A stretch of 60,573 bases of DNA from a virus: positions 1 through 60,573 of the IMG/VR virus record IMGVR_UViG_3300042889_001694, one strand, 5' to 3'. The notes under the pieces were generated by a model, which did not search any database, was not told the origin of the DNA, and saw nothing but the letters and a program-made list of their open reading frames with translations. Made by a program: the position numbers and the translations under genes. Positions 1-60,573 of the stretch are shown in pieces. How positions within the stretch are numbered: the stretch's first letter is position 1; every line of letters starts with the position of its first letter.

Positions 1-1
1 A

Positions 2-439
2 CAAGGCCGCAAATTAATTAAGATTTTTAACGAATCGGCTGCCATTGGGTTCTTGCCGCCCTTGAGAGATGCCATGTACTATGTCAAGCGACTGCACGAA
101 GAACACGGATATGTATTTCACTGTATTACCAGTCTAAGTCTTGATCCCAATGCACAAAAACTTCGCAGTATGAATCTTGACAAACTGTTTGGCAGCACTG
201 TGTTTGAAAAAATTGTGTGCTTGGATACCGGAGCTGACAAAGATCAGGCACTGGAACCCTACAAGGACAGTGGATGTTTCTGGGTTGAAGACAAGCCTGA
301 AAACGCTGAAACTGGATTCCGTCTGGGATTGCGTAGCATACTCGTGGAGCATGGGCATAATATGACTCATGCCCATGCTGGAATTCCAATTGTTAAAAAT
401 TGGAAAGAGATCTACGATATAGTTGTATCAGCTGGTTAA
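2..439 (+). CDS. HAD-like hydrolase, 5' truncated by window edge
   Basis: The reading frame is open from the first bases of the window, so the true start lies upstream; 145 residues are visible. The fragment has the look of the C-terminal part of a HAD-fold phosphatase: a helix-rich cap region (LRDAMYYVKRLHEEHGY), a strand ending in threonine-serine (CITSLS) as in HAD motif II, and an acidic motif IV-like strand (CFWVEDKPENAETG) followed by a glycine-rich turn. The N-terminal DxD nucleophile motif would be outside the window. HAD phosphatases remove phosphate from nucleotides or sugars; the substrate cannot be told here. Its end overlaps by four bases the end of the convergent phoH gene. An internal TTG at 53 is probably not the start because coding continues upstream in frame. 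Confidence 0.6.
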   Translation, partial: QGRKLIKIFNESAAIGFLPPLRDAMYYVKRLHEEHGYVFHCITSLSLDPNAQKLRSMNLDKLFGSTVFEKIVCLDTGADKDQALEPYKDSGCFWVEDKPENAETGFRLGLRSILVEHGHNMTHAHAGIPIVKNWKEIYDIVVSAG

Positions 440-1179
440 CTCCCGTATAGTTTTAGTACTGATGCAATAATGGGGTGACGTTGAACATCGCGGGCACCTA
501 ATTCACATACTTGTAGGCCGGGATACCCATGTGCATTCAATCTTGCACAGAGATCCAGCAAGCCGTTGTTGACTGATGTTCGATCCGTTTGCTCAACGTC
601 ACCCGTTACTACTATCTTGCTGCCAACGCCAATGCGTGTCAGCAACATCTTGAGTTGGTTTGGTGTGGCATTTTGCATTTCGTCAGCTACAATAAAAGCA
701 TTTTTAAATGTACGACCTCGCATGAATGCCAATGGGGAAATTTCAATGACTTCGTCTTCAATTAATCTAACTACGTCACGTGGATTATAAAACTCCTTGA
801 TAATATCTAATAACGGACGAGTCCAAGGTTCCATCTTTTGATTGAGTGTGCCTGGTAAGAATCCATGCTTCTCATCTTCCACACCCACTGCTGGGCGAGT
901 AAGAATAATCTTTTGACACTTGTTGGCTCGTAATGCTTGTAATGCTGCCAGTGTTGCCAGATAGCTTTTACCAGTACCTGCTGGTCCCACTGCAACTGTG
1001 ATACAAGTGGCAGGGTCTAGTAGGCTTAGTATTAGCTTTTCCTGTGCTAGGCTCTTGGGTCTAAGTTCAATTTGTCGGGTATGTTGTTTTGATGCTTTCC
1101 TAAAATCAATTGTGTTTTCAATTTCGACTTCTTGATGTAGTCGTCTATTTTGCGCTTTAGTACCACGTGCTCGACTCAA
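436..1179 (-). CDS. phoH: PhoH-like ATPase
   Basis: PhoH-family P-loop ATPase of 247 residues, common in T4-like phages. Visible motifs are the Walker A loop GPAGTGKS, the following TRPAVGVEDEKHGFLPG segment typical of PhoH, a Walker B strand ending in VADEMQN, and a sensor-like VVTGDVEQTD. The family has been tied to RNA metabolism and phosphate stress, but its phage role is unresolved. I choose a TTG start at 1179 because AGGAG lies about eight bases upstream and the protein then begins MSRARGTKAQ. The frame stays open to a possible start at 1302, but the extra 41 residues look hydrophobic and unlike PhoH. It is transcribed leftward, divergent from the gene at 1345. Confidence 0.9.
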   Translation of the reverse strand: MSRARGTKAQNRRLHQEVEIENTIDFRKASKQHTRQIELRPKSLAQEKLILSLLDPATCITVAVGPAGTGKSYLATLAALQALRANKCQKIILTRPAVGVEDEKHGFLPGTLNQKMEPWTRPLLDIIKEFYNPRDVVRLIEDEVIEISPLAFMRGRTFKNAFIVADEMQNATPNQLKMLLTRIGVGSKIVVTGDVEQTDRTSVNNGLLDLCARLNAHGYPGLQVCELGARDVQRHPIIASVLKLYGS

Positions 1180-1331
1180 ATTAGATTCTCCTATAAAGGG
1201 GTTGTTCGCTACCCACAGATATTTAAACCCAAACACCAGAGCAATTAAACATACTGTATTTCGGAAAAATTCGGTATAAGTATTAGGCTCCAAGGGCAAC
1301 AACTACAATAAACTGTTTGATCTCCCATCAA

Positions 1332-1339
1332 CATAAATA
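1332..1339 (+). promoter_or_regulatory. T4-type late promoter motif CATAAATA
   Basis: CATAAATA matches the T4 late -10 consensus TATAAATA at seven of eight positions and ends five bases before the ATG at 1345. No Shine-Dalgarno fits in between, so a transcript starting about six bases after the motif would be leaderless. Confidence 0.5.
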
Positions 1340-1344
1340 ACAAC

Positions 1345-1908
1345 ATGGACAAAGACATATTCCGCAATCACGAAGACTACTGGTTAGTTGCCGAACAAAT
1401 CCGCGATCTATATCTCAGCGAAGGCAGTATCCTTAGTTTGCTGGATTTTGAACGTGTGCTTGACGAACTAGATTTATACGCATTTAAAAACTGGCAACTG
1501 GGCGAACTAGTTTCAGGACCCAAAATTGGACGCTACAAGATTGCTTGTATATTCATGTGGCCTGAAAAACTCATGCCTGATCCGCGTGGCGCCAAACGTT
1601 TGTTGCCGTTTGATTGCGAAGTTAGATACAAGAAAACCACAATCAAGATACCAGTAAAAATTGAAGAGCCTGACGATTATATCCCTGGCACACACAAAGC
1701 TCGTTTGATCAAGAAGCCAGTGTGGCTGGTGGAAATTGTCATTCCCAAGAGTCTGATTTCAGATATACGCACAGGCAGTGTGGAGTTGGAAGATGAAAGA
1801 ATTGATCTTGAGGATCTTGATTCAGCGTATGAGGAAGATCTAGATCAACAAGAATTTAGAAATGATAGCGAGCAACCAAATGAACAACCATCAGCCCCAG
1901 CTGCTTAA
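1345..1908 (+). CDS. Conserved phage protein of unknown function
   Basis: A 187-residue acidic protein I do not recognise with confidence. It has a globular N-terminal two thirds with alternating strands (for example KIACIFMWPEKLMPD and KKPVWLVEIVIPKSLI) and a low-complexity tail of Asp, Glu, Gln and Pro from about residue 150. There is no signal peptide or membrane segment. It is followed by and overlaps the gene at 1880, with which it probably forms a two-gene unit. The start ATG sits five bases after a late-promoter motif with no ribosome-binding site, suggesting late expression from a leaderless message. A late, possibly virion-related role is inference from that promoter only. Confidence 0.7.
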   Translation: MDKDIFRNHEDYWLVAEQIRDLYLSEGSILSLLDFERVLDELDLYAFKNWQLGELVSGPKIGRYKIACIFMWPEKLMPDPRGAKRLLPFDCEVRYKKTTIKIPVKIEEPDDYIPGTHKARLIKKPVWLVEIVIPKSLISDIRTGSVELEDERIDLEDLDSAYEEDLDQQEFRNDSEQPNEQPSAPAA

Positions 1909-2428
1909 TGAAGCACTAGAATACCAGGACCTTGTGGGCATGATGAAACCACGTGTGCATGTGGACGAATTTGCCAGCAAGATGGGCGATGATGATGACA
2001 TCATTGTTATCAGTTTCTTTGTACGTAGCAAAGAAGCCGCACGTGATCTAGTGAACTGGTTTGAAAAAGGCTACGATTTTGTAATGGATGCTGACCAAAG
2101 CCCAGGCGAAATCCGTCCAGGACGATATCTAGTGTATGTGGAACTGCGCAGACGTAGTTCAGCAGGTACCTGGGTGGCTGACATGATTGACGATCTTGGC
2201 ACACTGACTGAATACGAGCCCAAGGACTGGACTCTAAGTTACGAGCGCAAGGACTATCCGTTTAGCAAAGAAGAATTTGATCGATTGGTACCATTGAGTC
2301 CAAAAGACTATCGCAAGGTAAAAGAAACAGGACTAAACGAAATGCGTATTGCGTCGGGTCTTGAGCCTGTGCAAATCTACAAGCCCACAAAAGACCTACG
2401 TCAACTACAGGCCGCAGCCGGCATCTAA
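1880..2428 (+). CDS. Conserved phage protein of unknown function
   Basis: A 182-residue soluble protein resembling a family widespread in T4-like marine phages whose role is unknown to me. Key segments are VDEFASKMGDDDDIIVISFFV, a helix RSKEAARDLVNWFEKGYDFV, and SPGEIRPGRYLVYVELRRRS, which suggest an alpha/beta fold. The start at 1880 gives MNNHQPQLL; an in-frame ATG at 1862 is possible. The gene overlaps the end of the upstream gene by 29 bases, and its last 24 bases overlap the end of the convergent SGNH gene at 2405. Translational coupling with the 1345 gene is likely. Confidence 0.72.
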   Translation: MNNHQPQLLNEALEYQDLVGMMKPRVHVDEFASKMGDDDDIIVISFFVRSKEAARDLVNWFEKGYDFVMDADQSPGEIRPGRYLVYVELRRRSSAGTWVADMIDDLGTLTEYEPKDWTLSYERKDYPFSKEEFDRLVPLSPKDYRKVKETGLNEMRIASGLEPVQIYKPTKDLRQLQAAAGI

Positions 2429-3082
2429 TGCCAGTCGTGCGCGGGGCAGTATAACGTCAACTGCTGCCTGGTGCGCTGCATCTAACGGGTGAGATCCTGC
2501 ACCAATCTCAAATCCATGATATCTAGCCCAGTCTAAAAAGGTCCGCCCTTCAAAGTCGCACAAGTACGGTTGTACTAGTTGTTGAAGAAATCTAACACTG
2601 TGTGGGGCATGCCAGGTGGTATTCATCATGAGTGAATCCATGTAGGTCATGACAAATGGTTGTTTGTGTTGGGTAAGAATATCCACCGCAGATTTAACAC
2701 ACATCAAACTGGTGAATTTATCATGCAGATCTGACTGCACATGCTGGTAGTAGGCCCGGGCTGTTGTGCTTGAGTCACTTGGTACAATTGTGCCCCATTC
2801 GTCAGCCATGCAGGTGGGAGTGGGATTTCCATAGTCAAACCGATCAATCCAGGTCCACCCAATCACGTACAGTGTGGGTATGCCCAGACTCAGTTCTGAT
2901 ATCACACGTTCAAGTATGCGCAGATTGCCCGCTCCACCTTGACCGCGTCCATGATGTTCCAAGCCCAGTTGTTGCGACAACAATGCTGGCCAGGTCAGTT
3001 CACTGGGTTTGCCACCGGGTCCGGCATCATCAGAAAGTTCTGTTCCAAATATAAAACTGCAACCAAAACTCTTGAGTATCAT
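2405..3082 (-). CDS. SGNH/GDSL hydrolase-like protein
   Basis: A 225-residue protein with SGNH hydrolase features: block I GCSFIFG with the candidate nucleophile Ser9 near the N-terminus, a GQGGAGN segment (block II/III-like) around residue 50, and a C-terminal SHPLDAAH with Asp-x-x-His spacing typical of the catalytic pair. SGNH enzymes hydrolyse esters, often acetyl groups on sugars; the substrate is unknown. Its ATG overlaps the stop of the upstream leftward methyltransferase gene (ATGA, 3079-3082), so the two are probably translationally coupled. It is one of at least five SGNH-like proteins in this window. Confidence 0.72.
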   Translation of the reverse strand: MILKSFGCSFIFGTELSDDAGPGGKPSELTWPALLSQQLGLEHHGRGQGGAGNLRILERVISELSLGIPTLYVIGWTWIDRFDYGNPTPTCMADEWGTIVPSDSSTTARAYYQHVQSDLHDKFTSLMCVKSAVDILTQHKQPFVMTYMDSLMMNTTWHAPHSVRFLQQLVQPYLCDFEGRTFLDWARYHGFEIGAGSHPLDAAHQAAVDVILPRARLALDAGCGL

Positions 3083-3810
3083 TTGATATTTTTTGTGTAC
3101 ACAAAATACAACCGATCATTGGCATCACGCTTGAATGTGTTAAGCACAAGATTGTATTTTTCAGCAAACTCTTTGACCACTTCAAATGTCCAAGGAAAAA
3201 TATCCACATAAGGACCTGTTTTGTGTGTGATACCAGGGTTGGCCCGCAGATAGAATTTGCCACCAGGAGTCAACAGATCCACGCACTTGGCAAAACGACC
3301 TTCAATCTCGTCCCGGCTGTTGAAATTGATACTGCCCAACGCAATGATCACATCATGATTGCCCACATAGTCCAAGACATCAACCATGTAATCGGCACAG
3401 TTGTTGTAGGGATCAATGCCCACTAAGTTATCAATTCGTCCCTTGAAGGGGTGATAACCACAGCCCACATCCAACACGCTCTTGGGATTCAGTGCATTGA
3501 TCTCATCAACCAGTTGCCAGCCAGTGTAGTCGTAGTCGCCGGTGCGTGGTTTCCAAATTTCGCCAAAAAAGCGATTGATATAACGCTCACTCAAGTCACT
3601 GGTGATTTCTTGCAACGTACCGCGATATTCGCAGGGCAAGCTCAGTTCAACTTCTACTGCGTCTTTGAATTTGCGATAACGAACCGGCGTCCAAGGCAGT
3701 TGATCAACCACTGTGGTGGCTGTTAAGTTCTCTCGAACATGTTGATATTTGGGCAGGGCAAAAGCCTGATTTAAATTTTTCAACAATAGGTTAAAAATTT
3801 TGGTATTCAT
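3079..3810 (-). CDS. Class I SAM-dependent methyltransferase
   Basis: A 243-residue protein with a clear class I methyltransferase core: motif I VLDVGCGYHPF for S-adenosylmethionine binding, an acidic residue after the next strand (VGIDPYNN), a motif IV-like strand (DVIIALGSINF), and a post-core LTPGGKFYLRANPG segment. The substrate is not evident. I place the start at the ATG at 3810 (MNTKIFNLL); the frame could begin at 3864, but the extra 18 residues are unconvincing. It is first in a leftward pair with the SGNH gene at 2405. The 113-base gap to the divergent gene at 3924 is AT-rich and holds no clear promoter. Confidence 0.82.
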   Translation of the reverse strand: MNTKIFNLLLKNLNQAFALPKYQHVRENLTATTVVDQLPWTPVRYRKFKDAVEVELSLPCEYRGTLQEITSDLSERYINRFFGEIWKPRTGDYDYTGWQLVDEINALNPKSVLDVGCGYHPFKGRIDNLVGIDPYNNCADYMVDVLDYVGNHDVIIALGSINFNSRDEIEGRFAKCVDLLTPGGKFYLRANPGITHKTGPYVDIFPWTFEVVKEFAEKYNLVLNTFKRDANDRLYFVYTKNIK

Positions 3811-3923
3811 AAAGTTTTTTCTTTGGGATAAATAAAAATACAAGCACATTAGATTTTTTATCAACTCTGACAGAAAATTTTATCGGTGTCTTGTTTTAAG
3901 TTAAGTATATTTAAGGAGAAAGC

Positions 3924-4622
3924 ATGCTTACGTCAAAAAAATTCGTCGCCAAACTCATTGCCGACAACCAAGCTCTGTTTCAAGCCAGCCAGCACAATGT
4001 CAAGGCCTACTTTGATTCAAAGCCAGCACAACAAGAGTTAGTTGACCACTTTATTGGTCGCATGGTTAACGAGCGCATGAACATGGTTGAAATCAGCCGT
4101 GCCATTGCTGAAATGCCAGCCGACGCAGATCCAGTTGAACTGCAACTGTTGGCTCAACAAGCACATGATGAAGCTGTGCACTTCCGTTTGGTCAAGGAAG
4201 TTATTGAGCACATTCAAGGTGCCCCAGTTGATGTTGAAGCTGCCATTGCTGCCGAAGCTGCCAAGCCCACTGCCAAAGGTGCTGGTTTGTTGGCCAAGTA
4301 TGGCGCTGAAACAGATCCTGCTGCTCTGGCAGCATATCAATTGGTTGCTGAAGGCCGTGCTGAAGCTGTGTGGAATACCATGGCTGACTGCATTGAGGAT
4401 GCCTTTATTTCCGGCGCTTATCGCAAGATTGCCCGAGACGAAGGCTTCCACAGCAACATCGGTGCTCGTGCACTGGAGAAGTTTGTGGGCACAGCACAAG
4501 AGCAAGCTCGTATTGAGACTCTTGTGACAGCCATGCGTAAAGACTTGTATGAAATTTCATGTCGCAACACAGTTGCAGCTGAATCGGGTCGTGAACTTGT
4601 GGCCAACGCTTACGGGTGGTAA
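3924..4622 (+). CDS. Ferritin-like diiron protein
   Basis: A 232-residue, almost wholly alpha-helical protein resembling ferritin-like diiron proteins. Candidate metal ligands lie in HDEAVHF (E-x-x-H) around residue 79, in EGRAEAVW around residue 145, and in a second E-x-x-H, DEGFHS, around residue 174, consistent with a four-helix bundle carrying two E-x-x-H motifs. Such proteins act as oxygenases, oxidases or iron stores; which applies here is unknown. AAGGAG lies seven bases before the ATG, a strong ribosome-binding site. It heads a rightward run of tightly spaced genes to about 10.9 kb and is followed after three bases by a glutamine amidotransferase gene. Confidence 0.65.
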   Translation: MLTSKKFVAKLIADNQALFQASQHNVKAYFDSKPAQQELVDHFIGRMVNERMNMVEISRAIAEMPADADPVELQLLAQQAHDEAVHFRLVKEVIEHIQGAPVDVEAAIAAEAAKPTAKGAGLLAKYGAETDPAALAAYQLVAEGRAEAVWNTMADCIEDAFISGAYRKIARDEGFHSNIGARALEKFVGTAQEQARIETLVTAMRKDLYEISCRNTVAAESGRELVANAYGW

Positions 4623-4625
4623 TTT

Positions 4626-5189
4626 ATGATTATAGGACTCAGTCAACGAATCCTATTCCATAAAGGAAGAGCGTATGATTCTATCGAGCACGGGTGGTAT
4701 CAGTTCTTGGCAGGGCATACGCTCTTTTATCTTCCCAACACGTTGAGTCTAGATTTTGATTCAATTGCGGATCACCTGGATTCATTTGTGATAACCGGCG
4801 GTGATGACAGCGCACTGCGTAGAACTGTTGAAACCAAGTTGGCCTCGGCCATGATGCAACGCAATAAACCTGTAGTGGGCATTTGTCATGGGGCATTTTT
4901 GCTTTCAGACTTATTGGGTGGCACCATTGAGGATGTGGATGCACACAGCGACACTGAACACCCGGTGTTTTACTTTGGTGAAATCAAAGGCGTCAACAGC
5001 TTTCATAATTTGGGCATTGCAAAATTGCACAGTACAGGTACTGTGTTGTGCACAGACGAACTGGGACATGTGGAAGCCTGGATCGATGGCAAGCTGGCTG
5101 GAGTAGTCTGGCATCCTGAACGCATGGACAATCCCTGGTTACCAGACGAAATACACAATTTATTATTTGAAGGAAAAAATGAAAGATAA
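4626..5189 (+). CDS. Class I glutamine amidotransferase-like protein
   Basis: A 187-residue protein with the class I glutamine amidotransferase (GATase) fold. The nucleophile elbow is GICHGAFLL, with Cys about residue 87; the catalytic His and Glu are in VWHPERMD near residue 160; and FVITGGDD is the usual strand before the oxyanion region. These enzymes release ammonia from glutamine for a partner synthase, or act as gamma-glutamyl hydrolases like PuuD. No synthase partner is adjacent, so the reaction is open. The gene overlaps the next by 11 bases. Confidence 0.8.
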   Translation: MIIGLSQRILFHKGRAYDSIEHGWYQFLAGHTLFYLPNTLSLDFDSIADHLDSFVITGGDDSALRRTVETKLASAMMQRNKPVVGICHGAFLLSDLLGGTIEDVDAHSDTEHPVFYFGEIKGVNSFHNLGIAKLHSTGTVLCTDELGHVEAWIDGKLAGVVWHPERMDNPWLPDEIHNLLFEGKNER

Positions 5190-5841
5190 ACATCTATTGA
5201 TCATTACAGGACCACAAGGTTCGGGTAATCATTTCTTTAGTCGTATTCTAAGCCAGCACCCCGAAGTAGAGGGCTGGGAAGATCTCAAAAAAGAATACTG
5301 GATTCCCAGCGATCAGGAACCATTTGCAGAGTACTGGGCCAATCCAGAATTGTTGACTGCTGACAAGTTTGCCAATAGTGACTACTTCTTGGCCAATGTC
5401 AGTTGTCCAGTTTATATTAACGGTGTACGACAGTTCAGCAAGATCCGTGAAGTAGCTGATCGTGCAGCCGAACTTGGAGTGCGTGTGACAATTGGCATTA
5501 TTGTAAGAGACAAAAACATCAACATGGTGCAACATCAGCGACTGATGAACGGATACACATCCTTGCCCGAAGCACAAGAGTACTATTACAACAACATATT
5601 GACCAGCGATCATGCTGTGCATTTTGTTGATCACGAGGCATTTTTTTTGCACGGCAAACATTATCTAAAATGGTTGAGCCGGATACTGGACTTTCCCATT
5701 GCCTGGGACAGCGACAGCATATATGATTTTATTGAAAAAGATGCCAATCACAAATATGTGTCGCCAATTGAATCACACTGGCTAGATGAACACATTCGCG
5801 CAGGGCGCAAACCATTCAAAGAAAGAGGAATTGAAAAATGA
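5179..5841 (+). CDS. Sulfotransferase-like P-loop protein
   Basis: A 220-residue protein with an N-terminal phosphate-binding loop GPQGSGNHFF (residues about 9-18), like the PAPS 5'-phosphosulfate loop of sulfotransferases, and a later strand with arginine (GIIVRDKNINMV) in the place of the 3'-phosphate-binding segment. It is one of several such proteins here. The start is the ATG at 5179, preceded by GAAGGAA; an upstream in-frame TTG at 5167 is less likely. It overlaps both neighbours (11 and 4 bases), so it sits inside an operon. Donor and acceptor are unknown; a generic P-loop kinase is the alternative. Confidence 0.6.
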   Translation: MKDKHLLIITGPQGSGNHFFSRILSQHPEVEGWEDLKKEYWIPSDQEPFAEYWANPELLTADKFANSDYFLANVSCPVYINGVRQFSKIREVADRAAELGVRVTIGIIVRDKNINMVQHQRLMNGYTSLPEAQEYYYNNILTSDHAVHFVDHEAFFLHGKHYLKWLSRILDFPIAWDSDSIYDFIEKDANHKYVSPIESHWLDEHIRAGRKPFKERGIEK

Positions 5842-6818
5842 AAAAATTATTAGCAACACTATTGATATTAGCCAGCATGGCTGCTCATGCCTGGGAACCC
5901 ACAAAGCCTGTTACAGTTGTTGTGGGCAACACACCCGGTGCTGGAAATGAAATTGCCTTTAGAAAACTGGCAGAAATTGTGCAAAGGTCCAACCCTAAAT
6001 TCACCTATGTTGTACAGAATATTCCCGGTGCCGACTCAGTCATTGCCAACAACCGAGTGTTGGAAGCACCCAATGATGGCTACACCATCAACTTGCCCAG
6101 TCACATGAGTTCGTATGTTACCAACGACATCTGGCAAAAAGACATTAAAAAATACAACTATGACTCATTTGTTGATGTGTTGACCATGGGCAAGAGTCCA
6201 CTGGTGTTGGTGGCACACCCTAGCAGTGCAGTCAATACTCCGCAGGATTTTGTCAAGCTAATCTCCACAACTACTAAACCTATTAATGTGGGCACAGGCG
6301 GTGGCGCACATCGGACTGCTTATGAATTTTTAATGGAAAAAGGTCGTGGTAATCGTGACTTGGTTAAACCTGTCAGATTCAATGGTCCACTACCAACTGT
6401 CACAAGTGTGGCTTCATTTCAGCCGGGACAAGCTGGAACTGAGTTTGGTATCATGCCCATTGCGGTGGCCAAACCCCTGGTGGATGCTGGCAAAGTCAAG
6501 CCCATTGGATTCACGGGCACACAACGCATGCCGCAGTTTCCCAATGTTCCGTTGCTGCGTGATGTGGCCCCAGGCATCAATGTGTATGCTGCCTGGAGTA
6601 TTCAGTTGCCACCCAATACCAATCGAGAAATTGTGGCATGGTATCAACGGAACTTTAGTGCCGCAGTGCGCAGTCGAGAATATGCAGAATGGCGGGAAAG
6701 CCAAGTGGTATTTTATGTAGAAGATGAATTAAATCCAGCAGGACTAAAGCGTCACATGGATGAATTACGTGCCACATTTATTCCTGTGTTGAGTAAAATT
6801 GATTTAAATAAAGAATGA
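5838..6818 (+). CDS. Bug/TctC-family periplasmic solute-binding protein
   Basis: A 326-residue protein with an N-terminal signal peptide (Lys-Lys, hydrophobic core, likely cut after AHA near residue 18) followed by a Bug/TctC receptor fold. Recognisable family features are KPVTVVVGNTPGAGNE, a stretch on unbound ligands (VQNIPGADSVIANN), NVGTGGGAH, and KPIGFTGTQRMPQFPNVPLL. In bacteria these bind small carboxylates in the periplasm for tripartite tricarboxylate transport. No membrane components (TctA, TctB) are in the window, so it would have to use the host transporter or act as a decoy or sensor. ATGA overlaps on both sides place it in an operon between two sulfotransferase-like genes. Very unusual cargo for a phage and probably acquired from a host. 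Confidence 0.88.
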   Translation: MKKLLATLLILASMAAHAWEPTKPVTVVVGNTPGAGNEIAFRKLAEIVQRSNPKFTYVVQNIPGADSVIANNRVLEAPNDGYTINLPSHMSSYVTNDIWQKDIKKYNYDSFVDVLTMGKSPLVLVAHPSSAVNTPQDFVKLISTTTKPINVGTGGGAHRTAYEFLMEKGRGNRDLVKPVRFNGPLPTVTSVASFQPGQAGTEFGIMPIAVAKPLVDAGKVKPIGFTGTQRMPQFPNVPLLRDVAPGINVYAAWSIQLPPNTNREIVAWYQRNFSAAVRSREYAEWRESQVVFYVEDELNPAGLKRHMDELRATFIPVLSKIDLNKE

Positions 6819-7450
6819 AATATATCTTTGTAGCCGGCGCACCGGGCTCAAAATGGAGCAGTGTGGTCAAGAATATCTATCACAGTGCCAGCATTGATCG
6901 TAGTGATTATCGCGACGAGTGGACTTACTATCATGATGCTGGCGGTGACATGGACCTGATGCACATGGGTGCGTACTTTGATCCTGGCATGACATGTGCT
7001 CTGCCAGAGTATTTTAATTCAATGACGAAATTTCAAGCAGAGCGTATTTTTGACCAGCCATTTGATTCAGCAGCCACTGGTGTGCGAATTATCAAAAGTC
7101 ATGTGTTTAGCTACAAAGAAAACATTGAGTTTCTCAAACGCAATTGGCCTGAGTGCCCTATTGTGTTGGTGTACAGGTCCGACGATGCTTGTCTAGGATG
7201 GTGGGTCAAATGCGGACATTTTGATATCACTTATCCCAGCTATCATATCTATTATAAAGATTTAAAAACCATGGCCAGCATCATCAAGCGGCAAAATCAA
7301 GGTATTCAAGACACCATATGGGACCACAAATCCACAAGGAAACAGCCTGTAACCAATCTTGAATTGTGTGATGCACTTGGTATACAATGGCCACACGGGG
7401 ATTATCAGCAGAACTACAGCAAAAACGACATAGAGGTAACAGTGATATGA
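6815..7450 (+). CDS. Sulfotransferase-like protein
   Basis: A 211-residue protein with a P-loop-like start (FVAGAPGSKWSSVV) matching the 5'-phosphosulfate loop of PAPS-dependent sulfotransferases, and a strand-arginine-serine-type segment IVLVYRSDDACLGWW matching the 3'-phosphate-binding region. RIIKSHVF resembles the catalytic strand, with His, found before that region. Acceptor unknown. It overlaps the Bug gene and the following oxygenase gene by four bases each. An APS kinase domain 1.4 kb downstream could supply PAPS; that link is inference. Confidence 0.7.
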   Translation: MKYIFVAGAPGSKWSSVVKNIYHSASIDRSDYRDEWTYYHDAGGDMDLMHMGAYFDPGMTCALPEYFNSMTKFQAERIFDQPFDSAATGVRIIKSHVFSYKENIEFLKRNWPECPIVLVYRSDDACLGWWVKCGHFDITYPSYHIYYKDLKTMASIIKRQNQGIQDTIWDHKSTRKQPVTNLELCDALGIQWPHGDYQQNYSKNDIEVTVI

Positions 7451-8109
7451 ACGAAACGAGACACAGCAGTTGGGACAAATTAAAAGAAAAAAGCACATAT
7501 CATTTTGATTCTACTAGGATAGATACCAAAAAAGATGTGATCATCTCACTGGGGCATATCAAGCCAGACTGGGATGATGAGTTGCAACAGATACTGGCAG
7601 AGTCAAAACCTGCCAACTGGGAAACACGTGGCTTCAAAGGCGAGGGTGTGTTTGTGCCCAAACCCGAACTTGAAGACGAAGAATATGATCTAGAGCGTGT
7701 GGGCATTGATCCCAAGGTGATCATTACAGATCTTGCCTGGCGACTGGGCCCCAAGTTACAAGCCATTAGTGATGCGTTTGCACTGGAAGATTGCATGGAA
7801 CGTATTCATGTGCAACGACCCGGACAGTTGTGGCACCGGCACATTGACAAATTGTACAAGTGGTTTCCCGAAGACCCTTCACGTGTGATGCGTGTGTTTA
7901 TTCAGCTCACAGCATGGCAACCAGGGCAGTTCTGGGAATACGGCAACCATCACTGGAATCAGTGGCAAGCTGGATCTGTCACAACATTTGACTGGCAGAA
8001 CTTGCCACACTCAACTGCCAACGCCGGACATCATGCCAGAGTGACTCTACAACTGACCGGCATTGTGACTGCTCAAACACAAGAATTCTTGGCCCACTTG
8101 CCTAGATGA
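7447..8109 (+). CDS. 2OG-Fe(II) oxygenase-like protein
   Basis: A 220-residue protein resembling small 2-oxoglutarate/Fe(II) dioxygenases of phages. The metal-binding H-x-D lies in WHRHIDKL near residue 135, followed by a beta-strand VFIQLTAWQPGQFWEYG, then WQAGSVTTFDWQNLPHSTAN carrying the distal His and a C-terminal Arg strand (HARVTLQLTG). The arrangement parallels the protein at 54340, with which it appears paralogous. Start ATG at 7447 overlaps the previous stop. Substrate unknown; prolyl or aspartyl hydroxylation is typical of the superfamily. Confidence 0.65.
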   Translation: MNETRHSSWDKLKEKSTYHFDSTRIDTKKDVIISLGHIKPDWDDELQQILAESKPANWETRGFKGEGVFVPKPELEDEEYDLERVGIDPKVIITDLAWRLGPKLQAISDAFALEDCMERIHVQRPGQLWHRHIDKLYKWFPEDPSRVMRVFIQLTAWQPGQFWEYGNHHWNQWQAGSVTTFDWQNLPHSTANAGHHARVTLQLTGIVTAQTQEFLAHLPR

Positions 8110-8168
8110 ACAAACGTCAATTACAACACCAAGCGGCTGTGATTGCCACAGCAAAAGATCAATTTTAA
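8106..8168 (+). CDS. Possible 20-residue peptide
   Basis: A 20-codon frame (MNKRQLQHQAAV...) whose ATG overlaps the preceding stop as ATGA, the coupling pattern used throughout this region. It fills the gap before the APS kinase gene at 8185. It is too short to judge by composition and could be chance. Confidence 0.25.
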   Translation: MNKRQLQHQAAVIATAKDQF

Positions 8169-8184
8169 ATTAAATGGAGTCATT

Positions 8185-8979
8185 ATGCCTAAACGTATAT
8201 TAATCATGGGCCTGCCCGGAGCAGGAAAAACTTATCTAGCACAACACATTCTAGAACATTTAGAAAATGAAAAGAAACGTGTGCGTTGGCTCAATGCTGA
8301 TGATGTTCGTAAAAAATACAATGACTGGGATTTCAGTCATGAAGGACGCATACGTCAAAGCCTGCGTATGCGTGAACTAGCAGACTCATTAACTGATGTT
8401 GATTATGTCATCTGCGACTTTGTTGCACCGCTGGTGGAAATGCGCAACAATTTCAAAGCAGATTGGACTGTGTGGGTTGATACAATTGACAAAGGTCGTT
8501 ACGAAGATACTAACAAAGCATTTGTTCCACCTGACCATTATGATTTTAGAATAACTGAACAAAATGCAGAAAAATGGGGCGAGTTTGTGGCTGCACACAT
8601 ATTAGATAACAGGCGTAGACCTATCTTTGCCTGGCAAAAAGAAACTGTACAAATGCTAGGTCGGTGGCAGCCATGGCATGCAGGACATCGTGCATTGTTT
8701 GAACGTGCCATTGCCAAAACAGGACAGGTAGTTATCCAGATTAGAGATTGTCAGGGCTGGCAAGGCAGCAATCCATTTGCCATTGATCAAGTCAAGAACT
8801 TTATCAAGCGCGATTTGGACATGCTGTATCAAGGTCAGTACGAAATTCAAATTGTTCCAAATATTGTGAACATCACATATGGACGGGATGTGGGGTACAA
8901 AATTGAACAAGAAGTATTTGACGATTCTGTTCACTCTATTAGTGCAACAAAGATTCGCAAAGAACTAGGGCTTAAATGA
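8185..8979 (+). CDS. APS kinase-like / nucleotidyltransferase fusion
   Basis: A 264-residue two-domain protein. Residues 1-160 resemble adenylylsulfate kinase: P-loop GLPGAGKT, then WLNADDVRKKYNDWDFS and an arginine-rich helix (GRIRQSLRMREL) at the usual APS-binding positions. Residues 160-264 are an HxGH-type nucleotidyltransferase: GRWQPWHAGHRALF near the domain start and ISATKIRKEL at its end, as in NMN or cytidylyl transferases. APS kinase makes PAPS, the donor for sulfotransferases, several of which are encoded nearby. The second domain could be an ATP-sulfurylase analogue or an unrelated adenylyltransferase. Start ATG 8185 has GGAG upstream; a longer in-frame start at 8143 is unlikely. 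Confidence 0.8.
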   Translation: MPKRILIMGLPGAGKTYLAQHILEHLENEKKRVRWLNADDVRKKYNDWDFSHEGRIRQSLRMRELADSLTDVDYVICDFVAPLVEMRNNFKADWTVWVDTIDKGRYEDTNKAFVPPDHYDFRITEQNAEKWGEFVAAHILDNRRRPIFAWQKETVQMLGRWQPWHAGHRALFERAIAKTGQVVIQIRDCQGWQGSNPFAIDQVKNFIKRDLDMLYQGQYEIQIVPNIVNITYGRDVGYKIEQEVFDDSVHSISATKIRKELGLK

Positions 8980-9185
8980 TTGAATCAACCCGACGTAGCG
9001 TCTTCAAGACTGTTAGTTGGAGAATAACTGGTAGCAGTGCAACATTTGCTATTAGCTATGCTGTGCTGGGTGATTTTTCAATAAGCGGCACCATAGCCAT
9101 AATACAGCTGACTTTCAATACTCTATTGTATTATGTGCATGAGCGACTGTGGAACTTGATCAAATGGGGCCGTGATGCTGGATGA
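8976..9185 (+). CDS. DUF2061 small membrane protein
   Basis: A 69-residue membrane protein with family features SVFKTVSWRITGSSAT at the start, a hydrophobic middle (two likely membrane helices) and LYYVHERLWNLIKWGRD at the end. This matches DUF2061, a family of unknown function that in bacteria is often found next to sulfate-activation genes. Here it follows and overlaps by four bases the APS kinase fusion gene, repeating that association. Confidence 0.82.
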   Translation: MIESTRRSVFKTVSWRITGSSATFAISYAVLGDFSISGTIAIIQLTFNTLLYYVHERLWNLIKWGRDAG

Positions 9186-10041
9186 TCTTGTGTTGAGCAC
9201 TAGAGCCAATCAACATTGGCTGTACAATGCAATAGATTCCCCGGATCGCTGTCGTGATCGCGGGGCATTTTTCAAATATTCATGGCCAGTTAGCTACAAC
9301 TACAACAGTCGTGGGTTTAGAGACACAGAATGGCCCACAAGCCTGAATGAATTAAAACAGGCCATATGGTGTGTGGGCGACAGTTTCACCACAGGGCTGG
9401 GCAGTGCTTTGGACCGTACCTGGGTGCACATGTTGCAACAAGCCACAGGACGCAGATGTATCAACATCAGCCTAGAGGGTGCCAGCAACGGATGGATTGC
9501 TCGCAGAGCCAGACAAATCTTGCAAGAAATACAGCCACAACACATGGTTATTCTTTGGAGTTACATGCACCGTAGAGAATCGCCCAATGCTGAATTGTCT
9601 GATGAACAACGTCGAATACCGGCGTATATTCTAGATGAAGCAGTGGATCATGTAAATTACTTTGAGCAGTGTTTGCGTGTACTGGGCACAGCACACTCCA
9701 CAACAGTGATATCTGCTGTTATACCCAATGACTTTGCTGATGATCTAGAACCTGCTGACCAGCTGTGGCAAGTGCTGGCCGATGCCAGCTGGGGCTCATG
9801 TCCCACCACAGCAGCTGAATTTGATGCATTGCCGCAGAGCATTCACAGTGACTTGAAAAAGCACAAGGCACATGATTATTTAAGACTGTGCATACGCATG
9901 ACAGAACTGCATGATAATTTACAACCATTTATTGGCACAATTCCGCAACAGGATCAGTCGCGTGATGGTTACCATTTTGATAAACTAACCAGTGAGTGGT
10001 TTGTTGATAAACTCATACCTTGCTTAAATGATACTAAATGA
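9175..10041 (+). CDS. SGNH hydrolase-like protein (tandem copy 1)
   Basis: A 288-residue SGNH-like protein. After an N-terminal segment WPVSYNYNSRGFRDTEWP shared with the next gene, block I is WCVGDSFTTGLGS with the likely nucleophile Ser, LEGASNGWIARR carries the Gly/Asn blocks, and DGYHFDKL supplies a C-terminal Asp/His pair. It is a tandem paralog of the protein at 10028. I use the ATG at 9175 rather than the adjacent GTG at 9172. It overlaps the DUF2061 gene by 11 bases and the next copy by 14. Confidence 0.72.
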   Translation: MLDDLVLSTRANQHWLYNAIDSPDRCRDRGAFFKYSWPVSYNYNSRGFRDTEWPTSLNELKQAIWCVGDSFTTGLGSALDRTWVHMLQQATGRRCINISLEGASNGWIARRARQILQEIQPQHMVILWSYMHRRESPNAELSDEQRRIPAYILDEAVDHVNYFEQCLRVLGTAHSTTVISAVIPNDFADDLEPADQLWQVLADASWGSCPTTAAEFDALPQSIHSDLKKHKAHDYLRLCIRMTELHDNLQPFIGTIPQQDQSRDGYHFDKLTSEWFVDKLIPCLNDTK

Positions 10042-10885
10042 TTTTGTAATTACTGGACGAGCATCACAGTGTTTTGACCAAGCAGGCGGATTAGACTCAC
10101 GTGAACAATGTCATGATCGTGTGCACTGGGATAATTATCCCTGGTCAGTCAGCTACAACTACAACAGTCGCGGATTCAGGGACGCAGAATGGCCGGAAAA
10201 TCTTAAAGATGCTGTGTGGTGCATCGGCGACAGTCAAACTGTGGGTTTTGCCGGGCCATTAGAACATTCTTGGCCCTGGCTATTACAGCAACAGTTGGGA
10301 CGTAGATGTATCAATGTTGCCATGGATGGCGGCAGTAACAACTGGATTGCCCGGCGCACCGTGGATATATTACGCGAAGTTGCGCCAGGGCACATTGTGA
10401 TACACTGGAGTTATTGTCATCGTCGTGAGTCCAGCATAGATCTTGCGCGAGACCAGGCCTGGAAACTGTTTTATAAAAATGTACGTTTACAAACCTGGCC
10501 CGAGTGTGACTGCTATGCGGACTTTGACAGTTTGCCACCGAGTGTTCAACTGGAAGTGTTGCAGCTTCATGGATGGGAACGTTATTGCAATCAGTTGGAT
10601 GAATATCGAAAGATCTATAATATTCGATGCACCGTGGCAGAAGATGATGAGAATTTCCGTCAGTGTGTGAATCTAGTGCAGTCACATGCTGGCAACACTC
10701 GCATCATACACAGTGTGATTCCAGGCTTTGCACCCAGTGACAGCACAGCATCCGCAGTACTAGCACAATGTCAATTTGCAGTGCCCGAATTACCACAACT
10801 GGACTGGGCACGTGACTCGTCGCATTATGATATCAAAACTGCACAGTCCCTGGTCAATCGTTTGCTGCCGTTAATAGCGGAGTAA
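10028..10885 (+). CDS. SGNH hydrolase-like protein (tandem copy 2)
   Basis: A 285-residue paralog of the preceding protein. Shared blocks are WSVSYNYNSRGFRDAEWP, WCIGDSQTVGFAG (block I with Ser), MDGGSNNWIARR, and a C-terminal SSHYDIKTA with Asp/His. The pair points to local duplication followed by divergence. Its 3' end overlaps by 32 bases the end of the leftward gene at 10854, so the two transcripts are antisense at their ends. Substrate unknown; sugar O-acetyl esters are typical for the fold. Confidence 0.72.
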   Translation: MILNDFVITGRASQCFDQAGGLDSREQCHDRVHWDNYPWSVSYNYNSRGFRDAEWPENLKDAVWCIGDSQTVGFAGPLEHSWPWLLQQQLGRRCINVAMDGGSNNWIARRTVDILREVAPGHIVIHWSYCHRRESSIDLARDQAWKLFYKNVRLQTWPECDCYADFDSLPPSVQLEVLQLHGWERYCNQLDEYRKIYNIRCTVAEDDENFRQCVNLVQSHAGNTRIIHSVIPGFAPSDSTASAVLAQCQFAVPELPQLDWARDSSHYDIKTAQSLVNRLLPLIAE

Positions 10886-12017
10886 CTGTTGCGGAGTTAT
10901 CCAGGGCCAAATTAGCAGTCCAAACTGCTTTTTCAGCTTGTGTTTGCTCGTCCATTGTGCTATCGGTGTATGGTTGACCCAGGTCAGGATTGTCCACAAT
11001 CCAAGTATTGTACACCTGGACCAGTTGATCAAAATTCTTTACAATATATTTCTTTTCGGCAAAAGTCTGCTTTTTGATAGGCAACCCTCCCACCAGAATG
11101 TTTAGCTTGTGCATTAACGCCAGGCTTTGATTGGTTTTGACAAAGTTCTTGACATGGTGCACAAGGAACTCACGCTGTGCTTCTGGCAGAAAGTTCACAA
11201 TTTGCTTGGTATGATATTGCACCACTGCACTGGATGTGTCAGATCTAAGTTCTCGAGTCAACTGCAAGAAATTTTCTTTATGATCCAGGGCCAAGCTGCC
11301 AATGTCACTAGTGAGTCTATGACAGCGATTCCAGTCTGCAAATTCAATGTTGTATGTGTCCTTCCAGGTCACACGCTTCGCTTGATTGGAAAATATTGGC
11401 AAATTAAGAATATATTGTTCAATATTGGGCAAGTGTTGTTCGTATTCAAAATAACTTGATACCCTAAAATGGCTATCAGCCCAGCTGATGTATTGCTTGT
11501 AAGCATTTAAATGAAACAAAATAGCGTTGGGATCCAGCTCCACAGGGTTCTTGTAAAAATCAAAATAACTGTTGATTTTTTCCTGTGCTGAGTACACGTT
11601 GAGTCGTCGTGCCAGAGTGTTTAGTCCATGACTAATGGCATTTTCAAATATGTTCTTTCTACGGCAGCTGATGATAAAAAAATTGTCATTTAGATATTGA
11701 TAAAATGGTACTTGTTGATCAATTGAATCATTTCGCAGCCGTATGTGTGACATGGCCAAGCGTGATGTTTTGTAATGATCCACACTGCTTAGTAGGTTAA
11801 CAATCTCTTCAAGACTTTGATAATAGCCCCATTTGTCATTCTTTTTGCCCAGCAACTCTCTGTTGAATTCGGGACTGTAGTATTTTACAATGCCATTGGT
11901 TAACTCATGCAGATTGATCACAGGCTGATCAAACTTGTGAAACTGCATGTAAATTGTGATTAATCGTTGTAATAATGTGCTGCCTACAGCATCGGGCGTG
12001 AGTAAAAGTACATTCAT
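10854..12017 (-). CDS. Sulfotransferase-like protein
   Basis: A 387-residue protein starting MNVLLLTPDAVGSTLLQRL, a strand plus loop resembling the 5'-phosphosulfate loop, with a later strand FIISCRRKNIFENAISHGL that matches the 3'-phosphate-binding segment (Arg, then Ser after a helix) of sulfotransferases. The C-terminal half is helical and unrecognised. It is the only leftward gene between 3.9 and 60 kb, converging on the SGNH pair. The motif AATAAGTA lies five bases before its ATG and may be a weak late promoter. Confidence 0.62.
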   Translation of the reverse strand: MNVLLLTPDAVGSTLLQRLITIYMQFHKFDQPVINLHELTNGIVKYYSPEFNRELLGKKNDKWGYYQSLEEIVNLLSSVDHYKTSRLAMSHIRLRNDSIDQQVPFYQYLNDNFFIISCRRKNIFENAISHGLNTLARRLNVYSAQEKINSYFDFYKNPVELDPNAILFHLNAYKQYISWADSHFRVSSYFEYEQHLPNIEQYILNLPIFSNQAKRVTWKDTYNIEFADWNRCHRLTSDIGSLALDHKENFLQLTRELRSDTSSAVVQYHTKQIVNFLPEAQREFLVHHVKNFVKTNQSLALMHKLNILVGGLPIKKQTFAEKKYIVKNFDQLVQVYNTWIVDNPDLGQPYTDSTMDEQTQAEKAVWTANLALDNSATVTPLLTAAND

Positions 12018-12080
12018 AACAGTACTTATTGTGCGACCCGTTGCAGGGCAAATATCAACTGCTGTTTGAGACCATGTGTT

Positions 12081-12088
12081 GCTAAATA
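12081..12088 (+). promoter_or_regulatory. Late promoter motif GCTAAATA
   Basis: GCTAAATA (six of eight to TATAAATA) lies 20 bases before the endolysin ATG at 12109, leaving room for the AAGGA ribosome-binding site in the leader. It fits late expression of the lysis cassette. Confidence 0.5.
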
Positions 12089-12108
12089 CTCATACACAAG
12101 GATACTGT

Positions 12109-12738
12109 ATGAGCGTGAACTTTACACAACAACAATTATCACAAATAGTCCAGGGCAATCCACATATTGATCACTGGTACGAAGCCCTGTCAGAAATTCT
12201 GCCAGAATATGAAATTAATACCACACCACGTGTTGCCATGTTCTTGGCCCAGTGTGCACACGAAAGTGGCAATTTTCGAGCCATCAAAGAAAACTTGAAT
12301 TATCGTGCGCCCAGTTTGAGAAAACTGTTTCCCAAGTATTTCCCCGATGATGCCTTGGCTGCTCGTTATGCCAGCTTGCCTAACAAACAAGAAGCCATTG
12401 CCAACAGAATCTATGCTAATAGAATGGGCAACGGTGACGAAGCGTCTGGCGACGGATATCGCTATTGTGGACGCGGCCTAATTCAACTCACTGGCAAAAA
12501 CAACTACACCTTGTTTGCTGGTAGCCTGGGCATACCTGTGGAAGAGTGTGCTGACTATTTGTCCACATTTGAGGGAGCTGTGCAAAGCGCCTGCTGGTTC
12601 TGGGAAACAAACAACCTAAACAAGTGGGCCGACGCTGGAGATGTGCTCACTGCAACCAAACGTATCAATGGTGGCACCATTGGTCTTGAAGATCGCATCA
12701 AGCATTACAATCATGCATTGCATGTACTAGGAGAATAA
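12109..12738 (+). CDS. Endolysin, glycoside hydrolase family 19
   Basis: A 209-residue family 19 glycoside hydrolase (chitinase-like lysin) that would cut the glycan strands of peptidoglycan. Diagnostic parts are FLAQCAHESGNF with the catalytic Glu, YRYCGRGLIQLTGKNNY, and a C-terminal KRINGG segment. No signal peptide is visible, so it needs a holin to reach the cell wall. The start is the ATG at 12109, with AAGGA upstream, rather than 12076. It opens the lysis cassette that runs to about 14.6 kb. Confidence 0.9.
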   Translation: MSVNFTQQQLSQIVQGNPHIDHWYEALSEILPEYEINTTPRVAMFLAQCAHESGNFRAIKENLNYRAPSLRKLFPKYFPDDALAARYASLPNKQEAIANRIYANRMGNGDEASGDGYRYCGRGLIQLTGKNNYTLFAGSLGIPVEECADYLSTFEGAVQSACWFWETNNLNKWADAGDVLTATKRINGGTIGLEDRIKHYNHALHVLGE

Positions 12739-12741
12739 ACT

Positions 12742-12861
12742 ATGTTGGAAACACTATTTTGGTTGGCCCTGGGCGCATTTGTTGGATGGAATTTTCCTCA
12801 ACCTGAATTTGCCAAACGCATACAAACTCGAGTCATGACCCTGTTCAAAAAGGATCAGTAA
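12742..12861 (+). CDS. 39-residue membrane peptide in lysis cassette
   Basis: Short frame starting three bases after the endolysin stop with GGAG upstream. The peptide has one hydrophobic helix (LFWLALGAFVGW) and a basic amphipathic tail ending KKDQ. A small single-pass protein next to an endolysin could be a pinholin, antiholin or regulator; the sequence does not decide. Confidence 0.5.
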   Translation: MLETLFWLALGAFVGWNFPQPEFAKRIQTRVMTLFKKDQ

Positions 12862-12893
12862 TGCGCAATTTTAAACGGCTGTTGTTTTAATCT

Positions 12894-13370
12894 ATGTGGA
12901 TACTGCACTTTTTACCTGACGGATTGCTAGAGTTTGTGATCAACAGCCTGCTGTTTGTTGGGCTCACGATGACAATTCTCACAGTATTTGTCATCAATAG
13001 ATTGCTGCTTTGGTTTCCGGCAATTGCCAGTTACTATCGTGTGATTCAAGTGCTCAGCGTGGCTGTGTTCTTGCTGGCTGTGTATCTCAAAGGCGGATAC
13101 ACTACAGAGATGGCCTGGCGCGAGCGTGTGTCTGAAGTTGAAGCCAAACTCAAAAAGGCCGAACAAGAGTCGGCTAGTGAAAATGTTCGTATAGACACCA
13201 AGATAGTCACACGTACTCAGGTGGTTCGCGAAAAGGGACAAGAAGTTATTCGTTATGTTGACAGAGAAATTGTCAAATACGATATAAAATTTGCACCAGG
13301 TGGCCAATGTGAAATTCCTGAAGAATTTATCAAGGCACATAATGATGCAGCGGAGGCGCCACGAAAATGA
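12894..13370 (+). CDS. Inner-membrane spanin (i-spanin, Rz-like)
   Basis: A 158-residue protein with two N-terminal hydrophobic helices (about residues 12-38 and 45-65), followed by a charged coiled-coil-like region (REKGQEVIRY and similar) and a hydrophilic tail. The following gene encodes a lipoprotein and overlaps it by four bases, the classical i-spanin/o-spanin arrangement. The pair would fuse inner and outer membranes in the last step of lysis. Two membrane helices instead of one is a mild departure from Rz. Confidence 0.72.
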   Translation: MWILHFLPDGLLEFVINSLLFVGLTMTILTVFVINRLLLWFPAIASYYRVIQVLSVAVFLLAVYLKGGYTTEMAWRERVSEVEAKLKKAEQESASENVRIDTKIVTRTQVVREKGQEVIRYVDREIVKYDIKFAPGGQCEIPEEFIKAHNDAAEAPRK

Positions 13371-13636
13371 AATATCCACTGTTGTTGACTGTTGTTTTGC
13401 TGGGTGGTTGTGCTACATCTGTGCCCATAACAGCAAAGTTTCCCGACCCACCTGGAAAAATGGCAACGGAACGATGCCCCAATTTAAAAAAATTAAATGA
13501 AAAACCTGTGCTGAGTGATATTGCTCGCACTGTGACAGAAAATTACACATCATATTATGAATGCGCTGTCAAAGCTGACGCTTGGCAAGAATGGTATGAA
13601 GTACAAAAAAGAATTTTTGAAGGAACTACAAAATGA
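13367..13636 (+). CDS. Outer-membrane lipoprotein spanin (o-spanin, Rz1-like)
   Basis: An 89-residue protein with a lipoprotein signal peptide: hydrophobic core and lipobox LLGGC, with the lipidated Cys at about residue 15. The mature part is short, begins with a proline-containing segment (KFPDPPGKM), and has two further cysteines. Its ATG overlaps the i-spanin stop. Size, lipobox and context fit an Rz1-type o-spanin. Confidence 0.75.
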   Translation: MKYPLLLTVVLLGGCATSVPITAKFPDPPGKMATERCPNLKKLNEKPVLSDIARTVTENYTSYYECAVKADAWQEWYEVQKRIFEGTTK

Positions 13637-13821
13637 CAACCCCTACCACTACCCGTGTTGATTTTAATACCAATGCCGCTGACATAATACAAAAATTTGA
13701 AAGCGGTGTAACCAATGAAGAGTTATTGGAACAACAACGGCAAGCCAGTGTGCCATTTCCGGGTACAGTGACATTTATACTTGCTGATCGTTTGCCTGGT
13801 CAGCAAGTGACCAAACCGTGA
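13633..13821 (+). CDS. Small unknown protein in lysis cassette
   Basis: A 62-residue protein overlapping the o-spanin gene by four bases (ATGA). It is hydrophilic with a helical middle (ITNEELLEQQRQ-like, actual TNEELLEQQRQ) and a short hydrophobic patch (GTVTFILADRLPG). The C-terminal stretch resembles a short ubiquitin-like strand pair seen in some phage proteins, but this is not firm. Role unknown. Confidence 0.6.
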   Translation: MTTPTTTRVDFNTNAADIIQKFESGVTNEELLEQQRQASVPFPGTVTFILADRLPGQQVTKP

Positions 13822-13842
13822 TCCAATGTTTAAGGAGCTAGC

Positions 13843-14409
13843 ATGAGCGAAAAAGAATATACTAAACTAAGTGACAGCGAAAAGAAAAAAGAAGACTGGA
13901 TGAACTCAAAATGGCGTCCCATGATGGGATGGACCTACATGCTGACTTGTGTGGCTGACTTTGTGCTGTTTCCCATATTGTGGAGCCTGTTGCAAGCTGT
14001 GAGCAAGGGGCAAGTTAACATACAGTGGCAACCCATAACCTTGCAAGGTGCAGGCCTGTTTCACATTGCCATGGGCGCTGTGCTAGGTATTGCGGCTTAT
14101 GGGCGCACACAAGAAAAACTAGGAGGAGCAAACAATGGCGGAATTAACTTACCATCAAATGTCGGCACAACATATACGCCGCCTAGCGCAATCCAACAGC
14201 CCGGAGCCGGTGGCTTTGGTACAACAAGTTCAGGATACGGAGCAGTCCCGACGACAGCAGGCTTTGGCGGAAATACAGGCTTTGGAGCGGCAACGTCTGG
14301 GTCTATCGGTGCCGGACCAGGATGGGGAACACCCCCAACAACAGTAACAGTGACCACTGGCTGGGGCGGCAAGAAGGTTGTGCCCCAACAAGATGATCCA
14401 TTGATTTAA
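13843..14409 (+). CDS. Holin, three-transmembrane type
   Basis: A 188-residue protein whose first 90 residues resemble the three-TM holin family related to gene-transfer-agent holins: SKWRPMMGWTYMLTC, then DFVLFPILWSLL and a glycine-rich helix LFHIAMGAVLGIAAYGRTQEK. The remaining 95 residues are Gly/Thr/Pro-rich low complexity. It would permeabilise the inner membrane for endolysin release. AAGGAG lies upstream of the ATG. A second frame with a strong ribosome-binding site is nested in the low-complexity part (14135-14347). Confidence 0.8.
   Translation: MSEKEYTKLSDSEKKKEDWMNSKWRPMMGWTYMLTCVADFVLFPILWSLLQAVSKGQVNIQWQPITLQGAGLFHIAMGAVLGIAAYGRTQEKLGGANNGGINLPSNVGTTYTPPSAIQQPGAGGFGTTSSGYGAVPTTAGFGGNTGFGAATSGSIGAGPGWGTPPTTVTVTTGWGGKKVVPQQDDPLI
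14135..14347 (+). CDS. Possible nested gene inside holin tail
   Basis: A 70-codon frame in another register of the holin gene, starting with ATG after AGGAGG at eight bases distance. The protein (MAELTYHQMSAQHIRRLAQ...) is predicted helical and rich in Gln and Arg, unlike a random shadow, and it lies over the low-complexity holin tail. Nested lysis genes are known (Rz1 inside Rz). It may equally be a by-product of the host frame. Confidence 0.35.
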   Translation: MAELTYHQMSAQHIRRLAQSNSPEPVALVQQVQDTEQSRRQQALAEIQALERQRLGLSVPDQDGEHPQQQ

Positions 14410-14421
14410 AGGAAAAATAAC

Positions 14422-14640
14422 ATGAAACATATTATATTCGTAGCAGGTTTGTGTTTGACTCTGGCACAGCCAGTGGCAGCACAAGAGCCCAAAAAAGAAA
14501 CTGTAACAGTCTGCATTGATGTGCAGGGCAAGGATGGTAAACCAGTGATTGATCCAAAAACTGGCAAACCCAAACAGGACTGCAAAGTAATGAAAAAGCA
14601 CAAAAAGCACGAAGGCACAGCTATTCCAGAAAAGAAATAA
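14422..14640 (+). CDS. Small secreted protein
   Basis: A 72-residue protein with a typical signal peptide (MKHIIFVAGLCLTLAQ, likely cut after VAA near residue 20). The mature part is strongly basic and lysine-rich, with two cysteines in VTVCIDVQG and QDCKVMKK that could pair in the periplasm. AAAGGAAAA precedes the ATG. It closes the lysis cassette before the terminator at 14658. Confidence 0.7.
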   Translation: MKHIIFVAGLCLTLAQPVAAQEPKKETVTVCIDVQGKDGKPVIDPKTGKPKQDCKVMKKHKKHEGTAIPEKK

Positions 14641-14645
14641 TTTGC

Positions 14646-14674
14646 TTGACACATAATAAAAGACCTTGTATAAT
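14646..14674 (+). promoter_or_regulatory. Consensus sigma70 promoter
   Basis: TTGACA (14646-14651), 17-base spacer and TATAAT (14669-14674), both perfect consensus. The -10 box runs from the left arm into the loop of the hairpin at 14658-14691, so termination of the upstream cassette and initiation of the next unit occupy the same 45 bases. It would drive the gene at 14709. Confidence 0.88.
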
Positions 14675-14692
14675 ACTGTACAAGGTCTTTTT
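14658..14692. terminator. Rho-independent terminator hairpin
   Basis: Perfect 13-bp inverted repeat (14658-14670 with 14679-14691) around an eight-base loop, ending in a run of five T on the + strand; the left arm starts with four A, so it could act on both strands. It follows the lysis cassette. Confidence 0.85.
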
Positions 14693-14708
14693 CACTAACG
14701 GATTACAA

Positions 14709-14945
14709 ATGACTGCTGTTGCACTAGCGTTATCAATCACTCAACGAGATCAAGTGCTGTATTACGAAACTGGGTTCGAACAGTTGCACCCAATCCCACC
14801 AATTCATGACTGGATGACACAATTGGGACACGAATACTATCGTGACTGGCGTTGCAAAAGGCAGTTGAGTAACGACCATGATCAATATGTAATTGAATTC
14901 CCCAACAGTCATGTCATGAACATGTTTATGCTGAAATGGCTGTGA
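14709..14945 (+). CDS. Small unknown protein
   Basis: A 78-residue protein (MTAVALALSITQRDQ...) I do not recognise. It has many aromatic residues (Trp, Tyr, His) and ends with a hydrophobic FMLKWL. The start at 14709 lies about 28 bases after the predicted transcription start of the promoter at 14646; upstream in-frame codons fall inside the promoter. The end is similar in pattern to that of the next protein (FLLRWS), suggesting related small proteins. Confidence 0.65.
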   Translation: MTAVALALSITQRDQVLYYETGFEQLHPIPPIHDWMTQLGHEYYRDWRCKRQLSNDHDQYVIEFPNSHVMNMFMLKWL

Positions 14946-14948
14946 GAC

Positions 14949-15173
14949 ATGACTGATATATTGCAACACTGGAAAGAAAATCGGTTTGTTATTGCAGGCA
15001 GAGACTTGACAGATGATGAATGCCTGGTTATATTGACAGACATATCGTACTGGTCTGAACACATGGATACATTAACTGCTTGGTGCCATGATCGTGACGC
15101 TGTGACCGCAGGTATGACCGTGACTTTTGGTAGTGAACGTACTCTGACAGAGTTTTTGTTGAGGTGGTCGTGA
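14949..15173 (+). CDS. Small unknown protein
   Basis: A 74-residue acidic protein with Trp-rich segments and a C-terminal FGSERTLTEFLLRWS pattern like its upstream neighbour. It starts three bases after the preceding stop, and its stop overlaps the next start as GTGA. Likely early expressed from the 14646 promoter. Function unknown; small early phage proteins often target host functions, but nothing here shows it. Confidence 0.65.
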   Translation: MTDILQHWKENRFVIAGRDLTDDECLVILTDISYWSEHMDTLTAWCHDRDAVTAGMTVTFGSERTLTEFLLRWS

Positions 15174-15538
15174 AAAGCTGTTTTGTTCTCAATGATCTGC
15201 CCAATGGTGAGTGGTCAGTGTGTTGGCCCGGCTATGAACGCAATGTGGTAAACGACCCCGGTAAAGCTCTTGCTCTGTTGGAAATCATGTTTGAACATGT
15301 GGGTGTGGATGAAGCCATGATTGGAGTGCAACAATCTGGGCGTGACAATGACTGGCAGACCTGGCATATTTCCGGCATCCTGTGGCTGGAGGAACACAGT
15401 CGTCGACACTTGGCTGAACGACTGGCTGGATACACAATCCCAGGAGTGAAGTTTCGAGATCAGTACGAAGCTGAAAAATTCAAAACTCACATGGAACAAC
15501 GACTGGCCTGGAAGCAACTGGGAGGTGTTTGGGAGTGA
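15170..15538 (+). CDS. Small unknown protein
   Basis: A 122-residue protein with a GTG start overlapping the preceding stop. It contains an N-terminal beta-rich part (CFVLNDLPNGEWSVCWPG) and a helical tail with LAERLAGYTIPGVKF. No known motif. It ends the three-gene early-type unit before dnaJ. Confidence 0.65.
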   Translation: MKSCFVLNDLPNGEWSVCWPGYERNVVNDPGKALALLEIMFEHVGVDEAMIGVQQSGRDNDWQTWHISGILWLEEHSRRHLAERLAGYTIPGVKFRDQYEAEKFKTHMEQRLAWKQLGGVWE

Positions 15539-15580
15539 CAGATATATCCAGTTGTCTACTGTTAGATAATAATTACTAGC

Positions 15581-16378
15581 ATGAGAGATCTTTACACAGT
15601 GCTGGGAGTTGCAAAAGCCGCAACAGGCGACGAAATCAAGCGAGCATATCGCCGCTTGGCCAGTCAGCATCATCCAGACAAGGGTGGCGACACTGGCAAG
15701 TTTCAGGAAATAGAAGAAGCATATCGTATACTAAGCGATCCTGCACAACGCCAGCAGTATGATAACCCTAGCCCGTTTGGGCACAACCCTGCTGGCGGGT
15801 GGCAACAAGCTGGAAACCCATTTGATTTCAACAATATATTTGAAATGTTTGGAACCAAGTTTCAGGACCCAACACAACGATCAGCATCTGCTAGACTGAC
15901 ATTATGGGTCACTCTAGAGGATGTTGCCACTGGTGGCGAGCGTGTGATATCGGTTAGCACTCGGCAGGGATCAGCTAACGTGGCAATCAATATTGTTCAG
16001 GGCCTCGATGATGGGGACACTGTGCGTTATGCAGGTGCCGGACCGGGCGGTGTTGACCTTGTGATTACCTTTAGAATTCATCCACATGCGCGGTGGCAAC
16101 GAGATCATGATGTGCTGGTGTGTGATATTGTGTGCAATGTCTGGGATCTAATTCTGGGAGCAGACATCACTGTCAGTACCATTACTGGTGACTCCTTGAG
16201 CGTGGTATTACCTCCCAATTCACAACCAGGCACCATGATGCGAGTACGAGGGCATGGCATGCCAAGAAAAAATCAACCCGGGCAACGCAGTGACATGATG
16301 TTGCGGATCCAAGCACAGATACCCAGAGCTATATCCCCTGATCTGCTAGATCGTATACGGCAAGAGCGCGGCAAATAA
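15581..16378 (+). CDS. DnaJ-like co-chaperone
   Basis: A 265-residue J-domain protein. The J domain covers residues 1-65 with the essential HPD (SQHHPDKGG), followed by a Gly/Phe-rich linker (NPFDFNNIFEMFG) and a C-terminal substrate-binding region (VTLEDVATGGERVIS, DGDTVRYAGAGPGG, LPPNSQPGTMMRVRGHGMP). The cysteine zinc finger of DnaJ is missing, so it is CbpA-like (type II). It would recruit host DnaK. It stands directly upstream of a ClpA-like unfoldase, giving a two-gene protein-quality-control unit. Confidence 0.9.
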   Translation: MRDLYTVLGVAKAATGDEIKRAYRRLASQHHPDKGGDTGKFQEIEEAYRILSDPAQRQQYDNPSPFGHNPAGGWQQAGNPFDFNNIFEMFGTKFQDPTQRSASARLTLWVTLEDVATGGERVISVSTRQGSANVAINIVQGLDDGDTVRYAGAGPGGVDLVITFRIHPHARWQRDHDVLVCDIVCNVWDLILGADITVSTITGDSLSVVLPPNSQPGTMMRVRGHGMPRKNQPGQRSDMMLRIQAQIPRAISPDLLDRIRQERGK

Positions 16379-16393
16379 ATATCAGTGCAACCA

Positions 16394-16422
16394 TTGCGAT
16401 ACCACAGTGTGTAGTGTATAAT
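16394..16422 (+). promoter_or_regulatory. Sigma70 promoter for clp gene
   Basis: TTGCGA (16394-16399), 17-base spacer and TATAAT (16417-16422), 25 bases before the ATG at 16448, with CAAGGA as ribosome-binding site in the leader. Confidence 0.75.
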
Positions 16423-16447
16423 AACAATATGTCTTTCAAGGAAACAA

Positions 16448-18718
16448 ATGCAGAACAACCCCGAAATTGAGCAGATCATTGACAACGCAGTTCGGATTGC
16501 TAAAGATAAACATCACAAATATGTGTTAACTGAACACCTATTGGCCAGTATGTTAACATACGACCCTTTTAAAAATGTACTGGTTAAATTTGGCGCAGAC
16601 ATTGATACCCTCTCCAAGGAATTGGATGCGTATCTGGCCAGCCTAACAGGACTAGAACTGCACGATGAAGATCTACAACCTCGCAAGACCAACGCACTTG
16701 AGCGAGTGTTCAATCGTGCACTAACACAGGTGCTGTTCACTGGTCGACGCACAGTTACCACAGCTGATTTGTATCTGTCAATCATGGGCGAAACAAATAG
16801 CCATGCACATTATTTCATGCTCAAGTATGGCATCAACAAGATTGAGTTTGTCAAGTTCTGGGAACAGAACTACAATCATCGTGATGTAAAAATTACTGAT
16901 CAACAGGCTACTGAAATCCTACAAGAGTTTTGTACCAATGTAACTGAGTTGGCTCAGCAAGACAGCCTGGAACCAGTGATTGGTCGAGATCACGACATCA
17001 GCGAAATGATTGCTGTGTTGGCTCGTCGATTCAAGGCCAACGTATTGTTGGTAGGCGATCCAGGTGTGGGAAAAACTGCTTTGATCGAGGGCTTGGCCAC
17101 TCGTATTGCTCGCAACGATGTGCCAGAATTCCTCAAAGGCAACGAAGTGTGGAGCTTGGAAATTGGATCATTGCTGGCTGGCAGCAAGTATCGTGGGGAG
17201 TTTGAGGACAAGCTCAAACAGATCATTGCTGCCTTGGAGGCCAAGAAAAACTGTGTGTTGTTCATTGATGAGGCACACACCATGCGTGGTGCAGGATCAT
17301 CGGGACAGAGCAGCTTGGACTTTGCCAACATGATCAAACCTGCCATTACCAAGGGTGTGCTCAAGGTTGTGGCCAGTACCACCTGGGAAGAGTATTACGA
17401 AAGCTTTGAGAAGGATCGTGCACTGATGCGCAGATTCCATAGACTCACAGTTGACGAGCCCAACAATGAAGTTACTGAACAAATCCTTATTGGCTTGAGT
17501 CCAAGACTTGAGAAGTTTCACAATGTCATGATCGACACTGATGCTATCATAGCCGCAGTTGAACTCAGTGCTCGTTACATTCATGACAAAAAGAATCCGG
17601 ATAAATCAATTGATCTAATAGATTCAGCATCAGCACGTGAACGTGTGCGCGATTCAGCACAGCCAATCACTATTACTCGTGCGTTGATTCTAGCACAAGT
17701 CAGTAGGGCCACTGGTGTTCCCATGGATCATCTTGAGAATGCCAAGGAAAATACTCGCATTGTTGAGCTTGAAAGCAATATCAAACAACGACTGCACGGA
17801 CAAGACCAAGTGGTTGACACTGTGCTGGATCGTGTGTATGTGAGCTTTGCCGGCATTGGTAATGGCAAGAAACCCATGAGCAGTTTCTTGTTCCTGGGAC
17901 CAACTGGTACAGGCAAGACTGAACTGGCTCGGTTATTGAGTGAACACCTGGATATGAAATTGCTCAAATATGACATGAGTGAGTATCAGGAAAAACACAC
18001 TGTGTCGGGCTTGATTGGTGCTCCCCCGGGCTATGTGGGGTTTGAAGACGGTAACCTAAGTGGTGGCCGATTGATTTCAGACCTTAGCAAGAATCCCTTC
18101 AGCATTGTGTTGTTTGACGAGATTGAAAAAGCACACCCAGATGTCAGTAACATCTTGTTGCAGATGCTGGACGAAGGCCGTATTACAGGCTCAAATGGCA
18201 AAACAGTTGACTGCAAGAATACCATTGTTATCATGACCAGTAACCTGGGCGCACGTGATAATGAAAGCAACAACATTGGTTTTGGACAAAGCCTAGAACG
18301 GCAGGGCAGTGAGGACAAAGCAGTTAAAGATTTCTTCAAGCCCGAACTGCGCAACCGTATTGATGTGATTTGCAAGTTTGGTAAATTGGATACACTGGCC
18401 ATTAAAAAGATTGTGGTCAAGTTTATCGAAGAGGTCAAGGTCAGTCTAACAGCCAAGAACATTCGTTTGAATCTAACCGAATCTGCAATTGAATTCCTGG
18501 CAGCTCAAGGATATGATAGCAAAATGGGGGCTAGACCCCTGGCTCGTAAAATTGATGAATTGATCCGTGTGCCACTGAGCAAGCGTATTTTGTTTGAGAA
18601 ACTACAGGACATCACAGTCACATGTGATCTAGTGGGCGATGCATTGCAGTTTCATCTGTCCTCCCCAGTTGAAGTTATCCCCAAGGTAGATGCCAATGGC
18701 TTCATTGTTGTTGAGTAA
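16448..18718 (+). CDS. ClpA-like AAA+ unfoldase
   Basis: A 756-residue, two-AAA protein of ClpA size. The N-domain (residues 1-145) has ClpN repeats; AAA-1 has Walker A GDPGVGKT (203-210) and Walker B VLFIDEAHT; AAA-2 has GPTGTGKT (484-491), IVLFDEIEKAHP and sensor TSNLGAR. The long middle domain of ClpB is missing, so it is not a disaggregase. A tripeptide Ile-Gly-Phe at 610-612 sits in the loop where ClpA and ClpX carry the ClpP-binding IGL/IGF. It should therefore feed substrates to host ClpP. No clpP or clpS is in the window. Confidence 0.9.
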   Translation: MQNNPEIEQIIDNAVRIAKDKHHKYVLTEHLLASMLTYDPFKNVLVKFGADIDTLSKELDAYLASLTGLELHDEDLQPRKTNALERVFNRALTQVLFTGRRTVTTADLYLSIMGETNSHAHYFMLKYGINKIEFVKFWEQNYNHRDVKITDQQATEILQEFCTNVTELAQQDSLEPVIGRDHDISEMIAVLARRFKANVLLVGDPGVGKTALIEGLATRIARNDVPEFLKGNEVWSLEIGSLLAGSKYRGEFEDKLKQIIAALEAKKNCVLFIDEAHTMRGAGSSGQSSLDFANMIKPAITKGVLKVVASTTWEEYYESFEKDRALMRRFHRLTVDEPNNEVTEQILIGLSPRLEKFHNVMIDTDAIIAAVELSARYIHDKKNPDKSIDLIDSASARERVRDSAQPITITRALILAQVSRATGVPMDHLENAKENTRIVELESNIKQRLHGQDQVVDTVLDRVYVSFAGIGNGKKPMSSFLFLGPTGTGKTELARLLSEHLDMKLLKYDMSEYQEKHTVSGLIGAPPGYVGFEDGNLSGGRLISDLSKNPFSIVLFDEIEKAHPDVSNILLQMLDEGRITGSNGKTVDCKNTIVIMTSNLGARDNESNNIGFGQSLERQGSEDKAVKDFFKPELRNRIDVICKFGKLDTLAIKKIVVKFIEEVKVSLTAKNIRLNLTESAIEFLAAQGYDSKMGARPLARKIDELIRVPLSKRILFEKLQDITVTCDLVGDALQFHLSSPVEVIPKVDANGFIVVE

Positions 18719-19415
18719 CAAAATCTCAGTTGAACCTAGAACTGGCGACAAACTGTTCTATGATCAGTACAGATACTCGCTGTCATTCCGACTGGAACGA
18801 TGTAGTACACTGAGGGATCTGCCAGACAATATTGAAACTGCATATCAAACCATCAAGGATCGACTGGCCTGGCGGCAACGAGTATACAATCCCGGGGGCA
18901 ACTGGAATTCCACCAGGCAGACCGAGGCAGAAAATCAAATAGCTCTTGATCGATTGATAGAGTTTGTGAATTGTATTCACCCGGCTCGCGCACAATTGCA
19001 TTTGGTAGTGTCTGTTGACTGGGGATATGTGTACACAAACGATCTTGACATTCTAAACAAGATTGCATCGTTACCGTGTATCATGTCACCTCAGGCCAAA
19101 GAAGCTGTTATTGATCGACCGCGCAACTCCTTGGTATTGCGTGAATCTGCACATGCCAATCGTAGCTATTTCAAAGAGCGTTGGATTTCAACTGATACCA
19201 GGATTGCACTGCGAAATTTTTTGTCTGTACAGGAAGATATCAAGCTGGGCCCTAGTTTTAAAACCATGTTAAATGATGCCGGGCGCCCAACTAGATTACG
19301 TTCACTCTTGGCAAGACATCACTTTTTTGACCACAACGGAGGCAAGATTCCTTTTATGTTGGAACTGGTCGCCCCTGGGTTAATTCGCTGTACAGTTTCG
19401 GTATTAACTAAATAA
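18696..19415 (+). CDS. Unknown protein
   Basis: A 239-residue soluble protein with no motif I recognise. It overlaps the end of the clp gene by 23 bases, and I choose the ATG at 18696 because AAGG lies nine bases upstream; 18690 is an alternative. Composition is Arg- and Asn-rich with predicted mixed alpha/beta structure (LHLVVSVDWGYVYTND, PFMLELVAPGLIRCTV). Its place upstream of likely structural genes suggests a late or structural role, but this is weak. Confidence 0.6.
   Translation: MASLLLSNKISVEPRTGDKLFYDQYRYSLSFRLERCSTLRDLPDNIETAYQTIKDRLAWRQRVYNPGGNWNSTRQTEAENQIALDRLIEFVNCIHPARAQLHLVVSVDWGYVYTNDLDILNKIASLPCIMSPQAKEAVIDRPRNSLVLRESAHANRSYFKERWISTDTRIALRNFLSVQEDIKLGPSFKTMLNDAGRPTRLRSLLARHHFFDHNGGKIPFMLELVAPGLIRCTVSVLTK
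19407..19414 (+). promoter_or_regulatory. Late promoter motif ACTAAATA
   Basis: ACTAAATA ends seven bases before the ATG at 19422, with no Shine-Dalgarno between; a near-leaderless late transcript is implied. Confidence 0.4.
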
Positions 19416-19421
19416 TACACT

Positions 19422-19586
19422 ATGGCAAAAATACACGAAGAAGTAGTTGTGATCAAACTCTCAAAACTGATCAAAGATAACGACACTGTTGGCGTTCTTG
19501 CTGACTCTGATGTCGTGACAGCATTACAATCTGTAGCTGAAGAGTTACTGGGCGCTGGTATAGTTGTAGAAGTGGACAAGGCGTAA
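19422..19586 (+). CDS. Small acidic unknown protein
   Basis: A 54-residue protein (MAKIHEEVVVIKLSKL...) with a beta-strand start and an amphipathic helix (VVTALQSVAEELLGAG). Its stop overlaps the next ATG (TAATG). It resembles in layout the small proteins encoded next to phage structural genes, but I do not recognise it. Confidence 0.6.
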   Translation: MAKIHEEVVVIKLSKLIKDNDTVGVLADSDVVTALQSVAEELLGAGIVVEVDKA

Positions 19587-19954
19587 TGAAAACTACTACC
19601 TTACAGTTATTACCCACTACCACTCATGGTACACCTTCGGGTAACTACGATGGTAGTAGCTTGGATTTTGCCGGCACCAGACAACAAGCAGCCAACTACT
19701 ACGGTGGCTTTGGCGGTTTGCAAACTGTGGCGTTTTTCTTGAATGCTTTTCAAGGTCGTATCAGAATTCAAGCTACGTTAGAAAGCTCCCCTGCTACTGA
19801 CGAAGACTGGTTTCAAATATCTGATTTTAACAGTACTAGTCAAGCAACCACAGATAATTTCAGCAGAAACATCACTGGTAATTTCACCTGGATTCGAGCC
19901 TTTGTACAAGACTTTGAAGCCGGCACAATTACAAAATTAACACTGAGTTACTGA
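19586..19954 (+). CDS. Probable structural protein, beta-sandwich type
   Basis: A 122-residue protein (MKTTTLQLLPTTTHGTPSG...) resembling a small conserved protein of T4-like environmental phages. It is predicted to be all-beta, with segments FFLNAFQGRIRIQATLESS and FTWIRAFVQDFEAGTITKL that match a discoidin/carbohydrate-binding type sandwich. This suggests a virion decoration or tail-associated role, not proven. Overlaps its neighbours by one base on each side. Confidence 0.6.
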   Translation: MKTTTLQLLPTTTHGTPSGNYDGSSLDFAGTRQQAANYYGGFGGLQTVAFFLNAFQGRIRIQATLESSPATDEDWFQISDFNSTSQATTDNFSRNITGNFTWIRAFVQDFEAGTITKLTLSY

Positions 19955-20397
19955 TGACCAAACACAAGGATATGTGCTCCTTGGCGTTTTGTGCTCAAAG
20001 CACCGGGCAAGGTCTGCGCCTGCAAGTTAGATTTGATGGTCTGGTCATACATGATTCTCTACTTGTTTCGGGTCCAGTTGAAATACAGCACGAATTTGAA
20101 GAATTTGACGGTCAAGCACATGTGCTTGAACTTGAAATGTCGGGCAAGTCAGTTGATCACACTGTGATTGATGCTGATGGCAATATTGTTGCCGACCAAG
20201 TGATTGAAATAACCAATATGTCATTGTTGGGCAACAAACTAGGACACTTGTTTGTAGAACACTCAACTTACACTCATGACTTCAACGGGTCAGGTGATAC
20301 AACACAGCAAGAATTTTATACCACTATGGGTTGCAACGGTGTGGTAAAGTTTAAATTTACTAGCCCGGTCTATCTATGGTTACTAGAAAACATGTAA
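19954..20397 (+). CDS. Unknown beta-rich protein
   Basis: A 147-residue protein with repeated short strands (LQVRFDGLVIHDS, HVLELEMSGKSVDHTV, VIEITNMSLLGNKLGHLF), predicted as a jelly-roll or carbohydrate-binding-like fold. It follows the beta-sandwich protein with a one-base overlap (TGATG) and probably works with it in the virion. No catalytic motif seen. Confidence 0.55.
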   Translation: MTKHKDMCSLAFCAQSTGQGLRLQVRFDGLVIHDSLLVSGPVEIQHEFEEFDGQAHVLELEMSGKSVDHTVIDADGNIVADQVIEITNMSLLGNKLGHLFVEHSTYTHDFNGSGDTTQQEFYTTMGCNGVVKFKFTSPVYLWLLENM

Positions 20398-20399
20398 CC

Positions 20400-20407
20400 G
20401 ATAAATA
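20400..20407 (+). promoter_or_regulatory. Late promoter motif GATAAATA
   Basis: GATAAATA (seven of eight to the T4 late consensus) ends five bases before the ATG at 20413. No ribosome-binding site fits, so the transcript is probably leaderless. Confidence 0.5.
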
Positions 20408-20412
20408 CTAGT

Positions 20413-21408
20413 ATGAAAAAACTAGTGATCATGCCGGGCGGCTTCCACCCTTTCCATGCTGGGCACAAGGCCCTGTATGATTCTGCTCGAGCAGCATTTC
20501 CCAGTGCCGATATCTACGTGGCAGCCACAGCTGATACCAGCTCGCGTCCTTTCTCCTTTGCAATCAAAGAAAAACTTGCACGCCTAGCAGGTATCCCGGC
20601 TCACAGATTTATTCAAGTCAAGAGCCCATTCCGCGCTGAAGAAATCACTCAGCATTATGATCCAACCCAAACACAATTGATTTTTGTACGTAGCGAAAAA
20701 GATCGCAATGAACAACCCAAACCTGGTGGCGTTAAAAAAGATGGATCCTTGGCTTATCTGCAGCCTTACAAACGTAATGGCCTAGAAACAATGAACCAGC
20801 ATGGTTACATGGCCTACTTGCCAGTTGTGCAGTTTGGTAATGGCATGACCAGTGCTACAGAAATTCGTGCCAAGTGGCCACAAATGAATCCTGAACAAAA
20901 AGTTGCCTTGGTAAATTCGCTGTATCCTGCCACAGTTGGCAATGATAAGTTGGCTGACGTAACAATCAAATTGCTTGATGCAGGCATGGGATCACAAGTG
21001 GGCGAAGCTCTTGAGGGTGCACCACTAGGTGGAGCACTCAGCACGGCAAACGTTCCCATGCCAAATGGTCCAGATTCAATGCCGCCCGACAGCGGAGTTG
21101 ATGAAGGTGCTGTGCTGGTAAACAACCCCGATGCTGGCATTGAAATCAGACCCCAGGGCGGGCTTGGCACCTGGACCGAGGAAAGTCTCAAGAGTAGCTT
21201 GGCAAAGCAATTTATGGAAATTGTAGAATTGCTCAAGGCTGGTAATTACCAAGGTATTGAGCATGTGCTGTATAAAAATGGTGCAATGCAGTCAAAAGTG
21301 CAGGCTCTAGCACGACTTGAGGACTTCACACAAAAGCAGGGGCGCCGACCCATTGCCAAGGGCCGAGAGATTGACATAGGCGAAACGTCGGACTATGTCG
21401 ACGAATAA
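20413..21408 (+). CDS. Cytidylyltransferase-like nucleotidyltransferase
   Basis: A 331-residue protein. Residues 1-160 form an HxGH nucleotidyltransferase domain: MPGGFHPFHAGHKAL near the start and GNGMTSATEIRAKWP near the end, corresponding to the ISSTxxR motif. Such domains transfer NMP to sugars or cofactors. Residues 180-330 are a Pro/Gly-rich linker and a helical C-terminal part (SLAKQFMEIVELLKAGNYQG) with no known match. The same HxGH fold is fused to APS kinase at 8185. A late-type motif directly upstream suggests it is made late, which is odd for a metabolic enzyme and may mean it is packaged. Confidence 0.75.
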   Translation: MKKLVIMPGGFHPFHAGHKALYDSARAAFPSADIYVAATADTSSRPFSFAIKEKLARLAGIPAHRFIQVKSPFRAEEITQHYDPTQTQLIFVRSEKDRNEQPKPGGVKKDGSLAYLQPYKRNGLETMNQHGYMAYLPVVQFGNGMTSATEIRAKWPQMNPEQKVALVNSLYPATVGNDKLADVTIKLLDAGMGSQVGEALEGAPLGGALSTANVPMPNGPDSMPPDSGVDEGAVLVNNPDAGIEIRPQGGLGTWTEESLKSSLAKQFMEIVELLKAGNYQGIEHVLYKNGAMQSKVQALARLEDFTQKQGRRPIAKGREIDIGETSDYVDE

Positions 21409-21532
21409 GGCAATACAAAATAACAAACCAGTGCCCGTGCCCACACAGCACAGCAGCCCAATTGTTAACATGCAGCCTCGACCGAGAAAACCCAGTATGC
21501 CTCTGGGCATAAGTCTCAAAATCCCGACATAA
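21395..21532 (+). CDS. Proline-rich 45-residue protein
   Basis: A 45-codon frame starting inside the last codons of the 20413 gene (14-base overlap). The product is rich in Pro, Lys and Ser (MSTNKAIQNNKPVPVP..., RPRKPSMPLGISLKI). It fills what would otherwise be a 180-base gap. Composition and overlap support it being real; function unknown. Confidence 0.5.
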   Translation: MSTNKAIQNNKPVPVPTQHSSPIVNMQPRPRKPSMPLGISLKIPT

Positions 21533-21557
21533 AAAAATATCCGTCACATTGCACCTC

Positions 21558-21565
21558 GTTAAATA
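21558..21565 (+). promoter_or_regulatory. Late promoter motif GTTAAATA
   Basis: GTTAAATA lies 25 bases before the ATG at 21591, and the leader contains AGAGGA. It is an example of a late motif with a normal ribosome-binding site. Confidence 0.42.
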
Positions 21566-21590
21566 TACACACATATTTTAAGAGGAACAT

Positions 21591-22484
21591 ATGGCCGAAC
21601 AACAAATTCAAGTCAACATCGATTACCTGCGCACCACTCGGGTACATATTTGCATGCCCTGTTATGGTGGGCAGTTAACAGAGTCAACATTTATGAGCTA
21701 CATCAAGTGGTCAAACACATGCCGCCAATTGGGGCTGGACTGGACCATTGAAACAATGACTAATGAAAGTTTGATCAGTCGTGCACGTAACACACTAACT
21801 GCCAAGTTCCTTAACAATCCTGATTCAACACACTTGATGTTTGTTGATGCTGACATTGGCTGGGAGCCATGGCATCTGCTGGTCATGTTGAATCGTGACG
21901 TTGATGTCATTGGTGGTCTTTATCCCATGAAGACTCTGCCAGTTAAATGGGTTGTCAACGGGTTTGACGGTGCTGAAGAAGGTCCTGATGGTCTTCAAGA
22001 AGTTTCCAAAACAGGCACTGGATTCTTGTTGATCAAGCGTCACGTTTTTGAGAAGCTAAATGCACACCCTGCAGTCAAACCATTCAACAATGACATTGGT
22101 TTGCCAAGAGAACTGGATCAGCATCTGCGCACATATTTTGATACTGCTGTGCGTGAAAATCGCTACTATAGCGAAGACTGGACCTTCTGCGAAAACTGGC
22201 GTGACCTAGGTGGTAAAATCTGGGTTGACAAACGTGTGTTACTCAAGCACACCGGCAGTTATGTATTTGACTTTGCTGCTCAAGAACCCTTGTACAAGGC
22301 ATTCCAAGCCATGGATGCAAGTCTAACACCGGCAGCAGTTGCCCCGGCAGCAACTGTGACACCAGCATTGGCACCATTGCCAGTAACGTCACTTCCACCA
22401 GCAGTGGCACCGGAAGAACCTAAAGTTTTGGCCACTAGCGCCAGCACCAAGGGCAAAAAGAAACCTGCTGCCAGTAAAAAATAA
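21591..22484 (+). CDS. GT-A glycosyltransferase-like protein
   Basis: A 297-residue protein with a GT-A (family 2-like) fold: an N-terminal strand VHICMPCYGG, SLISRARNTLTAKFL, then the metal-binding D-x-D in LMFVDADIGWEPWHL (about residues 86-88), and a later acidic SEDWTFCENWRDLGG. Residues 245-297 are an Ala/Pro/Val-rich low-complexity tail ending in KGKKKPAASKK. It would transfer a sugar to an unknown acceptor; the basic tail may anchor it to DNA or to other virion parts. Confidence 0.75.
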   Translation: MAEQQIQVNIDYLRTTRVHICMPCYGGQLTESTFMSYIKWSNTCRQLGLDWTIETMTNESLISRARNTLTAKFLNNPDSTHLMFVDADIGWEPWHLLVMLNRDVDVIGGLYPMKTLPVKWVVNGFDGAEEGPDGLQEVSKTGTGFLLIKRHVFEKLNAHPAVKPFNNDIGLPRELDQHLRTYFDTAVRENRYYSEDWTFCENWRDLGGKIWVDKRVLLKHTGSYVFDFAAQEPLYKAFQAMDASLTPAAVAPAATVTPALAPLPVTSLPPAVAPEEPKVLATSASTKGKKKPAASKK

Positions 22485-22488
22485 TATA

Positions 22489-22496
22489 GCTAAATA
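22489..22496 (+). promoter_or_regulatory. Late promoter motif GCTAAATA
   Basis: GCTAAATA ends eight bases before the ATG at 22505, which has no Shine-Dalgarno. It opens the region of tagged proteins. Confidence 0.45.
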
Positions 22497-22504
22497 TAGT
22501 TCGT

Positions 22505-24121
22505 ATGAACATCAACGAACTAGAAACCTATCGATTAAGCGATGCAGTCAAGTTTAACAACACGTTAAACCCTAAACTGTGGCAAAACGAACAGCTACGG
22601 CCCGAAGTTAAACAAAAACTTTTGGCCATAGCTGACGATTTTCGCGAATTTCTTGGTATTGACGATCTTGAAATTCAAGATATCACTATCTCGGGAAGCA
22701 ATGCCGCTTACACATATACCCCATATAGTGACATAGATTTGCATCTAGTTGTTGACCTTGACAACGTTTGCAGTAGTGATGTAATGCGTGAGTTGTTTGA
22801 CGCTAAAAAGTATCAATACAATGATCAACACGATTACAAAATTGGCGGTTACGATGTTGAATTATATGTGCAAGATTCAGCCCAAGCACATCACAGTCAA
22901 GGCATCTACAGTTTATTAAACAACGACTGGGTTCGCGTTCCAAGTAGACGTTTGCCCAAGGTTGATGACATCAGTGTTAAGAACAAGTACGAAGATATTG
23001 CCGCACGTATTGATGATGCCATTGCTTCGGGTGATCTAGAACGCATGGACGCTATGCGTAACAAAATACGCACCATGCGTCAGGCAGGCCTAGATAAAAC
23101 TGGAGAGTTTGGGGCTGAGAATCTTGCGTTCAAGGTCTTGCGGGGCAACGGCAGCCTACAACGTTTGAGTGATGCTAGAGCCGCTGCCAAAGATAAGTTA
23201 ATGAGTTTGTCTGAGCGCAAGAAAAAGAGTCGTAAACGATCTGGTTACGGAAATTACTTTTTTCCCGGCTATTCATTTTATGGTAACGACTCCGCAGAAG
23301 GTGATGGCGGTGGCGGTGGTGAGAGTGTGAATGAAAACAAAGACATTAAAGAAGTTTTAAAACCGTTTATCAGTAGCTGTATCAAATACCTTGGTATTGA
23401 AAATCCCCCACGTATTTTTATCAAACGGGATCCTGAATGGACACGCAGGAATGGTACATTTGGCAAATTTGATCCAGCCGAGCATGCAATCACACTGGCA
23501 GTGGCAGGACGACACACACTAGATATCTTGCGCACACTGGCACATGAACTTACTCATGCCCGCCAATCTGAACAAGCAACCATGCCAGCTGATGCTGGAG
23601 AAACTGGGTCGCCTTATGAAGACGAGGCAAATGCCATGGCTGGACGTATCATGCGTCATTGGGTAGACCAGTATCCTGAGTTTTTTAAAGACATGCCCCT
23701 GGAAGAATCAATCAAGGATCGGTTGGCTGCTGTGGCCGCAGCCGCATGCATAGCCGGTACTCCAGGTTGTGCTACTACACAAGGCATGACAGCCGCTGAC
23801 GCTATCCGTGGTGTGCAAGCCGCAGGCACTGCGGCTCAAACCGTCAAGCGCATGGGTCGAGCCGGAGCCGAAGAAGAGATGATGCAACGACTCAAGAATG
23901 AATTGCGTCGACGACAGGGACAGGTGGTTCCCGAAGAAGTTCATGAACAATGCCCCGCGTGCGGTGGACCCATGTTCAATGAATTGCTGATCAACGAAAA
24001 ACAAGATGCCTGTTACTACAAAGTCAAGAGTCGTTACAAAGTATGGCCCAGTGCTTATGCCAGTGGTGCACTGGTACAGTGTCGCAAAAAAGGTGCTGCC
24101 AATTGGGGAAACAAAAAATGA
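22505..24121 (+). CDS. Nucleotidyltransferase-metallopeptidase multidomain protein
   Basis: A 538-residue protein with three visible parts. Residues 40-200 hold a Pol-beta-type nucleotidyltransferase: GSNAAYTYTPYSDIDLHLVV gives the Gly-Ser and D-x-D metal ligands. Residues 280-400 hold a zinc metallopeptidase-like motif HELTHARQ with a downstream Glu/Asp-rich helix (YEDEANAMAGRIM). The C-terminus (about 470-538) has CPACGG and YKVKSRYKVWPSAYASGAL, a short motif recurrent in T4-like phage proteins and possibly the family listed as DUF5872. A linker GGGGGESVNEN separates the first two. The N-terminus MNINELETY loosely matches the tag of its neighbours. A packaged, injected effector is plausible. 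Confidence 0.72.
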   Translation: MNINELETYRLSDAVKFNNTLNPKLWQNEQLRPEVKQKLLAIADDFREFLGIDDLEIQDITISGSNAAYTYTPYSDIDLHLVVDLDNVCSSDVMRELFDAKKYQYNDQHDYKIGGYDVELYVQDSAQAHHSQGIYSLLNNDWVRVPSRRLPKVDDISVKNKYEDIAARIDDAIASGDLERMDAMRNKIRTMRQAGLDKTGEFGAENLAFKVLRGNGSLQRLSDARAAAKDKLMSLSERKKKSRKRSGYGNYFFPGYSFYGNDSAEGDGGGGGESVNENKDIKEVLKPFISSCIKYLGIENPPRIFIKRDPEWTRRNGTFGKFDPAEHAITLAVAGRHTLDILRTLAHELTHARQSEQATMPADAGETGSPYEDEANAMAGRIMRHWVDQYPEFFKDMPLEESIKDRLAAVAAAACIAGTPGCATTQGMTAADAIRGVQAAGTAAQTVKRMGRAGAEEEMMQRLKNELRRRQGQVVPEEVHEQCPACGGPMFNELLINEKQDACYYKVKSRYKVWPSAYASGALVQCRKKGAANWGNKK

Positions 24122-24768
24122 GATATCGCGAAATACTAGAAGCCTGCTGGAAAGGCTACCACAAAGAAGGCATGAAAACCATGTTTGGCAAACGATATCC
24201 CAACTGCGTGAAAAATACCAACGAAGAGCTAGAAGAAGATCTGCGCAAGTGGTTTAAAGAGAAGTGGGTACGATTTGGCCCCGATGGCAAGATTCGCGGT
24301 GACTGTGCTAGAGGTGATGACAGTGAAGGCAAGCCCAAGTGTTTGCCACAAAGTAAAGCACAAAATCTAGGTAAAAAAGGTCGTGCAAGTGCGGCAGCAC
24401 GTAAGCGTAGACAAGATCCCAATCCAGAGCGCAGTGGCAAAGCCATTAATGTCAACACTAAAAAGAAAACCGACGAAGCGGTGTTAGACGAAAAATGGAG
24501 CCAAAAGTACAAGAGTTCAATAAACTGCGCCAGCCCCAAGGGCTTTAGCCAACGAGCACATTGCGCAGGCAAGAAAAAAAATGAAAGTGTAACCGAGGCC
24601 ACTGGCTACATTCCTGTTAATGATAAAGAAGCACGTGATCCAAGATACAGCATGGCCATAACACAAGACATCAAGCCCGGCGAAGTACAACGTCAGGCCG
24701 CCAAAATGGGATTTAAGACTGATGCAGCTGGTATTCCGCCCAAGTTAAACTCGTCTGGGAAGATATAA
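24118..24768 (+). CDS. Conserved phage protein with Cys motifs
   Basis: A 216-residue basic protein built of short motifs known to me from T4-like phage proteins: CWKGYHKEGMKTMF...YPNC near the start; WVRFGPDGKIRGDCARG with GKPKCLPQSKAQNLGKKGR in the middle (DUF5872-like); and SQKYKSSINC...GFSQRAHCAGKKK near residue 150-175. The function of all three is unknown; conserved Cys suggests metal sites. It begins MRYREILEACW, a variant of the local N-terminal tag. Its ATG overlaps the previous stop. ESVTEATG at about residue 176 is a possible prohead-protease site. Confidence 0.7.
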   Translation: MRYREILEACWKGYHKEGMKTMFGKRYPNCVKNTNEELEEDLRKWFKEKWVRFGPDGKIRGDCARGDDSEGKPKCLPQSKAQNLGKKGRASAAARKRRQDPNPERSGKAINVNTKKKTDEAVLDEKWSQKYKSSINCASPKGFSQRAHCAGKKKNESVTEATGYIPVNDKEARDPRYSMAITQDIKPGEVQRQAAKMGFKTDAAGIPPKLNSSGKI

Positions 24769-24794
24769 TAAATAAACAAAACGGGTATTGATAT

Positions 24795-26813
24795 ATGCGA
24801 ATACATGAACTGACTAAATTAAATGAAACAACACTGGGAGGATTCCCGGTCAAGGTCTTGAACATTCAAGATCAAGGTGTTGAAGAAGCTGGAAATGCCA
24901 ACAGTGGTCGTCGTGGACCAAATTCTCCTCCTGACAATTCTCCAGTTGTACCTGGACGAGTAGAAAAAACTGCCACAGGTATACGGCATCATGCCGACCC
25001 AAGTCGGTACGGCGGCCACAGTCCCAAACCTGAAGATGATCGTTTGTTAGGTCCACAGCACAGATGGCGATTAGATCGTGCTGTGCGTGGTGTGGCAGAA
25101 GATCAAGTAAACGAATTGTTTGAGCCAACTCTAAATTACTATAAACTAAGCAACGGCAAAACAGTTCAAGCAAGTTATAGACCCACTCCCAATCAATCCC
25201 CGGTTCCGTTTACTGATGTCAAAGTATCCTATGTGAACCCTGCACTCAAACCGCAAGGCAGTAGTTTCGACAGCACCGGTGTTGCTGAACCCTGGACTAA
25301 TGCTCCAGATGGTGTGAAACAAGCAATTCAAAAATTTGTAATCCAACCACAGCAAAACGTGGCGGAAGGCTCAGACCAACAGTACGCCGTTACCATTGAC
25401 GCAATTGATCACGGTGTATTGGCACCTGTAACAGTTGTTGCTGGCAGTCAAGAAGAAGCAAAACAAAAAGCCATTGCTGGTGTTAAAGCATCAATGATCA
25501 AGCGTGGATATGAATTGATGGTGCGTAGTGTATCAGCCAAGCCCAGACAAGGTATGGCAGAAACGTCTATTTCTTCAGAAGTTAGCTTGCCTAAGTGGCA
25601 GATGGGATTGCCTGTGTTTGTCAAGCACCTTGGACAAAAAGGTGAGATCGCTTCGTTAGGTAACGATTTTGCAATTGTTGATGTTGGCATGCGGCAATAC
25701 CGAGTACCACTGAGTGGACTAAAGAGATATCCAAATAAAGGTGTGGCGGAAGCAATCAAGCTCAATGCACCACAACGCACAATACCACGTGACGAATTGC
25801 AGGGCTATGCTGACCGTATCAAGACTGGCACTAAAACAAAACGTGACAAGTTTGCCCCTATCATTCATGGCAGTAACATCAAGGCCATCACCAAAGACGA
25901 TGCCAATACCGAGTGGGACTTGGATGATTTAGCCAGTCAAATTACCACACGCCCACGTGCTATTCTTGGTACCAATGCTAAAATGGAAAAGTCAAAAACT
26001 GAAGGCGAAATCATTTATGACTTAACATTGCCTGCATTAAGTGGTATTGTTGTGGACGAAGACACTGGCGACTTTGTAGAGATTACCACTTGCCCAGGTG
26101 CAGGTGCTTGTCAGTTATTCTGCTATGCACGTAAAGGTGGATATGTGATGTTCCCCGCAAGCTCGATGTCAGCCGCACAAGCACTAAACTTCTTGGTGAA
26201 CGATCCCGAAGGATACACTGCTAGAGTCAACCAAGAAATCAAAACAATCAAGGCAAAAACTGACAAGGCCGGAGTACAACTGGTAGTTCGCTGGCATGAC
26301 GCTGGAGACTTCTTCAGCAAAGAATATTTGGATCTAGCTTATGGTGTGGCCAAATCCAATCCTGATGTGCAGTTTTATGCCTACACCAAAATGGGCGATG
26401 TTGCTACGGGTACTGCACCAGCAAACTTCACAATGAACTTCAGTTCTGGCAGCAAGCGCGGTGAAGAAAAGAAAGTTGAATTTTACAAACAACAAAATCC
26501 TGGTGCCACAGTCAAACAAGGTGTTACTGTGCCCAAGGACATGTTCTTTGACCTAATTGCACGCAAAGGCAACAGCTTGATCAAAGATGCCAAGGGGCGC
26601 ACACAGTTTGCCAGCTCTGAAGCTCTTGACACATTCAAACAACGTATTGCACAGCGATATCAAGTTAATCCCAAATCAATTATCACTTATGATCAGATGT
26701 TGGCAACGCCAGTGGGCACCAAACCCCAGTGGAATGTTATTGTGCAGCCGGGTGCTGGAGATCGTGCAGCCAACCGCAAAGATGTAGTTGATAGTTACTT
26801 AATGTTTCACTAA
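24795..26813 (+). CDS. Modular polyprotein with C-terminal Gp88-like domain
   Basis: A 672-residue protein. It begins MRIHELTKLNE, a variant of the local tag. Residues 20-320 are low-complexity or small modules separated by G-V-A-E-like junctions after residues 102, 165, 191, 256 and 319; spacing is 63, 26, 65 and 63. One module (192-250) is an alpha/beta unit (YAVTIDAID...EEAKQKAIAGVKASM). Residues 330-672 resemble the mycobacteriophage gene product 88 family: CPGAGACQLFCYARKGGY, RWHDAGDFFSKEYLDLAYGVA and FYAYTKM. That family's function is unknown; the Cys cluster suggests metal or Fe-S binding. Junctions of the type V-A-E/x match prohead-protease sites, so I infer cutting in the maturing head. 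Confidence 0.72.
   Translation: MRIHELTKLNETTLGGFPVKVLNIQDQGVEEAGNANSGRRGPNSPPDNSPVVPGRVEKTATGIRHHADPSRYGGHSPKPEDDRLLGPQHRWRLDRAVRGVAEDQVNELFEPTLNYYKLSNGKTVQASYRPTPNQSPVPFTDVKVSYVNPALKPQGSSFDSTGVAEPWTNAPDGVKQAIQKFVIQPQQNVAEGSDQQYAVTIDAIDHGVLAPVTVVAGSQEEAKQKAIAGVKASMIKRGYELMVRSVSAKPRQGMAETSISSEVSLPKWQMGLPVFVKHLGQKGEIASLGNDFAIVDVGMRQYRVPLSGLKRYPNKGVAEAIKLNAPQRTIPRDELQGYADRIKTGTKTKRDKFAPIIHGSNIKAITKDDANTEWDLDDLASQITTRPRAILGTNAKMEKSKTEGEIIYDLTLPALSGIVVDEDTGDFVEITTCPGAGACQLFCYARKGGYVMFPASSMSAAQALNFLVNDPEGYTARVNQEIKTIKAKTDKAGVQLVVRWHDAGDFFSKEYLDLAYGVAKSNPDVQFYAYTKMGDVATGTAPANFTMNFSSGSKRGEEKKVEFYKQQNPGATVKQGVTVPKDMFFDLIARKGNSLIKDAKGRTQFASSEALDTFKQRIAQRYQVNPKSIITYDQMLATPVGTKPQWNVIVQPGAGDRAANRKDVVDSYLMFH
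25359..25373 (+). repeat. Junction repeat, identical 15-mer copy A
   Basis: GTGGCGGAAGGCTCA, encoding V-A-E-G-S. It is identical to 32022-32036 in a different gene 6.7 kb away. Confidence 0.7.
25743..25752 (+). repeat. Junction repeat, shorter copy
   Basis: GTGGCGGAAG within AAAGGTGTGGCGGAAGC, encoding G-V-A-E-A at the last junction before the Gp88-like domain. Confidence 0.55.
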
Positions 26814-26822
26814 GAGGTTTAT

Positions 26823-27650
26823 ATGAGAGTACAAGAATTTACCGACAACCTGCACACAGAAAATCATGTGAGCACAAAGAAAAAAACAGATGTGACAGAG
26901 AGCACAAAACAGACTCCCGAAAAAGAACTTGAGCGTTTGGGTCTACGTCAAAATGCACAGAAAAAAGCACCACTGCGAGACCAAGCCGCAACACAAGCTC
27001 GCATCCGTGAACTTGAAAAACAAATTGCCGACAAAAAGAAAAGTATGGCGGAAAACTACAACCCCGAGTACGATGACGAAGCAGGCATGGCTGAAAACAA
27101 TCTTGAAACGCTGGAACGTGCGGTTCGAGGCATCGATGACCTAATTCAATCAGGTGATAACTTGCCTGAATGGTGTCAAGAAAAGATTGCTGTGGCCAAA
27201 TCAATGTTGGTAAGTGTGTGGGACTATATGTATAGTGAAGAATCTTCTGACGAGGTAGATCCTGAAATTGACGCCATGTTTGAAGCCATGGACCAGTTGG
27301 CTGAAGAAGTGGCTCAGCGAGATGGTGTTGATGTTGATCAAGTGTGGGAAAGTTTTGAAGCCTTGCCAGACCATGTGCTGTACGAAACAGCGGCCTGGCG
27401 CAGAAAAGAAGGCAAGAGCAAAAAAGGCGGCCTGAATGCCAAGGGTGTGGCCAGTTATCGCAGAGAGAATCCTGGTAGCAAACTGCAAATGGCCGTGACC
27501 ACAAAGCCAAGTAAACTAAAGCCCGGTAGCAAAGCAGCCAAGCGCCGCAAATCATTCTGTGCTAGAATGGGCGGAGTAAAAGGCCCCATGAAGAAACCCA
27601 ACGGTGACCCTACTAGAAAAGCATTGGCATTGCGCAAATGGAATTGCTAG
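26823..27650 (+). CDS. Tagged phage protein, DUF6321-like C-terminus
   Basis: A 275-residue protein beginning MRVQEFTDNLHTE, a tag of the local type. Residues 15-80 are a charged coiled coil (RIRELEKQIADKKK). Two junctions KSMAE/N and AGMAE/N follow at about residues 76 and 90. Residues 91-195 are an acidic helical domain. The last 85 residues match a widespread basic phage and giant-virus family (DUF6321, I believe): AWRRKEGKSKKGGLNAKG, RRKSFCARMGG and KALALRKWNC at the end. A DNA-binding role in the head is plausible from the charge. AGAGG precedes the ATG. Confidence 0.72.
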   Translation: MRVQEFTDNLHTENHVSTKKKTDVTESTKQTPEKELERLGLRQNAQKKAPLRDQAATQARIRELEKQIADKKKSMAENYNPEYDDEAGMAENNLETLERAVRGIDDLIQSGDNLPEWCQEKIAVAKSMLVSVWDYMYSEESSDEVDPEIDAMFEAMDQLAEEVAQRDGVDVDQVWESFEALPDHVLYETAAWRRKEGKSKKGGLNAKGVASYRRENPGSKLQMAVTTKPSKLKPGSKAAKRRKSFCARMGGVKGPMKKPNGDPTRKALALRKWNC

Positions 27651-27651
27651 T

Positions 27652-28029
27652 ATGCGAGCACAAGAATTTGTAACAGAAGGTGCTGTTGAGGATTTGATAA
27701 AAGATTTAAAAAATCCTCATAGCTATGATGCAATAGATCATATGATGCAGACCATTGCAGACAAGTCAAATATCACTGCCAAGAGACTGCATGATCTTTT
27801 TGTAAAAAAATATAACATGACCCCAGACGAGTGGGTCAAAGACAGCATAGCAGAAAACTTTGCAGACGGCAAGGTAAAAGGCAAAAGCCGACCAGGTCGT
27901 GTAAAACGTGCTGGTGCCAGCTGCAATGGTTCAGTTACTGACCTAAGACAACGAGCAAAGAATGCATCGGGCGAACGTGCCAAAATGTATCACTGGTGCG
28001 CCAATATGAAATCAGGACGAAACAAATGA
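27652..28029 (+). CDS. Tagged phage protein with basic Cys-containing domain
   Basis: A 125-residue protein beginning MRAQEFVTE/GAVE, the clearest local copy of the tag. A helical middle ends at DSIAE/NFAD, a second potential cut. The last 50 residues hold a basic motif seen in other T4-like phage proteins: GKVKGKSRPGRVKRAGASC, RQRAKNASGERAKMYHWCANMKSG. Function unknown. I place the start at 27652, two bases after the previous gene; the longer frame from 27604 is unlikely. Its stop overlaps the next ATG. Confidence 0.72.
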   Translation: MRAQEFVTEGAVEDLIKDLKNPHSYDAIDHMMQTIADKSNITAKRLHDLFVKKYNMTPDEWVKDSIAENFADGKVKGKSRPGRVKRAGASCNGSVTDLRQRAKNASGERAKMYHWCANMKSGRNK

Positions 28030-28499
28030 GAGCATGTGAATTCATAATAGAAGGCACACTGAATGTAGATGTGCCCAATGAAGAGTGGCTGAATAATGCC
28101 ATTGAGTATGCCAAGGAACATAGCCCTGATCGTCGCGGATTACCTTACATGGGCAAGACCACTGCTACTGTTAGGCAAGTAGAAGTTCCTGTAACCAAGC
28201 TGGCCAGAATACCCGGCATGCGTAATGAACAACAAAATGTACGTCAAGCAGACTTAGCAGCCATTATGAAAATAATGAAGGACACTGGCAAGCTACCACT
28301 ACATGGCCACACTGGCGAAGAATACAAGCCTTTTATCAATGTGGCCTATGATGGCAGCGCATGGGTCAACGAAGGCAATCATCGTATCATGGCTGCATAT
28401 AGATTGGGTTGGGATTCCTTGCCCGTGGAAATCAGCTATTTTGATGGTGGCGAAAGAGTCGAGTCTGGACCAATGTACCCTGCAAAAATTGGACTATAG
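28026..28499 (+). CDS. Tagged ParB/sulfiredoxin-like domain protein
   Basis: A 157-residue protein beginning MRACEFIIE/GTLN (local tag). The body carries EVPVTKLARIPGMRNEQQ and, near residues 115-140, SAWVNEGNHRIMAAYRLGWDSLPVEI, which resembles the nucleotide-binding GNHR-type motif of ParB/sulfiredoxin-fold proteins. Such folds bind CTP or ATP and act as DNA-binding or kinase-like enzymes; which applies is unknown. ATGA overlap with the upstream gene. Confidence 0.65.
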   Translation: MRACEFIIEGTLNVDVPNEEWLNNAIEYAKEHSPDRRGLPYMGKTTATVRQVEVPVTKLARIPGMRNEQQNVRQADLAAIMKIMKDTGKLPLHGHTGEEYKPFINVAYDGSAWVNEGNHRIMAAYRLGWDSLPVEISYFDGGERVESGPMYPAKIGL

Positions 28500-28514
28500 C
28501 ACGCCCATGTGATA

Positions 28515-28544
28515 ATTACAAGTGATGAAAGACACACTTGTAAT
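28515..28544. promoter_or_regulatory. Hairpin enclosing a start codon
   Basis: Perfect 10-bp inverted repeat (28515-28524 and 28535-28544, ATTACAAGTG and its complement) with a 10-base loop that begins exactly with the ATG at 28525. No T-run follows. It would place the start codon in the loop and could regulate translation. Confidence 0.5.
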
Positions 28545-29439
28545 AGCGTTTGCTGGAGGTACATACGGATCTTACCTGGAATGGGTATTGACCACACTGG
28601 CCACAGATGTTGAGATAATTCCGCCATTTGAAGTAACGGGCCCAATGCAAGGTAATAGTCACAACACTGAGCTGACATGGCATCTAGTGAACATGGACGG
28701 ATTTGTTCAATACATGTCTGCTGCAGATACTCGATTGACAGCAAGGATTCATCCCAAAACAAAATCTACAGAAAGCCTAATAGGTAATATTGAGCACATG
28801 CTTGATCACTGCACTCGGGCCATACTGTTATACCCTAGCAAGTCAACAGAATTGCTGTGCATAAACAATTATTTTCAAAAAATAGACAAAGATTGGTGGG
28901 CAGCCCAATTTCTTGAAGGGCATATTGATCCAGCAAAAGTTTATGATAATTGGCCCACAATGGCCGGTATTCCTATAGAACAGACACCGGCTTGGATACG
29001 TCGAGAGTTTCTAAGTCACTATTTGCTTCCGGCTTGGCACGATCAAATTGAATGGGGGCTTGACAACACCTGGCATCATGATCAATGCTTGATAGTGTAT
29101 GTTGATGAGTTGTTGTTTGACTTCCCCAACACCATTGATCGTATACAGAAATTTTGGAACAAGCCCTGGGTTAAGTCAGTTGATCAACTGATACCATATC
29201 ATGAGCAAATGATTGGCTTGCAGCTCAACATTGGCCAGGATCAACTCTGTAAAGATATTATCAATTCAGTATGTGACACAGCTTTTGACATCACCTGGGA
29301 GCCATTGCCAATGGCCAGTCAAGTATGGATACAAGCAACGTTGCGAGAATTGGGGTTTGATATTCACTGTGATGGTCTTGATGAATTCCCTAGCTCCAGT
29401 GATCAGTTGCGCGGACTGTTGTACAGCAATAAATCATAA
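28525..29439 (+). CDS. Sulfotransferase-like protein (weak)
   Basis: A 304-residue protein starting MKDTLVIAFAGGTYGSYLEW, a strand and glycine loop like the P-loop of the sulfotransferase-like family here. A later strand RAILLYPSKSTELLCINNYF takes the place of the 3'-phosphate segment with Ser. Similarity is faint and function unproven. The ATG at 28525 is chosen over a GTG three bases earlier. It lies in the loop of a 10-bp hairpin. It interrupts the run of tagged genes and lacks the tag. Confidence 0.55.
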   Translation: MKDTLVIAFAGGTYGSYLEWVLTTLATDVEIIPPFEVTGPMQGNSHNTELTWHLVNMDGFVQYMSAADTRLTARIHPKTKSTESLIGNIEHMLDHCTRAILLYPSKSTELLCINNYFQKIDKDWWAAQFLEGHIDPAKVYDNWPTMAGIPIEQTPAWIRREFLSHYLLPAWHDQIEWGLDNTWHHDQCLIVYVDELLFDFPNTIDRIQKFWNKPWVKSVDQLIPYHEQMIGLQLNIGQDQLCKDIINSVCDTAFDITWEPLPMASQVWIQATLRELGFDIHCDGLDEFPSSSDQLRGLLYSNKS

Positions 29440-29442
29440 ATA
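29435..29442 (+). promoter_or_regulatory. Late promoter motif CATAAATA
   Basis: CATAAATA (seven of eight) overlaps the stop of the preceding gene and ends five bases before the ATG at 29448. No ribosome-binding site; leaderless transcript implied. Confidence 0.5.
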
Positions 29443-29447
29443 TTCAC

Positions 29448-29651
29448 ATGCGAGCACAAGATTTTATCAAGACTGTACAAGGACTAAAAACATACATTGT
29501 CAAGGTCAAATTGAAGCAGCCTGGCTATACCAACATTATTGATACCACGGTGCAGGCTCGTACTCATGAAATGGCACGCAAGATTATCCGTGCACAATAC
29601 AACAATTCTCAGGTCATTGTGGGACAGCCCAAAGAGATAAAATCTCGCTAA
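29448..29651 (+). CDS. Small tagged protein
   Basis: A 67-residue protein beginning MRAQDFIKTVQG, close to the local tag but with Asp for Glu and without a clear cut site. The rest is a basic alpha/beta unit (YIVKVKLKQPGYTNIIDTT, HEMARKIIRAQYNNSQVIVG) resembling a small double-stranded-RNA-like or PUA-sized fold; no match recognised. Expressed late to judge by the promoter motif. Confidence 0.65.
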   Translation: MRAQDFIKTVQGLKTYIVKVKLKQPGYTNIIDTTVQARTHEMARKIIRAQYNNSQVIVGQPKEIKSR

Positions 29652-29654
29652 ATA
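29647..29654 (+). promoter_or_regulatory. Late promoter motif GCTAAATA
   Basis: GCTAAATA ends four bases before the GTG at 29659 and contains the stop of the preceding gene. Leaderless transcript implied. Confidence 0.42.
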
Positions 29655-29658
29655 TCGG

Positions 29659-29955
29659 GTGAAAACTCAATTTGTACTGGCCACCTTTAACATACGCTGT
29701 CAATGGGCAGAAAAACCACCTGTGTTTCGTGTTTATGTAAACGATGAAATGTTTACTGAACGTGAATGGGCCTGGGACAATTCTATTCATTTGAATCAAA
29801 TGCTACAAATACAAGCACCGCCTGGCGAATACAAAATTGAAGTTTGTCCTGTGGGCAAAACCACTGCTGAGTTCATAACCGATGGGTACACCATTGAGCA
29901 TGGCACCGGACGTTGGATTGACAATAGATTGGTGATTGAACATGAGAGCACGTGA
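29659..29955 (+). CDS. Small beta-sandwich protein
   Basis: A 98-residue protein with a GTG start. It has regular beta-strands (QFVLATFNIRCQWAEKPPV, FRVYVNDEMFTEREW, GEYKIEVCPVGKT) and looks like an immunoglobulin-like or carbohydrate-binding domain. No tag. It overlaps the next gene by 14 bases. Function unknown. Confidence 0.6.
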   Translation: MKTQFVLATFNIRCQWAEKPPVFRVYVNDEMFTEREWAWDNSIHLNQMLQIQAPPGEYKIEVCPVGKTTAEFITDGYTIEHGTGRWIDNRLVIEHEST

Positions 29956-30121
29956 ATTTATTAACGAAGACTCTGGGGCCACCTGCTCGGGTAATATAGC
30001 CACAATGGCAGTACCCATGGGTGAAGTAATATCTAGACAGTTTGACAATTTCAAAACTAAATATGCAAATGCCTATAAAAAACCCTGGGTACAAAGGAAA
30101 TTAAAAAATGCTCGCAAATGA
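29942..30121 (+). CDS. Small tagged protein
   Basis: A 59-residue protein beginning MRAREFINE/DSGA, a clear copy of the local tag with a cut site after Glu9. The body contains SGNIATMAVPMGEVISRQ, a motif I associate with small proteins of T4-like phages, followed by a basic C-terminus. After cutting, about 50 residues would remain in the head. Overlaps both neighbours by 14 bases. Confidence 0.65.
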   Translation: MRAREFINEDSGATCSGNIATMAVPMGEVISRQFDNFKTKYANAYKKPWVQRKLKNARK

Positions 30122-30548
30122 TTTAAAAACGCTACTGGCCTCACAATATGCATTGAGTGTCAAGGCTCAAAACTTTCACTGGAATGTAGAAGGTCCCGAC
30201 TTTGCTCAATACCATGACTTCTTTGCCAACTTTTATGAAGAAGTATACAGTGCAGTTGATAAAATTGCTGAGTATGTGAGAACTCTGCAGGAATATAGCC
30301 CAGGATCATTTGAACGATTTCAGGAACTCAGCGTAATTCCTGGACAGACTAAAATTCCCAGAGCTCGGCTCATGATTGAAGAATTACTCGAAAATAACAA
30401 CACCATGATTGATTTATTGAATCAATGTTTTGCATCTGCTGAACAAGAAAACAATCAAGGTATTGCCAACTTTATAGCCGAACGTCTTGATGCGCATGGC
30501 AAGAACGGCTGGATGTTGCGCAGTTTTCTAAAGGATGATCGAGCATGA
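30108..30548 (+). CDS. Dps/ferritin-like protein
   Basis: A 146-residue four-helix protein resembling Dps. Ferroxidase-site features are present: LKTLLASQYALSVKAQNFHWNVEG (the His-Trp in the first helix, as in Dps NxHWNV), FYEEVYSAVDKIAEYVRTL (the D-x-x-x-E of the second helix) and RLDAHGKNGWMLRSFL at the end. Dps binds iron, detoxifies peroxide and compacts DNA. AAAGGA lies before the ATG. No tag is present, but it sits among tagged genes, so packaging with DNA is possible. Confidence 0.85.
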   Translation: MLANDLKTLLASQYALSVKAQNFHWNVEGPDFAQYHDFFANFYEEVYSAVDKIAEYVRTLQEYSPGSFERFQELSVIPGQTKIPRARLMIEELLENNNTMIDLLNQCFASAEQENNQGIANFIAERLDAHGKNGWMLRSFLKDDRA

Positions 30549-31162
30549 GCAACGACATTAGAGATATTTTAAATCGCTTCAAGCAAGTGGAAGAGGGGCT
30601 CGACGCCAATCAAACCAGTGTCAAGCAACTGCCGGCATTGTTCAAACCCAAAGATATCAGTCCAGTACTTGGCAGCAAAACTGATCCCAAAAATCCAATG
30701 AAGGGTTATTTTGTAGGCGGTGAAAGCATTGACGACGATGTGGAAGAAGACACAAGTTCGTTTGGGCATGAGCTTGATCTTGACGCCAAGCAACTGGAGT
30801 TGGATCCTGTGCACCCAGTAGCCGAAGATGTAATCAGTGCAGTAAAGAAAAAGCTAGGTGATTATCTCAAGACTATTGAGGATGAGATACGAACAGACCC
30901 TGACCTCAAAGACAAGGTCAACACCAACATTGATCACGTGGGCCCAGTTGTCAAAACATTGACCACAGATGATGGTCACGAAATTAAAATTCATGGCAAT
31001 GAAGATGACGGATTCAGGATCACTATCAAGAACAAGCCATCAAAATCAAAATTTGAAAATCTAGATCATGCAGTAATAGCATGCGAAATGTTTTGCAATC
31101 GCCGACGTCAACAACCAGTTGAAACCCAAGACTACGTAGAAGAAAAAAATGATTATCAATAA
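30545..31162 (+). CDS. Conserved acidic phage protein
   Basis: A 205-residue acidic protein starting MSNDIRDILNRFKQVEE/G. The first 60 residues (VKQLPALFKPKDISPVLG..., NPMKGYFVGGES) resemble a T4-like phage family of unknown function. A possible cut PVAE/D lies near residue 93, followed by a helix (DVISAVKKKLGDYLKTIEDE) and a beta part (VKTLTTDDGHEIKIHGN). It overlaps the Dps gene by four bases and the next by 14. Likely a virion or scaffold-associated protein; inference from context. Confidence 0.62.
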   Translation: MSNDIRDILNRFKQVEEGLDANQTSVKQLPALFKPKDISPVLGSKTDPKNPMKGYFVGGESIDDDVEEDTSSFGHELDLDAKQLELDPVHPVAEDVISAVKKKLGDYLKTIEDEIRTDPDLKDKVNTNIDHVGPVVKTLTTDDGHEIKIHGNEDDGFRITIKNKPSKSKFENLDHAVIACEMFCNRRRQQPVETQDYVEEKNDYQ

Positions 31163-33293
31163 CCTATTCCAAGAGAGTGCAGACTCTCGTCCAGATCGTA
31201 CCAAACACATTGTCATGGTAACCGTGACTGATCCGCAAGGCACAGTAGTGACTCAACGCAAAGAGCCAATTCAACGCCGTGCTGTGGTGTCAGCTGTGGA
31301 TCGCAACAGTGCAATTGATTCAGCTATTAACTTTTACAAAAAGCAAGGATATCGGGTTCAAGACCATCACTATGTTGGGCCCAAAGACGTTGATGAGGGC
31401 ATTGTTGGAGATCTAGCATACAAAGCTGGATATGGTATGGGCAAAGTTGCTGGTCGTGGCGTTGCTGGTTACAATGCTGGCAAAGCATCAAACCAACCTG
31501 CACAAGCACAACAAACACCAGCAGTTGCTACTTCTGCTAGCACTCAATCGTTGCCTGCCCGCAAGGCTCCAGATGCATTTGCAGCTCGCCGTGCTGCCGC
31601 AGCCAAGGCAGCACAAGACAGTATGACACCTGTACCAACTGTGTCTCCCAACACGTTGCCAGCAAGCCCAGAAGAAATTCGCAAAGCCAAACAAGCTTCT
31701 GCCACTGCGGCAGCAAACATTGACATGGGTCGCAGTCGCGAACTTACTCCCAAACAAGTGTTTGACCGATTAAAACAGCGCCGAATGGCCAAGCAAGGTG
31801 TTGCAGAAGGCGCAGAGTTTGGCGCCTACTACAGCGAGCAAGTGGCACAACAAATCTTTGACAAGCGTCAAGATATCAGTTCTGAAGAAGAAGTGTTGAA
31901 TCAAGCATACCACATTGTGGCAAATGATCAAGGCCAAAAATCTGCTCGTTATATGTTCAACTATGATGAAGACTTTTCCGGCGACGTTGTGTCTAATTAC
32001 TTCAGTTTGCAAAAGCAAGGTGTGGCGGAAGGCTCACAACAAGTTGATTCACTGGTCACTGACGCATTAAAAATAATGCAAGGCCCAAAATTAAATGATG
32101 CTGTACAAGCATTAAAGACTGTGCTGGGAGATAGAGAATACAATAGCCGTCGTGGCTTTTATAATTTCTATGTTAAACAAATCATCGACATGTATGGTCA
32201 ACAAGGCGTAAATGAAGGCGTAGGAGACAGTCCAGTGGCCGGTGCTATTACTCGCAGAATATTAATGCAACGCACCGACTTATTATCTAAGTACGGTCCA
32301 GAAAAAGTAACAGCCGCAATTGACGAAGTTGCTGACTTTGTAGGTGATGTAGAAGAAATTGGCAGTAGTGATGTAAGTGGTTGGGTTCGCCATGTAGAGC
32401 AAATGTTGGGCAACATGCAGGAAGGTGTGGCGGAAGGCGAGCAAGGCATGAGCCGTGCTGCCAAGGGCTATGAGAAGTATGGCAAAGCAGGCATGCAGGC
32501 CCTGGCCAAGGCAGGTCGTGAAGGCGCTAGTGAAAAGACTTTAGATGCCATTCGCGACCGGCATGACAACTACAATGAAAGCTTGGATGAAATGCGTGAT
32601 CGTAGAGATGCTTATCAAAGAGATTACGATAGTAGTGTGGCAGGTATGGGCAAACGTCAATCATATGCTTATCAACAAGATGGCGGCGGCAACGATGAAC
32701 GTCACGACCTAGATCCAACAGAATGGTACATTGTTAAGGATGGTAAAATGTTCAAAGTAACAGTGTATCCTAACCAAGTACAGTCAGCAATGTCACAGGG
32801 ATTCAGTCCCAGCAGAGAAGAAGCCAAAGCAAAAGCAGGACTAGCAGAAGGCCTAGGCTCCAAGTTGGCAGGACTAAGTCTTGCCGGGGCCATGGCACTT
32901 GGTTCAGCAGGCGCCAATGCTAGAGTTACTCCTGACGGTCAAGGTGGCTATACCGGTGGGTTAAAGCCAACTGCAACAATGACCGCCCCATCAGACAACA
33001 AACCAGCAGCAGAAGCACCAAAAGGTTTTAGCAAAGAATATCTACAAAAAGCCGCAGATCCAAATCGTTTTGGTAGATACATGATCAGTGTTGAAAAAGC
33101 ACAAGAACTGTTAAAAAACATGCAAGAAGGTGTTGCAGAAGGCCGTACAACACCCAGCGATTTAAATTTGTGGAATCGTGCCAAAATTGTTGCAGAAAGC
33201 AAGTTTAACGTGTATCCTAGCAAGCAAGCAAACATTTATGCCAATAAATGGTATCAACAACACGGCGGCACTTGGATCAATGGGAAATCTTAA
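31149..33293 (+). CDS. Large modular polyprotein with GVAEG junctions
   Basis: A 714-residue protein starting MIINNLFQE/S. It contains six junctions: GVAE/G after residues 220, 294, 429 and 664, GVNE/G after 356, and GLAE/G after 567. Spacing is 74, 62, 73, 138 and 97 residues. Residues 85-215 are Ala/Gln/Pro-rich. Modules between junctions look like small independent helical or alpha/beta domains. The C-terminus (668-714) holds DLNLWNRAKIVAESKFNVYP and YQQHGGTWING, a short motif common in T4-like phages. No enzyme motif is seen. The junctions fit prohead-protease sites, so I infer release of several small head peptides. Its 5' end overlaps the previous gene. Confidence 0.7.
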   Translation: MIINNLFQESADSRPDRTKHIVMVTVTDPQGTVVTQRKEPIQRRAVVSAVDRNSAIDSAINFYKKQGYRVQDHHYVGPKDVDEGIVGDLAYKAGYGMGKVAGRGVAGYNAGKASNQPAQAQQTPAVATSASTQSLPARKAPDAFAARRAAAAKAAQDSMTPVPTVSPNTLPASPEEIRKAKQASATAAANIDMGRSRELTPKQVFDRLKQRRMAKQGVAEGAEFGAYYSEQVAQQIFDKRQDISSEEEVLNQAYHIVANDQGQKSARYMFNYDEDFSGDVVSNYFSLQKQGVAEGSQQVDSLVTDALKIMQGPKLNDAVQALKTVLGDREYNSRRGFYNFYVKQIIDMYGQQGVNEGVGDSPVAGAITRRILMQRTDLLSKYGPEKVTAAIDEVADFVGDVEEIGSSDVSGWVRHVEQMLGNMQEGVAEGEQGMSRAAKGYEKYGKAGMQALAKAGREGASEKTLDAIRDRHDNYNESLDEMRDRRDAYQRDYDSSVAGMGKRQSYAYQQDGGGNDERHDLDPTEWYIVKDGKMFKVTVYPNQVQSAMSQGFSPSREEAKAKAGLAEGLGSKLAGLSLAGAMALGSAGANARVTPDGQGGYTGGLKPTATMTAPSDNKPAAEAPKGFSKEYLQKAADPNRFGRYMISVEKAQELLKNMQEGVAEGRTTPSDLNLWNRAKIVAESKFNVYPSKQANIYANKWYQQHGGTWINGKS
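32022..32036 (+). repeat. Junction repeat, identical 15-mer copy B
   Basis: GTGGCGGAAGGCTCA, encoding V-A-E-G-S; identical to 25359-25373. Confidence 0.7.
32427..32438 (+). repeat. Junction repeat copy
   Basis: GTGGCGGAAGGC within a longer block encoding N-M-Q-E-G-V-A-E-G; the same nine residues recur at 33117-33143 with synonymous third-base changes. Confidence 0.65.
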
Positions 33294-33531
33294 ATCTGGC
33301 GCAACTTACATTTACGAAAGTCCTGATGGCGGCGACACAGTGTACGCTAGAGAAGCTGGCAGTACTGAGCGTGTGATGATTGGACAAAATACCCGAGCCA
33401 AGAGTCTCATGGATCAGATACAGGAAGACAAACTCTGGGGCAATATTCGTCGAATGTCGGAAAACGATGCTGGCATGGCCGAACTGCTGGAACGTGTTAA
33501 AATTTACTATCATCTAAAGAAACAATCCTAG
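33280..33531 (+). CDS. Small phage protein of unknown function
   Basis: An 83-residue protein (MGNLKSGATYIYESPDGGDTV...), of a type I have seen in T4-like phages but cannot name. It has a short beta start and a helical C-terminus with AELLERVKIYYHLKK. Start at 33280, overlapping the previous gene by 14 bases. The 117-base gap that follows holds two inverted repeats and a promoter but no RNA gene that I recognise. Confidence 0.65.
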   Translation: MGNLKSGATYIYESPDGGDTVYAREAGSTERVMIGQNTRAKSLMDQIQEDKLWGNIRRMSENDAGMAELLERVKIYYHLKKQS

Positions 33532-33598
33532 GTCCACTAGGGATGTAAGGGCGGCTGCTGCCTAACAGAATCGGTTTCGCTACCTGGATATCTGTAAA

Positions 33599-33625
33599 GT
33601 GAGCAAATACTTCTTGTATTTTCAC
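33599..33625. promoter_or_regulatory. Imperfect inverted repeat over -35 box of ahcY
   Basis: GTGA-GC-AAATAC, loop TTCTT, GTATTT-T-CAC. It overlaps the -35 element TTGTAT (33614-33619), the place of an operator. A second short repeat (CCTAG/CTAGG) lies at about 33527-33541. Confidence 0.35.
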
Positions 33626-33642
33626 ATCAATCACTATATAAT
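33614..33642 (+). promoter_or_regulatory. Sigma70 promoter for S-adenosylhomocysteine hydrolase
   Basis: TTGTAT (33614-33619), 17-base spacer, TATAAT (33637-33642). The ATG at 33649 is only six bases after the -10 box, so the message would start at or next to the start codon and be leaderless. Confidence 0.68.
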
Positions 33643-33648
33643 ACAATC

Positions 33649-34950
33649 ATGACTACACCTTTAAACGACTATAAAATCGCCGACATTTCTCTGGCTCCCT
33701 GGGGACACAAAGAAATTGCAATTGCCGAGCACGAAATGCCTGGCTTACACGCTGTATTAGAACAATACAAAAACAAACAACCACTAAAGGGTGCACGTAT
33801 TGTGGGCAGTTTGCACATGACAATTCAAACTGCTGTACTGATCAAGGTGCTGGTGGCCTTGGGTGCAAGTGTACGCTGGAGCTCGTGTAATATCTTTAGC
33901 ACACAAGATCAGGCTGCCGCTGCCATTGCCGATCTGGGTATTCCTGTATTTGCCTGGAAGGGCGAGACGGAAGAGGAATACTGGTGGTGCATTGAACAAA
34001 CTGTGCGTGGACCAGACGGTTGGACACCCAACATGATACTTGATGATGGGCACGACTTAACTGGCTACATTCACGACAAACACCCTGACCTGATTCCCGG
34101 TATCAAGGGTGTTACAGAAGAAACCACAACAGGTATCCACAAATTATTGGAACGCATTGCCGCTGGTACACTGCGGTTGCCTGCTATCAACGTAAACGAC
34201 TCGGTGACCAAGACCAAGTTTGACAACTTGTATGGTTGCCGTGAAAGCCTAGTTGATGCTATCAAACGTGCCACTGATGTTATGATTGCCGGCAAAGTTG
34301 CTGTGGTGGCCGGTTACGGCGATGTGGGCAAAGGTTCGGCACAGGCCTTGCGAGCACTCAGCGCACAAGTTTGGGTTACAGAAGTTGATCCTATTTGTGC
34401 ACTGCAAGCTGCCATGGAAGGTTACCGAGTGGTCACAATGGATTATGCCAAGGACAAAGCTGATATTTTTGTTACCGCCACAGGCAACATTGGTGTTATC
34501 ACACGTGAGCACATGTTGTGCATGAAGGAAAATGCCATTGTTTGCAACATTGGCCACTTTGACAGCGAAATTGATATTGCTGGTATTCAGGATGCCAAGT
34601 GGGACGAAATCAAACCCTTGGTAGATCATGTTACACTTGTTAACGGTCGCAAGATTGTTGTACTAGCCAAAGGACGCTTGGTGAACTTGGGTTGTGGCAC
34701 AGGTCACCCCAGCTTTGTTATGAGCAACAGCTTTACCAATCAGGTGTTGGCTCAGATCGAGATGTTCAACAACACCGATCAATATGAAACTGGAAAAATT
34801 TATTTGTTGCCCAAGCATCTTGATGAGCAAGTGGCACGACTTCACTTGGAAAAGGTTGGTGCAATGTTGACCACATTGGACCAGCGCCAAGCAGACTATA
34901 TTGGAGTAGATGTTGCCGGACCGTTCAAACCCGACACTTATCGCTATTGA
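33649..34950 (+). CDS. ahcY: S-adenosyl-L-homocysteine hydrolase
   Basis: A 433-residue S-adenosylhomocysteine hydrolase, normal length for the family. It breaks S-adenosylhomocysteine into adenosine and homocysteine, relieving product inhibition of methyltransferases. Recognisable parts: [39 protein letters not shown], the substrate-site [10 protein letters not shown], the NAD loop [14 protein letters not shown] (about residue 220), [20 protein letters not shown] and the C-terminal PDTYRY. It has its own sigma70 promoter without leader. Uncommon in phages; here it stands next to replication genes and in a genome with several methyltransferases. Confidence 0.96.
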
Positions 34951-34975
34951 CATCTGTCACTTGGTGTGTTATAAT
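34947..34975 (+). promoter_or_regulatory. Consensus sigma70 promoter
   Basis: Perfect TTGACA (34947-34952) and TATAAT (34970-34975) with a 17-base spacer. The -35 box overlaps the stop codon of ahcY. It drives dsbA and probably the DNA polymerase gene. Confidence 0.88.
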
Positions 34976-34997
34976 AATTTACTAACTAGGAAAACTC

Positions 34998-35258
34998 ATG
35001 GAAACTAAAACCTTTAACGGCGAACAAAAAATTAAATTGACTCAAATCATCAACGAAGGCATGCAGGTCATGCACGAAGTTGACACATTGCAAGGTGGTC
35101 TTGCTGACACTATCAAGGCAGTGGCTGAAGAATTGGAAATCAAACCTGCTGTGTTAAAAAAAGCTATCAGCATGGCACATAAAGCCAGCTTTGGGCAAGC
35201 AAAGCAAGACCATGAATTGCTAGAAACTATTTTGGAAACTGTTGGCAAAACTTTGTAA
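34998..35258 (+). CDS. dsbA: DsbA-like late transcription DNA-binding protein
   Basis: An 86-residue helical protein resembling the T4 DsbA family, a double-stranded DNA-binding protein that stimulates late promoters (not the disulfide oxidoreductase of the same name). Matching features are the size, a predicted coiled segment around EVDTLQGGLADTIKAVAEEL, and the IKPAVLKKAISMAHKASFG helix-turn-helix-like part. AGGAAAA precedes the ATG. Placement beside replication genes fits early or middle synthesis to prepare for late transcription. Confidence 0.75.
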   Translation: METKTFNGEQKIKLTQIINEGMQVMHEVDTLQGGLADTIKAVAEELEIKPAVLKKAISMAHKASFGQAKQDHELLETILETVGKTL

Positions 35259-35291
35259 ATGCATGTGGTATCATAACCCACAAAGGAACTA

Positions 35292-37961
35292 ATGAGTTAT
35301 ATTGATGCATTATTTGATCGATCAAAAGATCGTATCCATGTTGTTGAACGACGAGATGGCGCCAGAGAATACCGCGAGTATCCTGCTAACTATGTGCTGT
35401 ATTATGATGATCCAAAAGGAAAGTTTCGTAGCATATACGGCAATCCAGTAAGCAGATTTACCAGCCGCAGTAATAAAGAGTTTCGAAAAGAAGTTAGCTC
35501 ACATTCTAGCAAACAAATTTACGAGTCAGACATCAATCCCATCTTTAGATGTCTTGAGGACAACTACAAAGGACAAGATGGGCCCAAGCTTCACACAGCA
35601 TTCTTTGACATTGAAGTTGACTTTGATCCTGAACGAGGATTCAGTCGCCCTGACGATCCGTTCAATCCCATAACTGCTATTTCGATATACCTAGACTGGA
35701 TTGATAAACTAGTGACTCTAGTGATTCCTCCCAAGGGTATGAGTATGGAAACAGCCAAGGAAATCAGCGCAGTTTTTCCCGATTGTTTTGTGTTTGAGTC
35801 TGAAGCTGATTTGTTGAATACATTTCTAAATGTAATTGAAGATGCTGATGTGCTCAGTGGCTGGAATTCAGAAGGATATGATATTCCGTACACTGTTAAT
35901 CGTGTGACTCGAGTGTTGAGTAAAGATGATACTCGCAGATTCTGTCTCTGGGGACAGTTGCCCAAGATGCGTATGTTTGAGAGATTTGGCGCTGAAAATC
36001 AAACATACGATTTAATTGGTCGTGTTCACATGGACTATATGCAGTTGTATCGCAAATACACATACGAAGAACGCCACAGCTACAGTTTGGATGCCATTGG
36101 TGAATATGAAGAACTGGGATCAAAGACAGCATTTGAAGGCACACTAGATCAGTTGTATAATCAAAACTTCAAAACATTTATTGAATACAATCGACAGGAC
36201 ACAGTGTTATTGGCCAAGATTGACAAGAAACTTCGGTTCCTTGATCTAGCCAATACACTGGCGCATGAAAATACTGTGTTGTTGCCCACCACAATGGGCG
36301 CAGTAGCAGTTACTGAGCAAGCAATCATTAATGAAGCCCACGAACGTGGGATGGTAGTTCCTAACCGTAAAGAAAGATTCACAGATGAAGACACTCAAGC
36401 CGCAGGTGCCTACGTTGCTACGCCCAAAAAAGGAATCCACGAATACATTGGTAGTATCGACATCAACTCGCTCTATCCCTCGGCTATTCGTGCGCTCAAT
36501 ATGGGACCGGAAACAATTATTGGTCAACTCCGACCAGTAATGACTGACCACTACATCAAAGAAAAGATGCAGGGTGGATCAAGTTTTGCTGGTGCATGGG
36601 AAGGATTGTTTGGATCATTAGAATACGAATCAGTACTGGAGCGTCAACGAGGAACTGAAATCACCATTGACTGGAAAGATGGATCATCAACTGTGCACAG
36701 TGCAGCCGAAGTCTGGCCAATGATATTTGACAGCAACCAACCCTGGATGCTGAGTGCCAACGGTACAATTTTCACCTATGAGAAAGAAGGAGTGATTCCT
36801 GGCTTGCTCAAACGTTGGTATGCAGAACGCAAAGAGATGCAGGCCAAGCTCAAAGAGTGTATCAACTCTGGGGACAAGGTTGCTGAAGAGTACTGGGACA
36901 AGCGTCAGTTGGTCAAGAAGATTAACTTGAACAGTTTGTATGGTGCTATTCTTAACCCACATTGTCGCTTCTATGACAAACGTATTGGACAGTCAACTAC
37001 ACTAACAGGCCGAGCTATTGCCAAACACATGGATGCACACGTAAACGAATGCATTACTGGCAAATATGACCATACTGGCGAAAGTATCATTTATGGCGAC
37101 ACAGACTCTTGCTACTTCAGTGCATGGCCTGTACTCAAAGCCGAAGTTGAAGCTGGACGCATGGAATGGAGCAATGAAACTTGTATTGCATTGTATGATT
37201 CAATTGCTGACCAGGTCAACAACAGTTTTCCAGGGTTCATGGAGCAGGCGTTTCACTGCCCAAGAGAAATGGGCAGTGTGATCAAGGGTGGTCGTGAGGT
37301 GGTTGCCAGTAAAGGATTGTTTATTACCAAGAAGCGTTATGCGGTAATGATCATAGACAAAGAAGGCAAGCGCACTGATGTCAATGGCAAACCAGGCAAG
37401 GTCAAGGCCATGGGCTTGGACTTGAAGCGTAGTGATACTCCAAAAGTCATTCAAGAATTTCTAAGTGAGATTCTGAATGAAGTGTTGACTGGTGCCACAA
37501 GAAAAAGTATTATTGAAAAAATTCGAGATTTCAAATATATCTTTATGGAACGGCCGGCCTGGGAAAAAGGTTCTCCCAAGAGGGTTAACAACTTGACCAA
37601 GTACAGTGCCGCCGAGTCTGCTCAGGGCAAGACCAACATGCCCGGGCATGTTCGCGCAGGCATGAACTGGAACACACTTCGACGTATGAATTCTGACAAT
37701 TACTCTATGTCAGTAGTTGATGGCATGAAAGTCATTGTGTGCAAGCTCAAGAGCAATCCCCTGGGCTGGTCGTCAATTGGATATCCCACTGACGAGATGC
37801 ACTTGCCACAATGGTTTAAGGAATTGCCGTTTGATGATCTAGCCATGGAGGCAACTGTTGTGGACCAAAAGGTGGACAACTTGTTGGGTGTGCTGGACTG
37901 GGATCTAGCATCATCTACCAACACAGAAAACACATTTACATCATTGTTTAGTTTTAAATGA
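35292..37961 (+). CDS. 43: DNA polymerase, family B (T4 gp43-like)
   Basis: An 889-residue replicative polymerase (T4 gp43 is 898). Exonuclease motifs: FFDIEVDFD (Exo I, about residue 105), LSGWNSEGYDIPY (Exo II) and YNRQDTVLLAK (Exo III), so proofreading is intact. Polymerase motifs: SIDINSLYPSAIRALN (motif A, about 390), KKINLNSLYGAI (motif B) and IYGDTDSCYF (motif C, about 599). AAAGGA lies before the ATG, and an extended -10-like TGGTATCAT occurs about 20 bases upstream. It is intact with no intein or intron. The clamp gene follows about 1 kb downstream. Confidence 0.97.
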   Translation: MSYIDALFDRSKDRIHVVERRDGAREYREYPANYVLYYDDPKGKFRSIYGNPVSRFTSRSNKEFRKEVSSHSSKQIYESDINPIFRCLEDNYKGQDGPKLHTAFFDIEVDFDPERGFSRPDDPFNPITAISIYLDWIDKLVTLVIPPKGMSMETAKEISAVFPDCFVFESEADLLNTFLNVIEDADVLSGWNSEGYDIPYTVNRVTRVLSKDDTRRFCLWGQLPKMRMFERFGAENQTYDLIGRVHMDYMQLYRKYTYEERHSYSLDAIGEYEELGSKTAFEGTLDQLYNQNFKTFIEYNRQDTVLLAKIDKKLRFLDLANTLAHENTVLLPTTMGAVAVTEQAIINEAHERGMVVPNRKERFTDEDTQAAGAYVATPKKGIHEYIGSIDINSLYPSAIRALNMGPETIIGQLRPVMTDHYIKEKMQGGSSFAGAWEGLFGSLEYESVLERQRGTEITIDWKDGSSTVHSAAEVWPMIFDSNQPWMLSANGTIFTYEKEGVIPGLLKRWYAERKEMQAKLKECINSGDKVAEEYWDKRQLVKKINLNSLYGAILNPHCRFYDKRIGQSTTLTGRAIAKHMDAHVNECITGKYDHTGESIIYGDTDSCYFSAWPVLKAEVEAGRMEWSNETCIALYDSIADQVNNSFPGFMEQAFHCPREMGSVIKGGREVVASKGLFITKKRYAVMIIDKEGKRTDVNGKPGKVKAMGLDLKRSDTPKVIQEFLSEILNEVLTGATRKSIIEKIRDFKYIFMERPAWEKGSPKRVNNLTKYSAAESAQGKTNMPGHVRAGMNWNTLRRMNSDNYSMSVVDGMKVIVCKLKSNPLGWSSIGYPTDEMHLPQWFKELPFDDLAMEATVVDQKVDNLLGVLDWDLASSTNTENTFTSLFSFK

Positions 37962-38902
37962 AACTCAGTCAGTTGGTATCCTATGTGAATCATCTTGACT
38001 CGTGGGATTCCGAGTCAGCAACAATCGCTCAAACTCAGCAACTTGCGCCAATAATGCATAGTGTGAACTCACATGAATTGCAATTTCCTGAGTTGACAAA
38101 TCAGTTGAGTAGAAATTTTGCTAGTGTGCTAAACGAGATTGATTGTTTCAAATCCACAGTTGAATCAGTACGGTCTGCTGTTCAAGCACGTATTGACCTA
38201 CAGGAAGGGGACTACTATACAAATAGTACGTTTTTGCACGACAGGGAAATGCGCAATGACAGTGTGGAATGGATTTTGAATCGACGACTTGTGCTGACTC
38301 AAGAAGCAACTGATTTCATATTGGCAAGGATTTTCAAGTATACTGATTGGCGTTACCCTGGCTTGATCATCAGGCCTGGCCTAGACGACTGGATAACACA
38401 CTTGGTTGCACTGGATCCATTGTACCTAGTGGATCAAAATTTTGATCTAATGGCGCCAGCAACTTCAAGATTTGTAAACGAATACACTAGACGGCTAAGA
38501 CGATATCTAGTGGACGAGTATAACGAACGAGAAAGCATGTTGCATGAGTTGCCTGATAACCAAATTGGGTTTATGCTGGTATATAACTATTTTAATTTCA
38601 AGCCCATTGAATTGATAGCGCAATACCTGTCCACATTGTTTACCAAGTTGCGGCCCGGTGGCTGCCTGGCAATGACCTTCAACAACTGTGACCGGGCAGC
38701 CGGGGTAGATCTAGCCGAGCGAAGTTTTGCTTGTTATACCCCCGAGTCTCGTGTTATGAACATAATTAATACTCTGGGATTTGTAGTTGCCCACAGATAC
38801 GATATTGATGCGGCAGTTACCTGGATTGAATTACACAAGCCAGGTCAATTAACCAGCATCAAAGGTGGTCAAGCTCTAGCCAAAATCGTTGCTAGTAATT
38901 GA
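37958..38902 (+). CDS. SAM-dependent methyltransferase-like protein
   Basis: A 314-residue protein. The N-terminal 150 residues are helical; residues 140-300 look like a class I methyltransferase: LDPLYLVDQNFDLM, then LPDNQIGFMLVYNYFNF (motif IV-like strand), and LFTKLRPGGCLAMTFNNCDRA (post-core). The glycine-rich motif I is degenerate, so activity is uncertain. Its ATG overlaps the polymerase stop. The position between polymerase and clamp suggests a DNA-related or base-modification role, which is inference. Confidence 0.6.
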   Translation: MKLSQLVSYVNHLDSWDSESATIAQTQQLAPIMHSVNSHELQFPELTNQLSRNFASVLNEIDCFKSTVESVRSAVQARIDLQEGDYYTNSTFLHDREMRNDSVEWILNRRLVLTQEATDFILARIFKYTDWRYPGLIIRPGLDDWITHLVALDPLYLVDQNFDLMAPATSRFVNEYTRRLRRYLVDEYNERESMLHELPDNQIGFMLVYNYFNFKPIELIAQYLSTLFTKLRPGGCLAMTFNNCDRAAGVDLAERSFACYTPESRVMNIINTLGFVVAHRYDIDAAVTWIELHKPGQLTSIKGGQALAKIVASN

Positions 38903-38917
38903 AATTGCCTATATACT
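38889..38917 (+). promoter_or_regulatory. Sigma70-like promoter for sliding clamp
   Basis: TTGCTA (38889-38894), 17-base spacer, TATACT (38912-38917). The -35 lies inside the end of the previous gene. The leader carries AGGAG before the ATG at 38940. Confidence 0.5.
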
Positions 38918-38939
38918 ATACTCATTACAGGAGAAAAAT

Positions 38940-39671
38940 ATGAGAGATCATTTGTTAGATTTAGTAGGTCACACACACGACCTGGGTTGCATTGGACTTA
39001 TCAAAGTCACTGGCACAGCCGATACTACCGAAGTAGATGGCATGGCCGAAGACCGGTCAGTTGTGCTTCAGGCCAAGTACCATGTGCCAGTTGGTGACTT
39101 TGTTGGTATGTTTGGTATGCCAAACTTGGATAAATTAAAAATTCTTTTGAACATTCAAGAGTATCGAGAGAATGCCAACATCAGTGTTACTCGCCAGAGC
39201 CGTAACGGAGTTGATGTTCCGGTGGGATTGCAATTTGAGAACAAGGTTGGTGACTTTAAAAACGATTTCCGATTCATGACATCGGAAGTGGTTGCAGAGA
39301 AACTCAAAACTGCTGTGATGCGAGGTGTTAATTGGAACATTGAATTTGAGCCGACCAATGCCAGTATTCAGCGACTCAAGATGCAGGCGCAGGCCAATGC
39401 CGAAGAACCCAATTTCAAAGTTCGAGTGGAATCTGGCAATCTAAAGTTTAACTTTGGAGACCACAGCACACACGCTGGGGAGTTTGTGTTTCACCCAGGC
39501 GTTTCTGGCACGCTCAAGCATGTGTGGGCTTGGCCAGTTAAGCAAGTAATCAGCATACTTGATCTAGTTGGCGACAAGGTTATGCGCATTGCCGAAGATG
39601 GTGCTATGCAAATCACAGTGGATTCAGGACTAGCCGAATACACATACACTTTACCTGCACAAAGCAAGTGA
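38940..39671 (+). CDS. 45: Sliding clamp, DNA polymerase processivity factor (gp45-like)
   Basis: A 243-residue protein of T4 gp45 type (T4 gp45 is 228). It shows the repeated beta-alpha-beta pattern of clamps: GLIKVTGTADTTEVDGMAED, LNIQEYRENANISVTRQS, DFRFMTSEVVAEKLKTAVMR, and at the end VMRIAEDGAMQITVDSGLAEYTY. AGGAG is seven bases before the ATG at 38940; the frame open to 38889 is not needed. Position downstream of polymerase agrees. Clamp-loader genes (gp44/62) are not in the window. Confidence 0.85.
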   Translation: MRDHLLDLVGHTHDLGCIGLIKVTGTADTTEVDGMAEDRSVVLQAKYHVPVGDFVGMFGMPNLDKLKILLNIQEYRENANISVTRQSRNGVDVPVGLQFENKVGDFKNDFRFMTSEVVAEKLKTAVMRGVNWNIEFEPTNASIQRLKMQAQANAEEPNFKVRVESGNLKFNFGDHSTHAGEFVFHPGVSGTLKHVWAWPVKQVISILDLVGDKVMRIAEDGAMQITVDSGLAEYTYTLPAQSK

Positions 39672-41194
39672 TTGAACAACACGATCTAACCGCAGCTCAA
39701 AAAGACTACGCAGTGTTTTTACCTGCGGTGTCGAGCTTTTATTCCACATATATAGGCAAACAAAGATTTGACCCATATATTCCTCCAACCAGGATGCCAC
39801 AAGGCATTCCCGACATGGAACAACTGAATTGGCTTAATCCACAAAAAGGGCTGTTTCCTTACAAGTGGAGTTTGTACAGTGCAGGACATGCCAACTTAGA
39901 TCTTACAAAACATAATCCCAAAGAGGACATGATTCGCAATCGTGACCCCAACAGTTTTATGATTGCCGATTCGGGTGGGTTCCAAATTGCCAAAGGTGTC
40001 TGGCCCGGCCGTTGGGCTGACCCCACTGACAAAGAAGCTGAGAAAAAGCGCAGAGCAGTGTTGGAGTGGCAGTGTGGTATTGCCACATATGGAATGACCA
40101 TGGATATACCCACATGGACATGTACCAATCCAGAATGGGCGGCTGCGGCAGGTATCTACAGTTATGATGATGCAGTCAAGGCAACCAAATACAATAATGA
40201 ATACTGGATGGCAAACCGTCATGGCAATGTTAAGATTCTAAATGTATTGCAAGGAGCCAATCATGCCGATGCCGACAACTGGTACGAGGTTATGAAAGAC
40301 TATTGCAACGCTGACAAACATCAGCGACCATTTGACGGTTGGGGCATGGGTGGTCAGAACATGTGCGATGTTCATCTTGTGCTTCGTCGGCTGGTGTCAT
40401 TGATACACGATGGCTTGTTGGAAAAAGGTCAACATGACTGGATGCACTTTTTGGGAACTAGTAAATTGGAATGGGCGGTGTTGCTAACTGACATCCAACG
40501 TGCTGTTAGACATTATCATAATCCCAATTTTACCATCAGCTTTGATTGTGCTAGTCCTTTCCTGGCCACTGCCAATGGACAATTGTATCACAGTATTGTG
40601 ACCGAGAATCGTGACAAGTGGAGTTATCGCATGAGTTCCACTGTGGATGACAAAAAGTACTCGCTGGATAATCGATTGTTCGGTGATGCAGTAAGACAAG
40701 ACAAGATACATAATAATTTTGAAGACAGTCCCATTTCCAGTCGGTTGAAAGTTTCAGATATCTGTGTCTACAAACCAGGTGACTTGAACAAGATTGGCAA
40801 AGAAGGCAAAACCAGTTGGGATAGTTTCAGTTATGCATTGCTTATGGGTCACAACGTGTGGACTCACATTGAAGCTGTGCAACGTGCCAATCGAGTGTAC
40901 GATTCAGGTCAGGGTCCTGGCATGTTGATGCATCCACATGACAAATGGTATGACTTTAGAAGTGTGATTGAACGTGTGTTTGCTGCTCGCGACAGACAAA
41001 AGAGTCTGCAGATTATTGATGATCATGCCAGCATTTGGGAACGAGTGATTGGCACACGTGGGTACACTGGCAAACGAGCATTTAACTCACTCAGTATGTT
41101 TAACAACTTGTTTGACACTGGATCCACTGCCGAGGTTGACGCAGAAGAATCACTTGATGAAGGATTGCTTGATCAACTGGAAGGCAGTGTTTGA
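39668..41194 (+). CDS. dpdA: DpdA-like transglycosylase (7-deazaguanine in DNA)
   Basis: A 508-residue protein related to tRNA-guanine transglycosylase. The nucleophile-region motif FMIADSGGFQIAKG places an Asp at residue 101; LNVLQGANH matches the TGT base-binding Gln-Gly; WGMGGQN matches the Gly-Gly loop; and FLGTSKLEW...ISFDCASPFLATANGQLY matches the motif with the catalytic Asp (about 293). The zinc cluster CxCxxC of tRNA enzymes is missing, as in DpdA, which swaps guanine for preQ0-type bases in phage DNA. GTG start overlaps the clamp stop. With QueD-like (43174) and FolE (57390) it suggests modified DNA. Confidence 0.82.
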   Translation: MIEQHDLTAAQKDYAVFLPAVSSFYSTYIGKQRFDPYIPPTRMPQGIPDMEQLNWLNPQKGLFPYKWSLYSAGHANLDLTKHNPKEDMIRNRDPNSFMIADSGGFQIAKGVWPGRWADPTDKEAEKKRRAVLEWQCGIATYGMTMDIPTWTCTNPEWAAAAGIYSYDDAVKATKYNNEYWMANRHGNVKILNVLQGANHADADNWYEVMKDYCNADKHQRPFDGWGMGGQNMCDVHLVLRRLVSLIHDGLLEKGQHDWMHFLGTSKLEWAVLLTDIQRAVRHYHNPNFTISFDCASPFLATANGQLYHSIVTENRDKWSYRMSSTVDDKKYSLDNRLFGDAVRQDKIHNNFEDSPISSRLKVSDICVYKPGDLNKIGKEGKTSWDSFSYALLMGHNVWTHIEAVQRANRVYDSGQGPGMLMHPHDKWYDFRSVIERVFAARDRQKSLQIIDDHASIWERVIGTRGYTGKRAFNSLSMFNNLFDTGSTAEVDAEESLDEGLLDQLEGSV

Positions 41195-41195
41195 C

Positions 41196-41852
41196 GTGAA
41201 TCTTGTGTGCTATCCACACTATGCTGCCGGCGGGCTGGTTTGTAATATACTCAACAATCAGCCCAACACCAACATAACATCCGCAACGTTGTTGGGTCAT
41301 GGCGAGCACGAACTATTCATTGGTGACAGCGATGATGTGTTTGATGAATACTCTGTGGAGGCGTTCAATAAAAAATACCAAGCATTGCTTGGCCGAGATA
41401 GTTTGCTGCCCTGGCAAGGCACGCACTGCCATCCCAAGTTATTGGATCAAGCCATGTTTGAGTCAATATTATCTATCACAACTGCTTCTATAAAAAGCAA
41501 ACTCTATAGATGGATTCGTGTGTACAATTTATATTTTGCACAGAGATGGGCGCAATTGTCTCGGGCACAGCATGATGACAAAATGAGATCCACAGCAAAA
41601 AGTTATCTATTGCCATTTTACCAGTGCAATTATTCTAATGCTTTCAATCTAGAGTTTAGCGACATTGTGGAAAAAACTCCCAGGTTCACAAGACTATGCC
41701 GTCATCTAGCCGGCAACTGTGATTTGACCAAAGTTGACCAGTGGCTAGAACACAATAGTTTTTTAACCAATTTTACCAGCACCAAAGAATACGAATTCTT
41801 TATGCAGGCCGAGTACGAGATCAGCACCCAGCAGGCATATGAGTTCCAGTAA
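41196..41852 (+). CDS. Sulfotransferase-like protein (weak)
   Basis: A 218-residue protein starting with a strand and glycine loop VNLVCYPHYAAGGLVCNIL, comparable to the N-termini of the proteins at 56493 (VRYPNGAGGKFL) and 28525. The rest is helical with many Tyr, Trp and Arg residues. The P-loop-like start is the only argument for a sulfotransferase relation. I use the GTG at 41196 directly after the dpdA stop; an ATG at 41157 inside dpdA is the alternative. Confidence 0.55.
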   Translation: MNLVCYPHYAAGGLVCNILNNQPNTNITSATLLGHGEHELFIGDSDDVFDEYSVEAFNKKYQALLGRDSLLPWQGTHCHPKLLDQAMFESILSITTASIKSKLYRWIRVYNLYFAQRWAQLSRAQHDDKMRSTAKSYLLPFYQCNYSNAFNLEFSDIVEKTPRFTRLCRHLAGNCDLTKVDQWLEHNSFLTNFTSTKEYEFFMQAEYEISTQQAYEFQ

Positions 41853-42588
41853 TACAATTTACACTTTTGGTGATGGGTTTGCCCATGGGCATATCTGGCC
41901 TGAATGGCCGCAAATACTAGCGGCTCTGTTGCCCGATTATCAAATTGTAAATTGTTCTGGCATTGGTGCTGGTAATGAATTTATATTCAGTAATTTAGTA
42001 AATAAATTAATTCAAAACCCAACCGCCATTTATGTTGCACAATGGGCCGGCACAACCAGATTTGATAAACTTATTCAAGACTCTTCCTGGGATCCAGTTA
42101 TTCAACAGGACCCAGCATATTCCAAGAATTTTCAAACCACAGATGGTAACACCTGGTGGTTATCAAGTGCAAGTCAACTGCCGCAAATACAAAAATATCA
42201 CGCAGAGTACGTGCAAGTTGAGCAGGCTCAGTTAAGAACGTTTAACTACATTTGGACTGCAAATCAATTGCTCAAGCACACACAAAATTACATGTTTAGC
42301 AGTTATAGATTTCGGTTTCTCACTGATTCGCAACAGGCTCTCTGTCAACTGCACCCCGACATGACTTCGTTCTCCCAGTCACCGGAATTGGCCAAATTCC
42401 TTACCAAAGAAGTGCAGCCGCATCCAATTGTTCACTTGGAATGGATAAAGCAAATGCTTTTGCCCACCTTGCAAATCAACGTTGATCCAGAATGGCTTGA
42501 CGTATTAACAAAAAGAATGTATAATCAAAACTGGATACCATATGACATTGATCGATCTAGCATATGGGCAAAAATTATTAACCCGTAA
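41839..42588 (+). CDS. SGNH hydrolase-like protein
   Basis: A 249-residue protein with a block I-like start TIYTFGDGFAHGH, where Ser is replaced by Gly-Phe, then CSGIGAGNEFIFSNL (Gly and Asn blocks) as in phage SGNH-like proteins. The usual nucleophile is missing, so it may be inactive. A C-terminal HLEWIKQM... supplies a possible His. Overlaps the previous gene by 14 bases. Similar in layout to the proteins at 2405 and 43839. Confidence 0.6.
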   Translation: MSSSNTIYTFGDGFAHGHIWPEWPQILAALLPDYQIVNCSGIGAGNEFIFSNLVNKLIQNPTAIYVAQWAGTTRFDKLIQDSSWDPVIQQDPAYSKNFQTTDGNTWWLSSASQLPQIQKYHAEYVQVEQAQLRTFNYIWTANQLLKHTQNYMFSSYRFRFLTDSQQALCQLHPDMTSFSQSPELAKFLTKEVQPHPIVHLEWIKQMLLPTLQINVDPEWLDVLTKRMYNQNWIPYDIDRSSIWAKIINP

Positions 42589-42596
42589 GGACCAGA

Positions 42597-43133
42597 ATGA
42601 TTAGAGAAAACCATGACGGTGTGAGATTTTTTACTGGGATCGAAATTGAGAAAACTCCAGCATTTAACAAACAGACTTTGTTTGTGGTAGGAGTTCAGCC
42701 TGTTGAAGAAATACAAGATTGGCTTGACGACTTTGCTTCATATGAAGACAAATCCAAACACGTTGAACACATTTATTTTGGTGCCAACATGAGTTTTCCC
42801 AAATACGACACCAATGCTCGTGGTTGGCTAGACTGGGAGAACATGATCAAGTCATTCTTGGATAAAGGTTATGTATGCACATTGGATATTGATTCTAGTT
42901 GTGTAGAGGGATTGTTAGAATCTGGATTGTGCGAGAACAACAACTTCATTCCCATGATTTCGGTCAAATTGCCCTATATACAACAGCTAGGATATAATGC
43001 TACAATCAAGCTAGACGACAAAGACTTTGATGCTACCAACCCTGGTGTCTGGTGTCACAGCGTACACGCACTAATGCGTCGATCAGTGTTTACTAAGTGG
43101 AATGAATATACCAAGGACGACCCACTTGCATAA
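42597..43133 (+). CDS. Conserved protein near 7-deazaguanine genes
   Basis: A 178-residue protein I cannot name. It shows alternating strands and helices that look like half a TIM barrel: TLFVVGVQ, HIYFGANMSF, VCTLDIDSS, IPMISVKLPYI, YNATIKLDDKDF. There is no CxxxCxxC, so it is not a radical SAM QueE, and no SGGxDS for QueC. It lies between the DpdA-like and QueD-like genes with AAGGA before the ATG, so a link to base modification is possible. Confidence 0.6.
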   Translation: MIRENHDGVRFFTGIEIEKTPAFNKQTLFVVGVQPVEEIQDWLDDFASYEDKSKHVEHIYFGANMSFPKYDTNARGWLDWENMIKSFLDKGYVCTLDIDSSCVEGLLESGLCENNNFIPMISVKLPYIQQLGYNATIKLDDKDFDATNPGVWCHSVHALMRRSVFTKWNEYTKDDPLA

Positions 43134-43173
43134 TAAGTATCATGTATTTACAAATTTTTAATACCTATCAAAT

Positions 43174-43617
43174 ATGAACCAAGCACTCAGAGAACAAGCA
43201 GAACGTATCAAACTCAAGGCCGAACGTAAAATTTGGGTTACCTTTCGAAAAGAAGGGATTCACAAATATCCGGCTGCATTAACTGACCCTACCCTTGCCA
43301 CTGGAGATGAGTATGATGTAAGTTTTCTTGGATACCCACATAGACATATCTTTCACTTCCAAGTCTGGATTGATGTTTTACACAACGATCGAGATATCGA
43401 GTTCATCCAGTTCAAACGCTGGTTGGAAAATCTTTACAAAGATGCTGTGCTCACTCTAGACTTTAAAAGTTGCGAGATGATGGCAGATGACCTATATATA
43501 CATATAGCAAGTCGATATCCCGACCGTGCCATATGGATTGAAGTTTCCGAAGACGGTGAGAACGGAGCTTTAATCAAGTATGAAACCCAACAAGCCAACC
43601 TCTCAGTTAAAATTTAA
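43174..43617 (+). CDS. queD: QueD-like 6-carboxytetrahydropterin synthase
   Basis: A 147-residue T-fold protein that aligns in outline with QueD: FRKEGIHKYP (first zinc His, compare FEAAHRLP), GYPHRHIFHFQVWIDV (HxH zinc pair, compare HGHSF), DIEFIQFKRWLENLY (compare the IIDFAELK segment), KSCEMMADDLYIHIA (compare PTSEVLAKWIW) and WIEVSEDGENGA (catalytic Glu). QueD turns dihydroneopterin triphosphate into 6-carboxytetrahydropterin, the step after FolE in 7-deazaguanine synthesis. The assignment rests on motifs read by eye. Confidence 0.65.
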   Translation: MNQALREQAERIKLKAERKIWVTFRKEGIHKYPAALTDPTLATGDEYDVSFLGYPHRHIFHFQVWIDVLHNDRDIEFIQFKRWLENLYKDAVLTLDFKSCEMMADDLYIHIASRYPDRAIWIEVSEDGENGALIKYETQQANLSVKI

Positions 43618-43630
43618 TAAGGCAAATCAA

Positions 43631-43837
43631 ATGGCCAAGATGACATTTACCCCCAATCCAAAAGTACACACTATTTTTGAGGATCTCGAACGTTACTGCG
43701 AGTTCTGTCAAGATTTTGGATATCGGTTTAACGAAAGCGATTTGTACAACTGGAAAAGCTATGCTTACCAGCAGTACAGCAAATTCGCACAAGGCAAATT
43801 TGCCAAAGACATGTGGATCGTAGATAGACGTCGTTGA
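43631..43837 (+). CDS. Small unknown protein
   Basis: A 68-residue protein (MAKMTFTPNPKVHTIFEDL...) with a Cys-x-x-Cys (CEFCQDFG) and a Tyr/Trp-rich helix (YNWKSYAYQQYSKFAQG). Not recognised. It lies one base before the SGNH gene at 43839. I choose the ATG at 43631; the frame is open from 43580, inside queD. Confidence 0.6.
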   Translation: MAKMTFTPNPKVHTIFEDLERYCEFCQDFGYRFNESDLYNWKSYAYQQYSKFAQGKFAKDMWIVDRRR

Positions 43838-43838
43838 A

Positions 43839-44561
43839 ATGACACAACCAACGTTGCTAATTGTAGGCGACAGTTGGGGTTGCGGTGAATGGGACCACAA
43901 CGGCGACCACCAACTGGTGCTCAATCATCCTGGCATGGAAGAGTACCTTGGCAAACATTTCAAGGTTGTGAATCTAAGCAGGGGGTATAGCAGTCACTGG
44001 CAGACTTGCTATGCTCTTTGGAACTACTTGGACACACGAGTAGATGATTCTGAACTTAAAATATTAGTCTTGCAGACCGACGCATTTCGTCCGTTACTGC
44101 ATGAACGATACGATATTGATCTAGACAGCGTTTACTCGCAGTCAACAAGTTTGTTTCATTTGTACGAACAACTGATTGAACTGTTTTACATCAAGCTTGA
44201 TGGTATTGCACAGCAGTTTGACACAGACATTTGGTTGTCGGGCGGTGTTACTGATTTACATACTGGAATTTTGCCAAGTTTTACCAAACTAGTTCCAGTT
44301 TGCACAAGTTGGATACAGTTGTTAGACCAACGACACGTGCCCAGCATCATTCCCTTGAGAATTGATCCAAACTTTTTCTCCACTGCCAAACAACACAACC
44401 GTTATGATCTTTGCAGACAAATTTCTGACTACAGCGATCAACATTTTCTGGGATTGCAAGAAATGCTAGAGACCAATCTGTTTGGACCCGCACACGGTGA
44501 TTTTCACCCCAGTAGATTAGGACATCAAGTGTTTGCTAATCACATACTCAATCGTGTATAA
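43839..44561 (+). CDS. SGNH hydrolase-like protein
   Basis: A 240-residue SGNH hydrolase-like protein. Block I LLIVGDSWGCGEW has the Gly-Asp-Ser of the family with Ser12 as nucleophile; VVNLSRGYSSHWQ provides a Gly/Asn-like block; and GDFHPSRLGHQVFANH near the end supplies the catalytic Asp-x-x-His pattern. It is the best-preserved of the SGNH set. It precedes the promoter for the sugar island. Confidence 0.8.
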   Translation: MTQPTLLIVGDSWGCGEWDHNGDHQLVLNHPGMEEYLGKHFKVVNLSRGYSSHWQTCYALWNYLDTRVDDSELKILVLQTDAFRPLLHERYDIDLDSVYSQSTSLFHLYEQLIELFYIKLDGIAQQFDTDIWLSGGVTDLHTGILPSFTKLVPVCTSWIQLLDQRHVPSIIPLRIDPNFFSTAKQHNRYDLCRQISDYSDQHFLGLQEMLETNLFGPAHGDFHPSRLGHQVFANHILNRV

Positions 44562-44562
44562 T
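44533..44562 (+). promoter_or_regulatory. Sigma70-like promoter for sugar island
   Basis: TTGCTA (44533-44538), 18-base spacer, TATAAT (44557-44562), overlapping the end of the SGNH gene and 27 bases before the ATG at 44590; AAGG lies in the leader. Confidence 0.62.
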
Positions 44563-44589
44563 ACACAAATAAACTACCAAGGTACAACA

Positions 44590-45828
44590 ATGAGAAAACT
44601 ATATTACATGGGGCTTGAAAGTTACGAAGCCCGGTACACACTACAACTAACTGAATGGAATCGCCGAGTATTTGATCAGCGCGGCCTTGATGTGGTATAT
44701 GTACCAGGCACTACACTAGACAATACAAAAGCAATCAGTGTGGGGCAAGTGCTGGACGCACATGGCCGCAGTTATTTTGGCATGAGTCAAATTATGAACT
44801 TGGTTCAATTGATGAAGAATGGAGAAGTTACAAATGAAGATGTTATCTACTTTGAAGACATGTTTCAACCCGGCATTGAATCCCTTCCTTACATATTTGA
44901 TCAGATCCCTGCTAGTCAGCGTCCCCGTGTTTTTGTTAGGTGTCTTGCTCAGTCCATTGATCCTGATGACTTCGTACATGTATGGGGTATGGCAAAATGG
45001 ATGGGACTTTACGAACAAATGGTTAATGAGTTCGTGGATGGGGTTCTCGCAACAAACGAAGAGATGGTTGCTCATATGCGCATTGCTGGATGGCGTGCTC
45101 CTATATATAATATTAGTGGCCTAGCATTTGGCAAGGAAGAAGTGTTAGAGCGTGTTGGTGGTGCAGGAAACATCCGACCATTTGATCAACGAACAATGCG
45201 TGTGGGATTTGCCGCAAGATTTGATCAAGAGAAACAACCTGATTTTTACATGGACTTGATTGAGATGTACCTTGCCCAAGGGTATCAGACACAAATAGAG
45301 TTTGCTATCTTCCAGGGCGGACCACTACGTAGTAATAATCCCAAGTATGTCAAACGTGCTAGGCAGTTAGAAGCTCAGGGCAAACTCAAAATCTACGAAA
45401 ACCTAAAGAAAAATGATTACTATAATCTGCTTAATGATACTCGTGTGCTGTTTAATTGTGCCCTTCAAGATTGGGTTAGTAACACAGTTAGTGAAGCGGA
45501 TACATTAGGATGTAATGTACTGTATCCTGCATATCGTAGTTTCCCCGAGACTTTTGCAAACGATCCCAACCGACTCTACATTCCTTGGAGCATAGATGAT
45601 GCATGCACCAAACTTGACAACTTGCTAGCAGATCCTCATCACAATATGGGTCTTATTAGTGACTGGAACAACGGCACAATTGACCGTACAATCGACATAA
45701 TGGAAACTGCTGGCACCATAGCCGAAGCTGGGCCTGGATGCAAGGCTACTAAATGGTATCGTGGTGGAAATAGATATCGCGACAGCGTTAGTGAAGCTAA
45801 GTATCATGTGAAAAGGATTGAAACTTGA
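44590..45828 (+). CDS. GT-B glycosyltransferase-like protein
   Basis: A 412-residue protein with features of a GT-B glycosyltransferase: MRVGFAARFDQEKQPDFYMDL (start of the C-terminal Rossmann domain), LKIYENLKKNDYYNLLNDTRVLFNCALQDWVSN and SEADTLGCNVLYPAYRSFPE, the usual donor-site Glu region. The N-terminal half has EDVIYFEDMFQPGIE. The donor nucleotide sugar is unknown. It is the first gene of a run to 53333 with overlaps at nearly every junction. Start ATG 44590 follows AAGGTACAACA. Confidence 0.72.
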   Translation: MRKLYYMGLESYEARYTLQLTEWNRRVFDQRGLDVVYVPGTTLDNTKAISVGQVLDAHGRSYFGMSQIMNLVQLMKNGEVTNEDVIYFEDMFQPGIESLPYIFDQIPASQRPRVFVRCLAQSIDPDDFVHVWGMAKWMGLYEQMVNEFVDGVLATNEEMVAHMRIAGWRAPIYNISGLAFGKEEVLERVGGAGNIRPFDQRTMRVGFAARFDQEKQPDFYMDLIEMYLAQGYQTQIEFAIFQGGPLRSNNPKYVKRARQLEAQGKLKIYENLKKNDYYNLLNDTRVLFNCALQDWVSNTVSEADTLGCNVLYPAYRSFPETFANDPNRLYIPWSIDDACTKLDNLLADPHHNMGLISDWNNGTIDRTIDIMETAGTIAEAGPGCKATKWYRGGNRYRDSVSEAKYHVKRIET

Positions 45829-46772
45829 AAATAGTTTATGTTACTGGATGTTTGGGATTTATTGGTGGTCACGTGACAAGGCAATGTCTTGAACGTGGCT
45901 GGCGTGTTATGGGCGTGGACAAAAAAACTTATGCTAGTAATTCAGATCTATTAGATGAGTTTGGTGCAAATCCAAACTTTAAATTTTTACAACAAGACAT
46001 CAATGATCTTGAATTACTTTATGATTGCGATTATGTGATTAACACAGCTGCCGAATCTCATGTGGACAACAGCATCATGAGTAGCGATGTGTTTTTGAGA
46101 AGCAATATCAATGGGGTGCATCATCTACTTGAGTTGATTCGAGCAATGCCGCCTGTGCGCAGACCAATTTTTTTGCATTTTAGCACAGACGAAGTTTATG
46201 GAGATATTGTTGACGGTAGTCATACCGAGCAGGATATCTTAACACCAAGCAATCCGTACAGTGCCAGCAAGGCCGCAGCCGACATGTTGGTTTTGGCCTG
46301 GGCACGTACTCACAACATTCGCTATGTAATTGTTAGACCCACAAACAATTATGGTATTGGGCAATATGTGGAAAAACTAATTCCAAAATCAATTAAATTT
46401 TTGTCGTTGAATCGCAAAATTGATTTGCATGATAATGGAAACCCAAGTCGAGTATGGTTGCATGCCGGCGACACTGCCCGTGCTGTAATACACATCATTG
46501 ACCAAGGTGTCACTGGTGAGATCTACAACATAAGCGGCAATGCTGAAATGCCAAATCGAGAAGTGATAAAAAAAATATTGTCTTACTATTTTGATGTCGA
46601 TCATGACCATGACTGGGAATCTTTTGTTACTCCTAGTTCTAGACAAGGTCAGGACGTAAGATATGCCATCAATGATAGCAAATTAAAACAATTGGGTTGG
46701 ACTGCAACTGCTGACTTTGATCAAGAATTAGCCCAAGTAGTTAAACACTACAGGAATAATTTTGTATGGTAA
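45825..46772 (+). CDS. RmlB-like nucleotide-sugar 4,6-dehydratase
   Basis: A 315-residue extended short-chain dehydrogenase resembling dTDP-glucose 4,6-dehydratase. Visible: NAD motif TGCLGFIGGHV, AAESHVDNSIMSSDVFLRSN, the catalytic FSTDEVYGDI (Thr-Asp-Glu of dehydratases), PYSASKAAADMLV (Tyr-x-x-x-Lys) and TNNYGIGQYVEKLIPKSI. It would form a 4-keto-6-deoxy sugar, the substrate type for the RfbH-like enzyme downstream. Starts with TTG overlapping the previous stop. Confidence 0.88.
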   Translation: MKIVYVTGCLGFIGGHVTRQCLERGWRVMGVDKKTYASNSDLLDEFGANPNFKFLQQDINDLELLYDCDYVINTAAESHVDNSIMSSDVFLRSNINGVHHLLELIRAMPPVRRPIFLHFSTDEVYGDIVDGSHTEQDILTPSNPYSASKAAADMLVLAWARTHNIRYVIVRPTNNYGIGQYVEKLIPKSIKFLSLNRKIDLHDNGNPSRVWLHAGDTARAVIHIIDQGVTGEIYNISGNAEMPNREVIKKILSYYFDVDHDHDWESFVTPSSRQGQDVRYAINDSKLKQLGWTATADFDQELAQVVKHYRNNFVW

Positions 46773-47491
46773 AAAATTATTTGGTATGTTCAGTGCGTCC
46801 TATATCAGAAAATTGGATGGGCAATGATAGTTCACAATTATATTTAGACTATCAAGAAATGTATCGTTTAAGACTAGCCAGTTTTCAACATTTTGTAAAA
46901 GAACCATTTGAAACAATACTGTGGACGGATCCTGCCACCAACGGCGATACTTGTGCATATCAAAATTGGTTAGATATTAAAGATTTGTGGCACCGAGAAC
47001 CCTGCAATATATTTTGGGCAGGTGCCGACACACTTATGATACGGCCTACAGAATTGTTTTCTGACAGATTCCCCGAATACCGATTGTTTAATTATACTGA
47101 TCCAAAAAGTCATAATGAGTGTATACACCATTTCAACGATGATATACAATATTATCCACATACCATGTTGGATCATGTATGGAAACTTGGAGAAGACTGG
47201 TTGGAACAAAGAGAAACTCACCCAGACCGTAATTGGGGATTTGATCAGTTAAGGCATAATGCTATGTTTTGGAACCAAGACATTGATGAGTCTGATCGAT
47301 TACATCCAGAGATGGCCTATCAAGCAATGCGTTTAAGATCCTTGGATCAAAATGCAATAACCTGGCACAATGAATGGAACCGTATATCCATAAATCAGGC
47401 ACACATATTGCATTTTCACGGCAGTCGCGGTAGTCAGGAAGTAATAAACATTATGAGAAAAATTTCTAATCAACTTGGGATTAAATTATGA
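46766..47491 (+). CDS. Glycosyltransferase-like protein
   Basis: A 241-residue protein with a GT-A-like pattern: an N-terminal strand NYLVCSVRPISENW, FETILWTDPA, and CNIFWAGADTLMIRPTELF, which resembles the D-x-D-like metal site of family 8 or 32 enzymes. C-terminal HILHFHGSRGSQEV carries the His seen in those families. Overlaps its neighbours by seven and four bases. Acceptor unknown. Confidence 0.65.
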   Translation: MVKNYLVCSVRPISENWMGNDSSQLYLDYQEMYRLRLASFQHFVKEPFETILWTDPATNGDTCAYQNWLDIKDLWHREPCNIFWAGADTLMIRPTELFSDRFPEYRLFNYTDPKSHNECIHHFNDDIQYYPHTMLDHVWKLGEDWLEQRETHPDRNWGFDQLRHNAMFWNQDIDESDRLHPEMAYQAMRLRSLDQNAITWHNEWNRISINQAHILHFHGSRGSQEVINIMRKISNQLGIKL

Positions 47492-48807
47492 AACAAATAT
47501 TAGAAGATATTAAAAAATACATTGATGCTAAACACGCTGCCAAGACTTGGGTAGCCGGCAAGGACTTTGTAAACTATGCAGGTCCGCATTTTGACTCAGA
47601 TGAATATGTAGCAGCCGCGGAAGCATTGTTAAACGGTTGGCTGGTAATGGGCAATAAAAGTCTACGATTTGAACAAAAATTTCCAAAAGAATTTGGTAAA
47701 ACTCGTGGAGTGTTGACCAATTCGGGCAGTAGTGCTAACTTGCTTATGATGACAGCTATGAAGTCCAAGCGTGGACACAACTTTCCACCCGGCACCAAGG
47801 TATTGATGCCTATTGCTGGATTCCCAACAACACTTAATCCTACTATTCAAAACGGCTTCACGCCTGTGTTTTGTGATATTGAAATTGATACACTAAACAT
47901 CGATCTAGATCACGCAGAACGTTTGCTCGCGGCAGATCCAGAAATTAAAATTATTACGTTTGCTCATGTACTAGGCAATCCGCCTAACATGGATCGAGTA
48001 ATGGAACTGGTAAACCAGTACAATCTAATCTTATTGGAAGATTGTTGTGATGGACTTGGCACAACTTATGATGGCAAGCCGTTGGGTAGCTTTGGAGAAA
48101 TGGCCAGCTGTAGTTTTTATCCAGCACACCACATGACCATGGGCGAAGGCGGTTTTGTTGCCATGAACGATCCACAGCAAGAGATTATTGTACGCAGTTT
48201 GCGTGAATGGGGACGTGGTTGCTATTGTGTAGGACCCGAGGCCAACAAGTTAAAATGTGGCACTTGTGGCAAGCGATTCAATGAATGGATTCCAGAAATG
48301 CCTGATCAGATTTTTGATCACAAGTATGTATACGACGAAATTGGTTACAATCTAAAGCCAATTGAACTACAAGCGGCAATGGGACTAGAGCAACTTAAAA
48401 AATTGCCAGAGATACATTCCTTGCGTCAACGCAACTACGATCTACTGTTTGCTATCTATAAAAAGTATGAAGAATTTTTTCACTTGCCACGTGCTAGAGA
48501 TAAAGCCGATGTTAGTTGGTTTGCGTTTCCATTAACTATCCGTGAAGGTGCCCCGTTTACCCGCATGGACATTGTTGATTATTTGGAAGAAAATTTAATT
48601 CAAACACGTCCCTACTTTGCTGGTAATATCATGTTGCAACCTGCATACAGTCATTTAATGAATCCTGCAGATGCACGTGACAACTATCCTGTGGCCACAT
48701 TTACTATGAAAAATACCTACTTCCATGGATGCAGTCCAGTTATCACTCCAGAGCAGATTGCCTACATTGGAGAAAAGGTTGACGGCTTTATGAGTTTGTA
48801 CCTATGA
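47488..48807 (+). CDS. RfbH-like PMP-dependent 3-dehydrase
   Basis: A 439-residue protein resembling CDP-4-keto-6-deoxyglucose-3-dehydrase (RfbH, E1). The PLP-lysine is replaced by histidine in SFYPAHHMTMGEGG (His215 region), the hallmark of the PMP-dependent dehydrases E1 and ColD. Cysteines for an iron-sulfur centre are present around CYCVGPEANKLKCGTCGKRF (245, 247, 257, 260) and Cys208. E1 removes the 3-hydroxyl of a 4-keto-6-deoxy sugar, giving 3,6-dideoxy sugars. The partner reductase E3 is not in the window, so a host reductase may serve. Confidence 0.88.
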   Translation: MKQILEDIKKYIDAKHAAKTWVAGKDFVNYAGPHFDSDEYVAAAEALLNGWLVMGNKSLRFEQKFPKEFGKTRGVLTNSGSSANLLMMTAMKSKRGHNFPPGTKVLMPIAGFPTTLNPTIQNGFTPVFCDIEIDTLNIDLDHAERLLAADPEIKIITFAHVLGNPPNMDRVMELVNQYNLILLEDCCDGLGTTYDGKPLGSFGEMASCSFYPAHHMTMGEGGFVAMNDPQQEIIVRSLREWGRGCYCVGPEANKLKCGTCGKRFNEWIPEMPDQIFDHKYVYDEIGYNLKPIELQAAMGLEQLKKLPEIHSLRQRNYDLLFAIYKKYEEFFHLPRARDKADVSWFAFPLTIREGAPFTRMDIVDYLEENLIQTRPYFAGNIMLQPAYSHLMNPADARDNYPVATFTMKNTYFHGCSPVITPEQIAYIGEKVDGFMSLYL

Positions 48808-49970
48808 AAAGTCTAAGCCAGGTAACGTCTAAGATTGATGGACAGCCAATGTTCAAATATCTAGACATGGCCAAGGTTTTAGAAGCCAAAGGCCGACATC
48901 TTATACACATGGAGATAGGTGAGCCAGACTTTGACACACCTAAGAATGTTACTTGGGCTGCTGTTCAATCTTTATCCAACGGGGAAACACACTACGGTAG
49001 TAGTTTTGGGTTACAAGAATTTAGAGAGGCTGTGCAGTTTGCCACAGAACGTAGCAGAGGATTTCGTCCTGATCTAGATCAAGTGTTGATTACTCCGGGT
49101 GCCAACATTGCCATCTACTATGCGGTATTCTGTTTGGTTGATCCTGGATGCGAAGTTATTGTGCCAGACCCCGGCTTCAGCACATATTACAGCAACATCA
49201 AAATGTGTGGTGCTGTTCCTGTACGGGTGCCACTTAAAGAAGAAAACGAATTCCGTATGAGTCCGGACGACATTGAAGCGGCTATCACAGACAAGACACG
49301 ACTAATTATTATCAACAGTCCGCAAAATCCCACAGGCAGTGTGCTTACCACCGATGAAGTCAAACGCATTTATGAAATTGCCAAGAAGCATGATATCTAC
49401 ATTTACAGTGATGAGATTTATGCACGTATGAACTACGAACCAATTGGCTTTGCAAGTCCTAGCATTTACGATCATTGCAAGGAACATGTTATCCTTAGCA
49501 ATGGTTTTAGTAAAGCATTTGCCATGACTGGTTGGAGATTGGGCACACTGATTGGACCTGCCAATATTATTGAACGCATAGCAGCCCTGCTACAAACCAC
49601 TGCAAGTTGTGTCAGTACATTTGTTCAACGTGCTGGCATTGAAGCCATTCGCGGCAGTCAAGAAACAGTCACAAACATGATGGCAGAATATCGGGCACGT
49701 AGAGATCTGCTAGTTGACGGGCTCAATCGTGTTAAAGGATTCAAGTGCCTTAAGCCGGGCGGTGCATTTTATGTATTTCCTAACATCACGGCAACAGGAT
49801 TATCAAGTGACCAAGTTGTTGAAAAGTTAATGGATGCTGGAGTAGTGACTTTGCCTGGGCATTGCTTTGGAGAACACGGCGAAGGCTATATTAGATTGTG
49901 TTATGCAACCAGTCGTGAAAACATTCAAGAAGGCCTGAATAGAATTTACAAAGCGTTAGGAACAAAATGA
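48804..49970 (+). CDS. Class I/II aminotransferase, aspartate-type
   Basis: A 388-residue PLP aminotransferase of the aspartate/alanine type. Motifs: HMEIGEPDFDTP, THYGSSFGLQEFREAV, VPDPGFSTYYSN, INSPQNPTGSV, YSDEIYARM and the PLP-lysine NGFSKAFAMTGWRLGTLIGP. It probably transfers an amino group on a keto acid; in this island it may make a sugar-linked amino acid or supply pyruvate for the ThDP enzyme that follows. Overlaps both neighbours by four bases. Confidence 0.85.
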   Translation: MKSLSQVTSKIDGQPMFKYLDMAKVLEAKGRHLIHMEIGEPDFDTPKNVTWAAVQSLSNGETHYGSSFGLQEFREAVQFATERSRGFRPDLDQVLITPGANIAIYYAVFCLVDPGCEVIVPDPGFSTYYSNIKMCGAVPVRVPLKEENEFRMSPDDIEAAITDKTRLIIINSPQNPTGSVLTTDEVKRIYEIAKKHDIYIYSDEIYARMNYEPIGFASPSIYDHCKEHVILSNGFSKAFAMTGWRLGTLIGPANIIERIAALLQTTASCVSTFVQRAGIEAIRGSQETVTNMMAEYRARRDLLVDGLNRVKGFKCLKPGGAFYVFPNITATGLSSDQVVEKLMDAGVVTLPGHCFGEHGEGYIRLCYATSRENIQEGLNRIYKALGTK

Positions 49971-50974
49971 GAGTATGTGACTGGATAGCCGATTACTTAA
50001 AATCAATTGGCGTTGAACGTGTACACGGAATTATGGGTGGGGGAGCCAGCGGTCTTAATGACGGATTTATTAAGCAAGGTATGTCCTATATCTGCTATCA
50101 TAACGAACAGGGCGCAGGGCATTCTGCAATTGGCGAAAGTAAATTTACAGGTAAACTTGCAGTGGTCAATCCTACAACAGGTTGCGCAGGTACCAACTGT
50201 GCAACATCGGTTTTAAATGCATGGCAAGACAGTGTACCTGTTTTGTTTCTGTCAGGCAATGTTAGATTGGCAACCTGTAGCGGATACATTAACAAAAAGA
50301 ACAACATCAATGTTCGTAAGTATGGCATTCAAGAACACCATGTTGTTGACACCTACAAGACCATGACCAAATTGAGTTGCTTTGTTGACAATGTACAAGA
50401 CGTAGCATACACAATACAATATGCAGTACACTTGGCAACAACAGGACGTCCCGGTCCTGTATGGATTGATATTCCAGGTGACATTCAAACAGCGCAGATG
50501 CCTGAGAATTACAGAGAATATGTTGCCACCGACTTGGCCGATACACTGTCAGACTACAACGGTGTAAAACAAGCCATTGCCCGGGCTGAACGACCCGTTG
50601 TGTTGGCAGGATACGGTATTCGTCAAAGCAATACTGTTGACCAGTTTGTTAAATTTATCGAACAATATCAAATTCCATATGTTAGCACCTATGGTGCAAG
50701 AGATTATACTACTGCCAACCATCCTCTAAGTATTGGAGCAGTTGGCATCAAAGGAAGTCGCGCCGGAAACTTTGCCATGCAAAATGCCGATTTACTTATT
50801 GTGTTGGGCAGTAGTTTAGGCGCTAGTGTTATTGGTTATGACCCTAAACAGTTTAGTCCAGACAGTTATAAGATTGTTGTCGACTTTGATATCAACGAGT
50901 TAAAGAAAGACATTGTTGAAGTTGATGAAAAATACAATGTTGATTTAGAAAAGTTTTTTAGGAGTTTGGCATGA
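49967..50974 (+). CDS. ThDP-dependent enzyme, PYR subunit
   Basis: A 335-residue protein covering the first two domains of acetolactate-synthase-type ThDP enzymes. The PYR domain has the catalytic Glu47 in YHNEQGAGHSAIGE and NPTTGCAGTNCATSVLNAWQDS. The middle domain has VVLAGYGIRQSN and ADLLIVLGSSLGASV. It lacks the cofactor-binding PP domain, which is encoded by the next gene with an ATGA overlap. The two would form an alpha-beta enzyme. A split ThDP enzyme in a sugar island recalls YerE-type enzymes that attach a two-carbon branch to 3,6-dideoxy-4-keto sugars; that function is inference. Confidence 0.82.
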   Translation: MRVCDWIADYLKSIGVERVHGIMGGGASGLNDGFIKQGMSYICYHNEQGAGHSAIGESKFTGKLAVVNPTTGCAGTNCATSVLNAWQDSVPVLFLSGNVRLATCSGYINKKNNINVRKYGIQEHHVVDTYKTMTKLSCFVDNVQDVAYTIQYAVHLATTGRPGPVWIDIPGDIQTAQMPENYREYVATDLADTLSDYNGVKQAIARAERPVVLAGYGIRQSNTVDQFVKFIEQYQIPYVSTYGARDYTTANHPLSIGAVGIKGSRAGNFAMQNADLLIVLGSSLGASVIGYDPKQFSPDSYKIVVDFDINELKKDIVEVDEKYNVDLEKFFRSLA

Positions 50975-51714
50975 CAAGACAAGAATGGATTGAAAAATGC
51001 AATCACTGGAGGTCCAAATGGCCGGTAATGCAAGAAGAATATCGTCCAGCTGAAAATGATTTTCAGTTAAACATCTATGCCATACTTGATGCGATCAATC
51101 AGCATAGTTTAGCCGATGACATTTTAATGGGCGATGCTGGCAGCATTAGCTATGCAGGTCCTGTTGCATTAAATGCCAAACACGGACAAAGATTTATTTT
51201 TAGTCCTGCACAAGCAGATATGGGGTGGGCGTTACCTGCAGCCATTGGTGTAAGTATGGCTAGCAATCAACAGGTTATCAGTATCATCGGCGATGGTAGT
51301 TTTATGAGTAACATTCAAGAATTAGCAACAGTTAAACAACACGAGTTGAATATCAAGTTTGTTATTCTCAATAACAACGGTTACCTAAGTATTAAAAATA
51401 CACAGACAAAATACTTTGAAGGAAGGGTGCATGGAACCAGTGCTGAAAGTGGCCTGTGGTTTCCTAGCTTTAAAAATATTGCGGTAGCATTTGGCATGCC
51501 TTGTGTGGATATCAGAACAAAAGAAGATCTGCGTCTTCATTTTCCCAATGCCCTTAAGGAAAAAGGCCCAGTCATTATAGACTGCCAATGTCTTGGCCAG
51601 CAAGAAATATTACCAGCCCAAGCATTAAAAAATGGAAAGCAAGCAGGCTTACACGATCTAACACCATTCCTGCCAGATGAAGTACTAGCACAGGAAATGA
51701 TTGTTAGAATATAA
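50971..51714 (+). CDS. ThDP-dependent enzyme, PP subunit
   Basis: A 247-residue protein covering the C-terminal PP domain of a ThDP enzyme. The diphosphate-magnesium motif is IIGDGSFMSNIQELATV...VILNNNGYLS (GDG 107-109, NNG 135-137). Upstream, ILMGDAGSISYAGP and FSPAQADMGWALPAAIG are typical. It complements the PYR subunit of the preceding gene; ATGA overlap suggests equal synthesis. Together they add up to about 580 residues, the usual length for the fused enzyme. Confidence 0.85.
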   Translation: MTRQEWIEKCNHWRSKWPVMQEEYRPAENDFQLNIYAILDAINQHSLADDILMGDAGSISYAGPVALNAKHGQRFIFSPAQADMGWALPAAIGVSMASNQQVISIIGDGSFMSNIQELATVKQHELNIKFVILNNNGYLSIKNTQTKYFEGRVHGTSAESGLWFPSFKNIAVAFGMPCVDIRTKEDLRLHFPNALKEKGPVIIDCQCLGQQEILPAQALKNGKQAGLHDLTPFLPDEVLAQEMIVRI

Positions 51715-51720
51715 AATATC

Positions 51721-52404
51721 ATGCCAAATTCCTTATACCAAAAGATTCCAGGGCTAGAAAACTCAATTGAATTCAGAGACAATTCGCCCTACGACGAATT
51801 AAAAAATCTGTGGTGGCCTCGGTACGATCAAGGCATGTGGAATTACATGCATCAGTTTCGAATACTCCCAGAATTTTTTGATCAACTAATGACACATGTC
51901 ACTGGCAATGCTATTGTAGTGCAAGCCGGCGGCAACTGTGGACAGTATGTAAGACAGTTCAGTCAACGATTTGATACTGTGTACACATTTGAGCCAGATC
52001 CAATAAATTTTTTATGTTTGACTTTGAATTGCGGTGCCAATGTAATAAAAACACAGGCCTGTGTAGGCAATGAAAGAAAATTTGTAAATCTAGACAGAAG
52101 GCATGATTCTGGCGCTATTCATGTAAGCGGTACGGGTAATATACCCACAGTGATCATTGATGACCTAAATTTGCCAGCCTGTGATTTGATACAATTAGAC
52201 ATTGAAGGCTATGAACTTTTTGCGTTGCAAGGCGCACAACGTACTATTGAAAAATATTATCCTCTACTTATGATAGAATGGTACGAGCCCTGGGCTCAAA
52301 GATACGGCACAAATAAAACCATGCTTGACAATTTTTTAAACAATGTAGGATACAGTAAAATTTTAAGTCACAAATCTGATATCGTTTACAAATATCAACC
52401 ATGA
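51721..52404 (+). CDS. FkbM-family methyltransferase
   Basis: A 227-residue protein of FkbM type: VVQAGGNCGQYVRQF (SAM motif I), VYTFEPDPINFLCL (acidic residue), DLIQLDIEGYELFALQGAQRTIE (the family's Leu-Asp-x-Glu-Gly) and LLMIEWYEPW at the end. FkbM enzymes methylate sugar hydroxyls. It probably decorates the sugar made by this island. Overlaps the next gene by four bases. Confidence 0.85.
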   Translation: MPNSLYQKIPGLENSIEFRDNSPYDELKNLWWPRYDQGMWNYMHQFRILPEFFDQLMTHVTGNAIVVQAGGNCGQYVRQFSQRFDTVYTFEPDPINFLCLTLNCGANVIKTQACVGNERKFVNLDRRHDSGAIHVSGTGNIPTVIIDDLNLPACDLIQLDIEGYELFALQGAQRTIEKYYPLLMIEWYEPWAQRYGTNKTMLDNFLNNVGYSKILSHKSDIVYKYQP

Positions 52405-53333
52405 AAACAGCACTGATTACCGGAGCCAATGGATTCATTGGTCACTACTTAGTAGAAGAATTTTTAAAAGATCACCGTGTGATCTGTGTGGTACGACCTG
52501 GTTCAACCAATATGGAACGTATCAATCACATGCTTGATCGTGTCACGGTAATCGAGCACGACATTAAAAATCCTTGTAAACACTTGCCAGCGGCAGATAT
52601 TATATTACACGCTGGCGCTAATCCCAGTTCAGCCGACAGCTTGAGTGACCCCACTGCATCTGTCATGGACAATGTGTTGGGCACACTGAACTTGTTGGAA
52701 CATGCCCGCCACACCGGAGTTGAAAGATTTGTGTATTACAGCAGTGCCGAAGTATTTGGACCTATACCCATTGGTCAAGACAGTCAGCCCAACGATGCCT
52801 ACAACAGTAATAGTCCCTATGCGGCTGGCAAAGCAGCCGGTGAAGAACTGTGCATGGCCTATGCCAATTCATTCAATGTTCCTGCAAGTATCATACACAT
52901 CAACAATACCTTTGGTCCACGTTGCCAGAGTAATCGGTTACCCGTGATCATTATACGCAAATTACTCAACAACGAAACTTTAGATATACATGTGGGCCCT
53001 GGCAAATTAGTTGGTGGTAGGCGTTGGTTCTATGCTGGAGATGTAGCCAGCCATACAAGATTTATTTTGAACACACAGACTGCTCGGTGTGAAAAATGGA
53101 ACAGTGCCGGCCGGAAGTTTATAAACAATCTAGACTTTGCACAGTTGATTGCACAAGCCATGGGCAAAGAGTTGAAGTATCGCCTGGTGCCGATTGACCG
53201 ACCTGGTCATGATTTATGTTTTTCTGTAGATCCCAGTAAACTGTATGATCTAGGTTGGACAGAGACAATGTCGTTTGAGCAACGATTGTTGCAGACTGTC
53301 AACTGGTATTTAGAAAACCCCAATTGGGTTTGA
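52401..53333 (+). CDS. Extended SDR nucleotide-sugar epimerase/reductase
   Basis: A 310-residue NAD(P)-dependent short-chain dehydrogenase. Motifs: ITGANGFIGHYL, ILHAGANPSSADSL, YYSSAEVFGP, and YAAGKAAGEELCMAY (Tyr-x-x-x-Lys). The C-terminal part WFYAGDVASHTRFIL is typical of sugar epimerases. It could be a C4-reductase finishing a dideoxy or branched sugar, as abequose synthase does. Last gene of the first unit; an AT-rich promoter follows its stop. Confidence 0.82.
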   Translation: MKTALITGANGFIGHYLVEEFLKDHRVICVVRPGSTNMERINHMLDRVTVIEHDIKNPCKHLPAADIILHAGANPSSADSLSDPTASVMDNVLGTLNLLEHARHTGVERFVYYSSAEVFGPIPIGQDSQPNDAYNSNSPYAAGKAAGEELCMAYANSFNVPASIIHINNTFGPRCQSNRLPVIIIRKLLNNETLDIHVGPGKLVGGRRWFYAGDVASHTRFILNTQTARCEKWNSAGRKFINNLDFAQLIAQAMGKELKYRLVPIDRPGHDLCFSVDPSKLYDLGWTETMSFEQRLLQTVNWYLENPNWV

Positions 53334-53358
53334 CTTTTTTAAAATTATATTGTATAAT
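53330..53358 (+). promoter_or_regulatory. Sigma70 promoter within AT-rich inverted repeat
   Basis: TTGACT (53330-53335), 17-base spacer, TATAAT (53353-53358). It overlaps the stop of the previous gene, and spacer plus -10 form an imperfect hairpin (AAATTATA-TTG-TATAATTT), again combining promoter and possible weak terminator. Confidence 0.7.
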
Positions 53359-53383
53359 TTAAAAATACACATCTAAGGAAATT

Positions 53384-54343
53384 ATGACAAAAACAATTAT
53401 TGTAACCGGGGCTTCTGGATTTATTGGTGGACAGACTGCATTGCAGTTGAAATCTGCAGGATATCATGTGGTGGGTATTGACCTTCAACCAGCCACGCCA
53501 GAACTAGCATCTGCATTTGATGAATTTTATCAAGGTAATTTTTCAAGCGATGTTGCATTGAATGTAATTTCCAATTATGACACCAGTGCAATAATTCATT
53601 GTGCCGGCACTAGCTTGGTTGGTCCCAGCATGCGTGACCCTGAACTGTATTATCAAAACAACTTTGTTAGAACAAAAATCTTGCTTGATTATATTATAGC
53701 AAACAAATTACAAAACAAAATTCGAGTGATATTTAGTAGTTCTGCGTCAGTGTATGGCGAGCCAATCATGACTCCCTGCCAAGAAGAAGATCCTCCCATG
53801 CCACTTAGCCCTTACGGTGACAGTAAACTCATGGTTGAGATGATGTTGAAGAGCTATCATCAAGCATATGGTCTAGATTTTGTAACTTTTAGATATTTTA
53901 ATGCATGCGGCGCAGACCGCCTAGGCAGACATGGACAGAGGCCAAATGCCACACATATCATTGCAAGGGTGCTAGAAAGTGCTCGCAACAATGAACCCTT
54001 TGTGCTGTATGGCACATCATATCCCACACCCGATGGCACTTGTATAAGGGACTATGTGCACGTTGAAGATATTGCTAGAGCACACATCTTGGCAATTGAT
54101 CGATCCATTCCAATTGATGCCTATAACCTTGGTAGCAACAATGGATCAAGCAACAGAGATATCATTGCACTGGCACGTGAGATTACCAACAAGGACATAC
54201 AGGTAATTGAAGATCAGCCAAGGTCAGGAGATCCAGCTGAGCTTACTGCAAGTGCAGCCAAATTTAGTTTATTGGCCCAGGACTGGCGTCAACACAGTTT
54301 GCGTGACATGATTACGCATGCCTGGGCTTGGTATAATAAATGA
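53384..54343 (+). CDS. GalE-like nucleotide-sugar 4-epimerase
   Basis: A 319-residue GalE-type enzyme. Motifs: VTGASGFIGGQTALQL, IHCAGTSLVGPSM, FSSSASVYGEP, SPYGDSKLMVEMML (Tyr-x-x-x-Lys), FRYFNACGAD and GTCIRDYVHVEDIARAH. It would interconvert C4 epimers of UDP sugars. AAGGAAATT precedes the ATG. Heads a second unit reaching 57323. Confidence 0.88.
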   Translation: MTKTIIVTGASGFIGGQTALQLKSAGYHVVGIDLQPATPELASAFDEFYQGNFSSDVALNVISNYDTSAIIHCAGTSLVGPSMRDPELYYQNNFVRTKILLDYIIANKLQNKIRVIFSSSASVYGEPIMTPCQEEDPPMPLSPYGDSKLMVEMMLKSYHQAYGLDFVTFRYFNACGADRLGRHGQRPNATHIIARVLESARNNEPFVLYGTSYPTPDGTCIRDYVHVEDIARAHILAIDRSIPIDAYNLGSNNGSSNRDIIALAREITNKDIQVIEDQPRSGDPAELTASAAKFSLLAQDWRQHSLRDMITHAWAWYNK

Positions 54344-54867
54344 CTCAGCTGTACACCGGGCATATAGATCCAATCTGGGATCTTGAAGAAATATCCAAAT
54401 TAGATTATTATTTTGACGGGTCTGGTGAATTTCAAGATCCTGTTGTGGTTGAAGATTGGCGAAATACTTTTGGTCGTGAATTTAAAGTTGGCATGAAAGT
54501 TGACCACAAACGCCGGCAACCAGATTGTCAATCGCAGATACTCGATGTATTACGTCAGCAGGGGTACAGCATACAACACGAAGGTTGTGCCTGGTTTAGA
54601 ATGTTGCCCGGTGACATCATTCCCGAGCACTCAGACTCATACACACAATACTGCAAATTTCACGGGCTAGAGCAACAGGACGTTTCTCGTATCATTGTTT
54701 TTTTACAAGATTGGCAGCCAGGATTCTTGTTTGAAGCCGGCGGCAAAAGCTTTAGTCATTACCAAGCTGGAACATTTGTTTGTTGGCGTGCTGGTACATT
54801 GCACATGGCTGGTAATTTAAGTCGTGTGCCAAGATACACATTGCAAATCACAGGAATTATATCATGA
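54340..54867 (+). CDS. 2OG-Fe(II) oxygenase-like protein
   Basis: A 175-residue protein resembling small phage dioxygenases. Metal ligands: H-x-D in IPEHSDSYTQY (about residue 89) and the distal His in GTLHMAGNLSRVP; RYTLQITG supplies the Arg for 2-oxoglutarate. The strand FLQDWQPGFLFEAGGKSF repeats the pattern of the 7447 protein, so the two are paralogs. Substrate unknown. ATGA overlaps on both sides. Confidence 0.68.
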   Translation: MTQLYTGHIDPIWDLEEISKLDYYFDGSGEFQDPVVVEDWRNTFGREFKVGMKVDHKRRQPDCQSQILDVLRQQGYSIQHEGCAWFRMLPGDIIPEHSDSYTQYCKFHGLEQQDVSRIIVFLQDWQPGFLFEAGGKSFSHYQAGTFVCWRAGTLHMAGNLSRVPRYTLQITGIIS

Positions 54868-55775
54868 AGGCAACATTGCCAAATTTAAAAACTCTACCCT
54901 ATGGTGGTGCCAGTGCAGTTGAAGATCCTGCAATGTTGATTGACGTTGCAACCATGTTAAAAACTGCACCAGTTGACACTTGGTTAACTGATGTTGATAT
55001 TCACAATAGGTTTGTTGATCAATATCGTTCCTGGATAACCAGCAGTAAGTTAAACAACTTGAAAGGTCTTGATTTGTTTCCAGTCATGGCTGCAAGTTTG
55101 GGCACCACAGAATCGTTTGACAAATTTTATCTAAAGAATCGCACACGTCGATTTAGATGTTTTCGCGGAGAGTACATGTACCATGCAGCAAGCTGGAGAA
55201 ACTACTTTCCAGATTGGCGCTGGATTGAGGATGAGCCAATTGCTGAAAACGATGCTGTAGTAATCAGTGTGCCGTTTAGCGACACTGGCGATATTCACTC
55301 TCGCATGACAGAAGTGCTAATCGAATGCACACGTCTTGGTGTGCCGGTTCTTGCAGATGCTGCATTTTACGGCACATGCGGGGGTGTGACATTTGATTTT
55401 GATCATGATTGCATAACTGACATCACTTTCAGTCTGAGCAAAACATTCCCAGTTAGCCATGTGCGTGTGGGCATGCGGCTGACTCGAGAAGACGATGACG
55501 ATAGTTTGCTTGTGCATCACAAAACCAAGTATATAAATCGACTTGGGTGCGGATTAGGTCTAGAATTGATTCGGCGCTGGGGACCTGATCATAACTACAA
55601 AACATGGCGCAAAACACAAGAGTTGTTGTGCACACAGTTGGGCATTACGCCCAGCCCCAGTGTGTTATTTGGCATAGACACAACTGGAAAATACTCCCAA
55701 TACAATCGAGGGGGCACCACAAGTCGGTTGTGCTTGGCTAGATATTTGGCTAATGGAACTTTACCAAATGATTGA
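54864..55775 (+). CDS. PLP-dependent aminotransferase-fold protein
   Basis: A 303-residue protein with a small PLP-enzyme look: an N-terminal helix region, PVLADAAFYGTCGG (Asp that holds the PLP ring) and ITFSLSKTFPVSHVRVGMRL (the Ser-x-Ser-Lys PLP site). It is shorter than typical aminotransferases and lacks the usual N-terminal motifs, so substrate and activity are unclear. It lies between two oxygenase-like genes with overlaps, implying a common pathway. Confidence 0.65.
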   Translation: MKATLPNLKTLPYGGASAVEDPAMLIDVATMLKTAPVDTWLTDVDIHNRFVDQYRSWITSSKLNNLKGLDLFPVMAASLGTTESFDKFYLKNRTRRFRCFRGEYMYHAASWRNYFPDWRWIEDEPIAENDAVVISVPFSDTGDIHSRMTEVLIECTRLGVPVLADAAFYGTCGGVTFDFDHDCITDITFSLSKTFPVSHVRVGMRLTREDDDDSLLVHHKTKYINRLGCGLGLELIRRWGPDHNYKTWRKTQELLCTQLGITPSPSVLFGIDTTGKYSQYNRGGTTSRLCLARYLANGTLPND

Positions 55776-56493
55776 CATTGACTTAATTACCAACAAGTAC
55801 GATCCCAAAGACTACGCCATTGATTACAGTCATGGTGTGCCAGTGCCCTGGCTGTACTTTGATGACTTCTTGCCCAGGGAACTGCTGGAAGCTGTGCAAC
55901 AAGACATAGAAAATATTCCCAAACATCTTTGGAGCAATTTTACTAGAAACGGCAGCAACATGAAGGAGTGTAACAACATGCGTTATTCTCCATTGATCCG
56001 AGATCTAGTGCTGAATCTAAATAGTGGAGAATTCCTGGGGTGGCTTGAAAACATCACTGGCATTAAAAAATTGATACCTGATCCTTTGCTGATTGGCGCT
56101 GGACTAATGCGATGCTACAACGGCGATAGCTTGAAACTGCACACCGACTTTAACTGGAATGAACAGTTGCACCTAAATCGTTCATTGAGTGCGATTCTGT
56201 ACCTTGGCAAAGACTGGGATCCAACCTGGGGAGGTAATCTTGAATTTTGGGATTTTGATCGTACAAAATGCCTGCACCGCATTGAGCCGCGCCCCAATCG
56301 ATTGTTGCTGTGGAACTATGACGAACGACTGGTCCATGGACATCCTAATCCAATCACATGCCCACCTGATGCTAGCCGTGACGGATTAAGACTGTTTTAC
56401 TTTACTAGCAACGCCTCACCACTGAGCCCACCACATCGAAGCCTGTACTGGTTCGACGATGCTGGACCGCACGATCAAAAAGAAAACAAATAA
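55768..56493 (+). CDS. Prolyl 4-hydroxylase-like 2OG-Fe(II) oxygenase
   Basis: A 241-residue protein of the prolyl 4-hydroxylase type: SLKLHTDFNWNEQLHLNRSL (H-x-D with following strand), LSAILYLGKDWDPTWGGNLEFWD (the Gly-Gly-x-Leu strand), LLLWNYDERLVHGHPNPI (distal His) and the Arg in GLRLFYFTSN. This set is well preserved, so an active oxygenase is likely; substrate unknown, possibly a sugar or peptide. I use the ATG at 55768, which overlaps the preceding stop; 55753 is possible. Confidence 0.8.
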   Translation: MIDIDLITNKYDPKDYAIDYSHGVPVPWLYFDDFLPRELLEAVQQDIENIPKHLWSNFTRNGSNMKECNNMRYSPLIRDLVLNLNSGEFLGWLENITGIKKLIPDPLLIGAGLMRCYNGDSLKLHTDFNWNEQLHLNRSLSAILYLGKDWDPTWGGNLEFWDFDRTKCLHRIEPRPNRLLLWNYDERLVHGHPNPITCPPDASRDGLRLFYFTSNASPLSPPHRSLYWFDDAGPHDQKENK

Positions 56494-57323
56494 TGGAAAA
56501 TTATAATACCAGTCAATTTTTACAAGTTCGGTATCCAAACGGCGCAGGTGGAAAATTTTTAATCACTAGTTTATTTCAGTTTGATCAAGTTGCACACTGG
56601 TGTCCAGATGTTCAAAACAAAAAACAAACACGGGATGATTGGTTTTTTAACCATGCATGGCCCATTGACATTAGACAGTGGGCATCTGAAGAGCCCAATC
56701 ATCCCTGGGGCATAGGATTTTACAGTCGTCGCATGATGCGAAACAATGACCTGCCGGTTGATGAATTTAATTTGAGAACCAAACTTGAAGGCAGCGAATA
56801 CTTTCATCAGTGCTGGAATCAAGGCCTGTTGATTGCAGATCACTGGCACAAACGATTTGTTCCAGCATTTTTTAGCAATGCCAAGTGGATAGAAATCTTG
56901 TTAGACAAACCAAGTCTGGAACCATACAAGCACTGTGTTAAGAGCAAATTGTATTTGCATAATCCAGAAAACAATGCTATAATATCAACATTGGATCACC
57001 CTGTGTATGCATGGGATACAAGAACACAAAACAATGCATTGAAATTTAATAATCAGTATGAGTTCAACGAGTTTAAAGACTATGATGATTTTTTCTACAA
57101 CTATTTTCTAAAACAACATTGGGTGGCACCGTTTTTAAATGTTGAACCAGATCCAAGTTGTATACTAAGCATCACGTTTGCTGATCTTGTCAAGACTGAT
57201 TCCTATGTGGCTGGTATGGAAAAATTAAGCAATTACTTTGGACAGCCAATTGACAAGGATCTGCTGAGAAAAATGCACAGTTTCTGGATAGCCAAAAGCA
57301 ATCTAGGTGATCTAGTAGCATAA
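56493..57323 (+). CDS. Sulfotransferase-like protein (weak)
   Basis: A 276-residue protein whose start FLQVRYPNGAGGKFLITSL is like the P-loop of the sulfotransferase-like group. There is no clear 3'-phosphate motif; AKWIEILLDKPSL is the closest strand. Aromatic and acidic. It starts on the last base of the previous stop (TAATG). Last gene of the sugar island. Confidence 0.55.
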   Translation: MENYNTSQFLQVRYPNGAGGKFLITSLFQFDQVAHWCPDVQNKKQTRDDWFFNHAWPIDIRQWASEEPNHPWGIGFYSRRMMRNNDLPVDEFNLRTKLEGSEYFHQCWNQGLLIADHWHKRFVPAFFSNAKWIEILLDKPSLEPYKHCVKSKLYLHNPENNAIISTLDHPVYAWDTRTQNNALKFNNQYEFNEFKDYDDFFYNYFLKQHWVAPFLNVEPDPSCILSITFADLVKTDSYVAGMEKLSNYFGQPIDKDLLRKMHSFWIAKSNLGDLVA

Positions 57324-57326
57324 ATA
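57319..57326 (+). promoter_or_regulatory. Late promoter motif CATAAATA
   Basis: CATAAATA (seven of eight) overlaps the stop of the previous gene, with a predicted transcription start inside the hairpin at 57330-57349, about 60 bases before folE. Confidence 0.42.
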
Positions 57327-57329
57327 CAT

Positions 57330-57349
57330 TTGTCACACAAAGGTGACAA
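57330..57349. terminator. Hairpin between sugar island and folE
   Basis: TTGTCAC and GTGACAA form a seven-bp stem with a six-base loop, followed by CTTTTC. It could be a weak terminator for the sugar island or a leader structure of folE. Confidence 0.4.
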
Positions 57350-57389
57350 CTTTTCAAAACTAACATCCGCTTAAGGAAGGATATCAAAA

Positions 57390-58067
57390 ATGTCATACAA
57401 CAAAACAAAATGCGACCCTGATTTGGGTCAACGTGTACACGAACACTTGGTCAAGTGTGGTGTTGAAACTCCAACATTTCAGCACAGTGTTGATCGCAAA
57501 GACAAGATCGACTTGATTGAAAAAGACTTCAAGCACATCATGGAAGTCTTGGGATTGGACTTGAACGACGATAGTCTAATGGATACACCCAAGCGTGTGG
57601 CCAAGATGTATGTGAATGAAATCTTCTGGGGACTTGACTACGAAGCGTTTCCCAAATGCACCACGGTAGACAACAAAATGAAGTACGACGAAATGGTAGT
57701 TGAACGCAATGTCAACGTGCAAAGCAATTGCGAACACCACTTTGTTGTGATCGACGGCTTGGCAACTGTGGGGTATATTCCCAAACAAAAAGTTCTTGGA
57801 CTAAGCAAAATCAATCGCATAGTTGAATATTTCAGCAAGCGTCCACAAATTCAGGAACGCTTGACCGAGCAAGTGTATCATGCCTTGCAATACATTCTTG
57901 AGACAGACAATATCGGCGTTGTGATTGATGCACAACACTATTGTGTAAAATCGCGTGGTGTAGAAGACACAGGCTCAAGCACAGTCACAAGCAAATTAGG
58001 CGGCGTATTCAAAACTGATCACAGTGTTCGTAGCGAATTCATGAACATTGTCAATAGCTGCCGCTAA
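57390..58067 (+). CDS. folE: GTP cyclohydrolase I
   Basis: A 225-residue GTP cyclohydrolase I, converting GTP to dihydroneopterin triphosphate, the first step of folate, queuosine and 7-deazaguanine synthesis. Motifs: MDTPKRVAKMYVNEIFWG, QSNCEHHFVVIDG (zinc Cys114 with His117), GYIPKQKVLGLSKINRIVEYFSKRPQIQERLTEQ with typical GLSK and RxQxQERLT, and HYCVKSRGVEDTGSSTVTS with the second Cys. AAGGAAGG precedes the ATG. Supports the 7-deazaguanine pathway with the DpdA-like and QueD-like proteins. Confidence 0.95.
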   Translation: MSYNKTKCDPDLGQRVHEHLVKCGVETPTFQHSVDRKDKIDLIEKDFKHIMEVLGLDLNDDSLMDTPKRVAKMYVNEIFWGLDYEAFPKCTTVDNKMKYDEMVVERNVNVQSNCEHHFVVIDGLATVGYIPKQKVLGLSKINRIVEYFSKRPQIQERLTEQVYHALQYILETDNIGVVIDAQHYCVKSRGVEDTGSSTVTSKLGGVFKTDHSVRSEFMNIVNSCR

Positions 58068-58076
58068 GGAGTAAGC

Positions 58077-58451
58077 ATGACTGATCTAGAACAGGCGCAA
58101 GCAAACAAGATTGCACCATGGGATGATTATGTTGTTGAGCATAGTGACTTTCATGTGGCTGTGTTTCGTGATCGTTATCCTGTAACATCTGGGCACTTGT
58201 TGTTCGTTCCAAGATACAACACACCCAGCGTTGTGCTTGATGCATTTGATTCTGCTTATCGCCATGGTTGCACAATGGTAGCCAACAACGAATGTGACGC
58301 ATTCAACATTGGATTTAACTGTGGTGTTGAAGCTGGACAAACAGTTATGTATCCGCACATACACCTGATGCCTAGACGCAAAGGCGATGTTGAAGATCCT
58401 GTGGGCGGCGTTCGGAATACCATACCGGGCAAGGGCAATTATAAAAAATGA
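58077..58451 (+). CDS. HIT-family nucleotide hydrolase
   Basis: A 124-residue HIT protein. The histidine triad is YPHIHLMPRRKGD near residue 95, and SGHLLFVPRYNTPSVV is the usual upstream strand. HIT proteins hydrolyse or transfer nucleotidyl groups. GGAG lies before the ATG. It stands between folE and the radical SAM gene, overlapping the latter by four bases. Confidence 0.85.
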   Translation: MTDLEQAQANKIAPWDDYVVEHSDFHVAVFRDRYPVTSGHLLFVPRYNTPSVVLDAFDSAYRHGCTMVANNECDAFNIGFNCGVEAGQTVMYPHIHLMPRRKGDVEDPVGGVRNTIPGKGNYKK

Positions 58452-60463
58452 ACTTTTACTTGGTCACCAAGGATTCTTTGAAGAACAGAATGATGCCGGT
58501 ACTTTGGTGCTCGGCTAAAACTTACTACGAAGAACACGGCAAACGGGTCAACGAGTGGACTTGGTCGGATCCTTGGTTGGCTAACGATTGCACTGTTGAT
58601 GAAATTCTAGAAGTCTGCGCAGATGCACCACCCGACATATTGGGCTGTAGTGTGTATGTGTGGAACGTTGACTTCATGGAAGAACTTGCTCAACGAGTCA
58701 AACAACAATACCCCAATTGTCTGGTGGTGTTTGGTGGTCCACAAGTTGATATCAAGTACTCAGATGATTACTTTGTTAACAATCCCTGGGTTGATGTTGT
58801 TTGCCCCAGTGATGGGTACGGTGAAATCATTATCACAGCACTACTGGACCAACATCCAGTGGAGAACTTTAATAATATCCCGTATGTGTATTACACCAAC
58901 CAACAACGCGAAAAGTTGTTCAGCACAACCGAAATTGAAAAACGATCATTTGTCTGGCCTAACAATATATTTAAAGCACAAGAATCCACACTTGAGCAAC
59001 ACCCAATAGATGTTGCCATCTACGAGACCACTCGTGGGTGCCCTTACAAATGTATCTACTGTGACTGGGGTGGTGGAACATACAGTAAAATTTCCAAGAA
59101 GCCTTTTACCACTGTGCTAGACGAGTGGGAGTGGATGGCTTCTCACAAGATCAAGAATATCAGTATAGCCGATGCCAATTTTGGAATTATGGAGATTGAC
59201 TTGGCAATCACCGACCACATTGTGGACATGAAGCGCAAGTACGGTTATCCGGAAGGTGTTACCACAGAGTCTGCCAAGAATCATCTAGACCGTACAGTGA
59301 AAATTTATGAGAAATTTTTAGAAAACAAACTTGCATATTTTTATAAAATTGCAGTGCAAGCAGTTGATGAAAATATCAAGAACAACATTGAACGCATTGA
59401 CATCCCGTTTGATGAGCAAATCAAGTCCTTGAATTATCTAAGAAACAAGTATAAAGATATTTCGGTCAAGATTGAAACCATCATAGGCATGCCGGGCGAT
59501 AGTTACCAGCTGACTCTTGATCAGATTGATCGACATGCAGACAACAATATTCCTGTGTGCAAATCTGAAGTGTGGGCATTGCTACCAGAAGCTCCGGCGT
59601 ACAGTCCTGAGATGCGAGAGAAATTTCAGCTAAAAACTGTTAAAAAATTGTTTTTGTCTACGCCGCTAATTTTGAAAAACAATGCATTGCCGGATCCCGG
59701 AGTCAATTACTTCCAAGAAACCAACAGCAATCGAGTTGAGTATGTGGTTGGCACTTACAGCTACAGCGTTGATGATTTTGTTGACATGTTCATTGTTAAT
59801 GCACTGGCCAGTGCTGGTACTGCAACTGGTCTTGATCAACTGTGGAGTTATTTTTCACGTGAGCACAACATCAAAGCATCTGTGTTGGTTGACTTTATCT
59901 ACAAGCGGTTTGTTCTCAATTATGAGAATTTCAAAACCAAAGATCTTGCTGCCAACTTTGGCAATGCAGTTACCACACTGAAAAGATTTGTGCACGAGCC
60001 CAATTTCCAACAAAGTGCAATTGATTACCATCCAGACTTTCCACTCTTGATGCCACCGCACACGTACATACCTTTTGTGATTGGACTAAATGCGCAGGAA
60101 TTTTATCAAGAAATTTGCACAGCCATTGCAGATCAGTTTGGTGATGATCGTGTGATTGATTTAGGACACTACATTAGTCATCGATTGATGGATGTGGCGT
60201 ATAATTTTGATCATGGTCGTGTGTTCAAAACCAAATATAATTGGCATGACTACTTTGTCAATGCCTCCAAATTAACAGCTGGAGACTACACGTATCAAAC
60301 AAGCGATACTACCTTGATCATCAACCCACATAAAAATACCAGTGAGCTACCAAATTGGCACACTTACCCAAAAGATTCATTACAACAGAAAAAGCAATAC
60401 TATTACCAGTCGGTCACACGAATGTATGTGAGCAGACTTAGTGAGCGTATAAACTTGCTCTAA
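58448..60463 (+). CDS. B12-binding-type radical SAM protein
   Basis: A 671-residue protein. The N-terminal 150 residues have a Rossmann-like fold typical of cobalamin-binding domains (DILGCSVYVWNVDFMEEL, LVVFGGPQVDIKY), but the D-x-H-x-x-G cobalamin motif is not seen. The radical SAM cluster motif is RGCPYKCIYCDWGG (Cys198, Cys202, Cys205), followed by ISIADANFGI and SVKIETIIGMPGDSYQLTLD. The C-terminal third is helical and unique. Such enzymes methylate or rearrange unactivated carbons; the substrate is unknown. Confidence 0.85.
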   Translation: MNFYLVTKDSLKNRMMPVLWCSAKTYYEEHGKRVNEWTWSDPWLANDCTVDEILEVCADAPPDILGCSVYVWNVDFMEELAQRVKQQYPNCLVVFGGPQVDIKYSDDYFVNNPWVDVVCPSDGYGEIIITALLDQHPVENFNNIPYVYYTNQQREKLFSTTEIEKRSFVWPNNIFKAQESTLEQHPIDVAIYETTRGCPYKCIYCDWGGGTYSKISKKPFTTVLDEWEWMASHKIKNISIADANFGIMEIDLAITDHIVDMKRKYGYPEGVTTESAKNHLDRTVKIYEKFLENKLAYFYKIAVQAVDENIKNNIERIDIPFDEQIKSLNYLRNKYKDISVKIETIIGMPGDSYQLTLDQIDRHADNNIPVCKSEVWALLPEAPAYSPEMREKFQLKTVKKLFLSTPLILKNNALPDPGVNYFQETNSNRVEYVVGTYSYSVDDFVDMFIVNALASAGTATGLDQLWSYFSREHNIKASVLVDFIYKRFVLNYENFKTKDLAANFGNAVTTLKRFVHEPNFQQSAIDYHPDFPLLMPPHTYIPFVIGLNAQEFYQEICTAIADQFGDDRVIDLGHYISHRLMDVAYNFDHGRVFKTKYNWHDYFVNASKLTAGDYTYQTSDTTLIINPHKNTSELPNWHTYPKDSLQQKKQYYYQSVTRMYVSRLSERINLL

Positions 60464-60505
60464 TAAATAATGATCCTACAGCGGTCTTTCTGGCATTCAT
60501 CCCGC

Positions 60506-60535
60506 TTTACAAACTCTGCAAGCCTATGCTATAAT
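60506..60535 (+). promoter_or_regulatory. Sigma70 promoter
   Basis: TTTACA (60506-60511), 18-base spacer, TATAAT (60530-60535), 19 bases before the ATG at 60554 with AGGAG between. Confidence 0.65.
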
Positions 60536-60553
60536 TAACATAGGAGAAAAAGC

Positions 60554-60573
60554 ATGTCAACATTAAATCCCGT
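60554..60573 (+). CDS. Start of a gene cut by the window edge
   Basis: ATG with AGGAG eight to twelve bases upstream and a good promoter. Only MSTLNP is visible, so nothing can be said of the product. The 90 bases before it hold the promoter and an AATAAATA motif at 60462-60470. Confidence 0.6.

Follow-up and report, generated by a model that had tools for sequence, protein, structure and literature searches.

What would a virus do with a secreted solute-binding protein? The question is raised by one gene at 5838-6818 in a viral stretch of 60,573 nucleotides (IMG/VR record IMGVR_UViG_3300042889_001694, positions 1 to 60,573; hereafter the window). An earlier note, made from the letters alone, had read this gene as an intact periplasmic binding protein of the Bug/TctC type that carries a signal peptide and is embedded in a phage operon by four-base overlaps, and that description is confirmed. 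The open reading frame begins with ATG, encodes 326 aa with zero internal stops and overlaps both neighbors by an ATGA, the upstream frame ending at 5841 and the downstream frame starting at 6815. The protein matches Pfam PF03401 (TctC) above the curated threshold (E 3.6e-19; 69.8 bits vs a cut-off of 27), its nearest solved structures by sequence are TctC/Bug-type throughout, and the alignment of the phage-family profile to TTT binding proteins of solved structure starts at residue 20 and runs almost to the end. An AlphaFold2 model computed from 53 phage homologues (mean pLDDT 93.8) has the two-domain fold of type II periplasmic binding proteins. In a Foldseek search of the PDB with this model, the first 17 matches are TctC/Bug-type proteins, including TphC, TBP, MatC with malate and BugD, and the TM-score by query length reaches 0.82-0.83 against closed, ligand-bound forms (MatC-malate 0.83). 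The hydrophobic N-terminus, MKKLLATLLILASMAAHA, read by eye as a signal peptide, closes on A-x-A and is followed by W; both A18 and W19 are invariant across 53 TctC homologues. The record holds one TctC copy, with the following parts.

5838..6818, plus strand: TctC/Bug-type periplasmic solute-binding protein, 326 aa (Pfam PF03401, AF2, Foldseek)
5838..5891, plus strand: signal peptide, residues 1-18, A-x-A then W19 (read from sequence)
5925..5951, plus strand: first pincer loop, residues 30-38 GNTPGAGNE, equivalent to the TTT motif P-F-x-A-G-G-x-x-D (TphC alignments)
6096..6134, plus strand: residues 87-99 PSHMSSYVTNDIW, where conservation within the phage family peaks, in the ligand-cleft region (TphC alignment)
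6297..6311, plus strand: residues 154-158 GGGAH, equivalent to the TphC G153-H157 ligand loop (TphC alignment)
6378..6389, plus strand: residues 181-184 FNGP, second pincer loop (Y-K/R-G in bacteria; alignment)

The gene is encoded in a genuine viral genome and is conserved there. The window contains phage genes for PhoH, virion-protein homologues, an endolysin, a Clp-like protease and a family-B DNA polymerase, and IMG/VR scans with family alignments, the search of other phage contigs that the earlier note had proposed, located the same TctC gene on 101 distinct viral contigs from 81 metagenomes. These records are metagenomic and mostly fragments; many measure 320-365 kb, and the longest 524 kb. 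A chimeric contig, which the earlier note had named as a refutation of its reading, is excluded by the recurrence of the neighborhood across the 101 contigs. TctC is under strong purifying selection in these phages, with dN/dS of 0.04-0.09 over nine gene pairs (dS below 0.7 in six), the comparisons of the window tctC with its relatives being near saturation and indicative only. The virion proteins have relatives in jumbo phages of the RaK2, PA5oct, Atu_ph07 and Phosso types at 28-38% identity, by which the host is not fixed. A search by DNA found no close phage isolate, and a tRNA search of the window returned none. The sole INPHARED match, MT836965.1 (L007), is labeled “Bacteriophage sp.” but is bacterial DNA, a fragment that bears Rnf genes along with a TTT operon, and was set aside as non-phage.

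The protein family had also been taken as a hint of a betaproteobacterial host, with a phylogeny against bacterial Bug proteins proposed as the route to the donor, and on this point the data did not bear the suggestion out. The phage profile scores phage members at 509-613 bits and the best bacterial protein at 112, and a scan of bacterial genomes with the phage TctC alignment found no relative. A maximum-likelihood tree was built from 28 phage and 60 bacterial proteins (quick method; bacterial set picked by similarity); in it, the phage TctC proteins stand on one side of a single branch with SH-aLRT of 100% and a length of 2.34 changes per column. They form one clade far from the bacterial Bugs, a pattern that fits one old acquisition, and because that clade is so remote neither donor nor host is readable from TctC; the tree names no donor. 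Bacterial matches were commonest in the order of the Burkholderiales genome at the center of the comparison, above the phylum at large, and the three bacteria examined carry 85-144 TctC matches per genome. Bug genes are known to be expanded in Burkholderiales (PMC5812351), so that this excess is expected and identifies neither donor nor host.

The binding site of the phage proteins is kept but departs from the bacterial pattern. It was mapped by alignment to TphC, whose PFSAGGTAD falls on residues 30-38, together with the ligand contacts reported for that protein (PMC8556258). The first loop of Bug proteins bears the near-ubiquitous motif P-F-x-A-G-G-x-x-D, from which some Bug proteins also deviate (PMC5812351). 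In phages this motif becomes G-N-x-P-G-A-G-N-E, its position and first G being retained while N, A, and E replace F, the second G and D, and in the second loop N replaces K/R. G30, G34, G36, N37, and E38 are invariant in 53 phage proteins. The last position of the first loop is E in 53/53 phage proteins vs D in 59/60 bacterial ones; position 31 holds F or Y in 57 of the 60 bacterial proteins and almost always N in the phage clade; and the TphC K177 position, K or R in 59/60 bacterial proteins, is mostly N in phages (N182). TphC T155, a ligand contact, corresponds to an invariant G156 in the phage family. Glycine-rich loops tend to be conserved generally. The mean entropy of the pocket loops is 0.26 vs 0.92 elsewhere, with 0/20,000 random sets as low, a test that took its positions from the TphC paper when the invariant columns were already known and that counts as support, not proof. 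Loss of ligand-site residues in relatives had been named as a further refutation; the residues are not lost, they are remodeled and fixed in 53 phage proteins. Judged from these alignments, the phage site is not decaying: it has been rebuilt, then held fixed. A fixed, remodeled pocket suggests a single, specific class of ligand, which need not be a carboxylate, and since the ligand-contact residues have changed (N31, E38, and N182) the ligand may be no ordinary carboxylate and the partner may be a different one.

The genes that surround tctC recur with it, and in the window they are arranged as follows.

3079..3864, minus strand: class I SAM methyltransferase-like gene, oriented divergently from its partner tctC (homologues support a start near 3807; 76 loci)
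3924..4622, plus strand: ferritin/PaaA-like protein, in a subset of relatives (15 loci; weak Pfam matches only)
4626..5189, plus strand: class I glutamine amidotransferase-like protein (Peptidase C26; 15 loci; Pfam 2.9e-13)
5167..5841, plus strand: ST1, P-loop sulfotransferase-fold protein (AF2 pLDDT 88.6; Foldseek)
6815..7450, plus strand: ST2, sulfotransferase-family protein (Pfam Sulfotransfer_3 in 27/33 homologues, best 1.1e-6)
7447..8109, plus strand: 2OG-Fe(II) oxygenase-like protein, motif H-x-D...H-x9-R (inferred from the motif; no Pfam match)
8143..8979, plus strand: APS-kinase-like domain fused to a nucleotidyltransferase domain (Pfam APS_kinase 6.5e-12)
8976..9185, plus strand: DUF2061 small membrane protein, next gene after the APS-kinase-like one (Pfam 8.3e-20)

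Among 78 TctC loci, the methyltransferase is a neighbor in 76, ST2 in 66, the 2OG-oxygenase-like gene in 62, ST1 in 59 and the APS-kinase-like gene in 45. Counted in reverse, TctC lies beside the methyltransferase in 75 of the 77 loci with room for it. Paralogues of the methyltransferase-like gene match Pfam methyltransferases. The best Foldseek matches of ST1 are PAP-bound sulfotransferases (E 9e-5, with a TM-score of only 0.4-0.5), and Pfam gave no match to the window's own ST2 copy alone; profiles of ST1 and ST2 found no credible PDB relative by sequence, ST1 being placed by structure only. H132, D134, H188, and R198 of the oxygenase-like protein are invariant in 32 homologues, and the PDB profile matches of the fused protein are APS kinase and NMN adenylyltransferase. 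From these assignments, PAPS-dependent modification by the module enzymes is a fair guess, and the fused protein may have a NadR-like role. The DUF2061 gene is retained in several relatives. Weak GDSL/SGNH-hydrolase similarity is present at 9172-10885 and at 2405-3082 (the latter by eye), with paralogues recurring in relatives. Farther along the window are an S-adenosylhomocysteine hydrolase (33649-34950; Pfam E 1.9e-129; no PHROG match) that could recycle the product of phage methyltransferases, a nucleotide-sugar epimerase with a DegT-type aminotransferase (45825-48807) as a sugar-nucleotide or glycan gene group, and, where the window ends, a 671-aa B12-binding radical SAM protein (58448-60463).

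Bacterial Bug proteins normally occur without membrane subunits (PMC5812351), and the earlier note had described the phage gene in the same way. This stands for the window, where no TctA or TctB was detected among the proteins searched and a complete TTT set (TctA and TctB with a binding protein) is lacking, but it does not extend to all of the relatives, some of which carry TctA. One of the two exceptions in the reverse count, the 138,652-base contig L265, has the methyltransferase, ST2, 2OG-oxygenase-like, ST1, and APS-kinase-like genes, and its TctC slot is occupied by a 479-aa protein and a secreted protein of 357 aa (L265:1773-4295). The 479-aa protein is a full-length TctA (Pfam E 3e-90). 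Scanning with it recovered nine contigs, L265 included, which amount to about five distinct phages as L398-L401 are near-identical. L395 and L397-L401 share the order divergent methyltransferase, TctA, binding protein, ST2, 2OG-oxygenase-like gene; L396 is cut off, L393 has ST2 before TctA, and L394 is rearranged. The TctA partner (353-357 aa) resembles TctC only weakly (hhalign probability 68% over 86 N-terminal columns; BugE E 0.0015), and the window-type TctC was absent from the seven swap records searched, most of them short fragments. From gene order and profile matches we read this as a natural swap, in which a binding protein plus channel has taken the place of an orphan binding protein, and it is the best evidence that the module slot serves TTT-type uptake.

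Further TTT components are dispersed through these genomes. Among 26 long records that carry the window-type gene, 17 have a second or third TctC (PF03401), and two (L219 and L220) encode TctA outside the window-type module (L219:5810-9222 and L220:6843-10225; Pfam E 4e-42 and 4e-38), where its neighbors are a signal-peptide protein and a protein with an SGGxDS motif. The secreted partners of these two TctA proteins gave no profile link to TctC, and TctB was recognized neither in the 26 long relatives nor in the nine swap contigs. The SGGxDS protein (about 375-396 aa), ATP-pyrophosphatase-like by a reading of its motif, adjoins the extra TctC or lies one gene from it in 13 of 14 loci (L221-L236), which are not all independent; the neighbor at the remaining locus has an adenylating-ligase-like TSGTTGEPK motif. 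Pfam returned no significant family for four SGGxDS proteins.

We consider it likely that the phage gene encodes a secreted TTT-type binding protein which raises the import of one compound via TctA/TctB. More broadly, these widespread and very large phages probably help their bacterial host to take up a small molecule during infection, because they carry a secreted TctC and some of their relatives carry TctA in the same slot. During infection, the phage TctC would be exported to the periplasm, where its two-lobed, closing cleft would catch a specific small solute. The loaded protein would then dock on a TctA/TctB pair, normally that of the host, in the manner proposed for orphan Bug proteins, with the phage supplying TctA in some relatives. 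Import of the compound would rise, either for the infected cell or for the enzymes of the same operon, to the benefit of the phage. Weighing against this uptake model is the lack of a membrane subunit in the window and in 24 of the 26 long relatives, so that function would depend on a host partner. The earlier proposal of boosted carboxylate uptake is thus retained in part: the TctA swap and the extra TctC copies support a role in uptake, but “carboxylate” is not assured given the remodeled site.

Several other readings deserve weight. The periplasmic TctC might bind its ligand without feeding a transporter, as a sensor, a buffer, a decoy or a blocker of the host binding protein; orphan Bug proteins are common, with a signaling role suggested for some (PMC5812351), the pincer loops are remodeled in all phage members and no membrane partner is encoded beside the gene. 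However, related phages hold TctA and a binding protein in the same slot, which points to transport, and several TctC copies per genome fit uptake better, leaving this alternative rather unlikely. The proximity of tctC to virion-protein homologues (1345-2428) could indicate a virion component, which we regard as very improbable as the signal peptide is retained throughout the family and virion genes are absent from the neighborhood in several relatives. Least credible of all, with next to no chance of being correct, is the reading of tctC as a passenger without function, or as bacterial DNA fused to a phage contig by misassembly: the extreme abundance of TctC in some bacteria speaks for it, but the spread over 101 contigs, the recurring neighborhood, the low dN/dS, and the invariant pocket contradict it, and there is no close bacterial relative.

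A different possibility, compatible with the uptake model, is that TctC is the supply arm of the module, delivering a precursor for the sulfotransferases, the 2OG-oxygenase-like protein and the methyltransferase, the outcome of which may be, for example, an altered cell surface or metabolite. The tight linkage in both directions of counting, the four-base overlaps and the pairing of extra TctC copies with ATP-pyrophosphatase-like proteins speak for it. Nevertheless, several of the enzyme assignments are motifs or weak folds, no common substrate is known, and linkage in a phage operon can mean shared expression time only, and we hold this possibility tentatively, as one that has the smaller share of the probability. 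In a wider and equally speculative form, the jumbo-phage lineage may run solute-capture modules for the virus's own use, in which TTT binding proteins, sometimes with TctA, are paired with modifying phage enzymes, either sulfotransferases with the APS-kinase-like protein and oxygenase or the ATP-pyrophosphatase-like proteins.

Known phage-encoded uptake proteins mainly concern phosphate, in the form of PstS. The comparison with PstS made in the earlier note holds insofar as cyanophages and soil phages also carry a periplasmic binding protein, usually without the membrane parts, which presumably increases uptake through the transporter of the host (PMC10987575, PMC6359870), and experimental validation of a phage pstS has been noted (PMC10987575). 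It fails on transporter class, as PstS serves an ABC transporter for phosphate whereas the phage TctC is of the TTT class. With bacterial TctC/Bug proteins such as TphC, BugD, MatC, and Bug27 the phage protein shares the whole predicted fold, the secretion signal, and two in-register pincer loops, but it has only about 20-30% identity to them, and a long branch sets its clade apart. For a TTT component carried by a viral contig there is a precedent in the tctA of a SUP05 viral contig reported in 2014 as a “protein domain hit only” (PMC4164917). That marine case is a single TctA domain match, whereas the TctC described here is a conserved family whose modules recur, and some members have TctA at full length. 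The literature searched, freshwater phage papers included, contained no account of phage TctC as a family, which is weak evidence given that subscription journals were thinly covered.

A conserved TTT-type binding protein, together with TctA swaps, in jumbo phages would bring a second class of transporter into viral metabolism. The clade of binding proteins is one that evolved within phages, and its pocket resembles that of none of the bacterial relatives sampled. The module enzymes hint at a use of the imported solute, and the family raises the question of which solute these viruses make the cell import.
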